Origin: Heliocidaris erythrogramma
Lineage: Eukaryota > Echinodermata > Echinoidea > Camarodonta > Echinometridae
DNA length: 64,000 nt
Assembly: GCA_025617745.1 (NCBI GenBank)
Contig: CM046853.1
Location: 15,419,174-15,483,173, forward strand
Direction of reading: 5' to 3'
This document shows, piece by piece, positions 1 to 64,000 of the stretch. The notes beneath the pieces were generated by a model. The model was given only the letters and a program-made list of their open reading frames with translations. It did no database searches and was not told the DNA's origin. Both the position numbers and the translations under genes were made by a program. Position 1 is the stretch's first letter; the number at the start of each line of letters is the position of its first letter.

Positions 1-2486
1 AAAAAGTGTCTATACATGTGTCAGATACTCGAAGCTATATGCCGAACTATCTAAAAAATTCCGAGTTTCTCCGATGTCTGCTGAGGCATCTAGCTCGACA
101 GGGTATGATATAGGGGCTTAGATTGCACAAATTTAGTTCAATATTTTGTAGAGTTCTTCCATGTTAAGTATGTGATGCTTTGAATCAAAATGAGATAAAC
201 TTTCAAGTTAATTCTAAACACATGGATTCATGTGAAAGGGGCGGGTAGAACGGCACATCATAGCGGGGAGGGGGGGGGGGGCGGGCGGGCTAAGACTATA
301 CCTGATTTAAGCTATCATTTTGTATGCTTATCGTGATCGCCTCATGCCGCCCCTCATCGTTCTACATGTATACACGAAATTAAACTACTGACCTGCAACT
401 ATACTCTATCATCATACACAAATAATAAATTCTGACCCAGGGGTGACTTAACATCCACCCAACCCCTAATAAGCAGCAAGGTTGACAACCAATCCATTAG
501 CTCATAATCTTTTGGTTTTACATTATATTTGAATTGAATGTTGACTGTCTTTGATCCCATCCCTAATATTAAAATCCCGAATATTGTAGGTTAGTGTGTT
601 ACTCTTGAGCGTGGGGTCGTTATAGTTAAATTGCCAAACCTACATGTATTTCCGGATGAATCATCAGATGTTTTGTGTAATACCACTTTTCTTGCTAAAA
701 AAAACCCCACCAAATTATCCCAAATGAAGTTCATGTGTGAACTTGCTCATTCCATTTCCAACGATCAAGAAATGAAAACAATATGTTGAGCGACCTATTT
801 TTGACAACCTCTAATTACATGTGCTGACCTACACAGTCATGTACACCGCCTCTCGGTTGAATTTCAGCCAAGTGTCTGCGGTTTTCTCTCAGTTTTCCTC
901 TTTCTGTCGAATTAGCGGTTTCAGGAATTGTTATGCTGGGACAAAAGGGCTCCTGTATTCAAGCTATTAAACTTGGCAAAGCTCACCAATGAGATATAGG
1001 TAAAAGGGAAAAAATACACCTCCATGATATCTATCATAAAACGAATTATCCTCGAAAAATAAATAATGGAATATAAACAAAGATGGCGACATCTCTACAG
1101 CGGCCCCCTATAACAGCTTAAACTGGTCTCTTCGCAATTAAAGAATCTTGCTTTTGATTATAAAACAGAATTCATCAGAGAAACGGATTAAAACAAGGTG
1201 TGAAGAAAAATGGGCAAGTGATATGCAGTAATGTTATATCTATTATCTAAAGCTGTGAATAACACTGTCTGATTACCCACTAATAGGGTATGAGTCTCGG
1301 ATGCATGCCAACGGCTCACAATATTATTCACCCATTGTTTTGTAACTTGTTGAAATCAGAAAAGCAGAGAACTAAATCATAATGAAAACAAGACCTTCGT
1401 AGAATTCCACATTCATTGCCTTCTCGATTTGCTGCATCTATTGTATAACCTGTATACGCTCTTGGTGATGATTAATCAATGAATCCTAATTAGCAAAAAT
1501 TAACAATTATTTGATTATGTAACCGCTCGTTCGACATTTACATAATATTGACCGATTTTTTGAAGGGGAAATATATGAAGGGGAAACATGTGTACGTACA
1601 TAACAAACATATATTTCTTTAATATACCTCATTATCCTGTTAACCTCGTGTACCTGCATGGTGAAAACAACTTCTATTTTCCCTCTGCAAGCTTCACCGC
1701 GACTTGCAAGATAATTATGTATTTAACTAATTATGAACATGTAGACTGTATACTGCTGGATCATTCTAGTTTTTAAATATTCTTTCATAATTATTCAGGC
1801 TCATTATCAAAACCACTTTGATACTGAAAATTCAAGATTGGTTGTCATACCAATGTGTCAACAATCCATGTGTATATTTTTCTTAATGACGGTCAAGAAC
1901 ATCCGTGTTTGACGTTAATATTTGGACAATTACTCACTTGTCACTGTTGCATGTAATATGTGTTGATTCTAGCTTCCAGAAGTTGACCTATTTTCTTGAA
2001 TCTTTTTCTCTCGAAAAAAAGAAAATAAGTTTTTATAGTTGTACTCTACAGATAATGGTGCTTTATAAACTTAGATGTTATCAATAAGTGTTCATCCCAA
2101 TTAGACACCCCTTGAAGCAGCTTTTTCTAAGATTTTTATTCATTTTCATAATACGGTGAACAGAAATATAGATTTCTTACGGATAAAAGATTATATCATC
2201 TGTACCATGACTAATTTCAAATTAACAGGTCTAAATTCATAACATTTGTGCTGTATTGGCATGAACTATTATATTTTTAATGGTGTATAGTGATGAATAT
2301 AAAACATATATATCTGGAAGAATTGTAAAAACAAATGACATGTGTGCCAATACAGTTCAATTGCAATCAGGTTGCCTACGGTTATTGGTCTGAAATAGTT
2401 TGACCCGACGGACCATTGACCTTTACTACAGAGCTCAAACATAAATCATTTTTTAAAATCTGTATAATTATTGTAACCTTTATTAC
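1..2486. other. Gene-poor flank, no supported gene
   Basis: The stretch is AT-rich with short scattered open frames that lack splice context or recognisable motifs. A G/C homopolymer lies near 270-291. Exons downstream of the candidate first exon at 2487-2736 could lie here or beyond the left edge, but I found no Kazal-type cysteine pattern on either strand. Confidence 0.5.
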
Positions 2487-2736
2487 CGTTTCCGTTGCCA
2501 AGACCTCTTGGCGGTCTCGACATAGCTCTCATGGTGGCAACAGTACTGAAAAGGGAACTCGAAGCAGATTGTCTTGTTACAGGTTCAATGTACTCTTCAG
2601 ATGAATCGTCGTTGTTTGGGTAAGTGTCATCATCATCATCATCATCGTCAGCCCTCGTCGTTGACGTCTGGCACTTTATCACGATCACGAATAAAATCAA
2701 GAATATGTGGCTCCTAATAGTTCGTTGTAATGCCAT
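2487..2736 (-). CDS. Candidate first exon of a secreted acidic protein
   Basis: I do not recognise the product. An ATG at 2736 opens a frame starting MALQRTIRSHIFLILFVIVI, a basic then hydrophobic N-terminus typical of a signal peptide. It is followed by a run of eight Asp, then a Ser/Glu-containing acidic patch and a basic Arg/Gly/Asn-rich part. A possible donor (G|GTAATA) ends the exon at 2487 in phase 1, the phase used by the acidic exons of both Kazal genes further right. The frame otherwise runs to a stop near 2446, so an intronless 96-aa protein is also possible. No following exon was found to the left. The resemblance to the first exon of Kazal gene 1 (signal peptide plus acidic linker) is suggestive only. 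Confidence 0.4.
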
Positions 2737-5700
2737 TATTTATTTATTTTAAAAGGTCACGATCACGACGATGGTAACTATAGAGTATGGATGCTTGACT
2801 GGTGGGGTAGATGCAACGGTCAGTGCGTTTATGAATGGCGCTAACAAGCTCTCAATAAGACTCTCCTGACTTCCGATTCCGCGATGATGATTTATTCCAA
2901 ATTATTCCGGCTATAGATGTACATGAACCTCCTTCCAATATCAATGAATTGGTAATGATGAAATTCCCTATTGTGAGTTAATTAAGATGGCTATACACGA
3001 AAAAAAAACACATACAATGACTAGCTTATGATTCCGATGTTACTGGTCCACGTCTATACGCTGAGGGAATGGCTCCAATCTGTAGGGATTCTGTCTGTTT
3101 GCCCGCAGGTGCCGTGTCATGTTCGTGTCAAGCATGTCAAGCGAGAACAACTGTTGAAAAGTAGATTTACTTCGATGACAGCATGCCGCCCCTCGACCAC
3201 CTGTCCTTCAGGTTTACCGTGCATGTACGTGATATTAGAATACCGTAGATTGTTTGGGGGCAGGGATGGGATTAGTGGGGTGGGTTTCTTGTTCTAGCAA
3301 AAGAAAGTATTTTGATCCTTGATCAGTCAATACACTTTTTACGCACACAAACCAAATTAGTATGAACGTATCCGGCTCCTGCCACTGCACCTGAGAGTCG
3401 CAAACAAGCTTGTTTTTTAAAGTCTATAATTTTTTTGACGTTTATTTCCAGCGTAATTTAGTCACGAACACAGATCATATCCAACACTTGGTACCTTTCC
3501 ATGTTCTAAACAAGCGGGGAATTGCATTATATAACGGCAGCGGAGCTACGTAAACCCTTTTTCGGGGAGGAAACTGAAAAAAGTCGATCCGGTGTGTTAG
3601 GATGAGACGCAGATGATGACGTTGTAATAGAGCGGATATCCTGTTCTGTTTGTTTGCTGAGAGGTATGAAAATTGCATGAACCCATGAAAAAAACCTCAA
3701 TGACACTAAATCGGGGGAGGGAAAGGTGCACATGCAGTGCCCCGGTAAACTGCCAACTTGCTGATGCAACACCGCCATATACCATTATACTGCGAAAGTA
3801 TTTCCTCTACAAATCACTGTTTATTTTCTAACTGCGGAGGCAAAATTGGGTCATAGTGCAAAAAAGAAAGGTCTGTATTCAGTGGCAATTTTTTTATTCA
3901 GTTTTGATAGTACGCTTTTCAGACCATAAGTGGCCAACTCTACTAATTCATTACAAGCAGTACAACACTGATGTTAAAGAAGTAGAGAATGAGCTTGGAT
4001 TCAACCATGCCCTTTTCAAATGTACCTTAAATTCCATTTGAAATTGATCCTCTGCTTAAATGCTTCCACACTCAAAGAGCCAGTTGACCACCTAATGATA
4101 AAATCATTCATTTAATTAATGTAAGTGTTTATGCGCCCTCTCCCCACCCAACATACAAACTTGCTGGGCCGCCCCCTACATGGGACCAATGTAATGGGAT
4201 ATAAAGGGATGAATTGCGGGAAGAATGAGAAAAATGTCTTCACATTTATGAGAGAGAGAGAGAGAGAGGGGGGGGGGGTAGTTGACTTGATAGGCAGTGT
4301 TCTATGCTGGATATCAGTCTAAAAGGTTATGGGAAGCAAGATTGTATTACGTATAGTATCAGTCTCATGGAATTCCTTTCGTATCACTTCTCTACAGTTA
4401 TGTTGATATCAATGATTTTTTAGTTATTCGTGCCGCGGTGCACAAAATTTTTACAGGAAAAACAACATCGATATAATTCCCTTTTTACAACTAAACGCCA
4501 CCCTTTTTCAACTTTCAGGGATGTTTTTTGTACGTTCATAGTTATATCGATATACAATTCAAATACTTTCAAGGTTTAGCATTGTAAAGACATTATATGA
4601 AAATTATTCTCATTCTTATCATCATTAAAAGAATCACACAGGCAAACTTAAAGATATTTCTTTCACTTTAAATTTTCTTCAATCATTTTTGAAATTTAAA
4701 TTTATATAATGGTGGGCAAGTCTTCTGCCCTAGCGAACAAAATAATTTACCATCGTCATCATTCTTATTATCTCGATGTAATAATAAGATATATAATAAT
4801 ATAATAATGTGTTTAATTAAGCGCTTTTAGATAAAACTAATCAGTGCACTATTACAGCAGAAACATAACGTACATGACAATAACACAGAAAAAATAATAG
4901 AAATAGTATTAATGGAAATACAACGAATTGAATGATGAGAGTGAAGAAGTAGAGTCCGTTCTAATAAAAAGTGACGGGCGATTTCACCAACCACATTCCC
5001 AACTACATGAACTAAGTAAAACTTACTTGCTTTTTTCCCCACCTCAGAGAGTGGAGGTTTGTTTACATGCTGTTCCTTCGTCTTTATTTTACCCTGGGTT
5101 TTGCTCTAAAAATCAGTTATTTAAAAAAATTTCTGCCACTTATTCAATCTCTGTTCTTTCTTCATCGTTTGTCTTTCTTCCTCACCGATGCATGTATACA
5201 TTCTACACATTCTGTGAAGATAATCCCTGATATTTTCTTAAATTGTTTTTTTTTGTTGGTAATATCCACGCAATTCGCACGAACTTATGATTGGCAGTTG
5301 AATGCGATTTCAAGAGACAAATCCATGAAGAATCAACATCACGTGAAGTTTCCGGAATCTGCATTTCTAGTTGTTTTACTCACTTTTTGTCAGACATCCT
5401 TATTCTGAATCAAAATCAAGATCATTGATTGTCTATCTTAAATATACGTTCAGGCAAATAAATACACTGCCGTTATAACCATAAGGGTATGAAGATGAAT
5501 ATTCAGTGTTGTTAAGAAGGCTTCTAATTTATGTGATGTTGTGGATAACCGTATACAGAAGCGTTTTACCAAAATCATTTCCTTTACTAGTGATTTTAAA
5601 CCATAAAACAAAGCTGCTGCCTTTTATTTTCCAGCAGATGACCACATGCATGCTAAATACCGGATTCTGTTTACCCAGACTCGTTGAATTGTACAGTATA

Positions 5701-6430
5701 GACAGGGAAATGTATACGGAAACCATTTTGTGCTTTCTCATTTTGTTATTTTGTTCATGGTTCCTTCCTGAAATTTGACTTTTCATTTTAGAGATTTCCA
5801 TGTGTATCTGCTTCATCTAAACTACCCTCTCTTTTGACTGTGATGTCTCTTCACAAAATCATCTCCGTATTATGTATGTTGGTGTATACTCAAAGTTCAC
5901 ATTAACTTCATGGATATATATTGAGACACAGGAAGCCGGTGATAACTGAGAGAGGAGGGGGGGGGGGGGACAAACTATTAAAATGACATCAATGAATTAA
6001 GACAAGTGCACAGTCTATGATTCAAGACCCCCAAAAACAGGAACTAAGGGAAGAAAATAAGTCTGCGTCTCTTTATACCTTCTACCCCCCCCCCTCTCTC
6101 TCTTCTCCCTCTTTACGTCTCTCCCTTCTCTTCCTTCCCTCTCTATCAATTCAATTTCAATTCATTTATTTCATTCTCCATATAAATACACACATAATTA
6201 TGATACATGATACATGAGATAAAACTTGTGACATAAAACAAACTTAAGGTACATGCTTATATGATAACATGATGTACATTAAGAAAAAAAAATTAAACGA
6301 GAGACATTTTATGGGAATGGGGAGTCAACCAAAAGAGCATTTAGCGTTATTAAACGTTGACACCTTAGATAAATCATAAAGCAAGTAAATTGGATACACA
6401 ACAATTCAAACAGAAAGAGAGAAGCATATA

Positions 6431-6433
<3 letters not shown>

Positions 6434-6479
<46 letters not shown>

Positions 6480-6515
6480 ATCTATCTATCTCTCTTTCTC
6501 TATCTCAATCTCTCT
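6434..6515. repeat. (TC)n microsatellite with TCTA interruptions
   Basis: About 38 bases of pure TC dinucleotide repeat are followed by degenerate TCTA/TCTTTC units. Confidence 0.95.
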
Positions 6516-6931
6516 TATCTCTCATTTTATTTTTAATGTTCTTACGAGAGCAAGCACAATGTACTGTAGGTAAAGTTTTCAGATTTACATCAGATACACA
6601 CATGATGTAACCCTGAAAACTCTACCTGCAATGGAGTTGCTCCACCATGAAAAGTATCGCTGATACATCACTCAACACAAATTGTACTTGATGTAACATT
6701 GGAAGCTCCTTGATGTAACTTATGCTTTAATCATTTAACTGCCCTCTCTTGTCCAAGTATTGACTAATAATTGTTGACAAAATAATATTTCTTTCCTTGC
6801 GGTGGTGTGTAGTTCTCATTTTCCTCTGAAGAATAACCTTAGTTATCTAAAAAAATCGCAGAAAATAAAACAACACGATACCCGCACCCTCAACAACCTG
6901 AAAACAACCTTAGATTCTTGTTGTTGCTGCC

Positions 6932-6959
6932 GGTGGTGGTGGTGGTGGTGGTGGTGGTG
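6932..6959. repeat. (GGT)n microsatellite
   Basis: Nine uninterrupted GGT units are followed by GTT/GTC-rich sequence (to about 7010) that looks like a decayed extension of the same trinucleotide tract. Confidence 0.9.
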
Positions 6960-7387
6960 TTAGTTTGTTTGTTAGTTTGTCGTTGTTGTCGTCGTCGTTG
7001 TTTTTGGTGCTGTTGATGTTATTCTCCATCAATGGTGCGTTGGTGCAATCAACATTTCAGATTGTGAACATTATGACGTCCAAAATATCTATTGTATAGC
7101 TAAATTATTTTGTCTGACTGATGATCAATTGGAATGTACCTCTAGATAATAGAAAGAATATGATGATATCATTCACAACTTAAAAGTAATTACTCTTGTC
7201 AATTTCATTTAAATTAGCACAATACTTAGGCATGGTTGATTTGTCTATTGTAGTTACATGTATCACCTATTTATAGACATTCAAGGCCATGTTTGCTTAT
7301 TTATTTTGTTCCACAATATTATGTTACAAGTGGTCATTCTGTATTCATATACATGTATTCTATATTAACAAGAATATATCTTGTATT

Positions 7388-7650
7388 CAGGGGCGTATCC
7401 AGGATTTCCCAATAGGGGGGGGGGCGCCAGGAATTATTGATCGCCGTCATGGGGGAGGGGTCTTTGGAACATTTTTGCTTCTGAAGAAGGGCTGAGATGC
7501 AAAATAGTGCTATATGTGACCAATTTTGAAGCCTATTTAATGAACAATATTTTCAATTGGTATGAGGATTTTTTTTGTTGCTATTTTTATTTTTTTTACG
7601 ACGGCCAATAGGGGGGGGGGGCGCCTGTTGCGCCCCCGGATACGCCACTG
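7388..7650. mobile_element. Short hAT-like MITE
   Basis: The ends are inverted repeats: the left begins CAGGGGCGTATCCAGGATTT and the right, read in reverse complement, begins CAGTGGCGTATCCGGGGG. Both arms carry a G-run next to CCAATAGGG-type sequence. The element has no coding capacity. Both sides carry the direct repeat TGTATT. hAT elements make 8-bp duplications, so the other two bases would have diverged. The terminal motif matches the better-preserved copy at 22517-22987. Confidence 0.75.
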
Positions 7651-7790
7651 TGTATTGGTAATATGTGACAACTGTTCATCAATGAATTGTCAGGTAGAGT
7701 GACTTGTGTATATTTTTATACACTATCTCCCCTGAAATTCCAAGTGTATGTTTCAATGTGTTCAGTTATTTCCTTCCCTCTGCGACAGTG

Positions 7791-7825
<35 letters not shown>

Positions 7826-7885
7826 ATGTCTCTCTTTCTCGCCATCACCCCACCCCCCTCTCTCTCTTTCTCTCTCTTTCTTATA
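7791..7885. repeat. (TCTG)n then (TC)n microsatellite
   Basis: Eight TCTG units grade into a TC/C-rich tract. Apparent proteins rich in CLSV or SLSF across it are artefacts of the repeat. Confidence 0.9.
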
Positions 7886-8129
7886 TGTATACATACCAGT
7901 CTTTCATTTTCTCTTCTTTCCCTTCATGACAATGAGTGTGCACCATATTACTTTATATTTTCACTTCGTAGGCCTACATTCTGTGTAAATTCAGTTCTCG
8001 GACTGCCATGATGATTAAAGTATGAAAAAGTTCGTTTGGGAACGATATGTTCATTCGAGCAATTTGAAGCTGAATTCGCTGTTTGTTGTGAGTCACAACA
8101 GAAACCCCGAGTTTGGTCAGATTTCATGG

Positions 8130-8325
8130 AATCAAGTTTGCCACTCTCTACCCAGGTGTAGTAAATGGGTACCCGGTAGGAATTTATTCCTTGAAATGCT
8201 GTGAGCACCGAATTCGGTAGCCTAGCTACAGCCGGGGTAATAATACTTCGGCGCTTAGAAACATTTGTATTAAGCGCATTATAAATGCAATGTATTATTA
8301 TTATTATTATTATAATTATGCTATT
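8130..8325 (+). mobile_element. SINE fragment lacking its tRNA-like head
   Basis: The body (CACTCTCTACCCAGGTG, AAATGGGTACCCGGTAGGAA, ATTCCTTGAAATGCTGTGAG) is collinear with the fuller SINE at 15785-16080 and ends in the same way, with ATT repeats at about 8293-8320. The box A/B head is absent or too diverged to see. Confidence 0.7.
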
Positions 8326-8739
8326 ATTGTTACGAGTAAACAGTTCTATTTCCATTGTTATTGTTATTTCCTTTCGTTAAAGGGATACTGATATATTCTT
8401 ATTCAGAATTTGATTAGATAAGTCAGGCCCTATGTTACGAAAATGGAAAGTGTCGACTGCTTGTCAGTAAACAAAATGATAGTGACGAATTAATGCAAAA
8501 CACCACTTTTCTAAATGAACAAAACAGATCTTTAATAATTTTCATACTGCCAAATATAATTATGTATCTGCTTTTAAATGATGGCACAGTGGAACATATG
8601 ATCTGATAAAAATAGAACACAAAATTTATCCTATTAGCATCATATTTAAGTAAGGCATTTACAATACATCTCTCGTCTTGTTTGGTACATTTGTCAATTC
8701 AGACCGATTCAAATACTAAATCCGTGTCGAAAAGCCCCT

Positions 8740-9010
8740 AGTGTGACCAAAGAGCTGAGTCAGAACACTTCGTAGAGTGGAAATTGTGAAAACACAATTT
8801 TCACACAGTTTTGTACAATATAAACATTATGTGTGACCCAATGTGGCTTATAGAGAATCACACTGAAAGCTCCACAGTATATGAACACAGAGCACACTTG
8901 GACCACAGTTATCATGGTGCAAAGGAGATTTGACAAAAATTTGATAATATAATTGCATCACAACATTGACCAGTATAGAACATTGTAGAAATAAGTTGAA
9001 TCTGTTTATC
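8740..9010. repeat. Left part of a degenerate tandem repeat
   Basis: Motifs such as CAGAACACTT...TTGTGAAAACAC...TTCACAC resemble the units at 12728-13480 (GGAACACTTTTAT...GACAATGTGAAAGCAC...TTCACACTG). The two blocks are separated by the LINE, so they were probably continuous before it inserted. Divergence is high and unit borders are approximate. Confidence 0.45.
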
Positions 9011-9203
9011 TGATGGACGGTTGATGCAATGTAAGAAGTGATTGTATATTGCACCATGTCTTCATGACATAACCCTTCTTGGACCTTTTATCTGTATTTT
9101 TAAGGGTCTGTATCTGTATCTGATTGAGCTTCTTCCCCCCCCCCCTGTTTTTTTTTTTTTTTTATATATATGTATATGTCTTTCAAAGTATATTACTTGT
9201 ATG

Positions 9204-9767
9204 TCTTTGTGCAATGGATGTATGAATCCCGGTCAGTTTGAAAATTCTGAAGAAAGTTTACAGCATTATTTATGTACCCAATCGTCTTTCACTGCTGATG
9301 ATGATGATGACGGAGTCTATGATAGTGATACATTATATTATTCCCCTGATAGTTTTAATGATATGATTACTGATATTCAAAATCCTAGAGATATTTCACT
9401 AGTTCACATGAATTGCAGAAGCATGAATAAGAATTATGAAGCTATATCTGTCTATCTTCAGTTACTAAAAGTTGAATTTGATGTCATTGCTTTTAGTGAA
9501 ACATGGTTAACTGATGGTTTGAATTACCTAGAAACATTACCTAATCACACATTTTATGGAAAGAACAGAGAGAGCGGTGGTGGTGGAGTTGGTGTTTTTA
9601 TTAACAATAAATTCATCGTAAAGGAACGTCTTGATTTAAATGTATTTAATGTCAATATAGAGTTTCACTGTCTTGAAATAGTACAAAAGAGTAAAAACCT
9701 TATTATTGCTGTTGTTTATAAACAACCAAAACAAAGCGATGAATGTTTTATCTCAGACCTAACATAA
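9204..9767 (+). pseudogene. LINE endonuclease domain, frame-broken
   Basis: Conserved EEP-endonuclease motifs are visible: HMNCRSMNKNYE near the start, AFSETWL (catalytic Glu region), a glycine-rich GGGGVGVFINN strand and AVVYKQP. The next family motif, GEFNLNLL, lies just past the stop, at about 9820 in another frame. The domain therefore continues after a frameshift. The conserved Asp of the usual GDFN is Glu here, a further sign of decay. Confidence 0.8.
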
Positions 9768-9889
9768 TATATATATATTATCAAAAATGTGTAATGAGAA
9801 CAAACGAAACTATATACTTGGAGAATTTAACTTGAACCTATTAGATCTGAATGCAAACCGAAATGTAAATTTGTTTCTAGAAACTATGA

Positions 9890-10342
9890 ATGCACATTCT
9901 TTTTATTATGAAACCTATTATTATGAAACCTACAAGAATAGTGCAATCTTGTGCTTCCCTGATTGATAACATTTTTACGAATGATAAGGACTGGATTATA
10001 AAGAGTGGTATACTGATTGCAGATATATCAGATCATCTGCCTATATTTGCTATTACCAAAACAGATACTAAACCATGTAAGTTACCTGAATCTATATGTG
10101 TCCATGACATGTCAGAAAAAAATCATAAAGAGTTTCGGAATCACCTCACTAAAATATCCTGGGAGAGTGTATTACAATGTACTACAACAGAAACATCATA
10201 TGATAGATTTGTTCATATCTTACAAAATATTTATGATGTTTCTTTCCCATTAGTAAAAAGAAGAACATACAAGCACAAAAGGAAACCCTGGATAACACCT
10301 GGTATCTTGAAATCATGTAAAAAAAAAATTATACTTGTATAA
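9890..10342 (+). pseudogene. LINE endonuclease-to-RT linker, frame-broken
   Basis: This frame carries the end of the endonuclease (SLIDNIFTN, ISDHLPIFAI, the conserved DHLP-type motif) and the spacer that precedes the reverse transcriptase (KRRTYKHKRKPWITPGILKS). It breaks at a poly-A run around 10320. A further fragment (10451-10717) continues the spacer up to the nested insertion. Confidence 0.7.
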
Positions 10343-10665
10343 AAAGTTTTTGAAAAATCCATCTGAACTTAAACATACAAATTATAAAAGATATAGAAAT
10401 ATTCTCACAAAGACATTCGAATTGCTAAACAAGATTATTATACTACAAAAATGAATGATAGTAAAAAAGATAGTAAAAAGTTATGGTATACTATTAATGA
10501 AGTCTTAGGGAGAACCAAAAAAAAAAAGATATTTTATCAAATTTTGTTGATAATGATGGTTATTATTAATGATCCCAGTGAAATAGCAAATAAATTTAAT
10601 CAATACTTTGTAAGTATTGGAACTAAGGCTACTGATATATCGAATATTGATCTTTCTCAATGTTT

Positions 10666-10883
10666 CACTGAAAAAACGCTTGGTGAAAATTTTCCGTGTA
10701 ATTTTATTTCCGTGTAATATTTGGTCAGATTACCAAGAATGTGGTGATCTCGCTTGCGAAAGCCGAATTCCTGGGCAAATTTACTTGTCTAACTGGTGAA
10801 TCGGTGTTGCTCCCCCGGGAACACGGAGGTCTGGTGAATTTTACCCCGTTTCTGTTATAATTTTACACGGAGTTTTTTCAGTG
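10666..10883. mobile_element. 218-bp MITE nested in the LINE
   Basis: Sequence unlike the host LINE interrupts its coding region. Its ends are inverted: the left starts CACTGAAAAAAC and the right, reverse-complemented, starts CACTGAAAAAACTCCGTG. A second shared block, CCGTGTAA, follows in both arms. LINE coding resumes immediately after (LNYMKGDVSQ...). Flanks are TT/TT, so the target duplication is short or unclear. The superfamily is not assigned. Confidence 0.65.
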
Positions 10884-12149
10884 TTGAATTATATGAAAGG
10901 TGATGTTTCTCAGTCCATGTATTTGAAACCTATAGAAGCATATGAGATTATAGAAATAGTTAGAAAATTTAATTCGAAGAAAAGCCCAGGTCATGATTGT
11001 ATTAGTACCACAATCGTTCAACGAAATATAGATGTATTGATTTTACCTCTTAATTATATATTCAACTTGTCATTTGAATCTGGTCAAGTTCCACAAAGTA
11101 TTAAACTTGCAAAGGTATCACCCATATTTAAAAAGGGCCGTGTTGATCAGTTTGTAAATTATCGTCCTATATCAGTACTACCAGTGTTTTCAAAAATTCT
11201 TGAACGTTTGGTATCATTATTAGAAAAAAACAGCATTTTATCTAGTTTTCAATATGGATTCAGAACTGGCCATTCTACTATACTTGCAATAACTGATTTT
11301 TTAGATCAGGTCATAAATGCTCTTGACAAGAAAAAACATACTATTGGTTTATATTTGGATATTTCAAAGGCTTTTGATTGTATTAATCACCAATTACTAC
11401 TTGCCAAACTTAGATTTTATGGAATTAGGGGACTGGTGTTTGACTGGATTAAAGATTATTTAAAGGATAGAAGACAATTTGTGAACTATAATGGTATCCA
11501 CTCTAATGATTTGCAACTTTCATGTGGAATTCCGCAGGGATCTATTCTCGGCCCCCTATTTTTTCTCATTTATATAAACGACCTTCCTAATGTATCTGAG
11601 GTACTGTCATATATTATCTTTGCAGATGATACAAATGTGTTTTTAAGTGACTCAGATTTGACGTCACTGATGTATAAAATGAATATAGAAACTAACAAGG
11701 TCTTTGATTGGTTCAAAGTTAATGGCCTACGAGTCAACCTAGATAAAACAAATTATATGCATTTTACTACTCAAAATACAAAATTTGACAGTAATTTATT
11801 AAATATAAAAGTTGCAAATATTCAAAATAGTCTTACTCAGATAAAATATGTACAATTCTTAGGTCTCACTATTGATGAGAAGCTCACATGGTCAAACCAT
11901 ATTGATCGTTTATGTTCAAAAATTGCTCGAGTTATTGGTGTAATGAGCAAACTTAAATTTGTTTTACCCTCACATGCATTGTTACTTATTTATAACTCAT
12001 TAATTTTACCACATTTATCATATGGCAGTATGTTGTGGGCAAGTAGTTCAACTTATCTTGTTAACAGAATCTTTTTATTGCAGAAACGTGCCCTGAGAGT
12101 AATAGCCAAGATACATTTTAGAGCACATACTTCAGATATAATGTTTTGA
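10881..12149 (+). pseudogene. LINE reverse transcriptase
   Basis: The frame contains most of the RT in order: NSKKSPGHDCIS, FKKGRVDQFVNYRPISVLPV, FQYGFRTGHST, LYLDISKAFDCINHQLL (catalytic Asp), GIPQGSILGPLFFLIYINDL and FADDTNVF (catalytic Asp pair), then the thumb (FLGLTIDEKLTWSNH). It is the longest intact piece of the element. A frameshift at about 12145 separates it from its C-terminus. Confidence 0.9.
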
Positions 12150-12454
12150 CAATTTATCAGCTATGTGATTTACAACTTGGGGAATTTATGTATAAATATG
12201 TTCAAAAATCCTTACCACAAAATTTTAGTGATTGGTACATGTTAAATGATTTTGTCCATAATTATAATACCAGGAACTCACAAAAACTTCATAGCATATA
12301 CTTTAAAACGGCCCTAGGGCAAAAAAGTATAAGATATAGAGGGCATGTCCTCTGGAATGGGTTAAGTAATGATATTAAAAATTCTGCATCGCTCCAAAGT
12401 TTTAAAAGGAATTTTAAAAAACATTTATTGTTAAAAATGCAACTCTCTTCTTAG
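12146..12454 (+). pseudogene. LINE ORF C-terminal tail, shifted frame
   Basis: HNYNTRNSQKLH, IRYRGHVLWNGL and SFKRNFKKHLL form the usual tail of CR1-like ORFs. The same tail pattern appears in the separate LINE fragment at 39030-39266. It belongs to the RT above but sits in a different frame. Confidence 0.75.
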
Positions 12455-12727
12455 TGCCAACATTAATATTTAAAATGACCCCCTCCCTTTACAGTTTTAT
12501 ATTATGATTATTAGGGGGATAACCCAGACAAGCAAATTTGCTTTTGTTATCCCCCTCCACGTACTAGATTATGAATTACTTTTCCCTTTATCAACACCTG
12601 TATGTTTGTTTCTCTTGTATATTTTTCTCCGTTTTTTATTCTATCAAATGTAAATTGTGATTTGTATTTTGTATATTTTGTATGTCTTTTACTAGTACTG
12701 GAAATAAAATGAAATGAAAATGAAATT

Positions 12728-13480
12728 CTGACAATGAAACAGCGTTCACACGGTTTCTAAACTGTGTGACACACCTGTTGTGACCTAACATACTGATAGC
12801 TAGATTGCAAGCTCCTTCATATGACTTCACAGATTTTGGAACACTTTTATAATTTTGAAAATGTGAACACACTGCGTTTACACGGTTGTTTTTTTACACT
12901 GCATGGCAGAGTGTGCCACCATGTTCTCAGAGAGAACCAGGCATTACCCGATCCTCGATATGACTGCAGTGCAGATTTTGGAACACTTTTAGTCTTGACA
13001 ATGCAAGCACGCTGTGTCCAAGCTATATCCATACCCTGTGGCCACATGAAAAATCACGAAGATTAAGCTCCTCATTGCATTTACAGAGCGAATTTGAAAC
13101 ACGTAATGTTAACGCAATGTTCACACTGTATGATAAAGTATAACACACTGTACCACAGCGTGATACATTCTGGCTACGTACAGAGAGAATTCAACGCGAG
13201 GTTGCATTCCCCTCAGTATAAAGATTTCAGATCAATTTTTAAACACTTTCATAGTGTTGGCAATGTAAAAGCGCTGTGTTCACACTGTTCCTCAATATGT
13301 TACAATGACAATCATGACCTCACTGTGTGTTATGACACAGTATGACAAACAGTGATCGCAGAGATAAACAGTATGGTCACTGAGCGGATCTGGAACACTT
13401 TCATAGTCATGACAATGTGAAAGCACCGTGGTCATGCCGTAATTTATGACACAATGTGACACATTTTAAAGAGAAGGTTG
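12728..13480. repeat. Degenerate tandem repeat, period roughly 140 bp
   Basis: A core like GATTTTGGAACACTTTTAT followed by TTGACAATGTGAAAGCAC, then TTCACACTGT, recurs near 12832, 12972, 13086, 13225 and 13384, with a weaker copy near 13900. Spacing is 115-160 bp, so this is an old satellite-like array. The LINE appears to have inserted in it. Confidence 0.55.
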
Positions 13481-15267
13481 AGTTCTGGGAAATGTAAAAA
13501 ATAAACTGTGAGCTTTCTCATTCGTTTTAGTACGAGTTCGGAAGAACATCATAGTAGAAATGTCTCCTGAAAAGTATTGCTCTTCAAATGCCCTCATATT
13601 CGAAATATGAGAGGAAAGAGCTGAATTGTTCTGGCCGAACATTCATGCCACTTGTGTGTGCAGTCCCATATACCCATTTCTATGTGCAGTGCAAGTGCTT
13701 TTCAGCAAGACTGGGTAATATTCTTATCATGTTGATGGTTCCAAATCCTTACAGTATACACCAATTCTTATGTTGACATGGTCATTCTATCCCACTTGCT
13801 TTGAGTTTCTTTCACAATGAAATTGCATGACCAGAACTCAACTTTACCTTTTACGAGAGGGATAACCACGAAGTTCAAGCTTCTTAGTGTAACCACAGGG
13901 CGGATTTCGAACACAATCTTAGTGAACGAGTTAATACGGTTTAGACCTCAGTTACATGTAGCACGACTTCAAAACGATGCCACATTGACCGACTTTTGGC
14001 CATTTGGGATGATTTAAATTTTTGTTCGGTCTGTTACCGGTTTAGTGTCGGTCTTGTCGGTGTGACGGAGCTCTTACACGCTGTTTTCATATCCATGACA
14101 TGGTGAGTTCAATTTCCGAAAGGAATATAATGTGGGTCCAATCATGAACCTGATAAAAAAAGATGTCGCTGTTGGATGTAATGATTATAACATCAACCAA
14201 AACCTTGCCAAATGTAAAACTCATTTTCTTAATTGCTTATTTTGTGCAAAATTATGGTCGGGCAAATCTCCCAATGACTTCAATTGAAACTGAAAAATGT
14301 AGGAAATTGCACTCATCATCAAATACAAATTTATGATATTTCCACACTAAGCAGCCAAATGAAAAACAATAGTCGGAAATTTGACAATCCATAAGCCCTT
14401 CGTCACTGTGGCGACAACGTTTTACTAATTTTTCTGTTAAGAGGCAGAGAAGGTGCATTCGTTCAGAAGGGCGATATTTTCTTAAAAGACTCTTTTCTTA
14501 AAAGATTCGTAAATACGCCTACAGTGAGAATGATAAAACCCTGAGCGAATGGAACCATAAATATGATTTAGGGGAATAAATTTCTCTTAAATATCTCTAT
14601 TGTCATTAGAATAAAATTGTTAAGAATTCCGTTTGTATACAAAGAAATATTTGTTCTTAATACAAAATGTATCATCGTCAACGTAACAATTCAAAATTAG
14701 TCATTGCTCTCAACTTTATGACACTCTATTTGTCTTTGTTTCTCATCTGATCATTTTCTTCTCCCGTTGCTTCTTCTATATCTTCTATTCCCACCCATCC
14801 CCTTCCTCATATCATAATTTAATTCCAATTCAGAGCTGAGGCCCAATCACATATAAGTTTGATATAAATGTCAACTATAAATCTCAACTGTCTATTGCAA
14901 CTGCTAAAATAATAAATAGGCGATCGCAAATTAAAGATTGATTAGAGAACTTGCATTTGCTTTTAATTAATCCCAACGCTGAATGAGAAGCCCCGTTGTC
15001 ATTTCCCAGACGAAAGCACATAATATATACAGCACACGCAAGCACACTAGAACCTCACACCCTCATAAACACACCCACAAACCAATACCAGTAAGTTTTT
15101 CTCTTTAAGAGTCCATTGTAGCAATCAAGCTCTGGAGCTGCTAGGATCAAATAATTCCTTGAAGGAATCGTATGTAGCTGGAAGAACAGTACTCCATGCA
15201 GTATAGCCCTATTAGGTGGGTTGATAAAAGTTGTTGAGCAAAACGGTTAGTTATAGTACTTCCGCAA
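13481..15267. other. Intergenic, 3' flank of Kazal gene 1
   Basis: No supported gene is present. It includes a last weak satellite core near 13900 and the presumed 3' UTR of the gene ending at 15268. The nearest minus-strand ATTAAA-type signals are near 14958 and 14818; I see no AATAAA close to the stop. Confidence 0.5.
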
Positions 15268-15575
15268 TCAAGGACCTGCTGTCGATGTATCTATACAGTA
15301 GCCCATATAGAGAATACTTTCAGTTGGTGATATGATGCCTTGACACCGTACCCAGTTAAAAGTGCACGCGTTTTGATATGTCCCCACCGTAGTACAGACT
15401 GGCTCTAAGACCAGCTCACATGTCGGTGGACATGGGATCTGTGTAGTTACCACGGGAGCGGCTGTGGTCGTCTCCGTTGTCGTCTCCGTTGTCGTTCTCC
15501 TCGTCGTCTTCCTAGTGGTAGTAGGAGCTGGAGTAACCCTGACAGTTGTTGGTCGTCGCCTTGTAGTAGGAACTC
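15268..15575 (-). CDS. Kazal gene 1 exon 3: Thr-rich linker and second Kazal
   Basis: After the TTTTCAG acceptor come about 35 residues of Thr/Arg/Pro (TTTRKTTRRTTTETTTETTT), then Kazal spacing C-x3-C-x7-C-x9-C-x6-C-x15-C with CELVLEPVC around the reactive loop, which puts Leu at P1. By family knowledge this favours chymotrypsin-, elastase- or subtilisin-like targets. The stop follows ten codons after the last Cys. Confidence 0.85.
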
Positions 15576-17588
15576 CTGAAAACAAACGATTAAACTTTAT
15601 CATCACTATGACGTTTTGAGGAAGTGTCCGGTTAAAATCGATCTATGTTTGTGGGTAATTGTCATGCACTAGCGGCTATAAGGTGTCGAAACTAATTTTG
15701 AATAAAAATATTTTCAATAAAAACGATATCCCATTTCGCGAAGTGCTTTATATAAAATTGTTATTTACTTTTGTATTTATATTTCACGTGTGGTAGACGA
15801 GTGGTTTGAAAACTTCCCTGGAGATGGGAAGGTCGTGGGTTCGAACTCTGGCGTTGCATTACTGTCCTTTGGCAAGACATTAATCTACATTGTCACTCTC
15901 CACCCAGATGTTAAATGGGTACCGGCGGGAAGGAATTCCTTGAATGCTTGTGAGCGCTGAAATCTCAGCTAGTTAGAGCTATAAGCACCTTGCGTGTTGG
16001 ACATGAGCGCTGTATGAATATATATCGTTGTTGTTGTTGTTATTATTGTTAATTAATATTATTATTGTTATTATCATTATCCCAAAGTCACTAGCTCACT
16101 TTACAGATCAACTTTTTTCTACTATTTTCTACATATTATTTTCCTACGTAACTACCAATGTACATATATATTAGTAAACGAAGAAGCTTGACTGGGGATG
16201 AATTTTTAATTTGTAAACAAATCTTTAGGCATTTTACTCCCAGTGTTAAAGATCGTATGCTCGATCTGTAATGAAAAAAACACATATATATTCGCCTATC
16301 TATCTATCAGTTCCATTTCATCGTCTTTTTCTGTTTCTCTCTCAATAAATATGTCAAGATATGTTATGGCATATTGACCACATACTTTTCGGTGTTACAG
16401 GTTGTCGTCTCATACAGGCTCCATAATGTGCTATGTTCCAGTAAAGAGTAGCTCCTGCTGCACAGGCGTGTTGCCGTAAAAAACATGGTGATCTATATGT
16501 TTGCCTGTTGTTCCCACATACGGTCAAAGTCGGAGATGGGTTCTGTGGACAATAGCGAGGACAATTGCTGTCTTGCACTGTAAGAAAGAAAAGAAAGAAG
16601 TGAAACACTTTCTCATTTTGTCTGAGTAAATTATTATCTGATACATAGGAAGAATAATTTATGGTGCAACTTGGCACAACAAAATTTTGAAGTGTGTCCT
16701 ATTGGTTTGATAATGCAGTGAAGATGCCACTGATTTAAGGTACAAAATTAAACTACATTTTAAATATGTATAAGTACCGTATTTACATAAATAAAGGCAT
16801 GCGAAGTATGAACATTATTAGACAATGCCTCCTAATTACGTGTTATTATGCAGAATCCTTATCCAGGAGTGTTGCTAGAAATTGTTAAAGGGGAGGGAAA
16901 CAAACTTTGCTGATATTGCTGTAAAATCCATCCTTAAAGGGGAAGTCCACCCTGATTACAAGTTGGTTTGAAAAAAAATGAAGAAACAGATCACTGAAGG
17001 TTTTAGCAAAATCGGATAAGAAAATTATGAATTTTTGAAGTTGTAATCAATCAAACACAAATTGGCAACTCCGTGACGTCTCTTGTGAGCTCCTCTCCCA
17101 TTTGCTCTGTACCCCCAAAATAATTAATTTCCATTTTCTCTGAAGAAAATATTGAAAAATGCATGCACCTTATATAATCATTGTTTATATATTTTTTTCA
17201 CAAAATCTGTATGAAACAAATCTGGAATGGAGCTCGCAAGATCCGTCACCCAGTTGCCAATTTGTGTTTGATTGATTACAAATTCAAAATTTCATAAATT
17301 TCTTATTTCTCATCGGATTCTGCCTCTTTTAAATCCAACTTGTAATCAGGGTGGACTTTCCCTTTTAGTCCTCATATAAAGTTTTGCTGGATAAAGAAAG
17401 ACAGTAATGCCGTTACATTAGCACCCAGCCCAGCCCGTGTAGCTGTACACCTGCCCCTAATCCTTACCCGGGGCTTCTTCCTCTGAGCTGTCATTGGTCC
17501 CCTGACTCTCCTCACTGTCATTGTCTGCGTTGCCATGGAGAATGATGCACGACAGGATGATGAAAACGTACACAGATGACCTCTTCAT
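15268..17588 (-). CDS. Kazal gene 1: secreted acidic two-Kazal protein
   Basis: Three exons (17468-17588, 16386-16577, 15268-15575) join in phase 1 at both junctions to give 621 nt, 206 aa plus stop. Exon 1 begins MKRSSVYVFIILSC (signal peptide) and continues with a Ser/Glu-rich acidic linker. Exon 2 is a six-Cys Kazal domain. Exon 3 holds a Thr/Arg/Pro linker, likely O-glycosylated, and a second Kazal domain before the stop. Kazal domains are known as tight inhibitors of serine proteases, acting outside cells; inhibition here is inferred. A splice acceptor-like TTCTAG 14 bases before the ATG suggests an upstream non-coding exon. Layout and phases match the 3' half of Kazal gene 2, so the two are probably paralogues; gene 1 lacks the acidic exon array. 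Confidence 0.8.
15785..16080 (+). mobile_element. tRNA-derived SINE in Kazal gene 1 intron
   Basis: The head has a pol III box A (TGGTAGACGAGTGG, 15791-15804) and box B (GGTTCGAACTC, 15838-15848) at tRNA-like spacing. The body contains TTGGCAAGACATTAATCTAC and AAATGGGTACCGGCGGGAAG, and the tail is GTT/ATT repeats. The same body is found at 8130-8325 and 29838-30105. It lies between the two Kazal exons, opposite to the gene. Confidence 0.85.
16386..16577 (-). CDS. Kazal gene 1 exon 2: first Kazal domain
   Basis: A pyrimidine-rich acceptor (TTTCTTACAG) and the donor A|GTATGT bound a 192-nt exon in phase 1-1. Cysteine spacing is C-x3-C-x10-C-x9-C-x6-C-x14-C, the agrin/follistatin-type Kazal pattern with a longer C2-C3 loop than the usual seven. 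The residue in the P1 position would be Gln, unusual for an inhibitor. Another in-frame donor (GTAACA) was dismissed because it breaks phase with exon 3. Confidence 0.8.
16937..17365. mobile_element. TA-flanked foldback MITE (family A)
   Basis: Long inverted repeats of about 120 bp: the left begins AAGGGGAAGTCCACCCTGAT and the right, reverse-complemented, begins AAGGGAAAGTCCACCCTGAT one base further in. Both arms share ATTACAAGTTGG and, near the centre, CAAACACAAATTGGCAACT. TA dinucleotides flank the ends, suggesting a Tc1/mariner-like origin. It lies in the first intron of Kazal gene 1 and codes for nothing. Confidence 0.8.
17468..17588 (-). CDS. Kazal gene 1 exon 1: signal peptide and acidic linker
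   Basis: The ATG at 17588 is the first in-frame start and is followed by a clear hydrophobic core (VYVFIILSCIIL). The cleaved product would begin in an acidic segment (DNDSEESQGTNDSSEEEAP). The donor G|GTAAGG is strong, phase 1. A 993-bp foldback element begins 79 bases upstream of the ATG, which must constrain or disrupt the promoter or 5' UTR intron. Confidence 0.8.
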
Positions 17589-18120
17589 CTCTCCAGTACC
17601 CTAGAACGTAGATCTGGGGGGTAGTAATCAGATAATTAAAACAAATATTATCTATAGGGCTAGTTAAAGGGCAATCCTACCTTTGTAATAATTTGATTAG
17701 TGTGAAAGCAGAAATTCAGAGAAGCAGATAGTTGAAAGTTTGAATGAAATCCGACAAGCAATAAGAAAGTCACGATTTTATAAAAGTAGTAATCACTATA
17801 TAATATGCATGGGTATCGGACAGTCACTGTGATGTAGCCGGCAGTCAACTTTCCCATTCTCTCCAACATAAAAAAGACTAAAATGTCAAGTTTTCAAACT
17901 TTATAACTCAGTGCGATCTTTTTTCTTTTTTTCTTTTCTTTGCTTTTTTTTTTTTTTTTTTTTTTTTCTTTTTTTTTTTTTTTTTCTTTTTTTTTGGTTG
18001 GGGGGGGGGGTGACCTATAACAATATGATATCTACAATATATTTTGAGAAAAGGGGCTCAGGAAAAAAATGGACTTTAATGATATTTTGGTGTCCGACAA
18101 ATGGGAGAGTGGACCGGGAA

Positions 18121-18478
18121 GCGAACTTTTTTTTCCCACGAACTTTTTGTCACCATCGTCCTTGACGCATGCGCAACTTTGAAATAGCCCTACAATGCTT
18201 GGAGTTGGATGGGGTTTCAAAGTTTCATCCTACTTTTAGTAAAAAAAAATACAAGACGTTATTTTTGTAATGTCCAAACTGAGAGTCGAACCCACATACC
18301 TCAGGTTATATGTCCGAGGGCTAACGCATCTCGCCACAGGAAGACGCTGGGAGCAACCGTCATTATATCGCTTACGGAATAAACCCTATGATTGGAAATT
18401 TATTTAGATCGGAAAGGATCAGGTGCGCATGCGCCAGGGAGGACAGGGACAAAAAGTTCGTGGGAAAAAAAATTTAGC
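18121..18478. mobile_element. Mutator-like MITE with tRNA-like core
   Basis: Terminal inverted repeats of about 55 bp share TTTTTTTTCCCACGAAC and GCGCATGCGC-type blocks. Outer ends are GCGAAC and GCTAAA. Perfect 9-bp direct repeats GACCGGGAA flank it (18112-18120 and 18479-18487). Long TIRs with a 9-bp duplication are the hallmark of Mutator-like elements. It sits inside foldback element B, so it is the younger insertion. The middle carries a degenerate tRNA-like sequence on the minus strand. Confidence 0.8.
18274..18358 (-). other. tRNA-like segment inside the Mutator-like MITE
   Basis: Read on the minus strand it contains TGGCGAGATGCGTTAGC (box A-like, 18320-18336), a possible anticodon stem CTCGG/CTGAG, and GGGTTCGACTC (box B-like, about 18284-18294). 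Cloverleaf pairing is incomplete: the anticodon loop is nine bases and the T stem has mismatches. I call it a tRNA-derived pol III relic, not a tRNA gene. Confidence 0.5.
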
Positions 18479-18659
18479 GACCGGGAATACATCACAATCA
18501 ATGCACTAAATTGCCAGTTTGAGATTCGCAAAGATGTAGTGATCTCATTTTTCAAATATTCATAACTTTCTTATTCTTTCCCCGATTTTTTTTCAAACTT
18601 TCACCATCCCTTTTCTCCTTTCAAACAAATCAGCCTTTTACCAAGGTTGGATTGCCCGT

Positions 18660-21600
18660 TAATCATATTGGTGTAGTGACACCGTTATGAAGACGTTTTG
18701 AAGAAAAATGTAAAAATGTGTTAAATAGCTTTCAGGGAAAGACATCGAGACGTCAAAATAATGTAGTCATGTGAATCACGCTATTTATAGCCAGTTTTCC
18801 TGAAACTTAATTATTTGCCATTGATGTTGTGGGTGTAATTTAGCCTCTGGTCTAGTTTTGAAGGGAAATAAGGTCTGTCATAATGATAAGCTATTTTTTT
18901 TCTTATAAACTTTGACTGCTACCAAAGCAATAAATGAAACTATAATGAGAATCATCTCGAGCCAATATAAAACACTGAGATATATTTTGACCTGTTGACA
19001 AAAGGATCTTAAGCAAAACGTCAATTATGACTAAGTTTCGATAATACATGACTAAGGAACTCATGAGCGTTAAAAACGCCTCTCAGGTTTGAATGATTAA
19101 ACACATCTCAGCGACAGCGGACATGAATTTATCTATGATTCAGCGATTCATACCGGTCTAGTCGTACTAAACACAAACAGGGATTGAAAACCAAATCACA
19201 AGAGAGTTCATACATTCACTCACTTTCACATTGCTGTTGTGATGACAGTTTTTAAAAACTCTTTTGTTTCTGACTACCCGACGAAAGGCCCCTCGGAAAA
19301 TGTGTTCTCTGTTTCTTTCTATGCATGTCACTGGATGGATTAGACGATTTTCGAGGAATCTTACAAATTTGATGATTATTAAAAAAGGAAAATTTACATA
19401 TTAATTTGTATTTACCATATGATGTTAAAATCAATTTTGACAATGTAGTTAAATTAAGCGAATTGAAAGAGGAAAATGTGAAATGAATATGTAAAAAAGA
19501 TCATAATTAACAAGAATAAAGCAGATTTACATAATGCCATTTGGGAGAAATAAACACTACTATAATCACAATAACTGTGAATCATGGACTAAACAAGACA
19601 TTCAAGGTTTATTGATTAGCCAGAGACCACAACCCCAAATTTCATAATGTTTTGGCAAAAATTAGTATTTTGGGAAATTATTCATTCCGTAATTTCCGCG
19701 AATGTATTATATCAGTGTCTGCCAATCGAGAGGCTTGTCTCCCTTGCTTTGTCATACATTTACTGTTCATCATCGAGTTTACATGGCAGATAATAAGCGT
19801 TACTTTATTGTTAAAGACAGTGCCGGGATGATAATATAAACTTTTAAAAAGTTCTAAATCAACACCCTGACTAGTGTGTACGTTTATACTTAGTTTTCAT
19901 AGTGATATTAATCATATCCAGATTGGGGTTTTAATATAGTTATTTCATATCCTACTACATAAACAAAAACAAAGGACAATAATAAACTTCCAAATTACAT
20001 AAAAGAAGCACCCAATTACAATAATTTAAGGGCATCCCAAAATATATCTTTCTCAAACTTAAATTATGCTTATTGTAAACCATTTTTCTTTCTTTCTTTC
20101 CTTTTTTTTTTGTTTTCTCTCTCTCTTTCTCTTTCTTACTTCTTTTCATTGAAGCGCGTAGAGACATATAATGATTTGTGATATGCATTATACAAGAACT
20201 GCATATTATTATTAATTACTTGCGGGTAAAACTCATAATTATAATCTGCCTCATATCCTCTGAGAGTATAAACATGTTTTAATGGCAACCAAAATGTACA
20301 TGTAATTTTCTGAAGGGGTTAATGAAATCAGAATCAAATTAAGGCTATGAGACAAGTCATACACAAGTGAAGTTTAGACCAAGAAATGGTTATTTTAAGA
20401 GCACTTCATAGTAGTGAGATTTTCCAGTGCTCACTCAGGATTTGTATACATTCAAAATAAATATAATATTATACTTTTAATTGTGTAATTTAAAGATATT
20501 CTATACACTCTTATAAAGTACATAGCCTACTGTAACTTCTACAACGGTTGATGTAATTTTGTACACATCATTTATATACACACAAATATATTTACAATGC
20601 CGTACATTATTAACGATTAATTTCTAGAACTTTTAGATAGCTTTGTAATACATGTATGTGGATTTTTAAAGTAGTAACAAAAAAAGAAGTGTAATTTGGG
20701 AGCTGTGTAAGCGAATTGTGATATCTGTAGCTATTTTCGTCAACCCAGAAATTAACAATGATGTCAGAAAAGCTCATCAGTAGCCGTTGAAAAAAAAGTT
20801 TTATGGACTTATTTAGTAGTCTGACATGCATAAATCCAGCTGAAATCCTATTAAACTGATTCACCCTCCTCTGTAATCAATTTCAACCGAAATTAGTCCC
20901 GGATTTGGGCTTACGTCACGCTCAAATAAATGTCTTCCGCATTCACACGCGTCATCGAGGGCAACAGTGAGTAATGAAATTAAACAGTCACTCCATCATG
21001 TCAATTGTATAGTAATGAAGAGTATGTAACTAAACATTTAAATTTTGTTTTCTTTGTCTACGATATTTTTAAAGAGAATATTGCAGATTGAAGATATAGA
21101 CCCAAGCCTCGAAGGAAAAATGCCTTTGATATAAGGATTTTCAAAAAAATAAAATGAGACAATAGCGGCGCAAAAGATAATAAAATGATTGATAGAAATG
21201 CGATAGCATCCACTGTGTTTGAAGTAATCAAAACAAAATTTATATTAATTAATTACACATTAACGGAATGTGATTAAATGCATAAACCATATCCCTTCTA
21301 TATTTTCATTAGATATTGAAAGCTTGGACTGATAGTTTTCTGTTGTTTTGGATGGATTATTTTCTCTTTAAAAATTGTCACTTTAATCTCTGTTTCTTAA
21401 GAGTTACTAGATTATTCTTATTCTTATACTTCAATGCCCCTTTCCTTTCTGCCCTTGCCTATCCCCCCCCCCTCTCTCTCTCTCTCTCTATTTTGCAATA
21501 CTTACACATTCGGTTTAGAGTTATTTCCTTCATATCAAAACACTAAGAAATAAATTATTGCACTTTTCGAACATAGCAGTGAACATTATACGTGAGTTAT

Positions 21601-22508
21601 GGTATCAATTCATGCCTGGTAATGCGTATTATTTACGGTTGCCTTGTAAGATCATGTTGGTCTGTCTTGAATCTTTGGTCTATAGGCTACCTGAAATTCG
21701 ATGCTATCCTGAATCCTATTTTTCCGCAGTATTTGGAAACATATCTATATTCATTGTTTATAATATTCATGCCATCCAAATACTTCGGAATGGAGGATTG
21801 TGATGGTGTGGGTAGAAAACACCATAATACCAATCTTTTAAATCTGATTAAGATAATTATGATAAACATAATGACTTATGTCTTCTTAGTGTGCTTTCTT
21901 ATGGACGCCTTCTTGTAGTTGTTGCCGAATAAACACAAAACGATGTAAATGTCGGAATGCATTTAAACATGTACTTGAAGGATCAAAAGATTACGAACAG
22001 TCGTCTATTGTTTATATTGTTAAATTTGTATTATTCGTTTCTGATTACTTTAGGAGAGGGTGCTCTTTTATGACTGAGGCTCCGTGTAAATACACTCTCT
22101 CCAATATAAGCAATAAAACACAATATACGCAGCCGACAATGAAGGGCACAATAAATGATTTTGCCAACAGAATACAGTTACAACCTCCCTACCCCCATTT
22201 AATTCGTCTCTTTAGAACAATAACTACTACACTTTTTTCCAACCCTGTATCAAGGTATATAGCATTATAAACATGAGTAATGCAACAAAATACACGCAAC
22301 TGCCATAATCAGTACATCTTGACCGTTTGATAGAGGAAGCCATTGAAATTTGATCTTTTCATGAAACTAAAGAAACTTCTATGCCCCTCAAATCCACCCC
22401 TTATCCCGAACTTATCCTGATTTACATCCGCGTAGTAACGATGAAAAGTTCAGATAGGCCGAAATATGAATCCGTTCTTTGTTCTTTACAGTAATTGGCC
22501 TATACCTA
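18660..22508. other. Intergenic, no supported gene
   Basis: AT-rich sequence with short open frames in all phases, none with splice context, homology or a plausible signal peptide. Small TC/T tracts lie near 20085-20140 and 21465-21490. Confidence 0.5.
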
Positions 22509-22516
22509 TATAAAAC

Positions 22517-22987
22517 CACTGGCGTAGACAGGGGGGGGGGGCACAATGGGGTCATGACCCACCCCCCCCCCCCATTCAGCCCCTAACAAAAAGAGCGAGA
22601 GCGAAAAAGCGGGGAAAGTGAGAGAAAAAAGCCTAAAAAGGTGCTACGAAGAGGAAAATAACTCCCCCTCCCTGCACCCACCCCTGTTACATACAGTGCA
22701 ATATTGCATCCAAATAATTGAAAAGCAGTCAGGGCGTCGAACTAACTTTCCGCCTAAAACAAGGTGGTACAAGCCGTTATCTTTCTCTCAAATTTGCTAA
22801 AACGTTAGTGCTTTCGCGCTTCGCGCGGCAGGGGGGGGGGGGGAAACTCCCCATCCCTGCACCCCCCCCCCCCCCCCGGGAGCCTTCGCGTGCTCACAAC
22901 CGCCCCCTAAAATGAAATCCTGGCTACGCGGTTGGATCCTTCACGTCTGCCCCCCCCCCCTATTGAAAAATCCTGGCTACGCCACTG
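22517..22987. mobile_element. hAT MITE with perfect 8-bp target duplication
   Basis: TATAAAAC directly repeats at 22509-22516 and 22988-22995. The ends are inverted: the right end, reverse-complemented, reads CAGTGGCGTAGCCAGGAT and the left reads CACTGGCGTAGACAGGGG. An 8-bp duplication and CAGTGGCGTA-type ends are classic for non-autonomous hAT elements. The interior is rich in C and G runs. A second copy of the right-end motif (ATCCTGGCTACGC, about 22917-22930) lies just inside the terminus. Confidence 0.85.
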
Positions 22988-24150
22988 TATAAAACTAAGA
23001 TCGTGTTGTATGCACATTACGTGTCTTTCGCACAATTATATAAAAATGTCTCCTACGAAAGCCTACCTCCGTTTCTTGCCAATGATTTATGTTATATTGT
23101 ATGAACAGGTTTGTAATGTGCCAAGTGTATTACCTTTTTTGCCAAACCCATTGCATGCAAGGTGCACCGACATATAATGTTTCGAACTTGTACTAGATTA
23201 AATCGTAAAGAATAGAAAAAAGGGTGTGCAACGGCACTGCCTTTGATTCTCTATAAATAGATACTTAGAGATGCTTAGCAACGGAATATGTTTCAGCTCT
23301 GAACTGACGAGCGTAAAGATAAGAATTTGAGTACTATAACTCTAACTGATAACAATGTAGGGTCATGAGTTGCTCCTGCATGTCAGTATATTAGGTCGCC
23401 ACGAAAAAAAAATAATAATGAGTTGATAATTAAATTTAGATTGAGAATTTTCGACAAAGCTTTTACATATGATTTGAAAGAAAAAAGAAGTTTAAACATT
23501 TCATCTTATATAGCTGATAAAATGCACATTTTGTAACATCGTCAGTACACTTTAAAACATTGTAAATTTCAACTTAGAAAATAAAAAAAAGTAAAAGAAA
23601 CATGTCATCGCAGTCAGGACAAAAGTCAAAGAGTAATATCAAACTGCCAAACAGTATTAGTTATTAATCTAATAGATGACATATAAATATTTAAAAATAT
23701 ATAAGGTTGATGCTCACCAATCAGTCAGTTCAAATGATGATTGTAGACAATGAAAAATCAATTAGAAACCAACTACAGAAGTTTATGTTTGTTTGGATTC
23801 CTGGATTCTCTTCAGCGCGCGTGTACTAATCCTGACTTTGCGGATAAGTTGTGGTGCTCACAGTTCACAGCATCCTTTTGTAAATCTCTCCGAGGCCCTC
23901 CTTATATCATCGACCTTGCGAAACCAAAAAGGATTCCTCTTTGTTCATAGGACCAGGTTTGTGGTGAGAAAAATCGTATCGGGAAAGTTCCACTCGTTTG
24001 TCGACACTCGTTAGTGTATAGGTGCGTACTATGACGTGTTAACTCATTCCGTCTTATTATGTATACACAACAGCTGTTTGACGTTCACCCTAGTTTCTAG
24101 ATCATGAGTAATACTTGCATGTTACAATTTTCACTCGGTATACCCCCCCC

Positions 24151-24151
24151 C

Positions 24152-24195
<44 letters not shown>
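24151..24195. repeat. (TC)n microsatellite
   Basis: TC repeat immediately after a C-run. Confidence 0.9.
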
Positions 24196-24196
<1 letters not shown>

Positions 24197-27100
24197 AGTA
24201 TGTCAGTCTACCTCCCTTTCTATATAGTTAATATATATGTATATGTTTTATTTATTTTGATCATTTTATGAAAAGGGAGTTCGACGAAAATTAAGAACAT
24301 CTATTAAGTGTTTTAAAAACTTTATAATTGAAATGTAAATTCAAGTATGAAATAAGCCAACAAAGCGGGTAGAAAGCATTTTTTTTAAATTCTTTTGTTT
24401 CCATTTATTTTATCATTGCATTTATTGTATTCTTTTGTTTCCATTTATCTTTGCATTTATTCGAACCTTGACAACAATGGCCATATCACTGGCTTATAGC
24501 ATATACCAAGGACGATGGGGTGCTCCCCAGAAGAAAAGAAAATGGGGGGAGGGGCTGAAAATATGATGAAAGGGATCACAAACCCTCCCCCATTTTCAAA
24601 TCGTGACTACACGTATACTTGGCTTGGTTTTAACAATGTGAAGAAAAAGAGAAAATAAAATCTTTCTTCCGATGCCATCTGTGTATCTTTGAACTTGCTT
24701 TCTTGTATTTTCCTGCATACTAAATTTAGAACATTGCTCATTTAACAAAGTAACAAAGTAAAAATTCATCCAGTTTCTGAAACTTCCTTAAGTATTTCCA
24801 TAAAACACATGTTGATGAGTGACAATTTTTAAGTATGATTCAAAATACAGTCATATTCAACATCCTACTGTCCTCATTTCTCCGAATCTCTACCTATGAC
24901 ACTAAGTGAAAGTGAGGTGACGTCCACACTATTCAAAACCGCACTAATAGATCTAATCAAAATGAATGTGAACGTCTTCAAAACGTTGATAGACAGGAAG
25001 GGAGTTAATTGAACTTGCTCGGTCATCGGGAAATGGAACAGTTTGAATAAAAACAAAACAGGAAATTCCTAGCATTAAGTAGTTATTACCTATGAACTAA
25101 GAAAAATATGTCCATTTAGATATGTTTTGGCATCGATGTGTATATAAAGTGATAAAAGTGAATACGGTACATGTTAACAATAAACATTGTCTAGAGAAGA
25201 ATATAATTTCTAATGAGTTCCTACGTTGGAGAAAATTTTATTTTTCCATTTAAATGGTACAATACGTCTGAAATACTACATCCTCAAAAACATACAGACA
25301 CCTGAGAAATATACATACCCATTTCGATAGAGCTAGAATTCTCAGATGAAGCTCTCTTAAACACGTAATGTAATTCCAGAGTTTGACTGCAAAAAAGAAT
25401 GGTTAAGTTCCCTGGCACTATGCGCTCTTAAAAAACTACTTCTGTTGAAATCCTTCTTGCAATTTGCAAATAAGTTTTTTTTTCTCTTCAGACTACAGCG
25501 TCATACGTCATAATCTCGTTTACTTGGTGAATTAAATGCTAGATACAACAAATCACAAAAAATTGGCACTTCTATCATTTTGGATACGGTTCAAAGCAGA
25601 TAATTTTGATTTTCATATATCGTGTCAGTAAGCGCGCTCTCTCTCTCTCTCCCTCTCCCTCCTCCTCCCCCCCCCCCCCCCCCCCCCCTGCCTCCTTTCT
25701 GGTCACAAAACACTAAACACAGGGCATTATATTTCCTCGACTACTTATGTCATTATAACATGATTATATTTATCGCATTTTGTTATCCCATAGGGTCACG
25801 CGATGTCTGGAATAGTTGACAGAGAATACTACATGGAAATGAGACATTTATTCATGAATTACAATATCATTCGTAGCTATTTTCAAGCAGTCAGACAAGA
25901 AACTCTATCTCGGGGGAAAAAATATTGAAAAGCACACCATAAATCACTTGGAGAATTTATTTCCTAGCATAATGATCAAGCCTGTGTACACCCTCCCCCG
26001 GTTAAATGCCCAGGAAAATATATTACTTTAATGCTTTAATCCAACTTACAATACGTGTAAAGCACGCAAAGCTTCCCATAAATATTACTCCCCATCCCTC
26101 TCCCGTCTGGGGAGGGTTCTACTCCTGTTTATTTTCATCTACTGTTGGATAAGCCACCGGTCTTATTCATCAGTTCACTTGAAATTTTATATTCTGTTAT
26201 TGAGGAAGTTGTTTTCCATCTCCTTCCATCTTATTTCTTTTTACGGGGGAATCACCCACATCCCACCACACCCGTCCCATCGGTATTCGATTGAGAATGT
26301 AATATGTGTGTTGTCATTGATGATTGATAGCATATCCTCTGAGCTCTGATTGGAAATTAGGTTAAATATCCGAACATGAAATCACATTTTCATTAACATC
26401 ATGTTTGCCTTTGTTCATAGGATGAAATAATATGTTTAATGAACACAAGATAGCCTACATAGTTCATAACTACCCCCTTCCTCACTTATGACTATGGCAA
26501 ATGCCTATATTGTTTTCAATTTTCCTTGCGATGAGCCTCCCCCCCCCCCCCTTAGATGTGCTAGGTAGTATAATATTGTATTCAATAATTATTTGTGAAT
26601 ATTCTTCAAATGCTGTTACTGCTCTGTTTTCAACGTCATTGTAATAATGTACTTCTCTTATACTATTCAATATCAAACTCAAACTCAAAACTTCCTAACC
26701 ATTAAATGTTTCACAATCACACATCAAATTGTACACAGTAAACACCAAAAATTATGGCCAATTTGATTTTCATTAGTCAACATACTCTCGGGAATAAAGG
26801 CGCCGCTAGACCAAATTATGTTTGAGGGTGCTATCATCAAAACTGCCATTTGCCAATCCATTTGCTATACACTGGTTTTTTTTCTACCACTTCGAGACGA
26901 AATGAATTATCTTTTAAATTCATGATCTTATTTTCTTTTGATGGCTTTGACAAACTTGCCGATATCAGCCAAATTTGAGTGGAGTGGGGTATACCCCTGA
27001 TTGACGACGAGCCGACGGCCATGAGAATGAGAAAAATAGTTGGATCTCAAAATAGTCCGTGGAACCAAGAGATTAATTCATGACTTATTCATTAGTTTCC

Positions 27101-28020
27101 ATCGGAAATCTTCGCGAATCTCCGGAAAGCCCTAGGATTATTGTGACTGTCTTCCATTGTTTTGTTCTTTATAGTGAATTACTGGGATCAATATCTTTAA
27201 AATGTATTTTTGTTCCTTAATAATCTACATATATACAATAACTCACGTACCATCTCATAAAATCTGATAATTTACTGGCTGGGTGACGGTTCTATGTTCT
27301 GACACCCCTACACTTACGTTCCGTCGCCCTATTATATGTATAGGTCTGATAGGCCTATACTATTTTTTTGCACAAGATAAGTCGTTATATGCGCAAGGGC
27401 GTAGCCTGCCTTTGCCTATGTCGGAAAACTGCGTTGCATATAGAAGTTGGTAAAAATTCGCTTATTTCTCTATATATACCTCATGGGTGTGTGAGGTATA
27501 TTATTGTGTATTATTATGACTCATAAATATAAAGGTAGTGCCAATGATGACAGTCACTTTGGGAGTAAGCCGGGCAGGCAGCATTTGCCCCAAATAATAC
27601 TTCGTATTTTCCCTACCCCCTCCCCCTCCTTGAACACAGGTTGACGCCCCTTTCGGTCTTCATAGGGTTGCCTTGACATGTCATCCTTGGGAGTAGAGAA
27701 GCATGTGTTTAGTGGTAGTTTGATTTTCGCTTACTCATTGTTGTGGTGGGGAGGGGTGTCTCTCATGCATGGCATGACCAGGGGAAAAATCTGGAGCAGT
27801 ATACAAGATGAGAACAGAAGATTGCAAAGTTTCGAGCTTAAAATGTCTGTTTTGCACGGGTTTCTCCATTTGTTGTTGATTTGGTATTTGGTATTTCTGG
27901 TATTTTATTAAGAAACTTCATTGACATCGACATCAATAATTTGTATCATACCTCGATCAATATAAACAATGGGTAGTAACATCATACTCTGGGAACAAGC
28001 AAAATGATCCAATCTCTCCC

Positions 28021-28145
28021 CCTTCCCACCTTCCCCCTCTCTCTCTCTCTCTCTCTTTCTTCCTCCCCTCTCCCTCTTTCTTTCTTTCTTTCTCTATTTC
28101 TCTTTCTATTTATAGCCCTCTCTCTATCTCTCTCTTTCTTCATCT
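28021..28145. repeat. (TC)n/(TTTC)n low-complexity tract
   Basis: Pyrimidine-only tract of TC, TTTC and CCCTC units. The open frames on both strands across it (Ser/Leu-rich, Arg/Glu-rich) are repeat artefacts. Confidence 0.9.
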
Positions 28146-28400
28146 CTCTTCTGTGGTTTACCAGTAAAAACAAATATGTATTTTTGGGGAAAAATTAATT
28201 GAATAAATACATTTTTTATTTCACCATGATTACATCACAAGATTATGCATCCGGGATAGATCTTTTCTCTAAGGCAGAAACAGCATAACCTTTTCCAAGT
28301 AGAAGCATAGCGAACACAACGGACACGGACAACGGACACGGACACGGACAAAAGCATGGAATTATGCATTCAACGTTTCACAGTGTGTTATCATTTAAAA

Positions 28401-28401
<1 letters not shown>

Positions 28402-28462
<61 letters not shown>

Positions 28463-28467
28463 ATATA
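28402..28467. repeat. (AT)n microsatellite
   Basis: About 27 uninterrupted AT units, then ACATGT and a short AT continuation. Confidence 0.95.
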
Positions 28468-29129
28468 TCTGGCACAAAGAAAGTAATTATAGCGGGGACC
28501 AGCCCAGCTAAGCTCCTTATAGCTAGCTTTTAAAGGTGGGTATGCTTTAACGACCATCATTTCGAGAAAAGGGATAGGCTACATTTCAAAACATTTGGAT
28601 TTTCTAAACTGATTATATTTCATTTTAATTGTTACTTAGAGAGATTAAGATAGATAAGGGGTAGACTACATAAACCACTAAATTTAAATATATATAATTA
28701 AACAATACCAAACTGCTATCATCACTGAAAAATGTAGATGATGCCCAACTTGTATCTTCAGAAACAAACCGGGCTGCAAATATGGAAAGATGTGTCCAGG
28801 GGCATGTGTCATGATTTACTGCAGATTTCAGTTGTCGGCTAACTGGAAAAAATGTTTGCCATGTTTGCAAGTTTTAAATATCAAAATTCAGAAATAATTT
28901 GAATCATATTCAACTTTCTAAGAGGACGACAGGCTGATTTTAAAACGAAAATAATAACAATTAATAACAATTAAATACATTTTAAGACGTTTGTATATTG
29001 AACCTTCAACTTCACAACAATATCGTATAATATCGAAAGAAAACTTTAGAATTTATGAATTGATCGTAATTGTTAGATCCAATCTTTTGAATGTCTTATT
29101 TTGGATCTCTTTCCTCCACTTTTTCTTTT

Positions 29130-29135
29130 TTTATT
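29130..29135 (-). terminator. Polyadenylation signal of Kazal gene 2
   Basis: AATAAA on the minus strand about 60 bases after the stop codon at 29194, a plausible cleavage/polyadenylation hexamer. Confidence 0.5.
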
Positions 29136-29193
29136 TCCTTCTCATTTGTCTCTCTGTATATGTTTAGTATATAAATACACAGACTGAAGGTTT

Positions 29194-29454
29194 TCAAGGA
29201 CCAACAGTGCCCCTTAAAGAAATATCAACTTCGGGTAAAGATGGAGGCTTTGTCGGACACATCCCTTGGAATAAGATGATATCATCCAGACTGATCTTGC
29301 CTTGGCACTGGAGCAGCATGAACACACATTCATTAGTGTATGTCACAAAGCTAGGGGTGGGGTTGGGTGTGGAGAAGAAGTCATTGAGAGCCGTGTATGT
29401 AGCACAGACGGGTTCATTGGAGATAGGGCATGACGTCGGGCACCGTGATTTCGT
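29194..29454 (-). CDS. Kazal gene 2 last exon: second Kazal domain
   Basis: The acceptor TTATTCGCAG opens a phase-0 exon starting TKSRCPTSCPISNEPVC. Cysteine spacing is C-x3-C-x7-C-x25-C-x6-C-x15-C. The C3-C4 segment is 25 residues where the other domains here have nine, with an insertion including DFFSTPNPTPSF. P1 would be Ile. A 23-residue tail after the last Cys ends at the stop. Confidence 0.85.
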   Translation of the reverse strand, partial: TKSRCPTSCPISNEPVCATYTALNDFFSTPNPTPSFVTYTNECVFMLLQCQGKISLDDIILFQGMCPTKPPSLPEVDISLRGTVGP

Positions 29455-32400
29455 CTGCGAATAATAGAAGGAATATCAAAAGAACAAAAGAGAAATAATC
29501 AGTGATAAAATCGAAAATGGTCTTGGCCCTTGCCTAGTTCTAGGTGTATTTTGAGTTTTTACCGCAGACCACCCTTTTTGCGGCTACCCGGCAACCCTCC
29601 ACGGGTGTAGACCAAACATGGATAACAGTCAAAACTACAAGACCATTGTTTAAAAACTAAACTTGACATCTTTATTATGGTTTATGAACTCCCCTTGACC
29701 GAAACCTGATATAACAAAGAAACAAAATTGGACGTTATCTTCCCCCAGAGCAACCATTGTTTTAATCATGTTATCTATAGCTCAATTTAATTCTTACTGA
29801 AATTATTTAAGCAGTGGTATGGTAAATAAAATAAAATAATAATACTCAGTTCTTGCATAGCAAATAATCTCTATGCGCTTCCAAAGAGCTTTTGGATTAT
29901 CACCCCAGCTCAGTCTAGCTGCCATAATGAAGACACTGGAGCTTCAAGAAATAAATTCATACCGGTACCTATTTATTTCACTTGGATCGAGAGTAACAAA
30001 TTTAGATTAATGTCTTGCCAAAGGATGTTAGTACCGGGCCGGGATTCGAACCCCGTACCTAGTGATCTACAGTCCAGTGACCTTTCCACTAGACCCAAAC
30101 AACTTGTTTTCTGTGAGTGCTATGGTTTTGAAGAGGAGAGTTTTTAAAGTTTTGTTATGTGTTTGGTCACATTTTGCATTAGTGATGTATAGGAACATGG
30201 CAAAAATAAATTCAAATGCAGTTAATTGATAATAAGTTATGAACAAAGTCATCATACCGTTGTTGGTAGCACTGGAGGCTTGGTGATTAAATCGGGCTTC
30301 CGTTGGGTCACAGCGGCAGTCTTTAGCCGTGGTGGAGCGGGGGTCGATGGACACTCGCCATCAAAGAGCACCGTCTCAGCCTGGCCGATTTTACCAAGAC
30401 ATTTCAAGAAGTTAAAGAGACATCGACTGTCGAAGGTGCCTACTGTAGTACAGACCTTCTCCCCAGCGAGTGGACAGAAGACCTTACACCCTTCCTGAGT
30501 GGTTGCAACATGATGAGATAAGGTGGTAGTGGCAACCGTTGTGGTCTTTGGTGAGACAGTGGAAGGTGTGCGGTTGTGGGGAACTGTGAAGTAAAACAAC
30601 CAAAGAAGACGAAAACGATCTTTTAGTGTTCAGGGCATTGGAAAGTTTTGAGAATATCATATTCACGAATATTATACATAGCATATTGCCAGACACTGTC
30701 CATTTGTGCGATAACACTTAGAGATTGTGTTAAAGATACATGACATATTCAAAACTATCAGTATTGAGTAATTTCATCAATAAACTGATAGCCATTTCGT
30801 TTACGAATTTTGATCGTAATGATTATGCTGGCTTGAGATACCCATTAGATCGAAAGGCATCGGCAATATATTCATATTGTACTTCATTTGAATATCACAA
30901 TATCAAGGTACAATAAACTCTGCCTCCTAATCCATCTTGGGTTTAAATGAGTTACATTCCTATACCTCCAGATGATGTCACTGCTTTTACTTTCCCAATA
31001 TACAAGTTTAAATTTTGCAAACAAAAGGTATATAAATAATGGCAAATAAAATGCTTTTGTTATCTTAATTTTTTATGTTTCTTTTGCTCAAGCTCAGCAT
31101 GAAATGACCTATAACCTCTACCTGGTTTATTGGTATGCGGACCTACGCTTTCGGTCTGTGATGACTCCATCTCCTTATCATCTTCGTCGTCCTCATCATC
31201 TTCATCGTCCTCATCGTCAGCCTCTCCCTCCTCGGGTTCGGATGGCTCTAGAGAAAAAGAAGAAACATTAGATAACAGGATAAAAGAGTCAAACGTTTTT
31301 CTTCTAAAATTTACTAAAAACAAATGCAAAATTTCTAAAAATATTTGTCTTAAATTTATCAAAACTTTAAAAAAAAATGCAAAATGTTTGTCTTAAATTT
31401 GTCTCAAATATTTCTTCAGAGAGCAAAAGGGATAATCCATAACATAATGGGTGATATATATATTTGAACAGCATGTTGGATCTTGCACATTTACCAAATA
31501 TGTCACAGTATAGGACACTAATCTTATTTAGTCATAAAACAGTTTAAATTGGCTTTTTTATAGGTCTCAAGCACTATTACGTAAGAAGGAAATGGGGAAC
31601 CGATGCCAATTTCCGTCAGAGAGACAGAGATACTTCCGGAATACATCACGTGAAAACTCCTCCCTTGAAAGAAGGGACGGGGTGTCGATAGATAGGACGG
31701 GGGTCATTCGGGTTATATCATAAATCAGGAGTTCTAAATGTCTTTTCTGGTTTGTAATAAAATCATGAAATAGGAAAAAAGAATATAAAAAACAACAACA
31801 TATTCTGGCAATATTGCTTAATATGTCAGCATACATTAAGCATACTTGATAAGGATGTCTCAAATCCTTTAGATTTGAAGAGTCGACATTTTATAGAAGA
31901 ATGCAAGGAAAATCGGTAATATCAGTCTCTTTTTTAATGTCACTTCTTAAAATGTAAGGGGAAATTTAAAAGTGACTAGGCAGTTGTTACATGTTTGAAT
32001 GTAACTTTACTTTATGCTAATGGTTGTCATGTTCTAGTTAAAAGAACTTTATTTGTATTTTGCTGCCATTTTAATTTGTAGACTTCATAATCATGAATTT
32101 AGATTATGCACATCAAATGAAGTCAATTATTCTCTTGGGTGTTGATAAACAGCTTACCTGCTGATTCCGATGGTTGGGGAGATTCTGCGCCTTCCGCTTC
32201 TTCAGGAGCGGATGACTCGCCTGGGAAGGGAATTATATTAAATCCCTTGATGAATATCCTTCTTTTAATGTACAGTAAAATAATATTCAGACTGAAAAAA
32301 GGGTATCTATTTGTGCCATATTGACCTTGAATATTTCTCGTAAAGCGAGTATACATTATGTATTAACTGCAAAGTTTTAAATGCAGCTTTTGTTTGGCTA

Positions 32401-35400
32401 ATATACTTTTATATTTAAATTTTACAAGCAAAAATAAGCAAGTCAAAGTTCAAAAGAAGACAGAAACAAAAAGAGAGAGAAGGGTCGATCAGTGATTGAA
32501 GAGGGGGGAAACAAGAAATTGGGGAAGGCTGTGAGGAAAGAGATTCTTCTTATAACCATAAAAACGTAAATAGGGACCGGTAGAATATTAAAAAGTAACG
32601 ATGATAACACAATAATTGGCATAATGATAGGAGCAATGATTTGAGTATTATAATACATTTCCACATATTGTGTGTGATGGTCATACCTGTTTGTTCGACT
32701 GGAATAGATTCGGTTGGCTCAGAACTTTCACTGTCCTCGGGCTCTTCTGACTCAGATGCTGTATCGAGAATGAAAATGACAAAATTTGTAAGCCTTACAT
32801 GTATTATTTAACTAGAATATTAAAATTCGATGATAAAATTCGACGATTTGGAAAGATCATTTTCTTCTGAACATTGGAATCACAACCAAAAAACTATTCA
32901 CCAAAAGACTATAAAGTTGATAAGACATACCTGCTTGTTCGACTGGCGAGGACTCGGCTCCTTCTGAACTTTCAGGCTCTTCGGATTCTTCTGGTTCTTC
33001 TGATTCGGATGCTATTTGAAATTAAAAGACAAATGAGAGAAAATATTTAGCATTCAACAGAAATTACTAGATGTTCCTGAATTTAAACTTTCAAAAAAAT
33101 TATCGAGTTCATCTATTTCAATTGTGCTCTCAGAGCAAGATAAATTTGTATTGAAATTCAATTTGGATACCTCTCTAGAATGTGGACACCACAAACCCAA
33201 AGCCTAGATGCAACATACCTGCTTGTTCTACTGGAGAAGATTCTGCTCCTTCTGAACTTTCAGGCTCTTCAGATTCCTCTGGTTCTTCTGACTCGGAAGC
33301 TGTTAGAATAAAGAAAAAATGGGGAATCTGCATATTCAACAAATGTTTAAAGGAATAAGGATTTAAAATTCATCTCGATCCGAATTTGTTTTGTTCATGT
33401 ACAGCAGCTAATATTTTAAGGCAATTTAATGTTCTTCGGATCACAGAAACCACAAACCAAATGACTGAATATGACATACCTGCTTGTTCTACTGGCGAGG
33501 ACTCAGGTCCTTCTGAACTTTCAGGCTCTTCAGATTCCTCTGGTTCTTCTGACTCGGATGCTGTTTGAATAAAAAAAGGATCTGTATATTCAACAAATAT
33601 TTCTAAGAATTCAAGGACGTAAACCTTAATATTCTTTAATTCATCTCAATTCGACTTTTTAATGTTCAATCTTTATACAGCAGTTAGGCAATATAATGTT
33701 CTTAGAAATAGGGAAACCACAAATCAAATGTTTGGATTTTACAAACCTGCTTGTTCTACTGGCGAGGACTCGGCCCCTTCTGAACTTTCAGGCTCTTCAG
33801 ATTCCTCTGGTTCTTCTGACTCGGAAGCTGAATAAAAAAAGGTGATCGGTGAATTCAACAAATATTTCTAAAATTTAAACTTTCAATATTCTTTAATTTA
33901 TCTCAATTCGATTTTTTTAATGTTCAATCTTTTTTTATACAGCAGCTAGGCAATTTAATGTTCTTAGAAACAGGAAAACCCAAAATCATTTTTTTTGATA
34001 TTACAAACCTGCTTGTTCTACTGGCGAGGACTCGGCCCCTTCTGAACTTTCAGGCTCTTCAGATTCTTCGGGTTCTTCCGACTCGGACGCTGTTTGAAGT
34101 AAAAATGGGAAAGTTCATTATTCAGTAACAATCAAAGAATTGGATTACCTGCACTTTCAAATACTTATCAAATTCATCTTAATAAAATTATTATCTAACT
34201 TAGGTTTGGTTTGGTTTTTGAATTGAAAAAGGGTGATCTGTGAATTCAGCAAATATTTCTAAGATTTAAACTTTCAATCCGGGCTTTCGATATTCTTTAA
34301 TTTATCTCAATTCGATTTTGGTTAATGTTCAATCTCTTTTTATACATCAGCTTGGCAATTTAATGTTCTTAGAAACAGGAAAACCAAAAATCAAATTTTT
34401 TTGATATTACAAACCTGCTTGTTCTACTGGCGATGACTCGGCCCCTTCTGAACTTTCAGGCTCTTCAGATTCTTCGGGTTCTTCCGACTCGGACGCTGTT
34501 TGAAGTAAAAATGGGAAAGTTCATTATTCAATAATAATCAAAGAATTGGATTACCTGCACTTTCAAATACTTATCAAATTCATCTTAATAAAATTATTAT
34601 CTAACTTAGGTTTGGTTTGGTTTTGAATTAAAAAAGGGTCATCTGTGAATTCAGCAAATATTTCTAAGATTTAAACTTTCAATCCGGGCTTTCGATATTC
34701 TTTAATTTATCTCAATTCGATTTTGGTTAATGTTCAATCTTTTTTTATACAGCAGCTAGGCAATTTAATGTTCTTAGAAACAGGAAAACCAAAAATCAAA
34801 TTTTTTGATATTACAAACCTGCTTGTTCTACTGGTGATGACTCGGCCCCTTCTGAACTTTCAGGCTCTTCAGATTCTTCGGGTTCTTCTGACTCGGACGC
34901 TGTTTGAAGTAAAAATGGAACGTTCATTATTCAATAACAATCAAAGAATTGGATTACCTGCACTTTCAAATACTTATCACATTCATCTTAATAAAATTGT
35001 TATCTAACATTCATGTTGGAGTAATTAGATTCTCAAGGGAATTTATTTTTTATGCAATTTGGTTTGGAACATAAAAAAAATCAGAAAACCAAATCCCTAG
35101 ATATGACGTAGCCTACCTGCTTGTTCTACTGGTGAGGCCTCGGCTCCTTCTGAACTTTCAGGCTCTTCAGATTCCTCGGGTTCCTCTGACTCGGATGCTG
35201 AATCGAGGAAAAAAGGGAAAAAAGAAAAACAAATCTAATCATGAGTCATTCGAAATAATTTTAATTGGGCACTTCAAAAATATATACTATCACGACCAAA
35301 TCAGGAGTTACGATTGTCATTGATATCATCTTCAAATCATCGAAGATGTACTATCTCACAGCTGGTGTATTCCTGCTTGATATATTTAGAGAATATTTTG

Positions 35401-35882
35401 AAACGGCAGGCTCTTGAAGAATCGGCCTCTTCTGACGCAGATGCTGCTTGGAGGAGACGAAACCTCAATATTCAAAGACCATGAACAAGGTGTCTAGTTA
35501 TACATGTTAGCTCGTGATCTCTACATAGAGAACATTTATTTCTATCCTTGATGTTGTTGATCAGTCTTGTTTCGGGAGATTCAGAACTACCCTTTTACTA
35601 AAATGATGGTATCTATAAATAGGATATCACAGATTTTCTCTTCCGGGAGAGGTATAGAAATCAAACCTACTCAAAACCCACTTTCAAACATTTCTTGAAT
35701 TCATCTATTTCAATTGTGCTCTCAGAGCAAGAGAAAATGTGTATGGAAATTCAATTTTAAACCTCTCTAGAATGTGGACACCACTAACCCAAAGTCTAGA
35801 TGCAACATACCTGCTTGTTCTACTGGGGCTGATTCTGCTCCTTCAGAACCTTCAGACTCTTCAGGTTCCTCTGACTCGGATG
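29194..35882 (-). CDS. Kazal gene 2: acidic-repeat two-Kazal protein, 5' end in gap
   Basis: Visible exons, 5' to 3': 35811-35882; eight 81-bp exons 35117-35197, 34819-34899, 34415-34495, 34009-34089, 33747-33827, 33480-33560, 33219-33299, 32931-33011; then 32687-32758, 32158-32220, 31122-31247, 30258-30583, 29194-29454. All acidic exons are phase 1-1 and the last junction is phase 0. The visible part sums to 1,568 nt, 521 codons plus stop. The predicted protein is a long Ser/Glu/Pro domain with essentially no basic residues, then a short Asp/Glu run, a Thr-rich linker and two Kazal domains. No signal-peptide exon is visible; it probably lies in or beyond the assembly gap. It is likely secreted, by analogy with gene 1. 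Ser-x-Glu sites suggest a secreted phosphoprotein, but that is inference. Confidence 0.8.
29838..30105 (-). mobile_element. tRNA-derived SINE in Kazal gene 2 intron
   Basis: On the minus strand the head has box A-like TCTAGTGGAAAGG (about 30081-30093) and a perfect box B GGTTCGAATCC (30042-30052). The body TTTGGCAAGACATTAATCTA and AATAGGTACCGGTATGAATT match the SINE at 15785-16080. The tail ends in ATTATTATT. It lies in the intron between the two Kazal exons, same strand as the gene. Confidence 0.85.
30258..30583 (-). CDS. Kazal gene 2 exon: Thr-rich linker and first Kazal
   Basis: Acceptor TACTTCACAG (phase 1), donor ACG|GTATGA (phase 0), 326 nt. A Pro/Thr/Ser linker precedes a Kazal domain of spacing C-x3-C-x7-C-x9-C-x6-C-x15-C; the reactive loop CPLAGEKVC gives Leu at P1. 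A second Pro/Thr linker (PSTPAPPRLK...) leads to the last exon. CTTVGT after the third Cys is shared with the second Kazal of gene 1, supporting paralogy. Confidence 0.85.
31122..31247 (-). CDS. Kazal gene 2 exon: Asp/Glu-rich linker
   Basis: 126 nt, phase 1-1, acceptor TTTTTCTCTAG and donor CAG|GTAGAG. It encodes SEPEEGEADDEDDEDDEDDE and then a short polar segment ending NKP. The underlying GAA/GAT repeats make it prone to length change. Confidence 0.8.
32158..32220 (-). CDS. Kazal gene 2 acidic exon, diverged 63-bp form
   Basis: 63 nt in phase 1-1, acceptor CCCTTCCCAG, donor CAG|GTAAGC. It encodes GESSAPEEAEGAESPQPSES plus Ala, an acidic Ser/Pro composition related to the 27-residue repeat but shorter. 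Confidence 0.8.
32687..35882 (-). repeat. Tandem array of small acidic phase-1 exons
   Basis: Ten intact exon copies: eight of exactly 81 bp (starts of copies at 33011, 33299, 33560, 33827, 34089, 34495, 34899, 35197) and two 72-bp variants (32758, 35882). Each begins with C[A/G/T]TCCGA-type sequence after AG and ends GCAG|GT. Each 81-bp copy encodes a 27-residue unit of the form SESEEPEESEEPESSEG then AESSPVEQA, with about 11 Glu and no Lys or Arg. Because exons are symmetric (phase 1-1), any number of copies keeps the frame. Introns are 180-325 bp and partly duplicated with the exons. Part of the CDS of Kazal gene 2. Confidence 0.9.
35402..35443 (-). pseudogene. Decayed acidic exon copy
   Basis: After AAGCAG the sequence CATCTGCGTCAGAAGAGGC resembles the start of an array exon, followed by the remnant GAAGAGCCTG-like part seen as TCAAGAGCCTGC. 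It has no donor at the expected place and a shortened body, so it is a dead copy within the intron between the exons at 35117-35197 and 35811-35882. Confidence 0.6.
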
Positions 35883-35942
35883 CTGTTTAGTGACAAATTA
35901 ATCATGATATTCTTAACGTTGCAGACATTGCAGACACTGCAA

Positions 35943-36442
35943 NNNNNNNNNNNNNNNNNNNNNNNNNNNNNNNNNNNNNNNNNNNNNNNNNNNNNNNNNN
36001 NNNNNNNNNNNNNNNNNNNNNNNNNNNNNNNNNNNNNNNNNNNNNNNNNNNNNNNNNNNNNNNNNNNNNNNNNNNNNNNNNNNNNNNNNNNNNNNNNNNN
36101 NNNNNNNNNNNNNNNNNNNNNNNNNNNNNNNNNNNNNNNNNNNNNNNNNNNNNNNNNNNNNNNNNNNNNNNNNNNNNNNNNNNNNNNNNNNNNNNNNNNN
36201 NNNNNNNNNNNNNNNNNNNNNNNNNNNNNNNNNNNNNNNNNNNNNNNNNNNNNNNNNNNNNNNNNNNNNNNNNNNNNNNNNNNNNNNNNNNNNNNNNNNN
36301 NNNNNNNNNNNNNNNNNNNNNNNNNNNNNNNNNNNNNNNNNNNNNNNNNNNNNNNNNNNNNNNNNNNNNNNNNNNNNNNNNNNNNNNNNNNNNNNNNNNN
36401 NNNNNNNNNNNNNNNNNNNNNNNNNNNNNNNNNNNNNNNNNN
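35943..36442. other. Assembly gap (500 N)
   Basis: Exactly 500 undetermined bases, a typical fixed-size scaffold gap. The left edge contains short repeats (TTGCAGACA units). Additional array exons and the signal-peptide exon of Kazal gene 2 may be missing here. Confidence 0.95.
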
Positions 36443-37439
36443 ATAAGCTCCGATAACGGTGGCAAAATCCATATCCAGGTATGCAATAGCTTTCGGGGTT
36501 GGTTTTTGGAAGGAGGGGGTGTCAGTTTTTCCGGAATCAGAGAATTGAAATCTCGAAGCCATCAAATTTGACACCAATGCCAACTTCAAAATCAACTACA
36601 TGCACATGAGCTATAAACTGAGCTGTAGAATGTATTTCAAATTACTTAAATACACGTATTTCGGATAGTATGTAGTAGGCCTATACTAGCAAGTAAACTT
36701 AACTAGTCATATTTAAGGCTTGGATACGTCACATGCTACCTTTATATTATGGTAAATAATATAATCACACCTTGTCTATGTGAGATTACTCTGCACCATT
36801 ACTCTGACATGGTGCTGTCATTTCTGATTTAGACTTTACAGAGCCACCAAACTTTACAACTCGTAGAACTTACCTTCCAAATCTTATACCCTTTAGCAGT
36901 GGAACAACGTTCATCCGAGAGATATATAATCCATACGACAGTCAAAAGAGCATTAAGTAGGTATTTGATGAAACCAATGTAGAAATCAAACGTAGCATGA
37001 CCAGTTTGAACGGAAAGCAAATTGCATCACCAATGCACAATACTTTGATTATCATGTACGCTCACTCAACTGAACAAGGGCAAAGAGTAGTGGAATATAG
37101 GCCTAATAACAGTCCGTCAACATGAAGTGCGCGTACCCACCCCTTTTTATAATAGTTTCATGTTGAATACCGCTCGTGTTTTCATGCAGAGGAACTGAAA
37201 CTGTAAAAATGCTTATGATTTGCGAAGATAATCTGTTCGATGACACTCACATTGTAATATCACACAAAACATGTCTTTAGTCCCGGATAAAATCATTTCG
37301 TTTGTATGCTGATAAACATATTAATGCTAAAGGCTTTGTATTAGGCTATTTTCCTGAGGAAATAATGGTCACCTTAAACGTCCATAGTTCATGACCTTCA
37401 CTCACACTTTCGGCCTATCGGTAAATATTGAAGAATATA

Positions 37440-37570
37440 AGTGGCGGATCCGGGATTATCTCACGGGGGGGGGGGGGGGGGGTGAGCTTTGACAAGTAAG
37501 TACATAAAGGAAGGAGCACACAAAAAGAGGTTTTCAAATTGAGTACCGGTATGTGGGGGGGGGGTGGGCA
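37440..37570. mobile_element. Possible hAT MITE end
   Basis: GTGGCGGATCCGGGATTATC followed by a long G-run resembles the CAGTGGCG...G-run ends of the MITEs at 7388 and 22517. No matching opposite end was identified. Confidence 0.35.
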
Positions 37571-38259
37571 AGACAGAAGTGTACCAGTTTGTACACATTC
37601 TTTTTCCCAGTGATCATATGTTTTGCCGGAGGAGGGAAATGCCCAGTTCTCCCATTAGCCTTTGATTTTAGTGCCTCATTCTTGTTTGTCTTGCATCCTC
37701 AACGTATGTTCTATATAAACAAACATGGTTATTATGTACACAATTCACTTAAAATGCCTCCTTTTTCTGCCTTGGTACGAAGTATTTACAGCAAATATTT
37801 ACTTTTAATTTCAACAATATCTCTGTTATTGTGTAATATTCAGTAAAGGGTTCTGCAAAATCATTCTTTCATTTTAGTTCTTGTCTCATGAATAAAAAAA
37901 AGTTTTGAACTATCAAACGAAAGTTTAAAAAGTCTGTCCTACCGTTGGATTTAATGCATTCATAGCATGCATATTATCCTCGGTGAATGCACTATATCAA
38001 AATCACCCCACACATTTTATGGAGGTAACTTCTCCATTTTTATGATATTTGTATTTTATACGTCTATCTTTTATGATATAGTAAGGAAGAAAAGACCTTT
38101 GTTCAGTTCTTGTTTTATACAATACGTGGATACATGATACATAATCCTAATTATTGGTAGGAATAAGAGTATCACAATTTTTTTTAACGGTCACTTTGCT
38201 CGCTCGCTCGCACTTTCTAATTTGATATTCCCATATGTATATATGATTACAATTTGAAG

Positions 38260-38374
38260 AAAAAAAATCACAATCCTATTTTGTTCAAACTTTCACCAAT
38301 CTGCTTCTCTGGTTTTTGTTCTTTGGGTTCTTTCATACAAATGAAATTATTACAAAGGTTGGATTGCCCTTTAA
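38260..38374. mobile_element. Solo arm of foldback family B
   Basis: In reverse complement it begins AGGGCAATCCAACCTTTGTA and continues with GTGAAAGTTTGAAC-like sequence, matching the arms of the element at 17667-18659. The other arm is not found nearby. Confidence 0.55.
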
Positions 38375-39029
38375 GGAAGTAAATTTTGATTGCCCGAAAT
38401 TTGACAGGACAAATTAAAATTGATTCTCCTGAAATAACACAATCGCAAAGACTTGACGAGAAATCAATTCAAAGACAATTTCAATACCGTATTGTATGTC
38501 CCATAGAAATAATGTTCTGATTACGCCATTTTGTAATGTTCGCACTTTCCAAAGAGAGATGGACAAGGCTATTGAAATTGCCTTAGGTTGATTTTAAGAA
38601 AGTCTTTGCGATCGTGATAAATGTGCCTATACTTGATACACAATGTGACTCCCCGGCCAAGAATGAAACTTCTTTTTTTCTTCAGTCTTCTTCTTTAAGA
38701 TATTTTGGGCACATAGTTTGGCCCGGGGGGAAAAAACCCTATATCTGCTAACGCGATGACAGGTCAAATGGCATGCATTGTATCTGTTGTATCTCCTTTA
38801 TCTTCACTTACACTCATTTTTTTGGATAGCCCCAGTTTGGTAATTAAATTTCCTCGTTTTACTCTTTTACATTTTATAGCTTTTGGACAGTTGTTTGCTC
38901 CGAGATCTAAAGTAATTACCTTACATTCTATTGAAATAAAACTCGAGTTATAATTCAGATAAGGAGATTCTTTTCGCATTATGTATAAGAACTTAATAAG
39001 AACATTATCTTAGATAAGAACCTAACCCT

Positions 39030-39266
39030 ATAACTTACAAATGTATTAATGAAGCCCCACTCTATCTGGTAGATCTACTCCATGCGGACACATCCATGTA
39101 CAATACACGCGCTGTATTTACACACTTACCATCCGTAGAACCAAGAAACAGTTATCGGTCTTTTTCATTTACTGCCCCCAAGATCTGGAGCTCCCTATCC
39201 CTTGAATTAAAGAACTGCCCAACTCTTACAACATTTAAGAAATCTGTGAAAACACATCTTTTCTAA
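39030..39266 (+). pseudogene. 5'-truncated LINE: C-terminal tail of RT ORF
   Basis: An open 78-codon stretch to TAA reads ITYKCINEAPLYLVDLLHAD..., then TRAVFTHLPSVEPRNSYRSF and APKIWSSLSLELKNCPTL, the C-terminal tail typical of CR1-like retrotransposons, ending FKKSVKTHLF. It is followed by 3' UTR sequence and then ATT repeats. Frame is intact, so insertion may be fairly recent, 5'-truncated as usual for LINEs. Confidence 0.75.
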
Positions 39267-39384
39267 TTTCATGTTATATTGTTCTTTGTTTGTATACTCA
39301 ATGTTTCTACTGTCTCATGTTTCTCTGTTATAAAATCCGCTTTGTACTATATCTCTTGAAAAGACGCTTTATAATTGAAATGTA

Positions 39385-39618
39385 TTATTATGTTTATTAT
39401 TATCATTATTATTATTATAATTATTATTATTATTGTTGTTGTTATCGATTTGTCCACAACCGAGTGTTCGGTTAGTAAATTAAGAAGTAACCGGACTTCA
39501 TCCAGAAATCTAGGGTTACTCTTTTTTGTTATTATCGTTGTTATTATTATCATTATTATTGTTATTGTTGTTATTATCATTATTATTACTATTATTATTA
39601 TCATTATTGTTATTATCT
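39385..39618. repeat. (ATT)n/(ATC)n microsatellite tract
   Basis: Two blocks of ATT, GTT and ATC triplets (39385-39442 and 39527-39617) separated by unique sequence, near the 3' end of the LINE fragment. Confidence 0.9.
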
Positions 39619-41211
39619 GATTATTATTCTAATACAATTAAAAGATTAAAAATTAAAATTAAATCTGCCCCCCCCCCCCTTACGTCCCTGCTCTGATCCT
39701 GGGTCTGTTCTCATGCAGGAAGACAAACAAAAATATAGATTTCTGAAACATTCAAATGATTACATGCACACTTCATATGAAAACAAACACGATATACATG
39801 TGTATATATTTACATTTATTGTTCCATATAATAAAATGTTAACACACCGTCGAATCTTGTGCCCTTTGGGAATTTATTTTTTTGTTCTGCTGCGATAAAC
39901 GACCTCAAAAATAGAGCATCACAGAGGGCAAGTGCATGGTTCGTAGATTTATATTTTGAATTAGCGAAAGTATGGATCTACTGTACGTCTGAATCTATTC
40001 ATGAACAACATTTGAAATAATGACAATTTCCATCATGGAATAGTTTATTACACAATACTCATTTAGTCCATCAGATCAGTGACAATTGTGACAATAAAGA
40101 CACTTTGATACTTCTACAATAATAAATGTTTTCGTTTTGTTTTGCTTCATTTATCGCTTTTTCAATGTAAGTGATCAAAATATAATATTACTTCCTAAAT
40201 TGAATTCAGTTATAAATACAATAAAGGGTATAGAAAGTGAAATATATAAGGAAGGAACCAAGATCAAGAAACAAGTTAAAATGAACACGAGAAATGAGAG
40301 GTTCTTATATAACCATGATCTTACTTTGCGGAGAAGGGAAAGGGGTAGCTGCAGGCCTGTAGCTACCTTCAGATTTCTAACCATTGCGTCATATTGTCTC
40401 TTTTTGTCATGTACGTATATGAGTAATTACTCTTTGTACATACATACATACATACAAACTATTCAAAGAAATGAATTGATAAGAATAAGATGCATAAATC
40501 AATGACTTGTTACCAATGTCTGCGAAGATTTATAAAAATCGAAAAGAGATATTCAGGCAAGAATAAACAACAGTCCTCTTTAGCGAATTTTCTTGCCCAG
40601 AAGCACATGCTTACAACATAACTATAATATGACTATAAATCATTAAAAATATGTACCAAGGATCACGATTGTTAAAATGAGACAATGAATAATCATTCTT
40701 AAATGAACAACCACATTTATATGAATCTTTTGAATATGCGAAAATGATCGTAGAAGTCAACCTAGGTTCATTTTTCATTCCTTAAGAATAAATATATATC
40801 TGAAATCACTTAATGTATTCTACGAACTCCTCAAGAAAACGTTTGTTCTATTGAAGGCTACCCTATAAGTACATCACTGCATTTGCATCGTGTTTTCTTA
40901 AATGATTTTAATTAACTATTGTTTATAAGACGGATATCATTCAAAGTGATAAATCTCACGGCTTATTATATTCTTAGCTATAAATCTTCCATTTTATCGC
41001 TTTGCTAATATTTCTATCATTCCTAATGGTTGGCGATGAAAGTCGGTACTTGTCAAAACATTATTGTATAGAATGTTTATGTTTACAAACCTATCAAAAA
41101 GACAGATTATTCAGTACAAAATTATAAAGATATATAAGAAATAGCTAGATATGAATACAGACATATACAAATTGTTCAACTACTGATAACTAACAGGAAA
41201 CAAAGAAATCT

Positions 41212-41217
41212 TTTATT
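41212..41217 (-). terminator. Polyadenylation signal of the ITIH-type gene
   Basis: AATAAA on the minus strand about 93 bases after the stop codon. Confidence 0.5.
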
Positions 41218-41309
41218 ATCAACATGAATCCGAAAGTAAAGCCAGAGGATTATCTCGCTCGTTATTTACAAGATCAGTGTTCATTTAGCTGTATAATTTC
41301 TAGCTAATC

Positions 41310-42915
41310 TTAGATCGTAGAATAAAGACTAGCGCGTCGGTAGTCGGTGTACTGCAATCCATTCAGGTTGTTAGACAGGAGATCCCCTCCAAGTGCGTCG
41401 CAGACCTCATTGGAATCGGTAAGGCCATTATTACGCCATGTCAGATTCACGCTTACGGCTCGGCTACGGGCTAGAGATAGTCCGCATCCACCTCCAGAAG
41501 TCGAGGAAAGCTGTGAGTTGGGCTGGTCTAACATCATACTGGCATGTTGGAAGCGTCCTAGTGAGAGATCACGAAATATGAATTAGAAGGTCATCTAAAC
41601 AATAATTATGTGTTTCAAAAAATGTTTGCCAATCGCTGATATAGATAGATAGATGCGATTCTTTTTCATGATAATGAATATCTCCAACTCATTTGGTGTA
41701 AATAAATAGGCCTATTTTTCATAAAAAGAACTTCCCTTGTTTATTATTCGCGAGTTTTATATACCTCGCATTTTCTACACATATGAATTTACTTACTACA
41801 TGTCATCTCTGGGCGAGATATCAGCAATATTTTCCTTCCATTTACTTCGATCTTTATTGATTTTCTTTTCGGCCCAATTAAAGAATCGTCTTCTTTAATA
41901 CTCCATCTCCTTTTGATTCGCTTTGAGCTACAAGAGTTGAATGAGTAACAACTTGAAATTACCACCCATCCTTCCATTCTAACTTACCTACGATCCCATC
42001 GACAGCAGATGAAAGGCCAGTATTATCCAGTACATTAAAGGTGAATGCATCAGGTCGATGTCTGTCTGTGTTGCTATGCAGTCGTTTGCTCACTATCTCA
42101 AACCTGGCACCATTGGCGAGTGACACAATAACCTTCAAGCCATTAACTTCCAGACTGTGCGATCCAAAGCTATAGGCAGACGTGATGCCCCAACGCAACG
42201 GACGACTGGAATCCACAGCTATACCACCAGAGTTGAACTTGAGACGATGTCGAGAGGGTTGAGGAGAGTTGAGGACAATGGCGATTTCGCCGATGAAAGT
42301 GCGCTCTCGATCTCCGAAACGACCGGAAACAGTATCTCCGACGATCCGCCCATTCACAAAGATACCTGAAATAATATTGTTTTTAAAAAAGCACACCAAA
42401 GTTCACGGATTAAAATTGTCAAACCATAACGTGGGATCCATTTAGACCTAATAAAAAAAGGTGGGGTCAAGGAAGTATCTTACCTCCGTGTGTGCCAATG
42501 AAATTAAATGATACGTACACGGTTGTTCTTGCTGTCTATATTACTTTGTTTCTTAAAACGAACATAAATGTGTAGTGAAACATGTTTATGAAGAGCATTC
42601 AAGGGAGACACGAAGACAAGTGGTGTTTCTATGCAGGTTCCCTATATCACTGTTTAAAGGAAACTAAAGATTTGGTCTTTTACAGACAGGAACTCTATAT
42701 GACATCTTCCAAAATATACTCTCTGGACATCACCACCTATGAGAATAAAAGAACAATTCTGCATCTGTTAATGGATAGGCAAACTAACACAAATTATATA
42801 AGCTCAGCATCCTTACCCCGCAATGGATCTTCCAAGAGAACGATGACGTCATTATCCTGTGGATCCTCATCTAAGCATACAGTGATTTCTACCTTGGGTA
42901 CTGCTATGGTGAATC
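41310..42915 (-). CDS. ITIH heavy-chain C-terminal domain, last three exons
   Basis: Exons 42817-42915 (1-1), 41988-42365 (1-1), 41310-41557 (stop TAA). Family signatures: VEITVCLDEDPQDNDVIVLL, EDPLRGIFVNGRIVGDTVSG, TFIGEIAIVLNSP, HSLEVNGLKVIVSLANGARF, RPDAFTFNVLDNTGLS and a Cys-containing tail (GGGCGLSLARSR, NEVCDALGGDLL). This matches the domain found only at the C-terminus of heavy chains; modules 1 and 2 lack it. Vertebrate pro-heavy chains have the hyaluronan-accepting DPHF just before the TVCF-like strand; here that position reads SAGFTIAVPKVEITVC. Confidence 0.9.
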
Positions 42916-45900
42916 CTAGATCATCAACAAAGAGCAAAGTCATCGATTCATTCATTCGAGTCCAAAATATTTTCAGTATAAAACGTTTATGTAGTGCTCT
43001 CTTTATACACTGCATATTATGAAAACATTGCGAAATTGCTTAATCATTACACACAATCTTGATCCCATTGGTAACATATTGAACTATGTTCAATATAATT
43101 GTTTGAATTATTACAAAACCACCTTTCACATAGTTACTACCGCAGGTTTCTTCCATAAAAAAAGTTTTTTATTTGCTTGAAGGCTGAAAGTCAATAAATG
43201 TTTGTTTAATAAATGGAGAATATTAACTGGAATATTTCGTGAAAGAGGCCAAATCCACAAACATGACAACGAGGAAAATTTAGAGATACATTCCCAAATC
43301 GAAAATTGCAAAGCGTAAAGTCACCCTCGCTGACATAATGCCTTCTCAAGACGATGGCTCGTGGGATATCGTTTCAAGGAAGATTACAAGGAAACTGTTC
43401 TTGGATGTTACCTGCAGAAAGAGGTTCTGGAGCAGGAGTTGGAGTAGGTGGGATGACGGTGAAATTCCTAGAGAGTGTCTTCCTGGCTGTACGAGGGAGT
43501 GGTGAATTGATGACTCTCATAGCGAATGGATTGACCTGGTGATGACGAGACCCTCCTTCATCACGACGAATCAACAATGCAGTAGATGGATTGAAGAATC
43601 TGATTAAGATCGGATACAGAAAAACAAATCATAATGCATCTTTTTTGTTGGGAAATCAAATGAAAAACCCAAACCTTTGTTGCGTGGAAAAGATGAGAAC
43701 ATAACCTTATACCACCTTTCAAATTCCTTCATAGGGTGGATAAGTGTTTTTTTTTTAATTAAGAAATGTTAATTGGCTGTAATTTATGCATGCTCCTTTT
43801 ATCTATGGATTGATCCAGACCATTTCAAAGCGGCCGATGGACTTTTACTTTGATAATTTTAAATGTTGTTACGGGATCTATGTCGCAACTTAAAAGAAAA
43901 AAATCATGCAACTAAACAGCTTAAATTGTTCAAATTTCAAATTAAAACATACATTCAGAAATGATTTAGCTAGATCAATGATCTGCATCAAAATAATGAA
44001 ACATACATAATGAAATAATCGTTATAAATTATCTTTCCTAATAATTATTATAAGTTGTGACAGAGAAGATATTAAAAGAAGGAAGACCTTTGCGATCATG
44101 TAATCTGGAAGTAGAAACTCTACCTGTACTGAACAGATCTGTCTTTGATCTCATTCTCTCCGATCATGCTATAGTCTGGGGTTTCTTCGGCTAGAGCCTG
44201 TTCATTCTTTAGAGTCTGGATTATATGATAAGCCCAGATCCTCTCAATGATGTCCTCCGGCACATCGTCATCAAGGAGCGAAAGGGATGGAACCTGAAAA
44301 GATGTGCGCAATATCAAGGTGGTCATCGGGTCCACAAACTGACCCAATCGTAGTATTATCACTTATATTATACTTGAGATATTAAAGACAAAGTTAGGAA
44401 TTGGCATCACTGGTTTCGCGATGATCTTAATGTCGCGATGGTCTTTAGTCGTCATCATCAGAATGACGGAATAAATAAATTATCATCAGTAACATCACTG
44501 AAACTAAAGAAACTAATTTGTTGCGTCAGCCATTTCCTCGATCTCTGAATTTCACCGACCGATGTTTCTACCAGTCCTACGACAGGTGCACACGGTTACC
44601 ATTATGATTTTCTCGGAAATAAGTTTAAAACTTGCTCACCTTTCATTTAAATCATTTTTAAAAGAAAAATAACAATGGTGCGTCATAAGGAGCCAATATA
44701 AGATGCAACGAATATATAACATATCAAACCAATTTTTTATTCCTTTACCTGGATATCGCCGCGTCCTCTAAGTGTAACTGGATCGGTCGTGGTTCTGCCA
44801 TATACATAGGAGTTGAGTGAATCATAGGGTAGATTGGGCAAGAGTTTTCCGACCACCGTCAATTCGGACCCATTGAAGTAGTTTGAGAAAGTACGTTCAC
44901 TGAGCGAGTTGGGTTCGATGCCTCGTGAGTAGCGAAACTCGATGTCCCTCAGCAGAGGCGTAGCCACCTCGTAGTAGAAATTCTCAAGATGCTCTCCGGC
45001 GTCAGCGCGCTCAGGAATGCGACGTGCGATCCCGTGGTTCTAGGTGGAAGATCGAAATAGGAAGATATTTTGAAGAAGCAACAATTTATTTTATAGCAGT
45101 ACTAGGAATATATTCCAGTTTAAAAACGATTCTCATTCAAATTAACTGTATTAACCTGATGTTCTGCCAAAAATGTGTTTATCTTTAAGATATTGTCGAG
45201 AATGAGGACATAACATCCAAATTCCATATTGTTTATTACCATAATTTGGCCCGTCTTAAAATATAAACATTACATTAATCTCTCGAATTTAATTTCGTGA
45301 GACATTTTGTAATAATATTCGTCTGATTGTGACATATGAAATATTAAAATCATCATTTTCTAAAACAGGATTAATTTCCATTCAATAATGCACTGGAATG
45401 ATAGACCGTGACATAACTTGTTATTACCTGCAGTGACAATCGTCTCAAGAACGGATAGTCGGCATCAGCACCGAACCCAATACAGAAGAGCGAAAAATCA
45501 CCATTGATGGCCTCGTGGACATTGCGTTCAATAATGGTTTTATCGATCTCGCCGTGGTTCGGGTTTCCGTCGGTGAGGACAATGAGCATGGATACGATCT
45601 CCTCGTCTTGTGGATCTTGCTCACTCTCGGTACGTAACATATTCACACCTGATATTATAGCCTTGTGGAGATTGGTATCTGAGTGCGAAAAGATTTTAGG
45701 AAATTACTCACGGCCTGAAATTATACACTGTCAGAAAATTTGATTCTTCAAAAACCGAATTATGTCCTTTTACATACGACTATAACGATTCTGTTCATTA
45801 ATTAATATTTTATACCACGCAGACAATTAGAATTGTAACTGACTTTAAGAGCTACCTCTCTCACTCTATCTCTCTATGGTCTATACAGCTGCAAATCGTG

Positions 45901-48900
45901 TCATTCATTATTGCTGTCACATGTGCCTGTTCTGACATTCATTTAATGAATATCCGTATGTCTTTTTCGTCACCCACCCAAGAAAAAAATATACAGAGGC
46001 TATAAACTCTAATGGAGATTTGATATGAGTTTCTTAACATATTTTCAAGATGGATGACACAACGATTATTCCCTACAATATTTTAATATAAAAATCCTGC
46101 AATCACTTACTATCCATTTCCTGCAGACCCATAACGAAGCGTTTTGCTCTGCGGACATTCTCCTTGGTGGAGTAAAGCATACCGGAACTCTCCAAGAAGT
46201 GCACGTCATCTGAGAATGGAAGAATATTGAACTTATCTGTCTCTGACATGTCATCCAAGATGGTGGCCAATGCATCCTTGACTTGGGAGAGCTTGGTGCC
46301 CGACATCGACCCGCTGATGTCAATGACGAAGATAATGTTCTTGCGGAGCACCGAGAGGCCAGAAGGTGAGAAGTATTGGACGAAGTAGTCGTTCAAAACC
46401 TATGGCGTTTGATCACAGAGGTAATTAGAAATATAACTTGATTTATAACTAATAAGAAATAGTCAAAGACTGAAATTTAGGTATAAAATGTTCATTCATT
46501 CATCAGTGCCGTCCCGTGGCCGGGGTTGGCGGAAATGCATGTTCATCGTATGACATGAAAAACCGAACTGGAATGACAAAAGCTATCGATCATTAATACG
46601 ATACAACATTGATGAAGAAAATTGAGGAACTGCAAATACCTCCAATCCTCGAAGATATCACTTAGGTAATAACGGAACTTCTCACAAGCGGTATTTCATA
46701 CATTCCTGAGCGTTTTATGATAAAATTATATTTGTATGTAATAAGACGAATGGTGAAAACAGTACATAACCTTTTAATTGTGATAAAACACTTCAAATTG
46801 AGAAAATAATACGCTGATCGATTGAGTAGTCGGGTTCTTTTGTTTCTAAGAACGAAACTGTACCTAATGAGCAACATCACATATCTCGTACCTGGATATC
46901 ACCAGCATCACTGCCGTGTACTACGTCATACTGGACGATGTAATCAGCCATGATGCCCATTGGGGACACGGCCATTTGTTCTCTAGCCCTGGGTGAATAA
47001 TGTACTTCCCATCGGTTGTTACTTCGTCTCTGAACGTTACGAGCAAGTGAGATTGGAACTGATGGGTCGGACTGGTCTAACAAGAAGGTATCGAGGCGAG
47101 ATAGACCTTGAGGCTCGATGATGATGGTATCCAGATTCATCACTTCAACCACCTACAAGTAATGTAGAATAGACTTTGTTATTTCTTCGAGTAATATATT
47201 TCTATTGTGTGTCTTTTTTAACAGCACACGTATATATCGATTCAGATCATGTCTATGACGAGTGTATAAATTCATCTACGGCTGACATAATTATTCATAA
47301 ACTGATTACATACATTAGCCATTTTCATCTGTAAGAAAAACAGTATCACTCAAGAATGGTACAAGTAGGAGTATATAGATTAATCGCTTGTATAAATGAG
47401 CACCAGACCTGTCCGAACAAAACAATAAATGTATCGACATCCTTCTTGTATACACCCTATCTTAAACGTACGTTATCCTAATCCTAAATTGTATGGTATG
47501 ATTTTTAATACTCGTAGATCGTTACCTGTTCTGGGAATATTCCAATCTTCTGTTCGTATAGTCCAAGACGTCTCGGTAATTTCCTTTCGTAGGTCAGACG
47601 GAAGTACGCCCTCTCACCTGGTTCAACAGGAACTGCTATCACCAGAAGGTTATTCTCCAGGTCACCTCTTTTGAGAAAAATATTTTTGAATTTAATCATA
47701 CAAATTTTAAACTATTTGAATAACGGGTAAAGAACGAGCAAAGAACTATTTTAAAATCATCTTTTCTGATAGTAAGTACATTTTTTCTCTTGCGTGTATT
47801 CTTAAAACCTAATATTCTTCAAAGATACTAAAAGATACTATGCAATTAAGTTTGTAACGGTAGTTTTTTTTAGATCTCACTTTTAATATGTCTTGATTAT
47901 TCTACATCTCAGGATAGATAAGAGGATTGAGAAAGTGCTTACAATGGCGAGAGAATACCACCACTGCGTCCTATCTCTAGGTTACCTAGTCCCAGACCTG
48001 CAGTATCCTGTGGGTCGGTTACCTCACTGGTGTACACTTCTCCGTTTACAGTTCTGAGGGGGAAAATAATGGAAAGAAGACATCGGCACAACATGAATTT
48101 GATCTAAATTTCAATTAAATGAAGATATTTACTGTTAACTATGAAACTATACACTACATGAAACTAGTTTAGTTATTGCTTAAATTATGGTTGTATTGCG
48201 TTTGAATGGGCTGCCGCCATTTTTATAAAGTATCGCTTTCTGTTGGAGATGGAAAGAACAAAAGAATTCCTAAAACACCTTTCAAACCAGGAACGTAGTT
48301 TCCACTTTAGAGTACCATAATAGTCAACTTCTTTGACTGTGGGCATCAACGGAAAAGACAAGACACCAAATTGATACTAACAAGCAGGATTATTTGTAAT
48401 GTTATACAATCATGTATAACTAACTTGAAATCAACGTTTTTATCTGAAGATTCAATTTTATAAGTCATTTACATCGTAAGGTTGGAAATGAAGGCATCTT
48501 CTGGTAGTTTGTGCTTGAAGACTGCATGTCCAGGCACTCTTCCTTCATTCTGCATCTCAACTTGGACCGTTGTAATAGCGTAACGTAGGATGATCACAGA
48601 CATCACGTCAAACAAAACTATGTTTATATGTGCCTGGAAAAGAGAGGAAATGAAAGCTCTGAAGCAAACATATGTTTATCTCTGTATTTCTATTTATAAT
48701 TATATAATGCTATATGTTTTTTGTTGCAGAACGCCATCACGAAAATAGTTCCCAATCAAGATTCATTCTCACCAAGCAATAAGGACGAAGAAGAAGATAC
48801 ATTTTGAGGATTGGTATCACAATTGATATATCGATAATATAGCGATTTAAGTACGGATCCTTATTGATTATCATCTATCATCCAGATGTAATGAGTGAAA

Positions 48901-51900
48901 TGTGATTTTAGATCTCTAATTTTTGATAGACTACATTTATTAGGGCAAGTCTACTCACATCGTTTTCCATAGCCAGCGGGGCATCTTGTAGCTTGACCGG
49001 AGCTGTAGTAGGTCCATTGTTACCTATCAAGAAGGAGAATTAAGATATCACAAGACTGACAAGAGACATTTATCACTTACACATGTCAAATTATCAAAAT
49101 TACCCGTATTAAAGCTACCCATAGTTTATAAATGTTTCGTTCTAAATTTGAGATAAAGATTATGAAAAAACCATAGGACAAAAGTGCAGTGTTTGCATGC
49201 ATTTTAAAATCTCTATTTGTATTTTAAAATATCTTTTGTCTATATCTATTACAAAATGAGCCTTAACATATTATACACAACCACATCCAGAGAGGTTCAT
49301 ACAAAGGTAAATGCTTGGAACAATAACCCATGCCTAAATCTTACCTATTGCTTCTTTCAAAAGATCTCTTGCACTATTAGCCATACTATAACCCGGAAGG
49401 GGAATAGGGCTATTACTTCCGTCGATCACCTCTCCCGTTCTGTGATGTCTTAAAGCCAATGGAGTAAGTGGTGTGACAAGGTTGTATCTTCTCGCAAGTG
49501 TGATAATACGGTCGGCAATCTTATTTCGTTGGGTAGGATCCGTGCTCCTGGCATACTGTCGGATAAGGTCTTCAAGGCGTTTCATCACCCAGATACGTTC
49601 AACCACGTCAGGTACAGTGCGGTCATATGTCAATTCTGGTGAGGTTCTCTGTATTGGTAAAACAATGAATGCGTTTATCTGTCAATGGATTTATGGATAT
49701 TGGACAAGACCTGCGCAGAAGTAGTGATAATGAAGAATTGTTAAAAGTACTGAAGGAGTTGTGTTTGTTTGTTTGTTTGTTTTTGTAATCCACATGAATG
49801 GTTACTTTGTATAAATGATCATCCTGGGTATTCCAGACTTATCCTTATATTTGAACTTTCTAGTCAAATGCAGTGATACGTAAGACATATCTCATTTACG
49901 ACATAGAAGTTATGAATGCAATTCAATATCCTTTGGAGGACATCTTAGCAGTGTTTTTAAAAAATGATAGAAATAGTGCTCTTAGAACAGGTAATTCCTG
50001 CTTTAATTCAAATCAGAACGCGTTTCTAGATGAAATAAACACCAGTCGACATGGTATCAGGCAAACACATCTCCATTCTAAAACATATATAAGGAAACTA
50101 AATGTTCTGTGTCATTCCTTTAATTCTCTGTGCCATTCCAACATACCCTAATGTCAGTATTCCATCTCTTCTGTCCCGGTCCGTCTGTTGAGGTAGAATC
50201 AATCACACCTCTCAATAGGTTCGATGGTGGATTGTCGTAGAGCTTCCCAGCTACAACCAGCTCTGAGCCGTCAAAGTATACCGGGAAACGCCTCTCTGTC
50301 AGGGTTTCTGCGTTTGCCACATCACCGGGGTATCTAGCATGTGATTGAGAGAAATTGCACTTTTAGAGCTGTGATGTCTGCCTGAAAGTGATGTTTCAAT
50401 GACCATAAACAAGATGGCATGCTGCGATTAATCTTAAGTGCTCACATGATGTGCTCCATTTGTTCATTTTATGCTGCTCTGAATTTTATCAAGACGATTG
50501 CATCACAAATATATTTAGATAGAAACAGTGATATAACAGTGGTCTTAGAAACAGAGTAACCAGAGTTTGAGACTGGATGTGCTGTGTTTGATAATTAACA
50601 CAAACAACAACAGTCATACTTTTGCTTTTAGAAAACTGCTCACATCCAGTTAAAGATTATGATTTTTAATATACCATAAAAATCTTGTTACTGATAATAA
50701 CTTTCGTGAAACAGGACCCGAATAAGTGCGCAAGTACAAAAAATCGTGGTCCCTCTGATATGACTTAAAACTAAATTCCAAGCCACCTTACGTTGTATGC
50801 GTTTGTTTTAGCACTCGGGGGGAATATAAACAAAATCAATCAATCAATGAAGAAGTGAAAAAAGTTCTTACTGCATAGATACATCGAATAGAAGAGGACG
50901 ATACAGCTCAAGGTAGAAATCCCGTAGCTGTTCGGCGGCGCTAGCGTCCTCGTATATCATCCGAGCGATGCCGTCATTCTCGTAAGCCAGCTTGACGAGG
51001 AGATCGAAGTCGGCTAGACGACCGAATCCAAGAGTATAGAGGGAATGCTCACCAGCGATAGCTTCGCGTGCGTTGTCGAGGATTTCCTGCGGATCGGTGA
51101 CGCCCACTGACGGGATACCGTCCGTCAGAAGGATGATCATACTTAGGTATTCGTCACCCGGTCGGTTGTAGACGGTCTCACTGTCCAGAAGCTCATCGGC
51201 TCGTAAAATAGCCTCATTTATGTTGGTTTCTAGGGGAAGACAAAGTATGAGTTACTTTATATGAAGTATATGGTCTATATACAGCAGCTGAAGCCTACAG
51301 CCTACATATTCACAAAATGGCAAGGAAGGCAGAATGATAGAGGACGAACATTACGTACGTGACCACATGAGATGTATATAAAACTATACAAGGAGAGTAC
51401 TATAAAAAACTATGACTAGAATGTAGCAAGAAAAATGGAACATTGAAGGCTCAGATAGCAAATGAAGAAAACTAAAAAGTGAAGATTACCCGAATCATCC
51501 CGCAGGCTATCTACATATGTTTTAGCCTCTTGAATATAACGTGCATTGGCTGGTGCGAGTCTACTGCTTCCCTTCCAATACTTGACCCCATCAGAGAAGG
51601 TGATGATACTGAAGTAGTCTCTGGGATTGAGACGGTCTAACATCGTCTTGAGAGCTTCTTTGGTCTGACTCAGTTTGGTGCCATACATTGAAGCACTGAC
51701 GTCGATGACGAAGACAACCTGCTTGTTCAGGGCGCTCAGTTCAGACGGCGAGAAAAAGTGCACGAAGTGGTTGTCTTGAACCTGTGATAAAATTAAAATG
51801 GAATATTTCACTATGATTTTTATATTCGTTTTGTTCTTCAAGTTGTTAATTAAATGACAATGAAATATCAGGTATAAAAACGGGGCAATCAGATCGTATT

Positions 51901-52650
51901 TTTGGAATATAAATGAATTAAAATGTTAATACTCTGCATGTGAAAGAGGGTACACAACTCTGTCATTATGACACCTTTGTAATTTGATAGACGCGCTGTC
52001 TGATTAGACCATTTATCAACTACATTATCGAAATAGTGTGGGTTTTTTAAAGTTCCTATGCATGTTACACCAATGGAAATCAAACGTCTCTATTTGATAA
52101 GGACAGTTAGACTTGAAACTCGGAACTTCATACATGGAATTTGAAATCTTGATTATAATGACGCTTAATTTTATATAATGTATTTTTTACAATAAATGTA
52201 CATTAATACAGCAAATAAATAAAAGATGAGCGATATTTTCATCACCTGTGTATGACTACCAGCTGGAGTATGTTGGACATCATACTTGATAACGATGTCG
52301 CCGTCCAGACCATTATCATTGTAGTATGCCTGATCATAGACCGTCGGGTAGAATCTGAAACGAGAACGTGTGCCACTTTCCTGCGTTATTCCTGTGCCGA
52401 GGTTAATGGTATGCCTTCCAGTACGCGTGTCGCCATCATACTCCGTGGTCATCTCACGGATCCTCTGAGGCTCTGTGACTTGGACGTCGATGCCGAAGTC
52501 TTCCACGAGCTGAATGTAGAAAATGAGAAGAAAAAAAAAACATTGTTCGACTTTAGGAGAAGAGGAAGATGATGTGCCATCTAAACATAGAAAGGGTATC
52601 GAGGGAACGAGAGAAGCGGAAATAGATAAGGGGACACATAGACGAGATAA

Positions 52651-52693
<43 letters not shown>

Positions 52694-55479
52694 GATAGAA
52701 AAGGGATAGAGTTAGACCAGCTATCGAGATGGAGAAAGAAACTGATCCAAAGAGAGACAAAGATACAGAGAGAGAAAATGAAACACAAAAATACTTGGCC
52801 TAAAGAGAGTTACACCAATCTACAAAAAGTACAAGAAAAAATGCATATGAGAGGTAGAGAGCTAAATAAAACATATACATGTATATTAACAATATAGAAA
52901 GGGAAGTAGACTGACATACTAGAGAAGAGAGAGAGAGAGAGAGAGAGAAAGAGGGGTGTCAAGTATAATACATTATTAATACGACTTGCGTACAAACCTG
53001 TTGTGGTGCAACGTTAATTCTCTGCTCATATTGTCCACGGACTCGTTTCAACAGCTCATCATAAGTCAATAAAAATGTTACATGAGAGTTAGGTCTGACA
53101 TCAGGCACCTGCATTACGAAGGCATCCTTTGTTGGGTCCCTATATGCAGGAGAATATTAAAGAATTTACAGATTGAAAAGATCAGTGAAAAGTAGAGACC
53201 AACATGTCATAGGAAAATAGAATTTAAATGGTAATGAAAGTGGTAACGCCTAAAAAGTCTGACTTAAGGATTTCATGTTGTGCTTAATTGTTGCTCATTG
53301 GCAATGGGCATCACATCTTTTGATAAAGAAAAATAGGCAAATGAACTTACTGATTTGGCAATTTAACTTGATATGCCCTTCGACAGGAATTAATTACACT
53401 GATGCTGTGTATTTCGTCATTAGGATATGTACATATCAAGTTTCGACCAATCTAAACTTATCGTACCCAGAAAGACAATTAAGTGATATCGTAATACCGC
53501 GTTCCAATAATGCACCATCATATAAATAGCTGCATAATACTTTCGTATCATCTAAGCTATAGATAGGTACTTTACCTTCTAGCTAGCACGGCAAGGACCT
53601 GTCCAGTGCTACTAGTAGCAAACACATTACGCCAACGGTCATCTCGAATGTTCTGAACAACACCACGATAACGCTCTCCATCGATGTCACTGAAATTGAA
53701 AGAATTGTGAAAACATTAAAATTAATTGGTCTATTTAGAAAACAAATAGGGCGCTAACAGTGTGTAATGTGCTCTAGGGTAAGGACCTTTTGGCTCTCAG
53801 CAGACGATTTCATCTATTCTCTGTACGAAATGATACGTGATATTGAGACGTGATCATACATCTTCTTCCCTCACCAGCAGACCTCAGTAGCCACGGCCCG
53901 CATTGTTTGCATTTGCTAAAGATTAACTGACATATATTTTGACTGGAGATACAGGCCTACAACAAAAGAGGCATAAAAAACATACACTTATGTTATACCA
54001 TGTTTTCATGATTAATAAAAATATGACAAAATATATTCTACTGCTTTATGAAGTTTAACTGTTAAATTTCTAAACGGTGAAGAACTGCGTTATTGCTATG
54101 AACTTTTCTGAACTAAACATATGTTAATACATTTCTAGTGTCTTTAAATGCATTTCATTTATTTCATTGGATACTCACACATCGAAGCTAGAGATATAAG
54201 CACCGCTTGGTATCTGTTGGCTGAACTCAACAGGATGGGTTTGATAATCGACATTCTCATACTCGGCTTCAACTCTGGTTTGTGCATACCGCTCTGTAGT
54301 GTCAGATTCGACGTTATATCTTCTCAGAACTACTGGGTTTTCCTGAAATAATCCATGATTTTCGTTATCAAAATAACATTACGAATTATCAGATCACTAA
54401 CTCTATTTATACAAAAGCGATGATTGGAGGTTCTCAAAAAATTGACAAGCCATATCAATAATAATAATCGTTTTACAAAGAATATACATTTAGAATAAGC
54501 ACATGAACATTTTTCCAAATGCAGTCTTTATCATCAATTAATTTAATTGATTTAACGCTAAACCACACCTATTCCCAATTGCTATTTCATACAGATTTCA
54601 TTAAGCTATAGATGAGTGGCCTTACGATCCGGCGGATAGGGGGCTCCCTGGTTGTGGTTGTTACTGGCGCTGGTGTCGTGGTCGGGGGCCTCGGCGGCCA
54701 CGGCCTCCGCGTTCTTGGGGTTTGGGTTGTGGTCGGCCTGATCCACGGCGGCCAAGTCCATCGTGTAGTCGTTGGGGCTTGTGTTGTGGTCGTAGGCCTT
54801 GGCGGGGGTCTTGTAGGAGGTCTGGTAGGGGGTCTGATAGGGGGTCTGATAGGGGGTCTTGTAGGAGGTCTGGTAGGGGGTCTGGTAGGGGGTCTGATAG
54901 GGGGTCTGGTAGGCGGTCTGATAGGGGGTCTGGTAGGCGGTCTGGTAGGCGGTCTGGTAGGAGGTCTTGTAGGAGGTCTGATAGGAGGTCTCGTCTGAGG
55001 CTCTGGAGGACGCGGGTCGCAATTCGCCCCTCCGATCCCAGTCGACGTCTCTCCTATTCTCCCGAACGACGGTCCGACCATGGACCATTCAAATCCACTT
55101 GGTCTCGACTCGGTTATCCTCGTCACCGAGACTCCGTGATTGTCGGTCTCACCGGGTTCCGGCACACGTGAGAGAACCATGTTCATCAGTGGTGTCAGGA
55201 GGTTATAACGACGGGATAGAACACGAGCACGTTCAGCGATGGCACGGCGTTCCATCGGATCATCTGCTAGGCGATATCGATCGAACAACTCCCGCATGGT
55301 CATAAACGCGTATGTCCGCTCAACAAAGTTTGAAGGAATAGTGTCGTCATTGAGTGTCTGGGGATTCTGTAAAAAGTTAGTGCAATGTTCAAATAGAATA
55401 ATACCATATTATGATAGTGACATTTAATATCCCAAACTGTTATATCTAATAAGAAACCCTTTACCATGTGCATATAATT

Positions 55480-55526
<47 letters not shown>

Positions 55527-58500
55527 TCACACACACACACACACACACACCCAGTCTTGTATTGCTTTACTTCCGAGGACAAGTATTGTTCCTCCGTCCT
55601 CGGACAGTCGACTGAATAAGGCACAAATTCATTGTTCGACGTTCGAGGACTATTGTCCGGCTTCCGAGGACCATACTTCTCATAATTTTTTATTTTTGTT
55701 CTCTGTCCGAAAATGTCCTCGGACATACGGCTAAACACGCCCACACACAGACACACACACATTATGTTGCTTTCCAAAAGTTATGAAGTTTTATACCTGC
55801 TATATCCACGTAAACTAAAAACATTTATTCAAGGCCATATTTGTGATTAGCTGTAATCGAAATCGTTCGTAATTCAGCCTCTATGAATACAAGAGCTTAT
55901 ATTTTGTAAATAAGTGCAACAAGTGTAAATTTATTACTACATTTACTTGAACTTCTGTAAGGCTTAGGTTATTCCAGACGTGAGACATGTTTGCATAGAA
56001 GAAATACTCTTTACCACAGGCTGTTGTATGTCATTGACTATAATGTCTGTCCAAAGTTACCAAGACGAGTAGTTCTGACAGTGGATTGTAAGAATTATTA
56101 TTGTAAATTAATTGCAATGAATTGCTATACCGCTTCATCTCATTGAATTTGGTTTATGTAATACGATCTCTTACCTGCATCAGTGAAAGTCTTGCATTCT
56201 GAGAGAGTAAATAAAAGAAAGCTTACAAAGCATTGACAGTGATTATGCTTTAAGTGAATTCATTATACATGTCCTAGTTAGTACAAACATTTCTGTATGA
56301 GTCACGTAATGAAATTGATTACGTTATAATATACTGTATATCTAATATGGTATCTGTCTTTAAGTGCTTCCAAAGTGGAAATTAGTTTTTTATTGGAATC
56401 AAGGACAAATCAGACAAGAGTTACCAGACAATATGTTATCAAAAGACGAGAAGTGTAAAATAAAAAAATGGGGAAGTACAGAAATTGAAACTAACGAGAT
56501 CTCTAAAACTTCAGGAAAAAAGAGAAAAAAATATGCAAGATCTCGGCTTACCCTTAAATTCACATCCTCCTGGAATGTCGTAACACCATCGGCTCCAACA
56601 GCAGTGATCTTAATCGGCAAATATCGGAGATCACCGGAACTGAGAATTCCCGAGACAGCTAGTTCGGAACCGTTAAAATAGTTCGGAAAGGTGGTCGCCG
56701 AGGTGCTCCCCGGTCTGACGGCATTGTTGAGATATTCCACAACGATGTTGAAGAGTAAGGGTGTAGCAACCTCGCTATACACTCCTGATTAAAGAAGGAC
56801 ATTTTGCGATTAGACATGAATTAAACTTGAATACTATTTGACCGTAATCCAGGACCAAAATCTTAGTCAAGGTGGGTTTTCACGGGGCACGAGAACGATT
56901 CGCGAAGGATGCGAATGTCGAAAAAATGGCAAAGTCGAACATTCGTGTTTTAGGCTCAAAATGCTCGCCAAACATGCGCGGGGGTTCAGAAGCGTCGTCA
57001 ATTGTTCGCGGGAGTCGTTTCTAGTTCGGAGGGAATTTCAAAAAAGTTTGAAATTTCTTGCTAACGTTTCCAGCATCCCGGGTCTTCATTTGTTCGTGAT
57101 ATGCTTTCGAAAATGTATGGAAAGCTTCGTCATATACACACGACCTACTCACGACGTGCGTGAAGTTGGCAAAATCTTTGTGAAACCCCAAACAGATTCC
57201 GACAGTTTTGAGAATATCTCTCGCATGTCTCGCGCATGTCTCGTGAAAGCAGCGAACTTCGTCCAAACGAAGGTTTTGCTCACGCGACATTGTCATGGAG
57301 TTCGTGCGAAGTTTTCACGAGTGTTTGACGCACATTTGCTGCACGTTTGCCGCAAAGCACATGGCCGAGGAGTCTGACTTCATTCTGCGAACAGACTGCG
57401 AACCATTCACGAAAAGACCGATCAACTTAAGGCAGCTGTCAACTCACGTTCGCATTTTGTTCTCGTGTTCTTCGTGTATGTGGACTGGCCATAATCCTGC
57501 AACGCTACACATGGCATTCGCACATGAGAACTACGCACAAACTGCGCAAGAATGTTTTAATAAGGCTGCATTTTCCCGAGACATTCGGACAAAAACGTCT
57601 CCTAATGTTGGATTTTGCCATTTTTTCGACATTCGCATCTTTCGCGAATTTCGCGCGCCCCGTGAATACCCACCTTTAGGAATTGAAAATTCGATTCAAT
57701 AGTGCGGAAGTTAGAGAATACATTTTTTACAACTCCTCGGCGTTAACAAAAAAGCGAGCAGAGGTGCACATTGTAAAACAATGTCCATTCGTTGGCGAAC
57801 TGTGTAGATATGACAGGCTTATACTATAAGCTCAGATACATTTACATTTACACCAATAATGAAAACAATCACCTTAGATCTGAAACGGTATTTCCATAAA
57901 TACATGTACTTATTGTTGCACAATGATAATTCAATGTTATTAATATTAAATGTATGTTACTTTTTTCCACGTTCGTTTATTCTCTTAAAAGTTAAAACAA
58001 AAATTGGAAACGTACCACGTAACTGTCCAGCAGCAGATGAATCCTCGTATATCTTCCTAGCCATGCCACGATTCTGAAGGGCTAAACGTACCAAGAAGTT
58101 GTAGTTGACAAGCTTGCCGAACCCGAGCGTGACTATGGAGCACCGCTGGTTATTGGCGTTACGAACGTTACGCTCGATGTCAGAGAGACTGGTTACACCT
58201 TCAGAGGGTTTCCCGTCGGTCAGTACGAAGAGGATACAGACCATAGGATTGGAGACCGTCGAGTTCATTGAGCCAGTGGATTCCAGGAGGCTGAGACCAC
58301 CTAACAGGGCATCGTTCAGGTTGGTTCCTAGGAGGCAATAGGAGAGAAAACTGGTACAATCTTGTCACAATGCGGTAGTGCCCTCTATCAACAATCAACT
58401 TACTAATCGTGGTGTTACTTTAATCCCTAGTTCTTTGAGTTGGCACTTTGTAGAAATTCATCAAACTCCAAGAGTTATGACACCTTGGCCAATTCATGTT

Positions 58501-61500
58501 TTGGTTTTTTGCTTTACATTCATCAATGATATTACAATTAACAATTAATATTCTATTTGGAAAGCTTTTCCCTTAAATGAGGATTCATCGAACAGAAAAA
58601 AAGACTTAGGCATATTATACATCTCCAAGTAAAACACACTTTCACATATCCTATAAATACTATCAGCTGTTCATGCATCTTAAATGATGATCAAAATTTC
58701 TAATAGTACTGCTGTTGCTGTTCATGCATTTTATTTGAATGTAGTTAAATTGTGGTATTGGCTAATGTTTAAGATGACCAACTCTGTGATATCTATTGTA
58801 GTTATTTTTTTATCTTCACATACCTCTTTGAATGTCTAACTGGCGAATGAAATGCTTGGCAGCCCTTATGTTGTAGGGATTAACATCCACCATCTGATTA
58901 CGATGCCAATCAGCAAACACGTAATCCGAAAAAGGTAAGACATTGAAGCGATCGCGGTCATTCATCTCATCAAGAATGGTGTACATAGCTTCTTTGGTCT
59001 GTTTGATCTTATTTCCGTACATGGAAGCACTGAAATCGAGGACGAACACCACTCTTTTGTTCACGGCGCCGAAGTTGATGGGTGCAAAACGATGGATGAA
59101 GTTCGTTCCAGAAGTCTGCAATTTATGAATATGTAGATGTGATTACAATCTCTACTACCACGAATTGAAATCGACTCTATCACTTTAAAGACATTACAAA
59201 ACTCCTAAAGCATTGCAAATCGTGTGGCGCTGCTGGTATATAGCCTATATGTATTGGTTTATGTTTTTTTATTATTTGTGTTTTTAGTTATAAGCATCAA
59301 CATCAATTTCTTTATCTTGCTTTGGAGTAAATGGACAGTCAAACACTCTATGGTCAAGCAAAACAAAGAAACTTAATGATTATTAACTTTCTGAATTCAG
59401 ATCAGAAACATTACTTCTGTTGGTCTCTTTTCCACGAATATGGTCTCCACGTCATCAATTGACAATGAATAGACAAGGAACAAAACTTAACAAACAAAAC
59501 AAAACTAGAAGACTTTGAGCACTCACCTGCACTTCTCCTACACCAGGTGGATGAGCGATGTCGTATCGTATGATAAAGTCACCATAGATACCAGGTATAT
59601 TGTAGCGGTTAACGTATTCATCCTGCTGTCGTTGGGTTGGTCGGTAGTCGATTTGACATTTCGTTGTCCCCGTCGTCGATGATGCTCGTGTATTTCTGAG
59701 GTGACTGCCGAGGTCGTACACTTGACCTCTACTATTTCCAGCAGCTAGAGTAAAGTATAAGAAATAAATACTCTAGAGTTTGAGTTCTAATCAGAACCAA
59801 GATCAATCCTAATTTACATTCAGTTCAATTCAAAGCAACATTTATTTCACACATAAAATCTAAAGTTTACATCATACATAATAAAATCAAGACATAAAAT
59901 TCTCAAAGTCAAACAGGGATAGCATAAAATAAACATACATAAAAAACATTTCAATAAATAACAAGTACGTAGAGAAAAGGGAGAAATGATGCCAGAGGCA
60001 CTAAGGAAATGACAGAGACACAACATTATGACCGTCTAAAGGCACAATTATATCTGTGTTGTATAAGATCAAGAAAAAAGAGTATACCATTTTTGTCACA
60101 ACACACTATACGGCTATCATGATAATTAATGGTATTCAAAATAACGACGTATACTCCAAAGGATGTCATAAAATAAAATACGTATATAGTGTGAGAAATT
60201 TATATTTTAAATTTACAATTAAATTGAATGGAGATTGGATATTGATTAAAGATATAAGAAGAAAATAATATTCTATCATCCTGATGAATAAGACATTAAG
60301 ACATAAAACTTTTTATGGCTAGCTTGCCTTGTATGTCTAATTGGCACGAGTATATAATTTCACCATTTCCCCAGTTCACTGGCAGGGTAGCGCTAGATCA
60401 GAGAATTATATGTTATGATTACATATATACATAGTTACTGATCCATATCATGTATTCTGATCAAAATAATAATGTGAAGTATTTTACTTTATATAGAGTG
60501 AAGAGATTACAAAACAAAATGAAACATGGATTGTAAAGACATAGCTTTCACAAGGAGATTACAGCAGAGATGAGAGGGAGGAGGAGACAAGATTTCATGG
60601 TGTGGCAGAAAATTATTATTCTGAGTAAACTATGATTATGATAGAGAGATAAATAGGTGGTGACAGTTGGAGTAGACATGGTTATAATATGAATTTCTAC
60701 CGCGCACATATCCGAATGTTTCGATCAAGGCGCAACAGCAAATATAATATAATTGAGAAGTAAAATGAGACAAACAGACAGAGCGAAAGGGTAGAGAGAA
60801 GGGGGTTGGAAGAGAGAAGGGAGAGGATGGGTAGAGAGGGGGGGGGGCAAAAGAGAGAATCCGCAATAGAATGGCAGAGTGATAAAGAGAAAGAGAGAGA
60901 GAGAGAGAGACTACCAACCACAATTATGTTATCCAAAGTATTGGGAGAGGCAACGGTGGGTCCAGGATAATCAGAAGCGGGGGGACGTTTGAAACCACAA
61001 AAGTCCACGATCCCGAGAGAGATGGGGAAGTAACATATAGCGTCTAATACATACACCCTATTGCTTCATTGGGAAAGGGTATCTATGCATGGGTAGAGGA
61101 AATTTGTCATACTTTGATGAGACATGTCACATCGGTGCCAGTGCATCCAGTGCTCTGATAAACAAACATAATTTCAAATACTCAGAAGGGATGAAAGCTC
61201 TCCGAGTGTTGATTATGGATTTTTATTTTAAAGCTCATATTCTTTTTTTGAAAATCACATTGTTGTTATTTGCCTTATAATGCATTTCAATGTTTTCATT
61301 CTCATTTCCATAAAATTAATTTAATGTAGTCTTCATTGCTGTCTTCATTGCTTTTTTCCCCTTACAACTCAAACTTTAATGCACTTTATTTACCTTGTAA
61401 TGATCGAAAACGTTTCTGCACTTAGTTGTGTTGTCAAATATTTTGTATATTGTTAATTGCACAATACATATTATTACATACATGTACTTTAAAAAATGAA

Positions 61501-63941
61501 AATGTAATGAAATAAAATCTAAATCTAAATCTAAAAAAAAAATCAATATCGAGTACACGATTCAAATTAGGAATCAGGGAGGACAACTCCCTACAGAGAA
61601 TGAACCTATATCAATAAGATCAGGGAGCTGTAAGCCTACAAGAAGGGACCCAGCATGTAAATCATGGAATCCCTTGGCCTTTAGGTTCAAGTTTGCAAAA
61701 TTGTGAGAATGAGTGTTTGATAATTATAGTATTATACCCTTATCTACTAATGCATTCGAAAGTGCTGCTCTTGACGAGCCGAAAATGTCCTCTGGACTTG
61801 CCCGACATAGTAACGGCTATATCCATACACTTGAAGACAGTATAGTAAACTGGCCTACCTAAAAAAAAACCTTTTTAAACAAATGCCATAAATAGATGAT
61901 TTCTTACTAGATTGAGCAAGTCCTGACATACTGTCACGGAGCAGGGACGACACTGATTCGGTGTACGATCTCGTATCAATACCTGCCTCGGACCGAACTA
62001 TACCCTGGGGCTCGGTCACTGTAGAATATATACGGAAGTCATACACGCTCTGGAATGAAAATAGAATGACAGACGTTCTTAGTAACTTAAGTACAAATTA
62101 CACAAAGTACTGCAGTATGAACAGCCTTATGAAAATTACCGAACTACTAAATTTATTGTTCCTGAGTAAGTTTATGTGACTTTAGAGTGACTAGCTAACT
62201 ATTGATTCTACATTATAGGTATTTTATGTGTTCACAGTATTTAGACAAAGGCCTAGGCCAGTAGGCCACAGGTTTGCTGGACCGACGAGGGTCCGTTATA
62301 GACTGAGAATTGGTCGAGTGAGTCATGGCGTCCGAAAGACTGCTTGCTTTGGTCGTAAAGCCTCTCGCATACATGCGAGAATATTTTACGAATTTGGATA
62401 CGAATGGTAACGATGTGAAAATCCACGAATGTTTGCGATTGACTGCGATACTTACGGAACAGTTACGGAAAAGTTACGGAAAAGTTACGAATGTTTGCGA
62501 TTTATATGCGATATAACCGGAAGTGACGTATTTTCCGCGCGTTTTCACAGCGTTTCACAATTCTACAGCAACTTTTCATGACATTCTCTCCACATTTTTC
62601 CAATTGTACACTGTTCACCATGGATAATTCGCAGATATTCGTAATATTCGCATTAATTCGTATCAAATTCTTGGCTGTCAAGTCATTAAGAATGAGTTAC
62701 GAAATATACGAATGAGTTACGATAGATACGAATGAAATACGAATATGTTACGTTACATTACGAATAGTTACGTTTCCTGAAATTTTTGAACATGTTGAAA
62801 AAATTCTGCGAAGCCTGCACTCGGCTGCGAATTCTTACGAACATTTACGAACGTTACGAACCTCTGCGAATGTTCATTACGAAATGCTGGGAAAATCTGC
62901 GATTTTTTTGTCGCAAAGAATCGTACCTTTTCGTAATGAACATTCTCAGATGTATGAGAGCTGCTTAAGAGTCCTCTGTCAACTGGGATGTCCCCATACC
63001 CAACACAAGCTCCCAGCCTATATCATGTATATAACATCACTGGGTTCTACACTTTCTTTTCTGTATCATATCACCATTCTTTTGAATTATATTAATTTAC
63101 ATGTAATTGCACTCTTGCTACTGTAGGTGGCATATCTAGACCTCGGCCTCAGGAGAGTCAAAATCCGAGCTTAACTACATCTCACCTGACTCGGTCTGAT
63201 GCTGATCCTCTGTGTGTACCAACCATTTTGGCGCTCTAGAAGTTCCTGGTACTGAATCATAAGCTGGACGTTACCCCTAGGGACAGTATCTACCGTCACA
63301 GTGAACAAGTTCCTTGTCTTCTCCCCTCTGTAATCATACCAAAAAAAATCTAGTGTTGATATTGCCTCGACTGATTTTATATAATGATGTGCAGGTCTCT
63401 TTCAGCTTTACGAGGGCCGTTTCTTCTATACTAATGGATATACATTTTCTTTAAGGGAAATGTGAATAATTTTAGTAGCGAAAATCATGCAACCTATCGA
63501 AAATTAATTTAGTGTTACATCCTCTATTCCTTCCCTACCAGTTCTGCTTTTTGGTAAGTCATGAAGGAATGAAGTCTACAAAACCGACTTTATGCATTTA
63601 TGACTATATCATCGAATAATGTTTACAGTTGTTGATCAAATTTTGATAAAGTATGAATACATAAGTTTGTAAAAGAGGAGATGTGGATGAATAAACACCT
63701 CAACAGTGCGCACAGATCTCAAATCTCAAACGATTTATATCCTGACGGCAACCCCCCCCCCCCCCCGAAAATGAATTTGTCATTTAATCATTTCATTAAA
63801 TTATGGTAAAAACAACTTTCTTACCCGGTTGTATACTCCATTTTCTCAAGGCTTGATATAGATACATCTGATGGATGTGATAGATCACTGACTAAGCATC
63901 TATCGACGGCATAACCTTGGTATCGCACACCATCAACATTC
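41310..63941 (-). CDS. Triple VIT-VWA protein (ITIH family), 5' partial
   Basis: Thirty exons whose phases all match, 6,700 nt in total, encode 2,232 residues plus stop after an incomplete first codon. Domain order: VIT-VWA module 1 (63941-56175), Pro/Thr hinge (within 55366-54626), VIT-VWA module 2 (54342-49345), linker (49023-48959), VIT-VWA module 3 (48633-44124) and the heavy-chain C-terminal domain (about 42915-41310). ITIH proteins are secreted matrix-stabilising proteins of about 900 residues with one VIT and one VWA; vertebrate ones are ester-linked to hyaluronan. Here three modules appear in series. The signal peptide and first VIT exon are beyond 64000. All three VWA domains keep the DxSxS metal site. 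The vertebrate DPHF hyaluronan-linkage motif is absent. Alternative: three adjacent genes; I find no signal peptide, promoter or stop-compatible structure between modules. Confidence 0.8.
43412..43599 (-). CDS. ITIH-type gene, spacer exon before C-terminal domain
   Basis: 188 nt, phase 2-1: a basic segment (LLIRRDEGGSRHHQVNPF) and a short Pro/Thr stretch (PPTPTPAPEPLSAG). Acceptor CTTAATCAG, donor CAG|GTAACA. Confidence 0.8.
44124..48633 (-). CDS. ITIH-type gene, module 3: complete VIT and VWA
   Basis: Exons: 48473-48633 (0-2), 47943-48053 (2-2), 47526-47667 (2-0), 46892-47152 (0-0), 46111-46399 (0-1), 45428-45678 (1-0), 44749-45039 (0-0), 44124-44293 (0-2). VIT: RYAITTVQVEMQNEGRVPGH, KLPEDAFISNLT, ERAYFRLTYERKLPRRLGLY. 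VWA: NIIFVIDISGSMSGTKLSQ, IVLTDGNPNHG, FCIGFGADADYPFLRRLS. Post-VWA: FSNYFNGSELTVVGKLL and DDVPEDIIERIWAYHIIQTL, the best match of the three to vertebrate heavy chains. Exon sizes 161/111/142/261/289 track those of module 2 (164/114/142/264/292) with phases identical. Confidence 0.92.
48959..49023 (-). CDS. Linker exon between modules 2 and 3
   Basis: 65 nt, phase 1-0, encoding GNNGPTTAPVKLQDAPLAME plus two residues. It joins module 2 (phase 1 donor at 49345) to module 3 (phase 0 acceptor at 48633). It has no hydrophobic signal sequence, which supports reading through from module 2 rather than a new gene start. Confidence 0.75.
49345..54342 (-). CDS. ITIH-type gene, module 2: complete VIT and VWA
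   Basis: Exons: 54179-54342 (0-2), 53576-53689 (2-2), 52998-53139 (2-0), 52246-52509 (0-0), 51490-51781 (0-1), 50872-51229 (1-2), 50147-50333 (2-0), 49345-49648 (0-1). VIT starts ENPVVLRRYNVES and contains YAQTRVEAEYENVDYQTHPV, GAYISSFDV, SHVTFLLTYDELLKRVRGQY. VWA metal site KQVVFVIDVSASMYGTKL, LLTDGIPSVG, LYTLGFGRL and MIYEDASAAEQL. Post-VWA FPVYFDGSELVVAGKL matches the ITIH family consensus. The last exon is helical and ends GYSMANSARDLLKEAIG in phase 1, fitting the linker exon at 49023. Confidence 0.9.
52651..52697. repeat. (GA)n microsatellite in ITIH intron
   Basis: GA repeat with ATA interruptions between the third and fourth module 2 exons. The Ser/Leu-rich minus-strand frame across it is an artefact joined in frame to the real exon at 52246-52509. 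Confidence 0.9.
54626..55366 (-). CDS. Module 1 helical region and Pro/Thr-rich hinge exon
   Basis: 741 nt, phase 0-0. The first part (FVERTYAFMTMRELFDRYRL, ERARVLSRRYNLLTPLMNMV) matches the post-VWA helical segment seen in module 2 (VVERIWVMKRLEDLIRQYAR). It is followed by about 20 tetrapeptide units of TRPP or IRPP (roughly 54795-55010), encoded by a 12-bp minisatellite, then Thr/Pro-rich sequence (PTTTTQAPTTTR, PTTTPAPVTTTT). This looks like an extended, probably O-glycosylated hinge. The donor ATC|GTAAGG is used in the model. If unspliced, the frame ends 13 codons later near 54587. Confidence 0.75.
55481..55550. repeat. (AT)n-(AC)n compound microsatellite
   Basis: AT repeat followed by AC repeat in the intron upstream of the hinge exon. 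Confidence 0.95.
56175..56198 (-). CDS. 24-nt microexon in module 1
   Basis: Eight codons (NARLSLMQ), acceptor TCTCTCAG, donor CAG|GTAAGA, phase 0-0. It bridges the post-VWA exon (donor AGG|GTAAGC, phase 0) and the helical/hinge exon (phase 0). Skipping it keeps the frame. Confidence 0.65.
56175..63941 (-). CDS. ITIH-type gene, module 1: VIT and VWA exons
   Basis: Exons: 63825-63941 (phase 2-2, NVDGVRYQGYAVDRCLVSD), 63186-63327 (2-0, GNVQLMIQYQELLERQNGWY), 61908-62049 (0-1, TVTEPQGIVRSEAG), 59527-59744 (1-0, ending IIRYDIAHPPGVGEVQ), 58824-59115 (VWA), 58016-58327 (VWA), 56552-56784 (NYFNGSELAVSG) and the 24-nt exon 56175-56198. The first two are the second and third VIT exons; the first VIT exon is off the window. 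The region that is one 264- or 261-nt exon in modules 2 and 3 is here split by an extra phase-1 intron and totals 360 nt. Confidence 0.85.
56869..57676. mobile_element. CpG-rich foldback element in ITIH intron
   Basis: Inverted ends of about 80 bp: the left starts AAGGTGGGTTTTCACGGGGC and the right, reverse-complemented, starts AAGGTGGGTATTCACGGGGC. Both arms then share GATGCGAATGTCGAAAAAAT and GGCAAA. The 808-bp body is rich in TTCGCG/CGAA motifs and is open for long stretches (56838-57377 and 57295-57702 plus strand), but the predicted proteins have no recognisable domain. Flanking TTAG appears on both sides (ends 56866; about 57676), so the target duplication is uncertain. Confidence 0.75.
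58016..58327 (-). CDS. Module 1 VWA, C-terminal exon
   Basis: 312 nt, phase 1-1. GTNLNDALLGG supplies the metal-binding Thr region, MVCILFVLTDGKPSEG the second conserved Asp, and IVTLGFGKLVNYNFLVRLAL and ARKIYEDSSAAGQLR the last strands and helix. Acceptor CCTCCTAG, donor G|GTACGT. Confidence 0.9.
58824..59115 (-). CDS. Module 1 VWA, N-terminal exon
   Basis: 292 nt, phase 0-1. Core strand and metal site read KRVVFVLDFSASMYGNKIKQ, with DxSxS intact, then MYTILDEMNDRDRFNVLPFS. The same-size exon with the same phases occurs in module 2 (292 nt) and nearly so in module 3 (289 nt). Confidence 0.9.
59820..60010 (-). mobile_element. Probable LINE 3' end in ITIH intron
   Basis: TTCAGTTCAATTCAAAGCAA then ATTTATTTCAC and an A-rich body without reading frame resemble the reversed 3' tail of CR1-like elements (compare about 6150). 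Borders are unclear. Confidence 0.3.
61300..61550 (+). mobile_element. LINE 3' tail remnant in ITIH intron
   Basis: TTTGTATATTGTTAATTG...AATGAAATAAAATCTAAATC ends in (AAATCT)n and a poly-A run, the type of short-repeat tail shown by the LINE at 12690-12725. No coding part remains. Confidence 0.45.
62352..62970. mobile_element. TACGAA-rich inverted-repeat element in ITIH intron
   Basis: The outer arms are imperfect inverted repeats: left CTCGCATACATGCGAGAAT (about 62363-62381) and right, reverse-complemented, CTCTCATACATCTGAGAAT, each followed within a few bases by TTACGAA. The body repeats TACGAA, TTACGGAA and the inverse TTCGTAA more than a dozen times. No protein is recognised. It lies in the intron between the exons at 63186 and 62049 of module 1. 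Confidence 0.6.
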
Positions 63942-64000
63942 CTGAGAAAACAGAAATAACTAGACATTGAATTCGTCACTGAAGACGAATTAGGTGATCT

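Follow-up and report, generated by a model that had tools for sequence, protein, structure and literature searches.

Inter-alpha-inhibitor heavy chains are known as single units, and their best-known job is the decoration of hyaluronan. The DNA considered here, a window of 64,000 nt from the sea urchin Heliocidaris erythrogramma, raises the question of whether one chain can carry three such units in series. A sequence-only reading of the window had joined 30 minus-strand exons with matching splice phases into a gene for three complete or near-complete VIT-VWA units, only the last with the heavy-chain C-terminal domain, in a protein of more than 2,200 residues. Is this one gene with one main product, one gene with several, or a row of ordinary ITIH genes, and what might three modules in one chain do?

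The exon chain is as that reading described it. The 30 exons listed in Table 1, running from 63941 to 41310 on the minus strand, supply 6,700 coding nt (2,232 residues, making up the three VIT-VWA units). All the introns are GT-AG, their phases are compatible along the whole chain, and a single reading frame, open from 63941, closes with a stop codon whose last base is 41310. The coordinates proposed for the module junctions were matched as well: donor 54626 and acceptor 54342 on either side of the first, and donor 49345, the in-phase linker exon 49023-48959, and acceptor 48633 at the second. The set of 30 is completed by a microexon that was found by a scan for short exons. The peptide it encodes, NARLSLMQ, is identical in Lytechinus pictus, becomes NARLALME in Strongylocentrotus purpuratus, and is missing from the Diadema protein, and the exon may be skipped in some isoforms. 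The L. pictus protein, used as a tblastn query, matches the window exon by exon with a best E-value of 1.3e-67, which excludes a chance match. No VIT-VWA copies were found elsewhere in the window by tblastn with the triple proteins P0001, P0002, and P0004 (E up to 1e-4), whose matches lie only within 41313-63949.

Table 1. Exons and associated features of the three-module ITIH-type gene, in order of transcription.
Feature	Positions	Strand	Basis
Exon M1b, module 1 VIT (second VIT exon)	63825..63941	-	exon chain, tblastn
Exon M1c, VIT	63186..63327	-	exon chain, tblastn
Exon M1d1	61908..62049	-	exon chain, tblastn
Exon M1d2	59527..59744	-	exon chain, tblastn
Exon M1e, VWA, DFSAS MIDAS	58824..59115	-	exon chain, Pfam, protein alignment
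Exon M1f, VWA, MIDAS T and D	58016..58327	-	exon chain, Pfam, protein alignment
Exon M1g	56552..56784	-	exon chain, tblastn
Microexon NARLSLMQ, 24 nt	56175..56198	-	short-exon scan, protein alignment
Exon M1h, module 1 end and Pro/Thr/Arg-rich hinge	54626..55366	-	exon chain
Minisatellite, 12/48-bp, coding PPTRPP hinge	54804..54991	-	
Phase-0 intron between modules 1 and 2, 283 bp	54343..54625	-	
Exon M2a, module 2 VIT start	54179..54342	-	exon chain, Pfam
Exon M2b, VIT	53576..53689	-	exon chain, Pfam
Exon M2c, VIT	52998..53139	-	exon chain, Pfam
Exon M2d	52246..52509	-	exon chain, tblastn
Exon M2e, VWA, DVSAS MIDAS	51490..51781	-	exon chain, Pfam, protein alignment
Exon M2f, VWA	50872..51229	-	exon chain, Pfam, protein alignment
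Exon M2g	50147..50333	-	exon chain, tblastn
Exon M2h, module 2 end	49345..49648	-	exon chain, tblastn
Linker exon, modules 2/3, 65 nt	48959..49023	-	exon chain, protein alignment
Exon M3a, module 3 VIT start	48473..48633	-	exon chain, Pfam
Exon M3b, VIT	47943..48053	-	exon chain, Pfam
Exon M3c, VIT	47526..47667	-	exon chain, Pfam
Exon M3d	46892..47152	-	exon chain, tblastn
Exon M3e, VWA, DISGS MIDAS	46111..46399	-	exon chain, Pfam, protein alignment
Exon M3f1, VWA	45428..45678	-	exon chain, Pfam, protein alignment
Exon M3f2	44749..45039	-	exon chain, tblastn
Exon M3h	44124..44293	-	exon chain, tblastn
Exon M3i, linker ahead of C-terminal domain	43412..43599	-	exon chain, tblastn
Exon M3j, ITI_HC_C start; SAGF at junction	42817..42915	-	exon chain, Pfam, protein alignment
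Exon M3k, ITI_HC_C	41988..42365	-	exon chain, Pfam, tblastn
Exon M3l, final exon including stop codon	41310..41557	-	exon chain, tblastn

Pfam recognizes VWA in all three modules of the window protein and, above its cut-off, VIT in modules 2 and 3. It makes no call for the first VIT because the first VIT exon of module 1 falls past the window end; that exon, which corresponds to M2a in module 2, would be found at positions above 64000, together with any signal peptide. The claim of three complete or near-complete units thus holds for the three VWA and for the second and third VIT, with module 1 cut by the end of the window. ITI_HC_C is found once, following module 3 only, at 48.5 bits against a cut-off of 27, as had been read from the sequence. 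The three modules are 32-35% identical to one another and share the intron phases 2, 0, 0, and 1 at the borders b/c, c/d, d/e, and e/f, as would be expected of a duplicated block of several exons.

The remainder of the window holds other features, described here as neighbourhood only. A Kazal_2 domain (E 1e-8) lies at 16360-16698 on the minus strand, with a weaker Kazal match, below threshold, at 29200-29475, and similar patterns of cysteines can be seen by eye at 15271-15642 and 30255-30629, on the same strand and with Thr-rich linkers but no Pfam match; the Cys-rich exons from 15271 to 30629 perhaps belong to a gene for a secreted multi-Kazal inhibitor downstream of the ITIH-type gene. Pieces of a LINE-type retrotransposon occupy 9042-12451 on the plus strand (reverse transcriptase PF00078, E 9e-34, with an endonuclease match below threshold lying upstream). 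At 33213-35008, tandem repeats with units of 262 and 405 bp contain a Ser/Glu/Pro-rich open frame (33373-33645, minus strand), which perhaps represents repeated exons of a neighbouring gene. An open frame at 2449-2739 (minus strand), with an N-terminal hydrophobic stretch, an Asp-rich run, and no Pfam match, may be the opening exon of a gene for a further secreted protein, one that continues past the window. The assembly has a gap of 500 N at 35943-36442.

The sequence-only reading had proposed a search of proteomes for three VIT and three VWA in one chain, and such chains are present among predicted echinoderm proteins. A full-length query restricted to proteins of similar length gave 12 matches, nine of them echinoderm proteins of 2,005-2,436 aa: those of L. 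pictus (LOC129255898), Diadema, Apostichopus, Asterias (LOC117306366), Patiria (LOC119736992 and LOC119737937), Acanthaster (LOC110988530), Antedon, and Anneissia (LOC117118951). These I take to be two sea urchin, one sea cucumber, four starfish, and two crinoid proteins. They are automatic gene models that the databases name "uncharacterized", and by Pfam every one has three VWA and one ITI_HC_C, while eight of the nine (L. pictus included) have three VIT; the ninth, P0007, has two VIT, in a gene model that starts within module 1. A hydrophobic N-terminus and an RxxR site are present in the eight relatives other than P0007. The two Patiria miniata paralogs (P0005 and P0006) come from contigs that are both 46,651,055 in length, and so probably from the same chromosome; only one of the two carries the motif DPHF, considered below.

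The other three matches to the full-length query were a two-module fish model (P0010), a protein named as a TPR repeat protein, and a chitinase. No triple protein from outside the echinoderms appeared among the matches to the full-length query (12), a two-module query (82), or a profile of eight proteins (20), each of which scored only the roughly 8,000 candidates that shared the most words and gave no match named as hemichordate or brittle star. Non-triple matches to the full-length and profile queries covered no more than 26% of the query, with P0010 as the one exception (34%, two modules by Pfam), and the non-triple matches longer than 1,500 aa from the two-module query were, again by Pfam, P0014, with two modules, and P0074, with one VIT.

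The junctions between exons were compared with the relatives at the level of protein alignments, not of introns. Against L. pictus, 25 of 29 junctions have no gap within five residues, and in the remaining four the only gap columns are shared by both rows. Against Diadema, 23 of 29 are gap-free, four have shared gaps only, and two lie at the microexon missing from that protein. The S. purpuratus model (P0013), a fragment that ends within module 2, gives 11 gap-free junctions of 13, with one shared gap and one junction at the end of the fragment. The alignment runs without gaps over both module junctions in L. pictus and over the first in S. purpuratus. Over 952 shared columns, the window protein is 91% identical to P0013, 88% to L. 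pictus, and 78% to Diadema. The linker exon has 2/21 residues identical in Asterias and 3/22 in Anneissia; its identity within the urchins is taken up below.

The age of the arrangement was assessed by a maximum-likelihood tree of 27 modules (from nine proteins, the window's among them and P0007 omitted) with six units from single-module ITIH proteins. Each of the three modules is recovered as a single clade (support 100/99), and these clades jointly stand apart from the single-module units (99/97). Within each module clade the crinoids branch first and the starfish next, and the window protein groups with L. pictus; the sea cucumber groups with the urchins at 99/97, 74/57, and 93/90 for modules 1, 2, and 3. 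Since crinoids branch first in every module clade, the triplication predates the divergence of crinoids from the remaining classes. The order among the three modules has modest support (85/83), and I make no claim as to which is oldest. Rows from Ciona, Lycorma, and Mastigamoeba were in a quick tree and were dropped from this more careful one; P0007 was in neither.

These lines of evidence bear on whether the locus is one gene. Three adjacent single-module ITIH genes might have been merged by gene finders, and there is precedent of a sort in the two-module fish models, which resemble fused neighbours: P0014 has an internal stretch like a signal peptide, and P0010 has two C-terminal domains. 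The claim that no signal-peptide exon lies between modules was examined by a scan for candidate exons that open with ATG and end at a phase-0 GT donor, filtered on donor score and hydrophobicity. It stands for the 283-bp intron, where there are no ATG-led candidates at all, and exon M2a has no in-frame ATG upstream within its open frame. It is not fully borne out before 48633, where there are four such candidates in 49344-49024 and three in 48958-48634, and two of these seven, one per intron, pass the filter (49202-49104 and 48874-48773, minus strand, each with a hydrophobic run and a phase-0 donor). A merger is nonetheless very improbable. It would require the same fusion in nine models from four classes, modules 1 and 2 lack a C-terminal domain, the inter-module introns (283, 321, and 325 bp) lie within the 260-2,163 bp spanned by the other introns, and the linker exon is identical to that of L. 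pictus in 21 of 22 residues and to that of Diadema in 17 of 22.

The two candidate exons have more to say about whether a single gene yields several products, through alternative ends, an alternative start, or proteolysis that frees single modules, with the three-headed form neither the sole nor the main one. The same filter, chosen before the window and shuffles were counted but after the region had been read, finds eight candidates over both strands of the whole window, which for the minus strand comes to about 0.06 per 646 bp; one of them, at 61483-61394, falls in an intron of module 1. When the two introns that separate modules 2 and 3 were put through 3,000 dinucleotide shuffles, at least two candidates appeared in 0.13% of them. 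The excess over shuffles makes possible an additional product of module 3 only, with the ordinary ITIH layout, either 49202-49104 or 48874-48773 serving as a putative first exon spliced in phase to 48633. At the other junction, read-through of the 54626 donor meets a stop codon 36 nt beyond (54589-54587), so that a donor left unused would give a one-module form, and the hinge is predicted to be disordered in the S. purpuratus fragment. On the other side, candidate 48874-48773 has charged residues ahead of a late hydrophobic run, and strongly hydrophobic stretches between modules are absent from all ten proteins inspected, including the nine relatives' long proteins; the one control that has such a stretch is the two-module tilapia model. 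I regard predominance of shorter products as unlikely. One gene with three modules is the reading best supported, given nine proteins of the same layout, the junction alignments, the lack of hydrophobic stretches between modules, and the tree. Probably, then, the locus is one gene for a secreted chain of three VIT-VWA modules and an ITI_HC_C domain, triplicated before the crinoids diverged and acting as a cation-dependent, multivalent cross-linker.

The last part of that statement begins from the metal sites. The five MIDAS residues are all intact in each of 32 modules from eleven proteins (the S. purpuratus fragment lacking module 3), and on that ground the window modules may bind ligands in the Mg2+- or Mn2+-dependent manner of integrin beta. 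Human heavy chain 1 forms a MIDAS-mediated dimer in Mg2+ or Mn2+, with a KD of 35 uM at 1 mM MgCl2 (passages of PMC7170535). Each VWA of the urchin protein would hold Mg2+ or Mn2+ in its MIDAS and, so loaded, bind either a second module or an acidic ligand, on the pattern of the heavy chain 1 dimer. With three sites per chain, contacts that are weak one to one could become a multivalent, cation-dependent cross-link of partners in matrix or coelomic fluid. The modules would be set in series: module 1, a long Pro-rich hinge, module 2, a short linker, module 3, and a single ITI_HC_C. The hinge is coded in part by a minisatellite with 12- and 48-bp periods, and AlphaFold predicts it to be disordered in the S. 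purpuratus fragment (residues 422-664, pLDDT about 30). The same model of P0013 shows folded VWA and VIT-VWA parts, with human heavy chain 1 as the best fold match; with a mean pLDDT of 63 and a pTM of 0.35, the arrangement of modules is left uninterpreted. The "multivalent matrix cross-linker" proposed from sequence alone stays a suggestion by analogy, extrapolated from one human heavy chain of weak affinity, and adjacent modules might mask each other, since human inter-alpha-inhibitor, with two heavy chains close together, is monomeric in Mg2+ (PMC7170535, in part). Secretion of the window protein, whose 5' end lies beyond the window, is likewise presumed, as are metal binding, cross-linking, partners, and tissue.

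A further clue lies ahead of ITI_HC_C, where vertebrate heavy chains have DPHF, which I take to be their motif for cleavage and covalent attachment. The window protein has no DPHF, with SAGF at the junction where five of the nine relatives carry the motif: Apostichopus, Asterias, Patiria LOC119736992, and both crinoids, Antedon and Anneissia. It is absent also from L. pictus, Diadema, Patiria LOC119737937, and Acanthaster. The Acanthaster protein is 85% identical to LOC119737937 versus 70% to LOC119736992, so that the simplest account has two losses of DPHF, one in urchins and the other in a single starfish paralog. In the relatives with the motif, module 3 might additionally be cut and esterified to chondroitin sulfate, whereas the urchin protein would probably act uncut and non-covalently. 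Ester linkage of heavy-chain C-termini to chondroitin sulfate is described in PMC7170535, and passages of a review (PMC10381214) report that echinoderms have two genes for chondroitin sulfate synthase and none for hyaluronan synthase, and that sulfated chondroitin runs alongside the collagen fibrils of mutable tissue. The more specific proposal of an Mg-gated, three-headed cross-linker of chondroitin-sulfate-rich matrix (e.g., mutable collagenous tissue) in a phylum that lacks hyaluronan, its ancestral covalent anchor to chondroitin sulfate through DPHF lost separately in urchins and one starfish paralog, is speculative, and I would not expect it to hold in full. If true, the protein would be a reversible, purely ionic linker and would reveal what remains for heavy chains to do where hyaluronan is lacking.

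A humoral regulator of complement or proteases, like ITIH4 or the pairing of heavy chain 1 with C3, rather than a matrix linker, is an unlikely but serious alternative that draws on several observations. Of the solved structures, ITIH4 matches the sequence of module 3 best, the window also contains an exon of a Kazal-type inhibitor, and heavy chain 1 binds C3 through its MIDAS, inhibiting the alternative C3 convertase (PMC7170535, in part). Portions of two papers list an ITIH3-like protein from the coelomic fluid of Holothuria (PMC12119288) and ITIH3 as part of how S. purpuratus coelomocytes respond to UV (PMC13043383), but those portions do not say whether the ITIH is triple or single-module, and such inhibition does not require three modules. 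The passages on regenerating sea cucumber in PMC11244903 place ITIH2/ITIH3 in mesenchyme, again with triple or single not stated.

How does the protein compare with known systems? It is like vertebrate ITIH1-ITIH6 (structures 6fpy of HC1 and 9c4f of ITIH4) in its VIT, its VWA with full MIDAS, its post-VWA region, its ITI_HC_C, and its fold match, and unlike them in having three VIT-VWA, no DPHF, a long Pro-rich hinge, and modules in a clade of their own. Judged from its domains it would be called ITIH-like, yet it is neither a single unit nor a carrier of DPHF. The claim of a distinct architecture therefore holds against vertebrate ITIH but has to be widened, for the layout is common to other echinoderms and was already in databases; the triple proteins share it with the window protein, DPHF being kept in five and the length of the hinge varying. 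The two-module fish models (P0014 from Oreochromis and P0010 from Danionella) are a partial likeness, with two VIT-VWA per predicted chain, in the manner of merged neighbours rather than of a built-in series. Apostichopus P0051 belongs to the same family and has one VIT-VWA with ADPHF, outside the triple-module clade; its contig and the one with the triple gene have the same length (35,493,775).

No description of the triple ITIH layout was found in the portions of the open-access literature that were searched. The passages of PMC12119288, PMC13043383, PMC11244903, PMC7170535, and PMC10381214 do not describe it, those of PMC13409769 and PMC8464700 hold nothing on ITIH, and those of PMC9203982 only entries in a reference list.

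Three intact adhesion sites in one chain, present across four classes of echinoderms, animals said to have no hyaluronan synthase, would amount to a natural multivalent version of the heavy chain, and hence to a way of asking what the ITIH family does without hyaluronan. The absence of DPHF in urchins, against its presence in a sea cucumber, two starfish proteins, and crinoids, offers a ready comparison of covalent and non-covalent forms. The triple chain may also serve as a named candidate for cation-dependent cross-links in the matrix or coelomic fluid of echinoderms.
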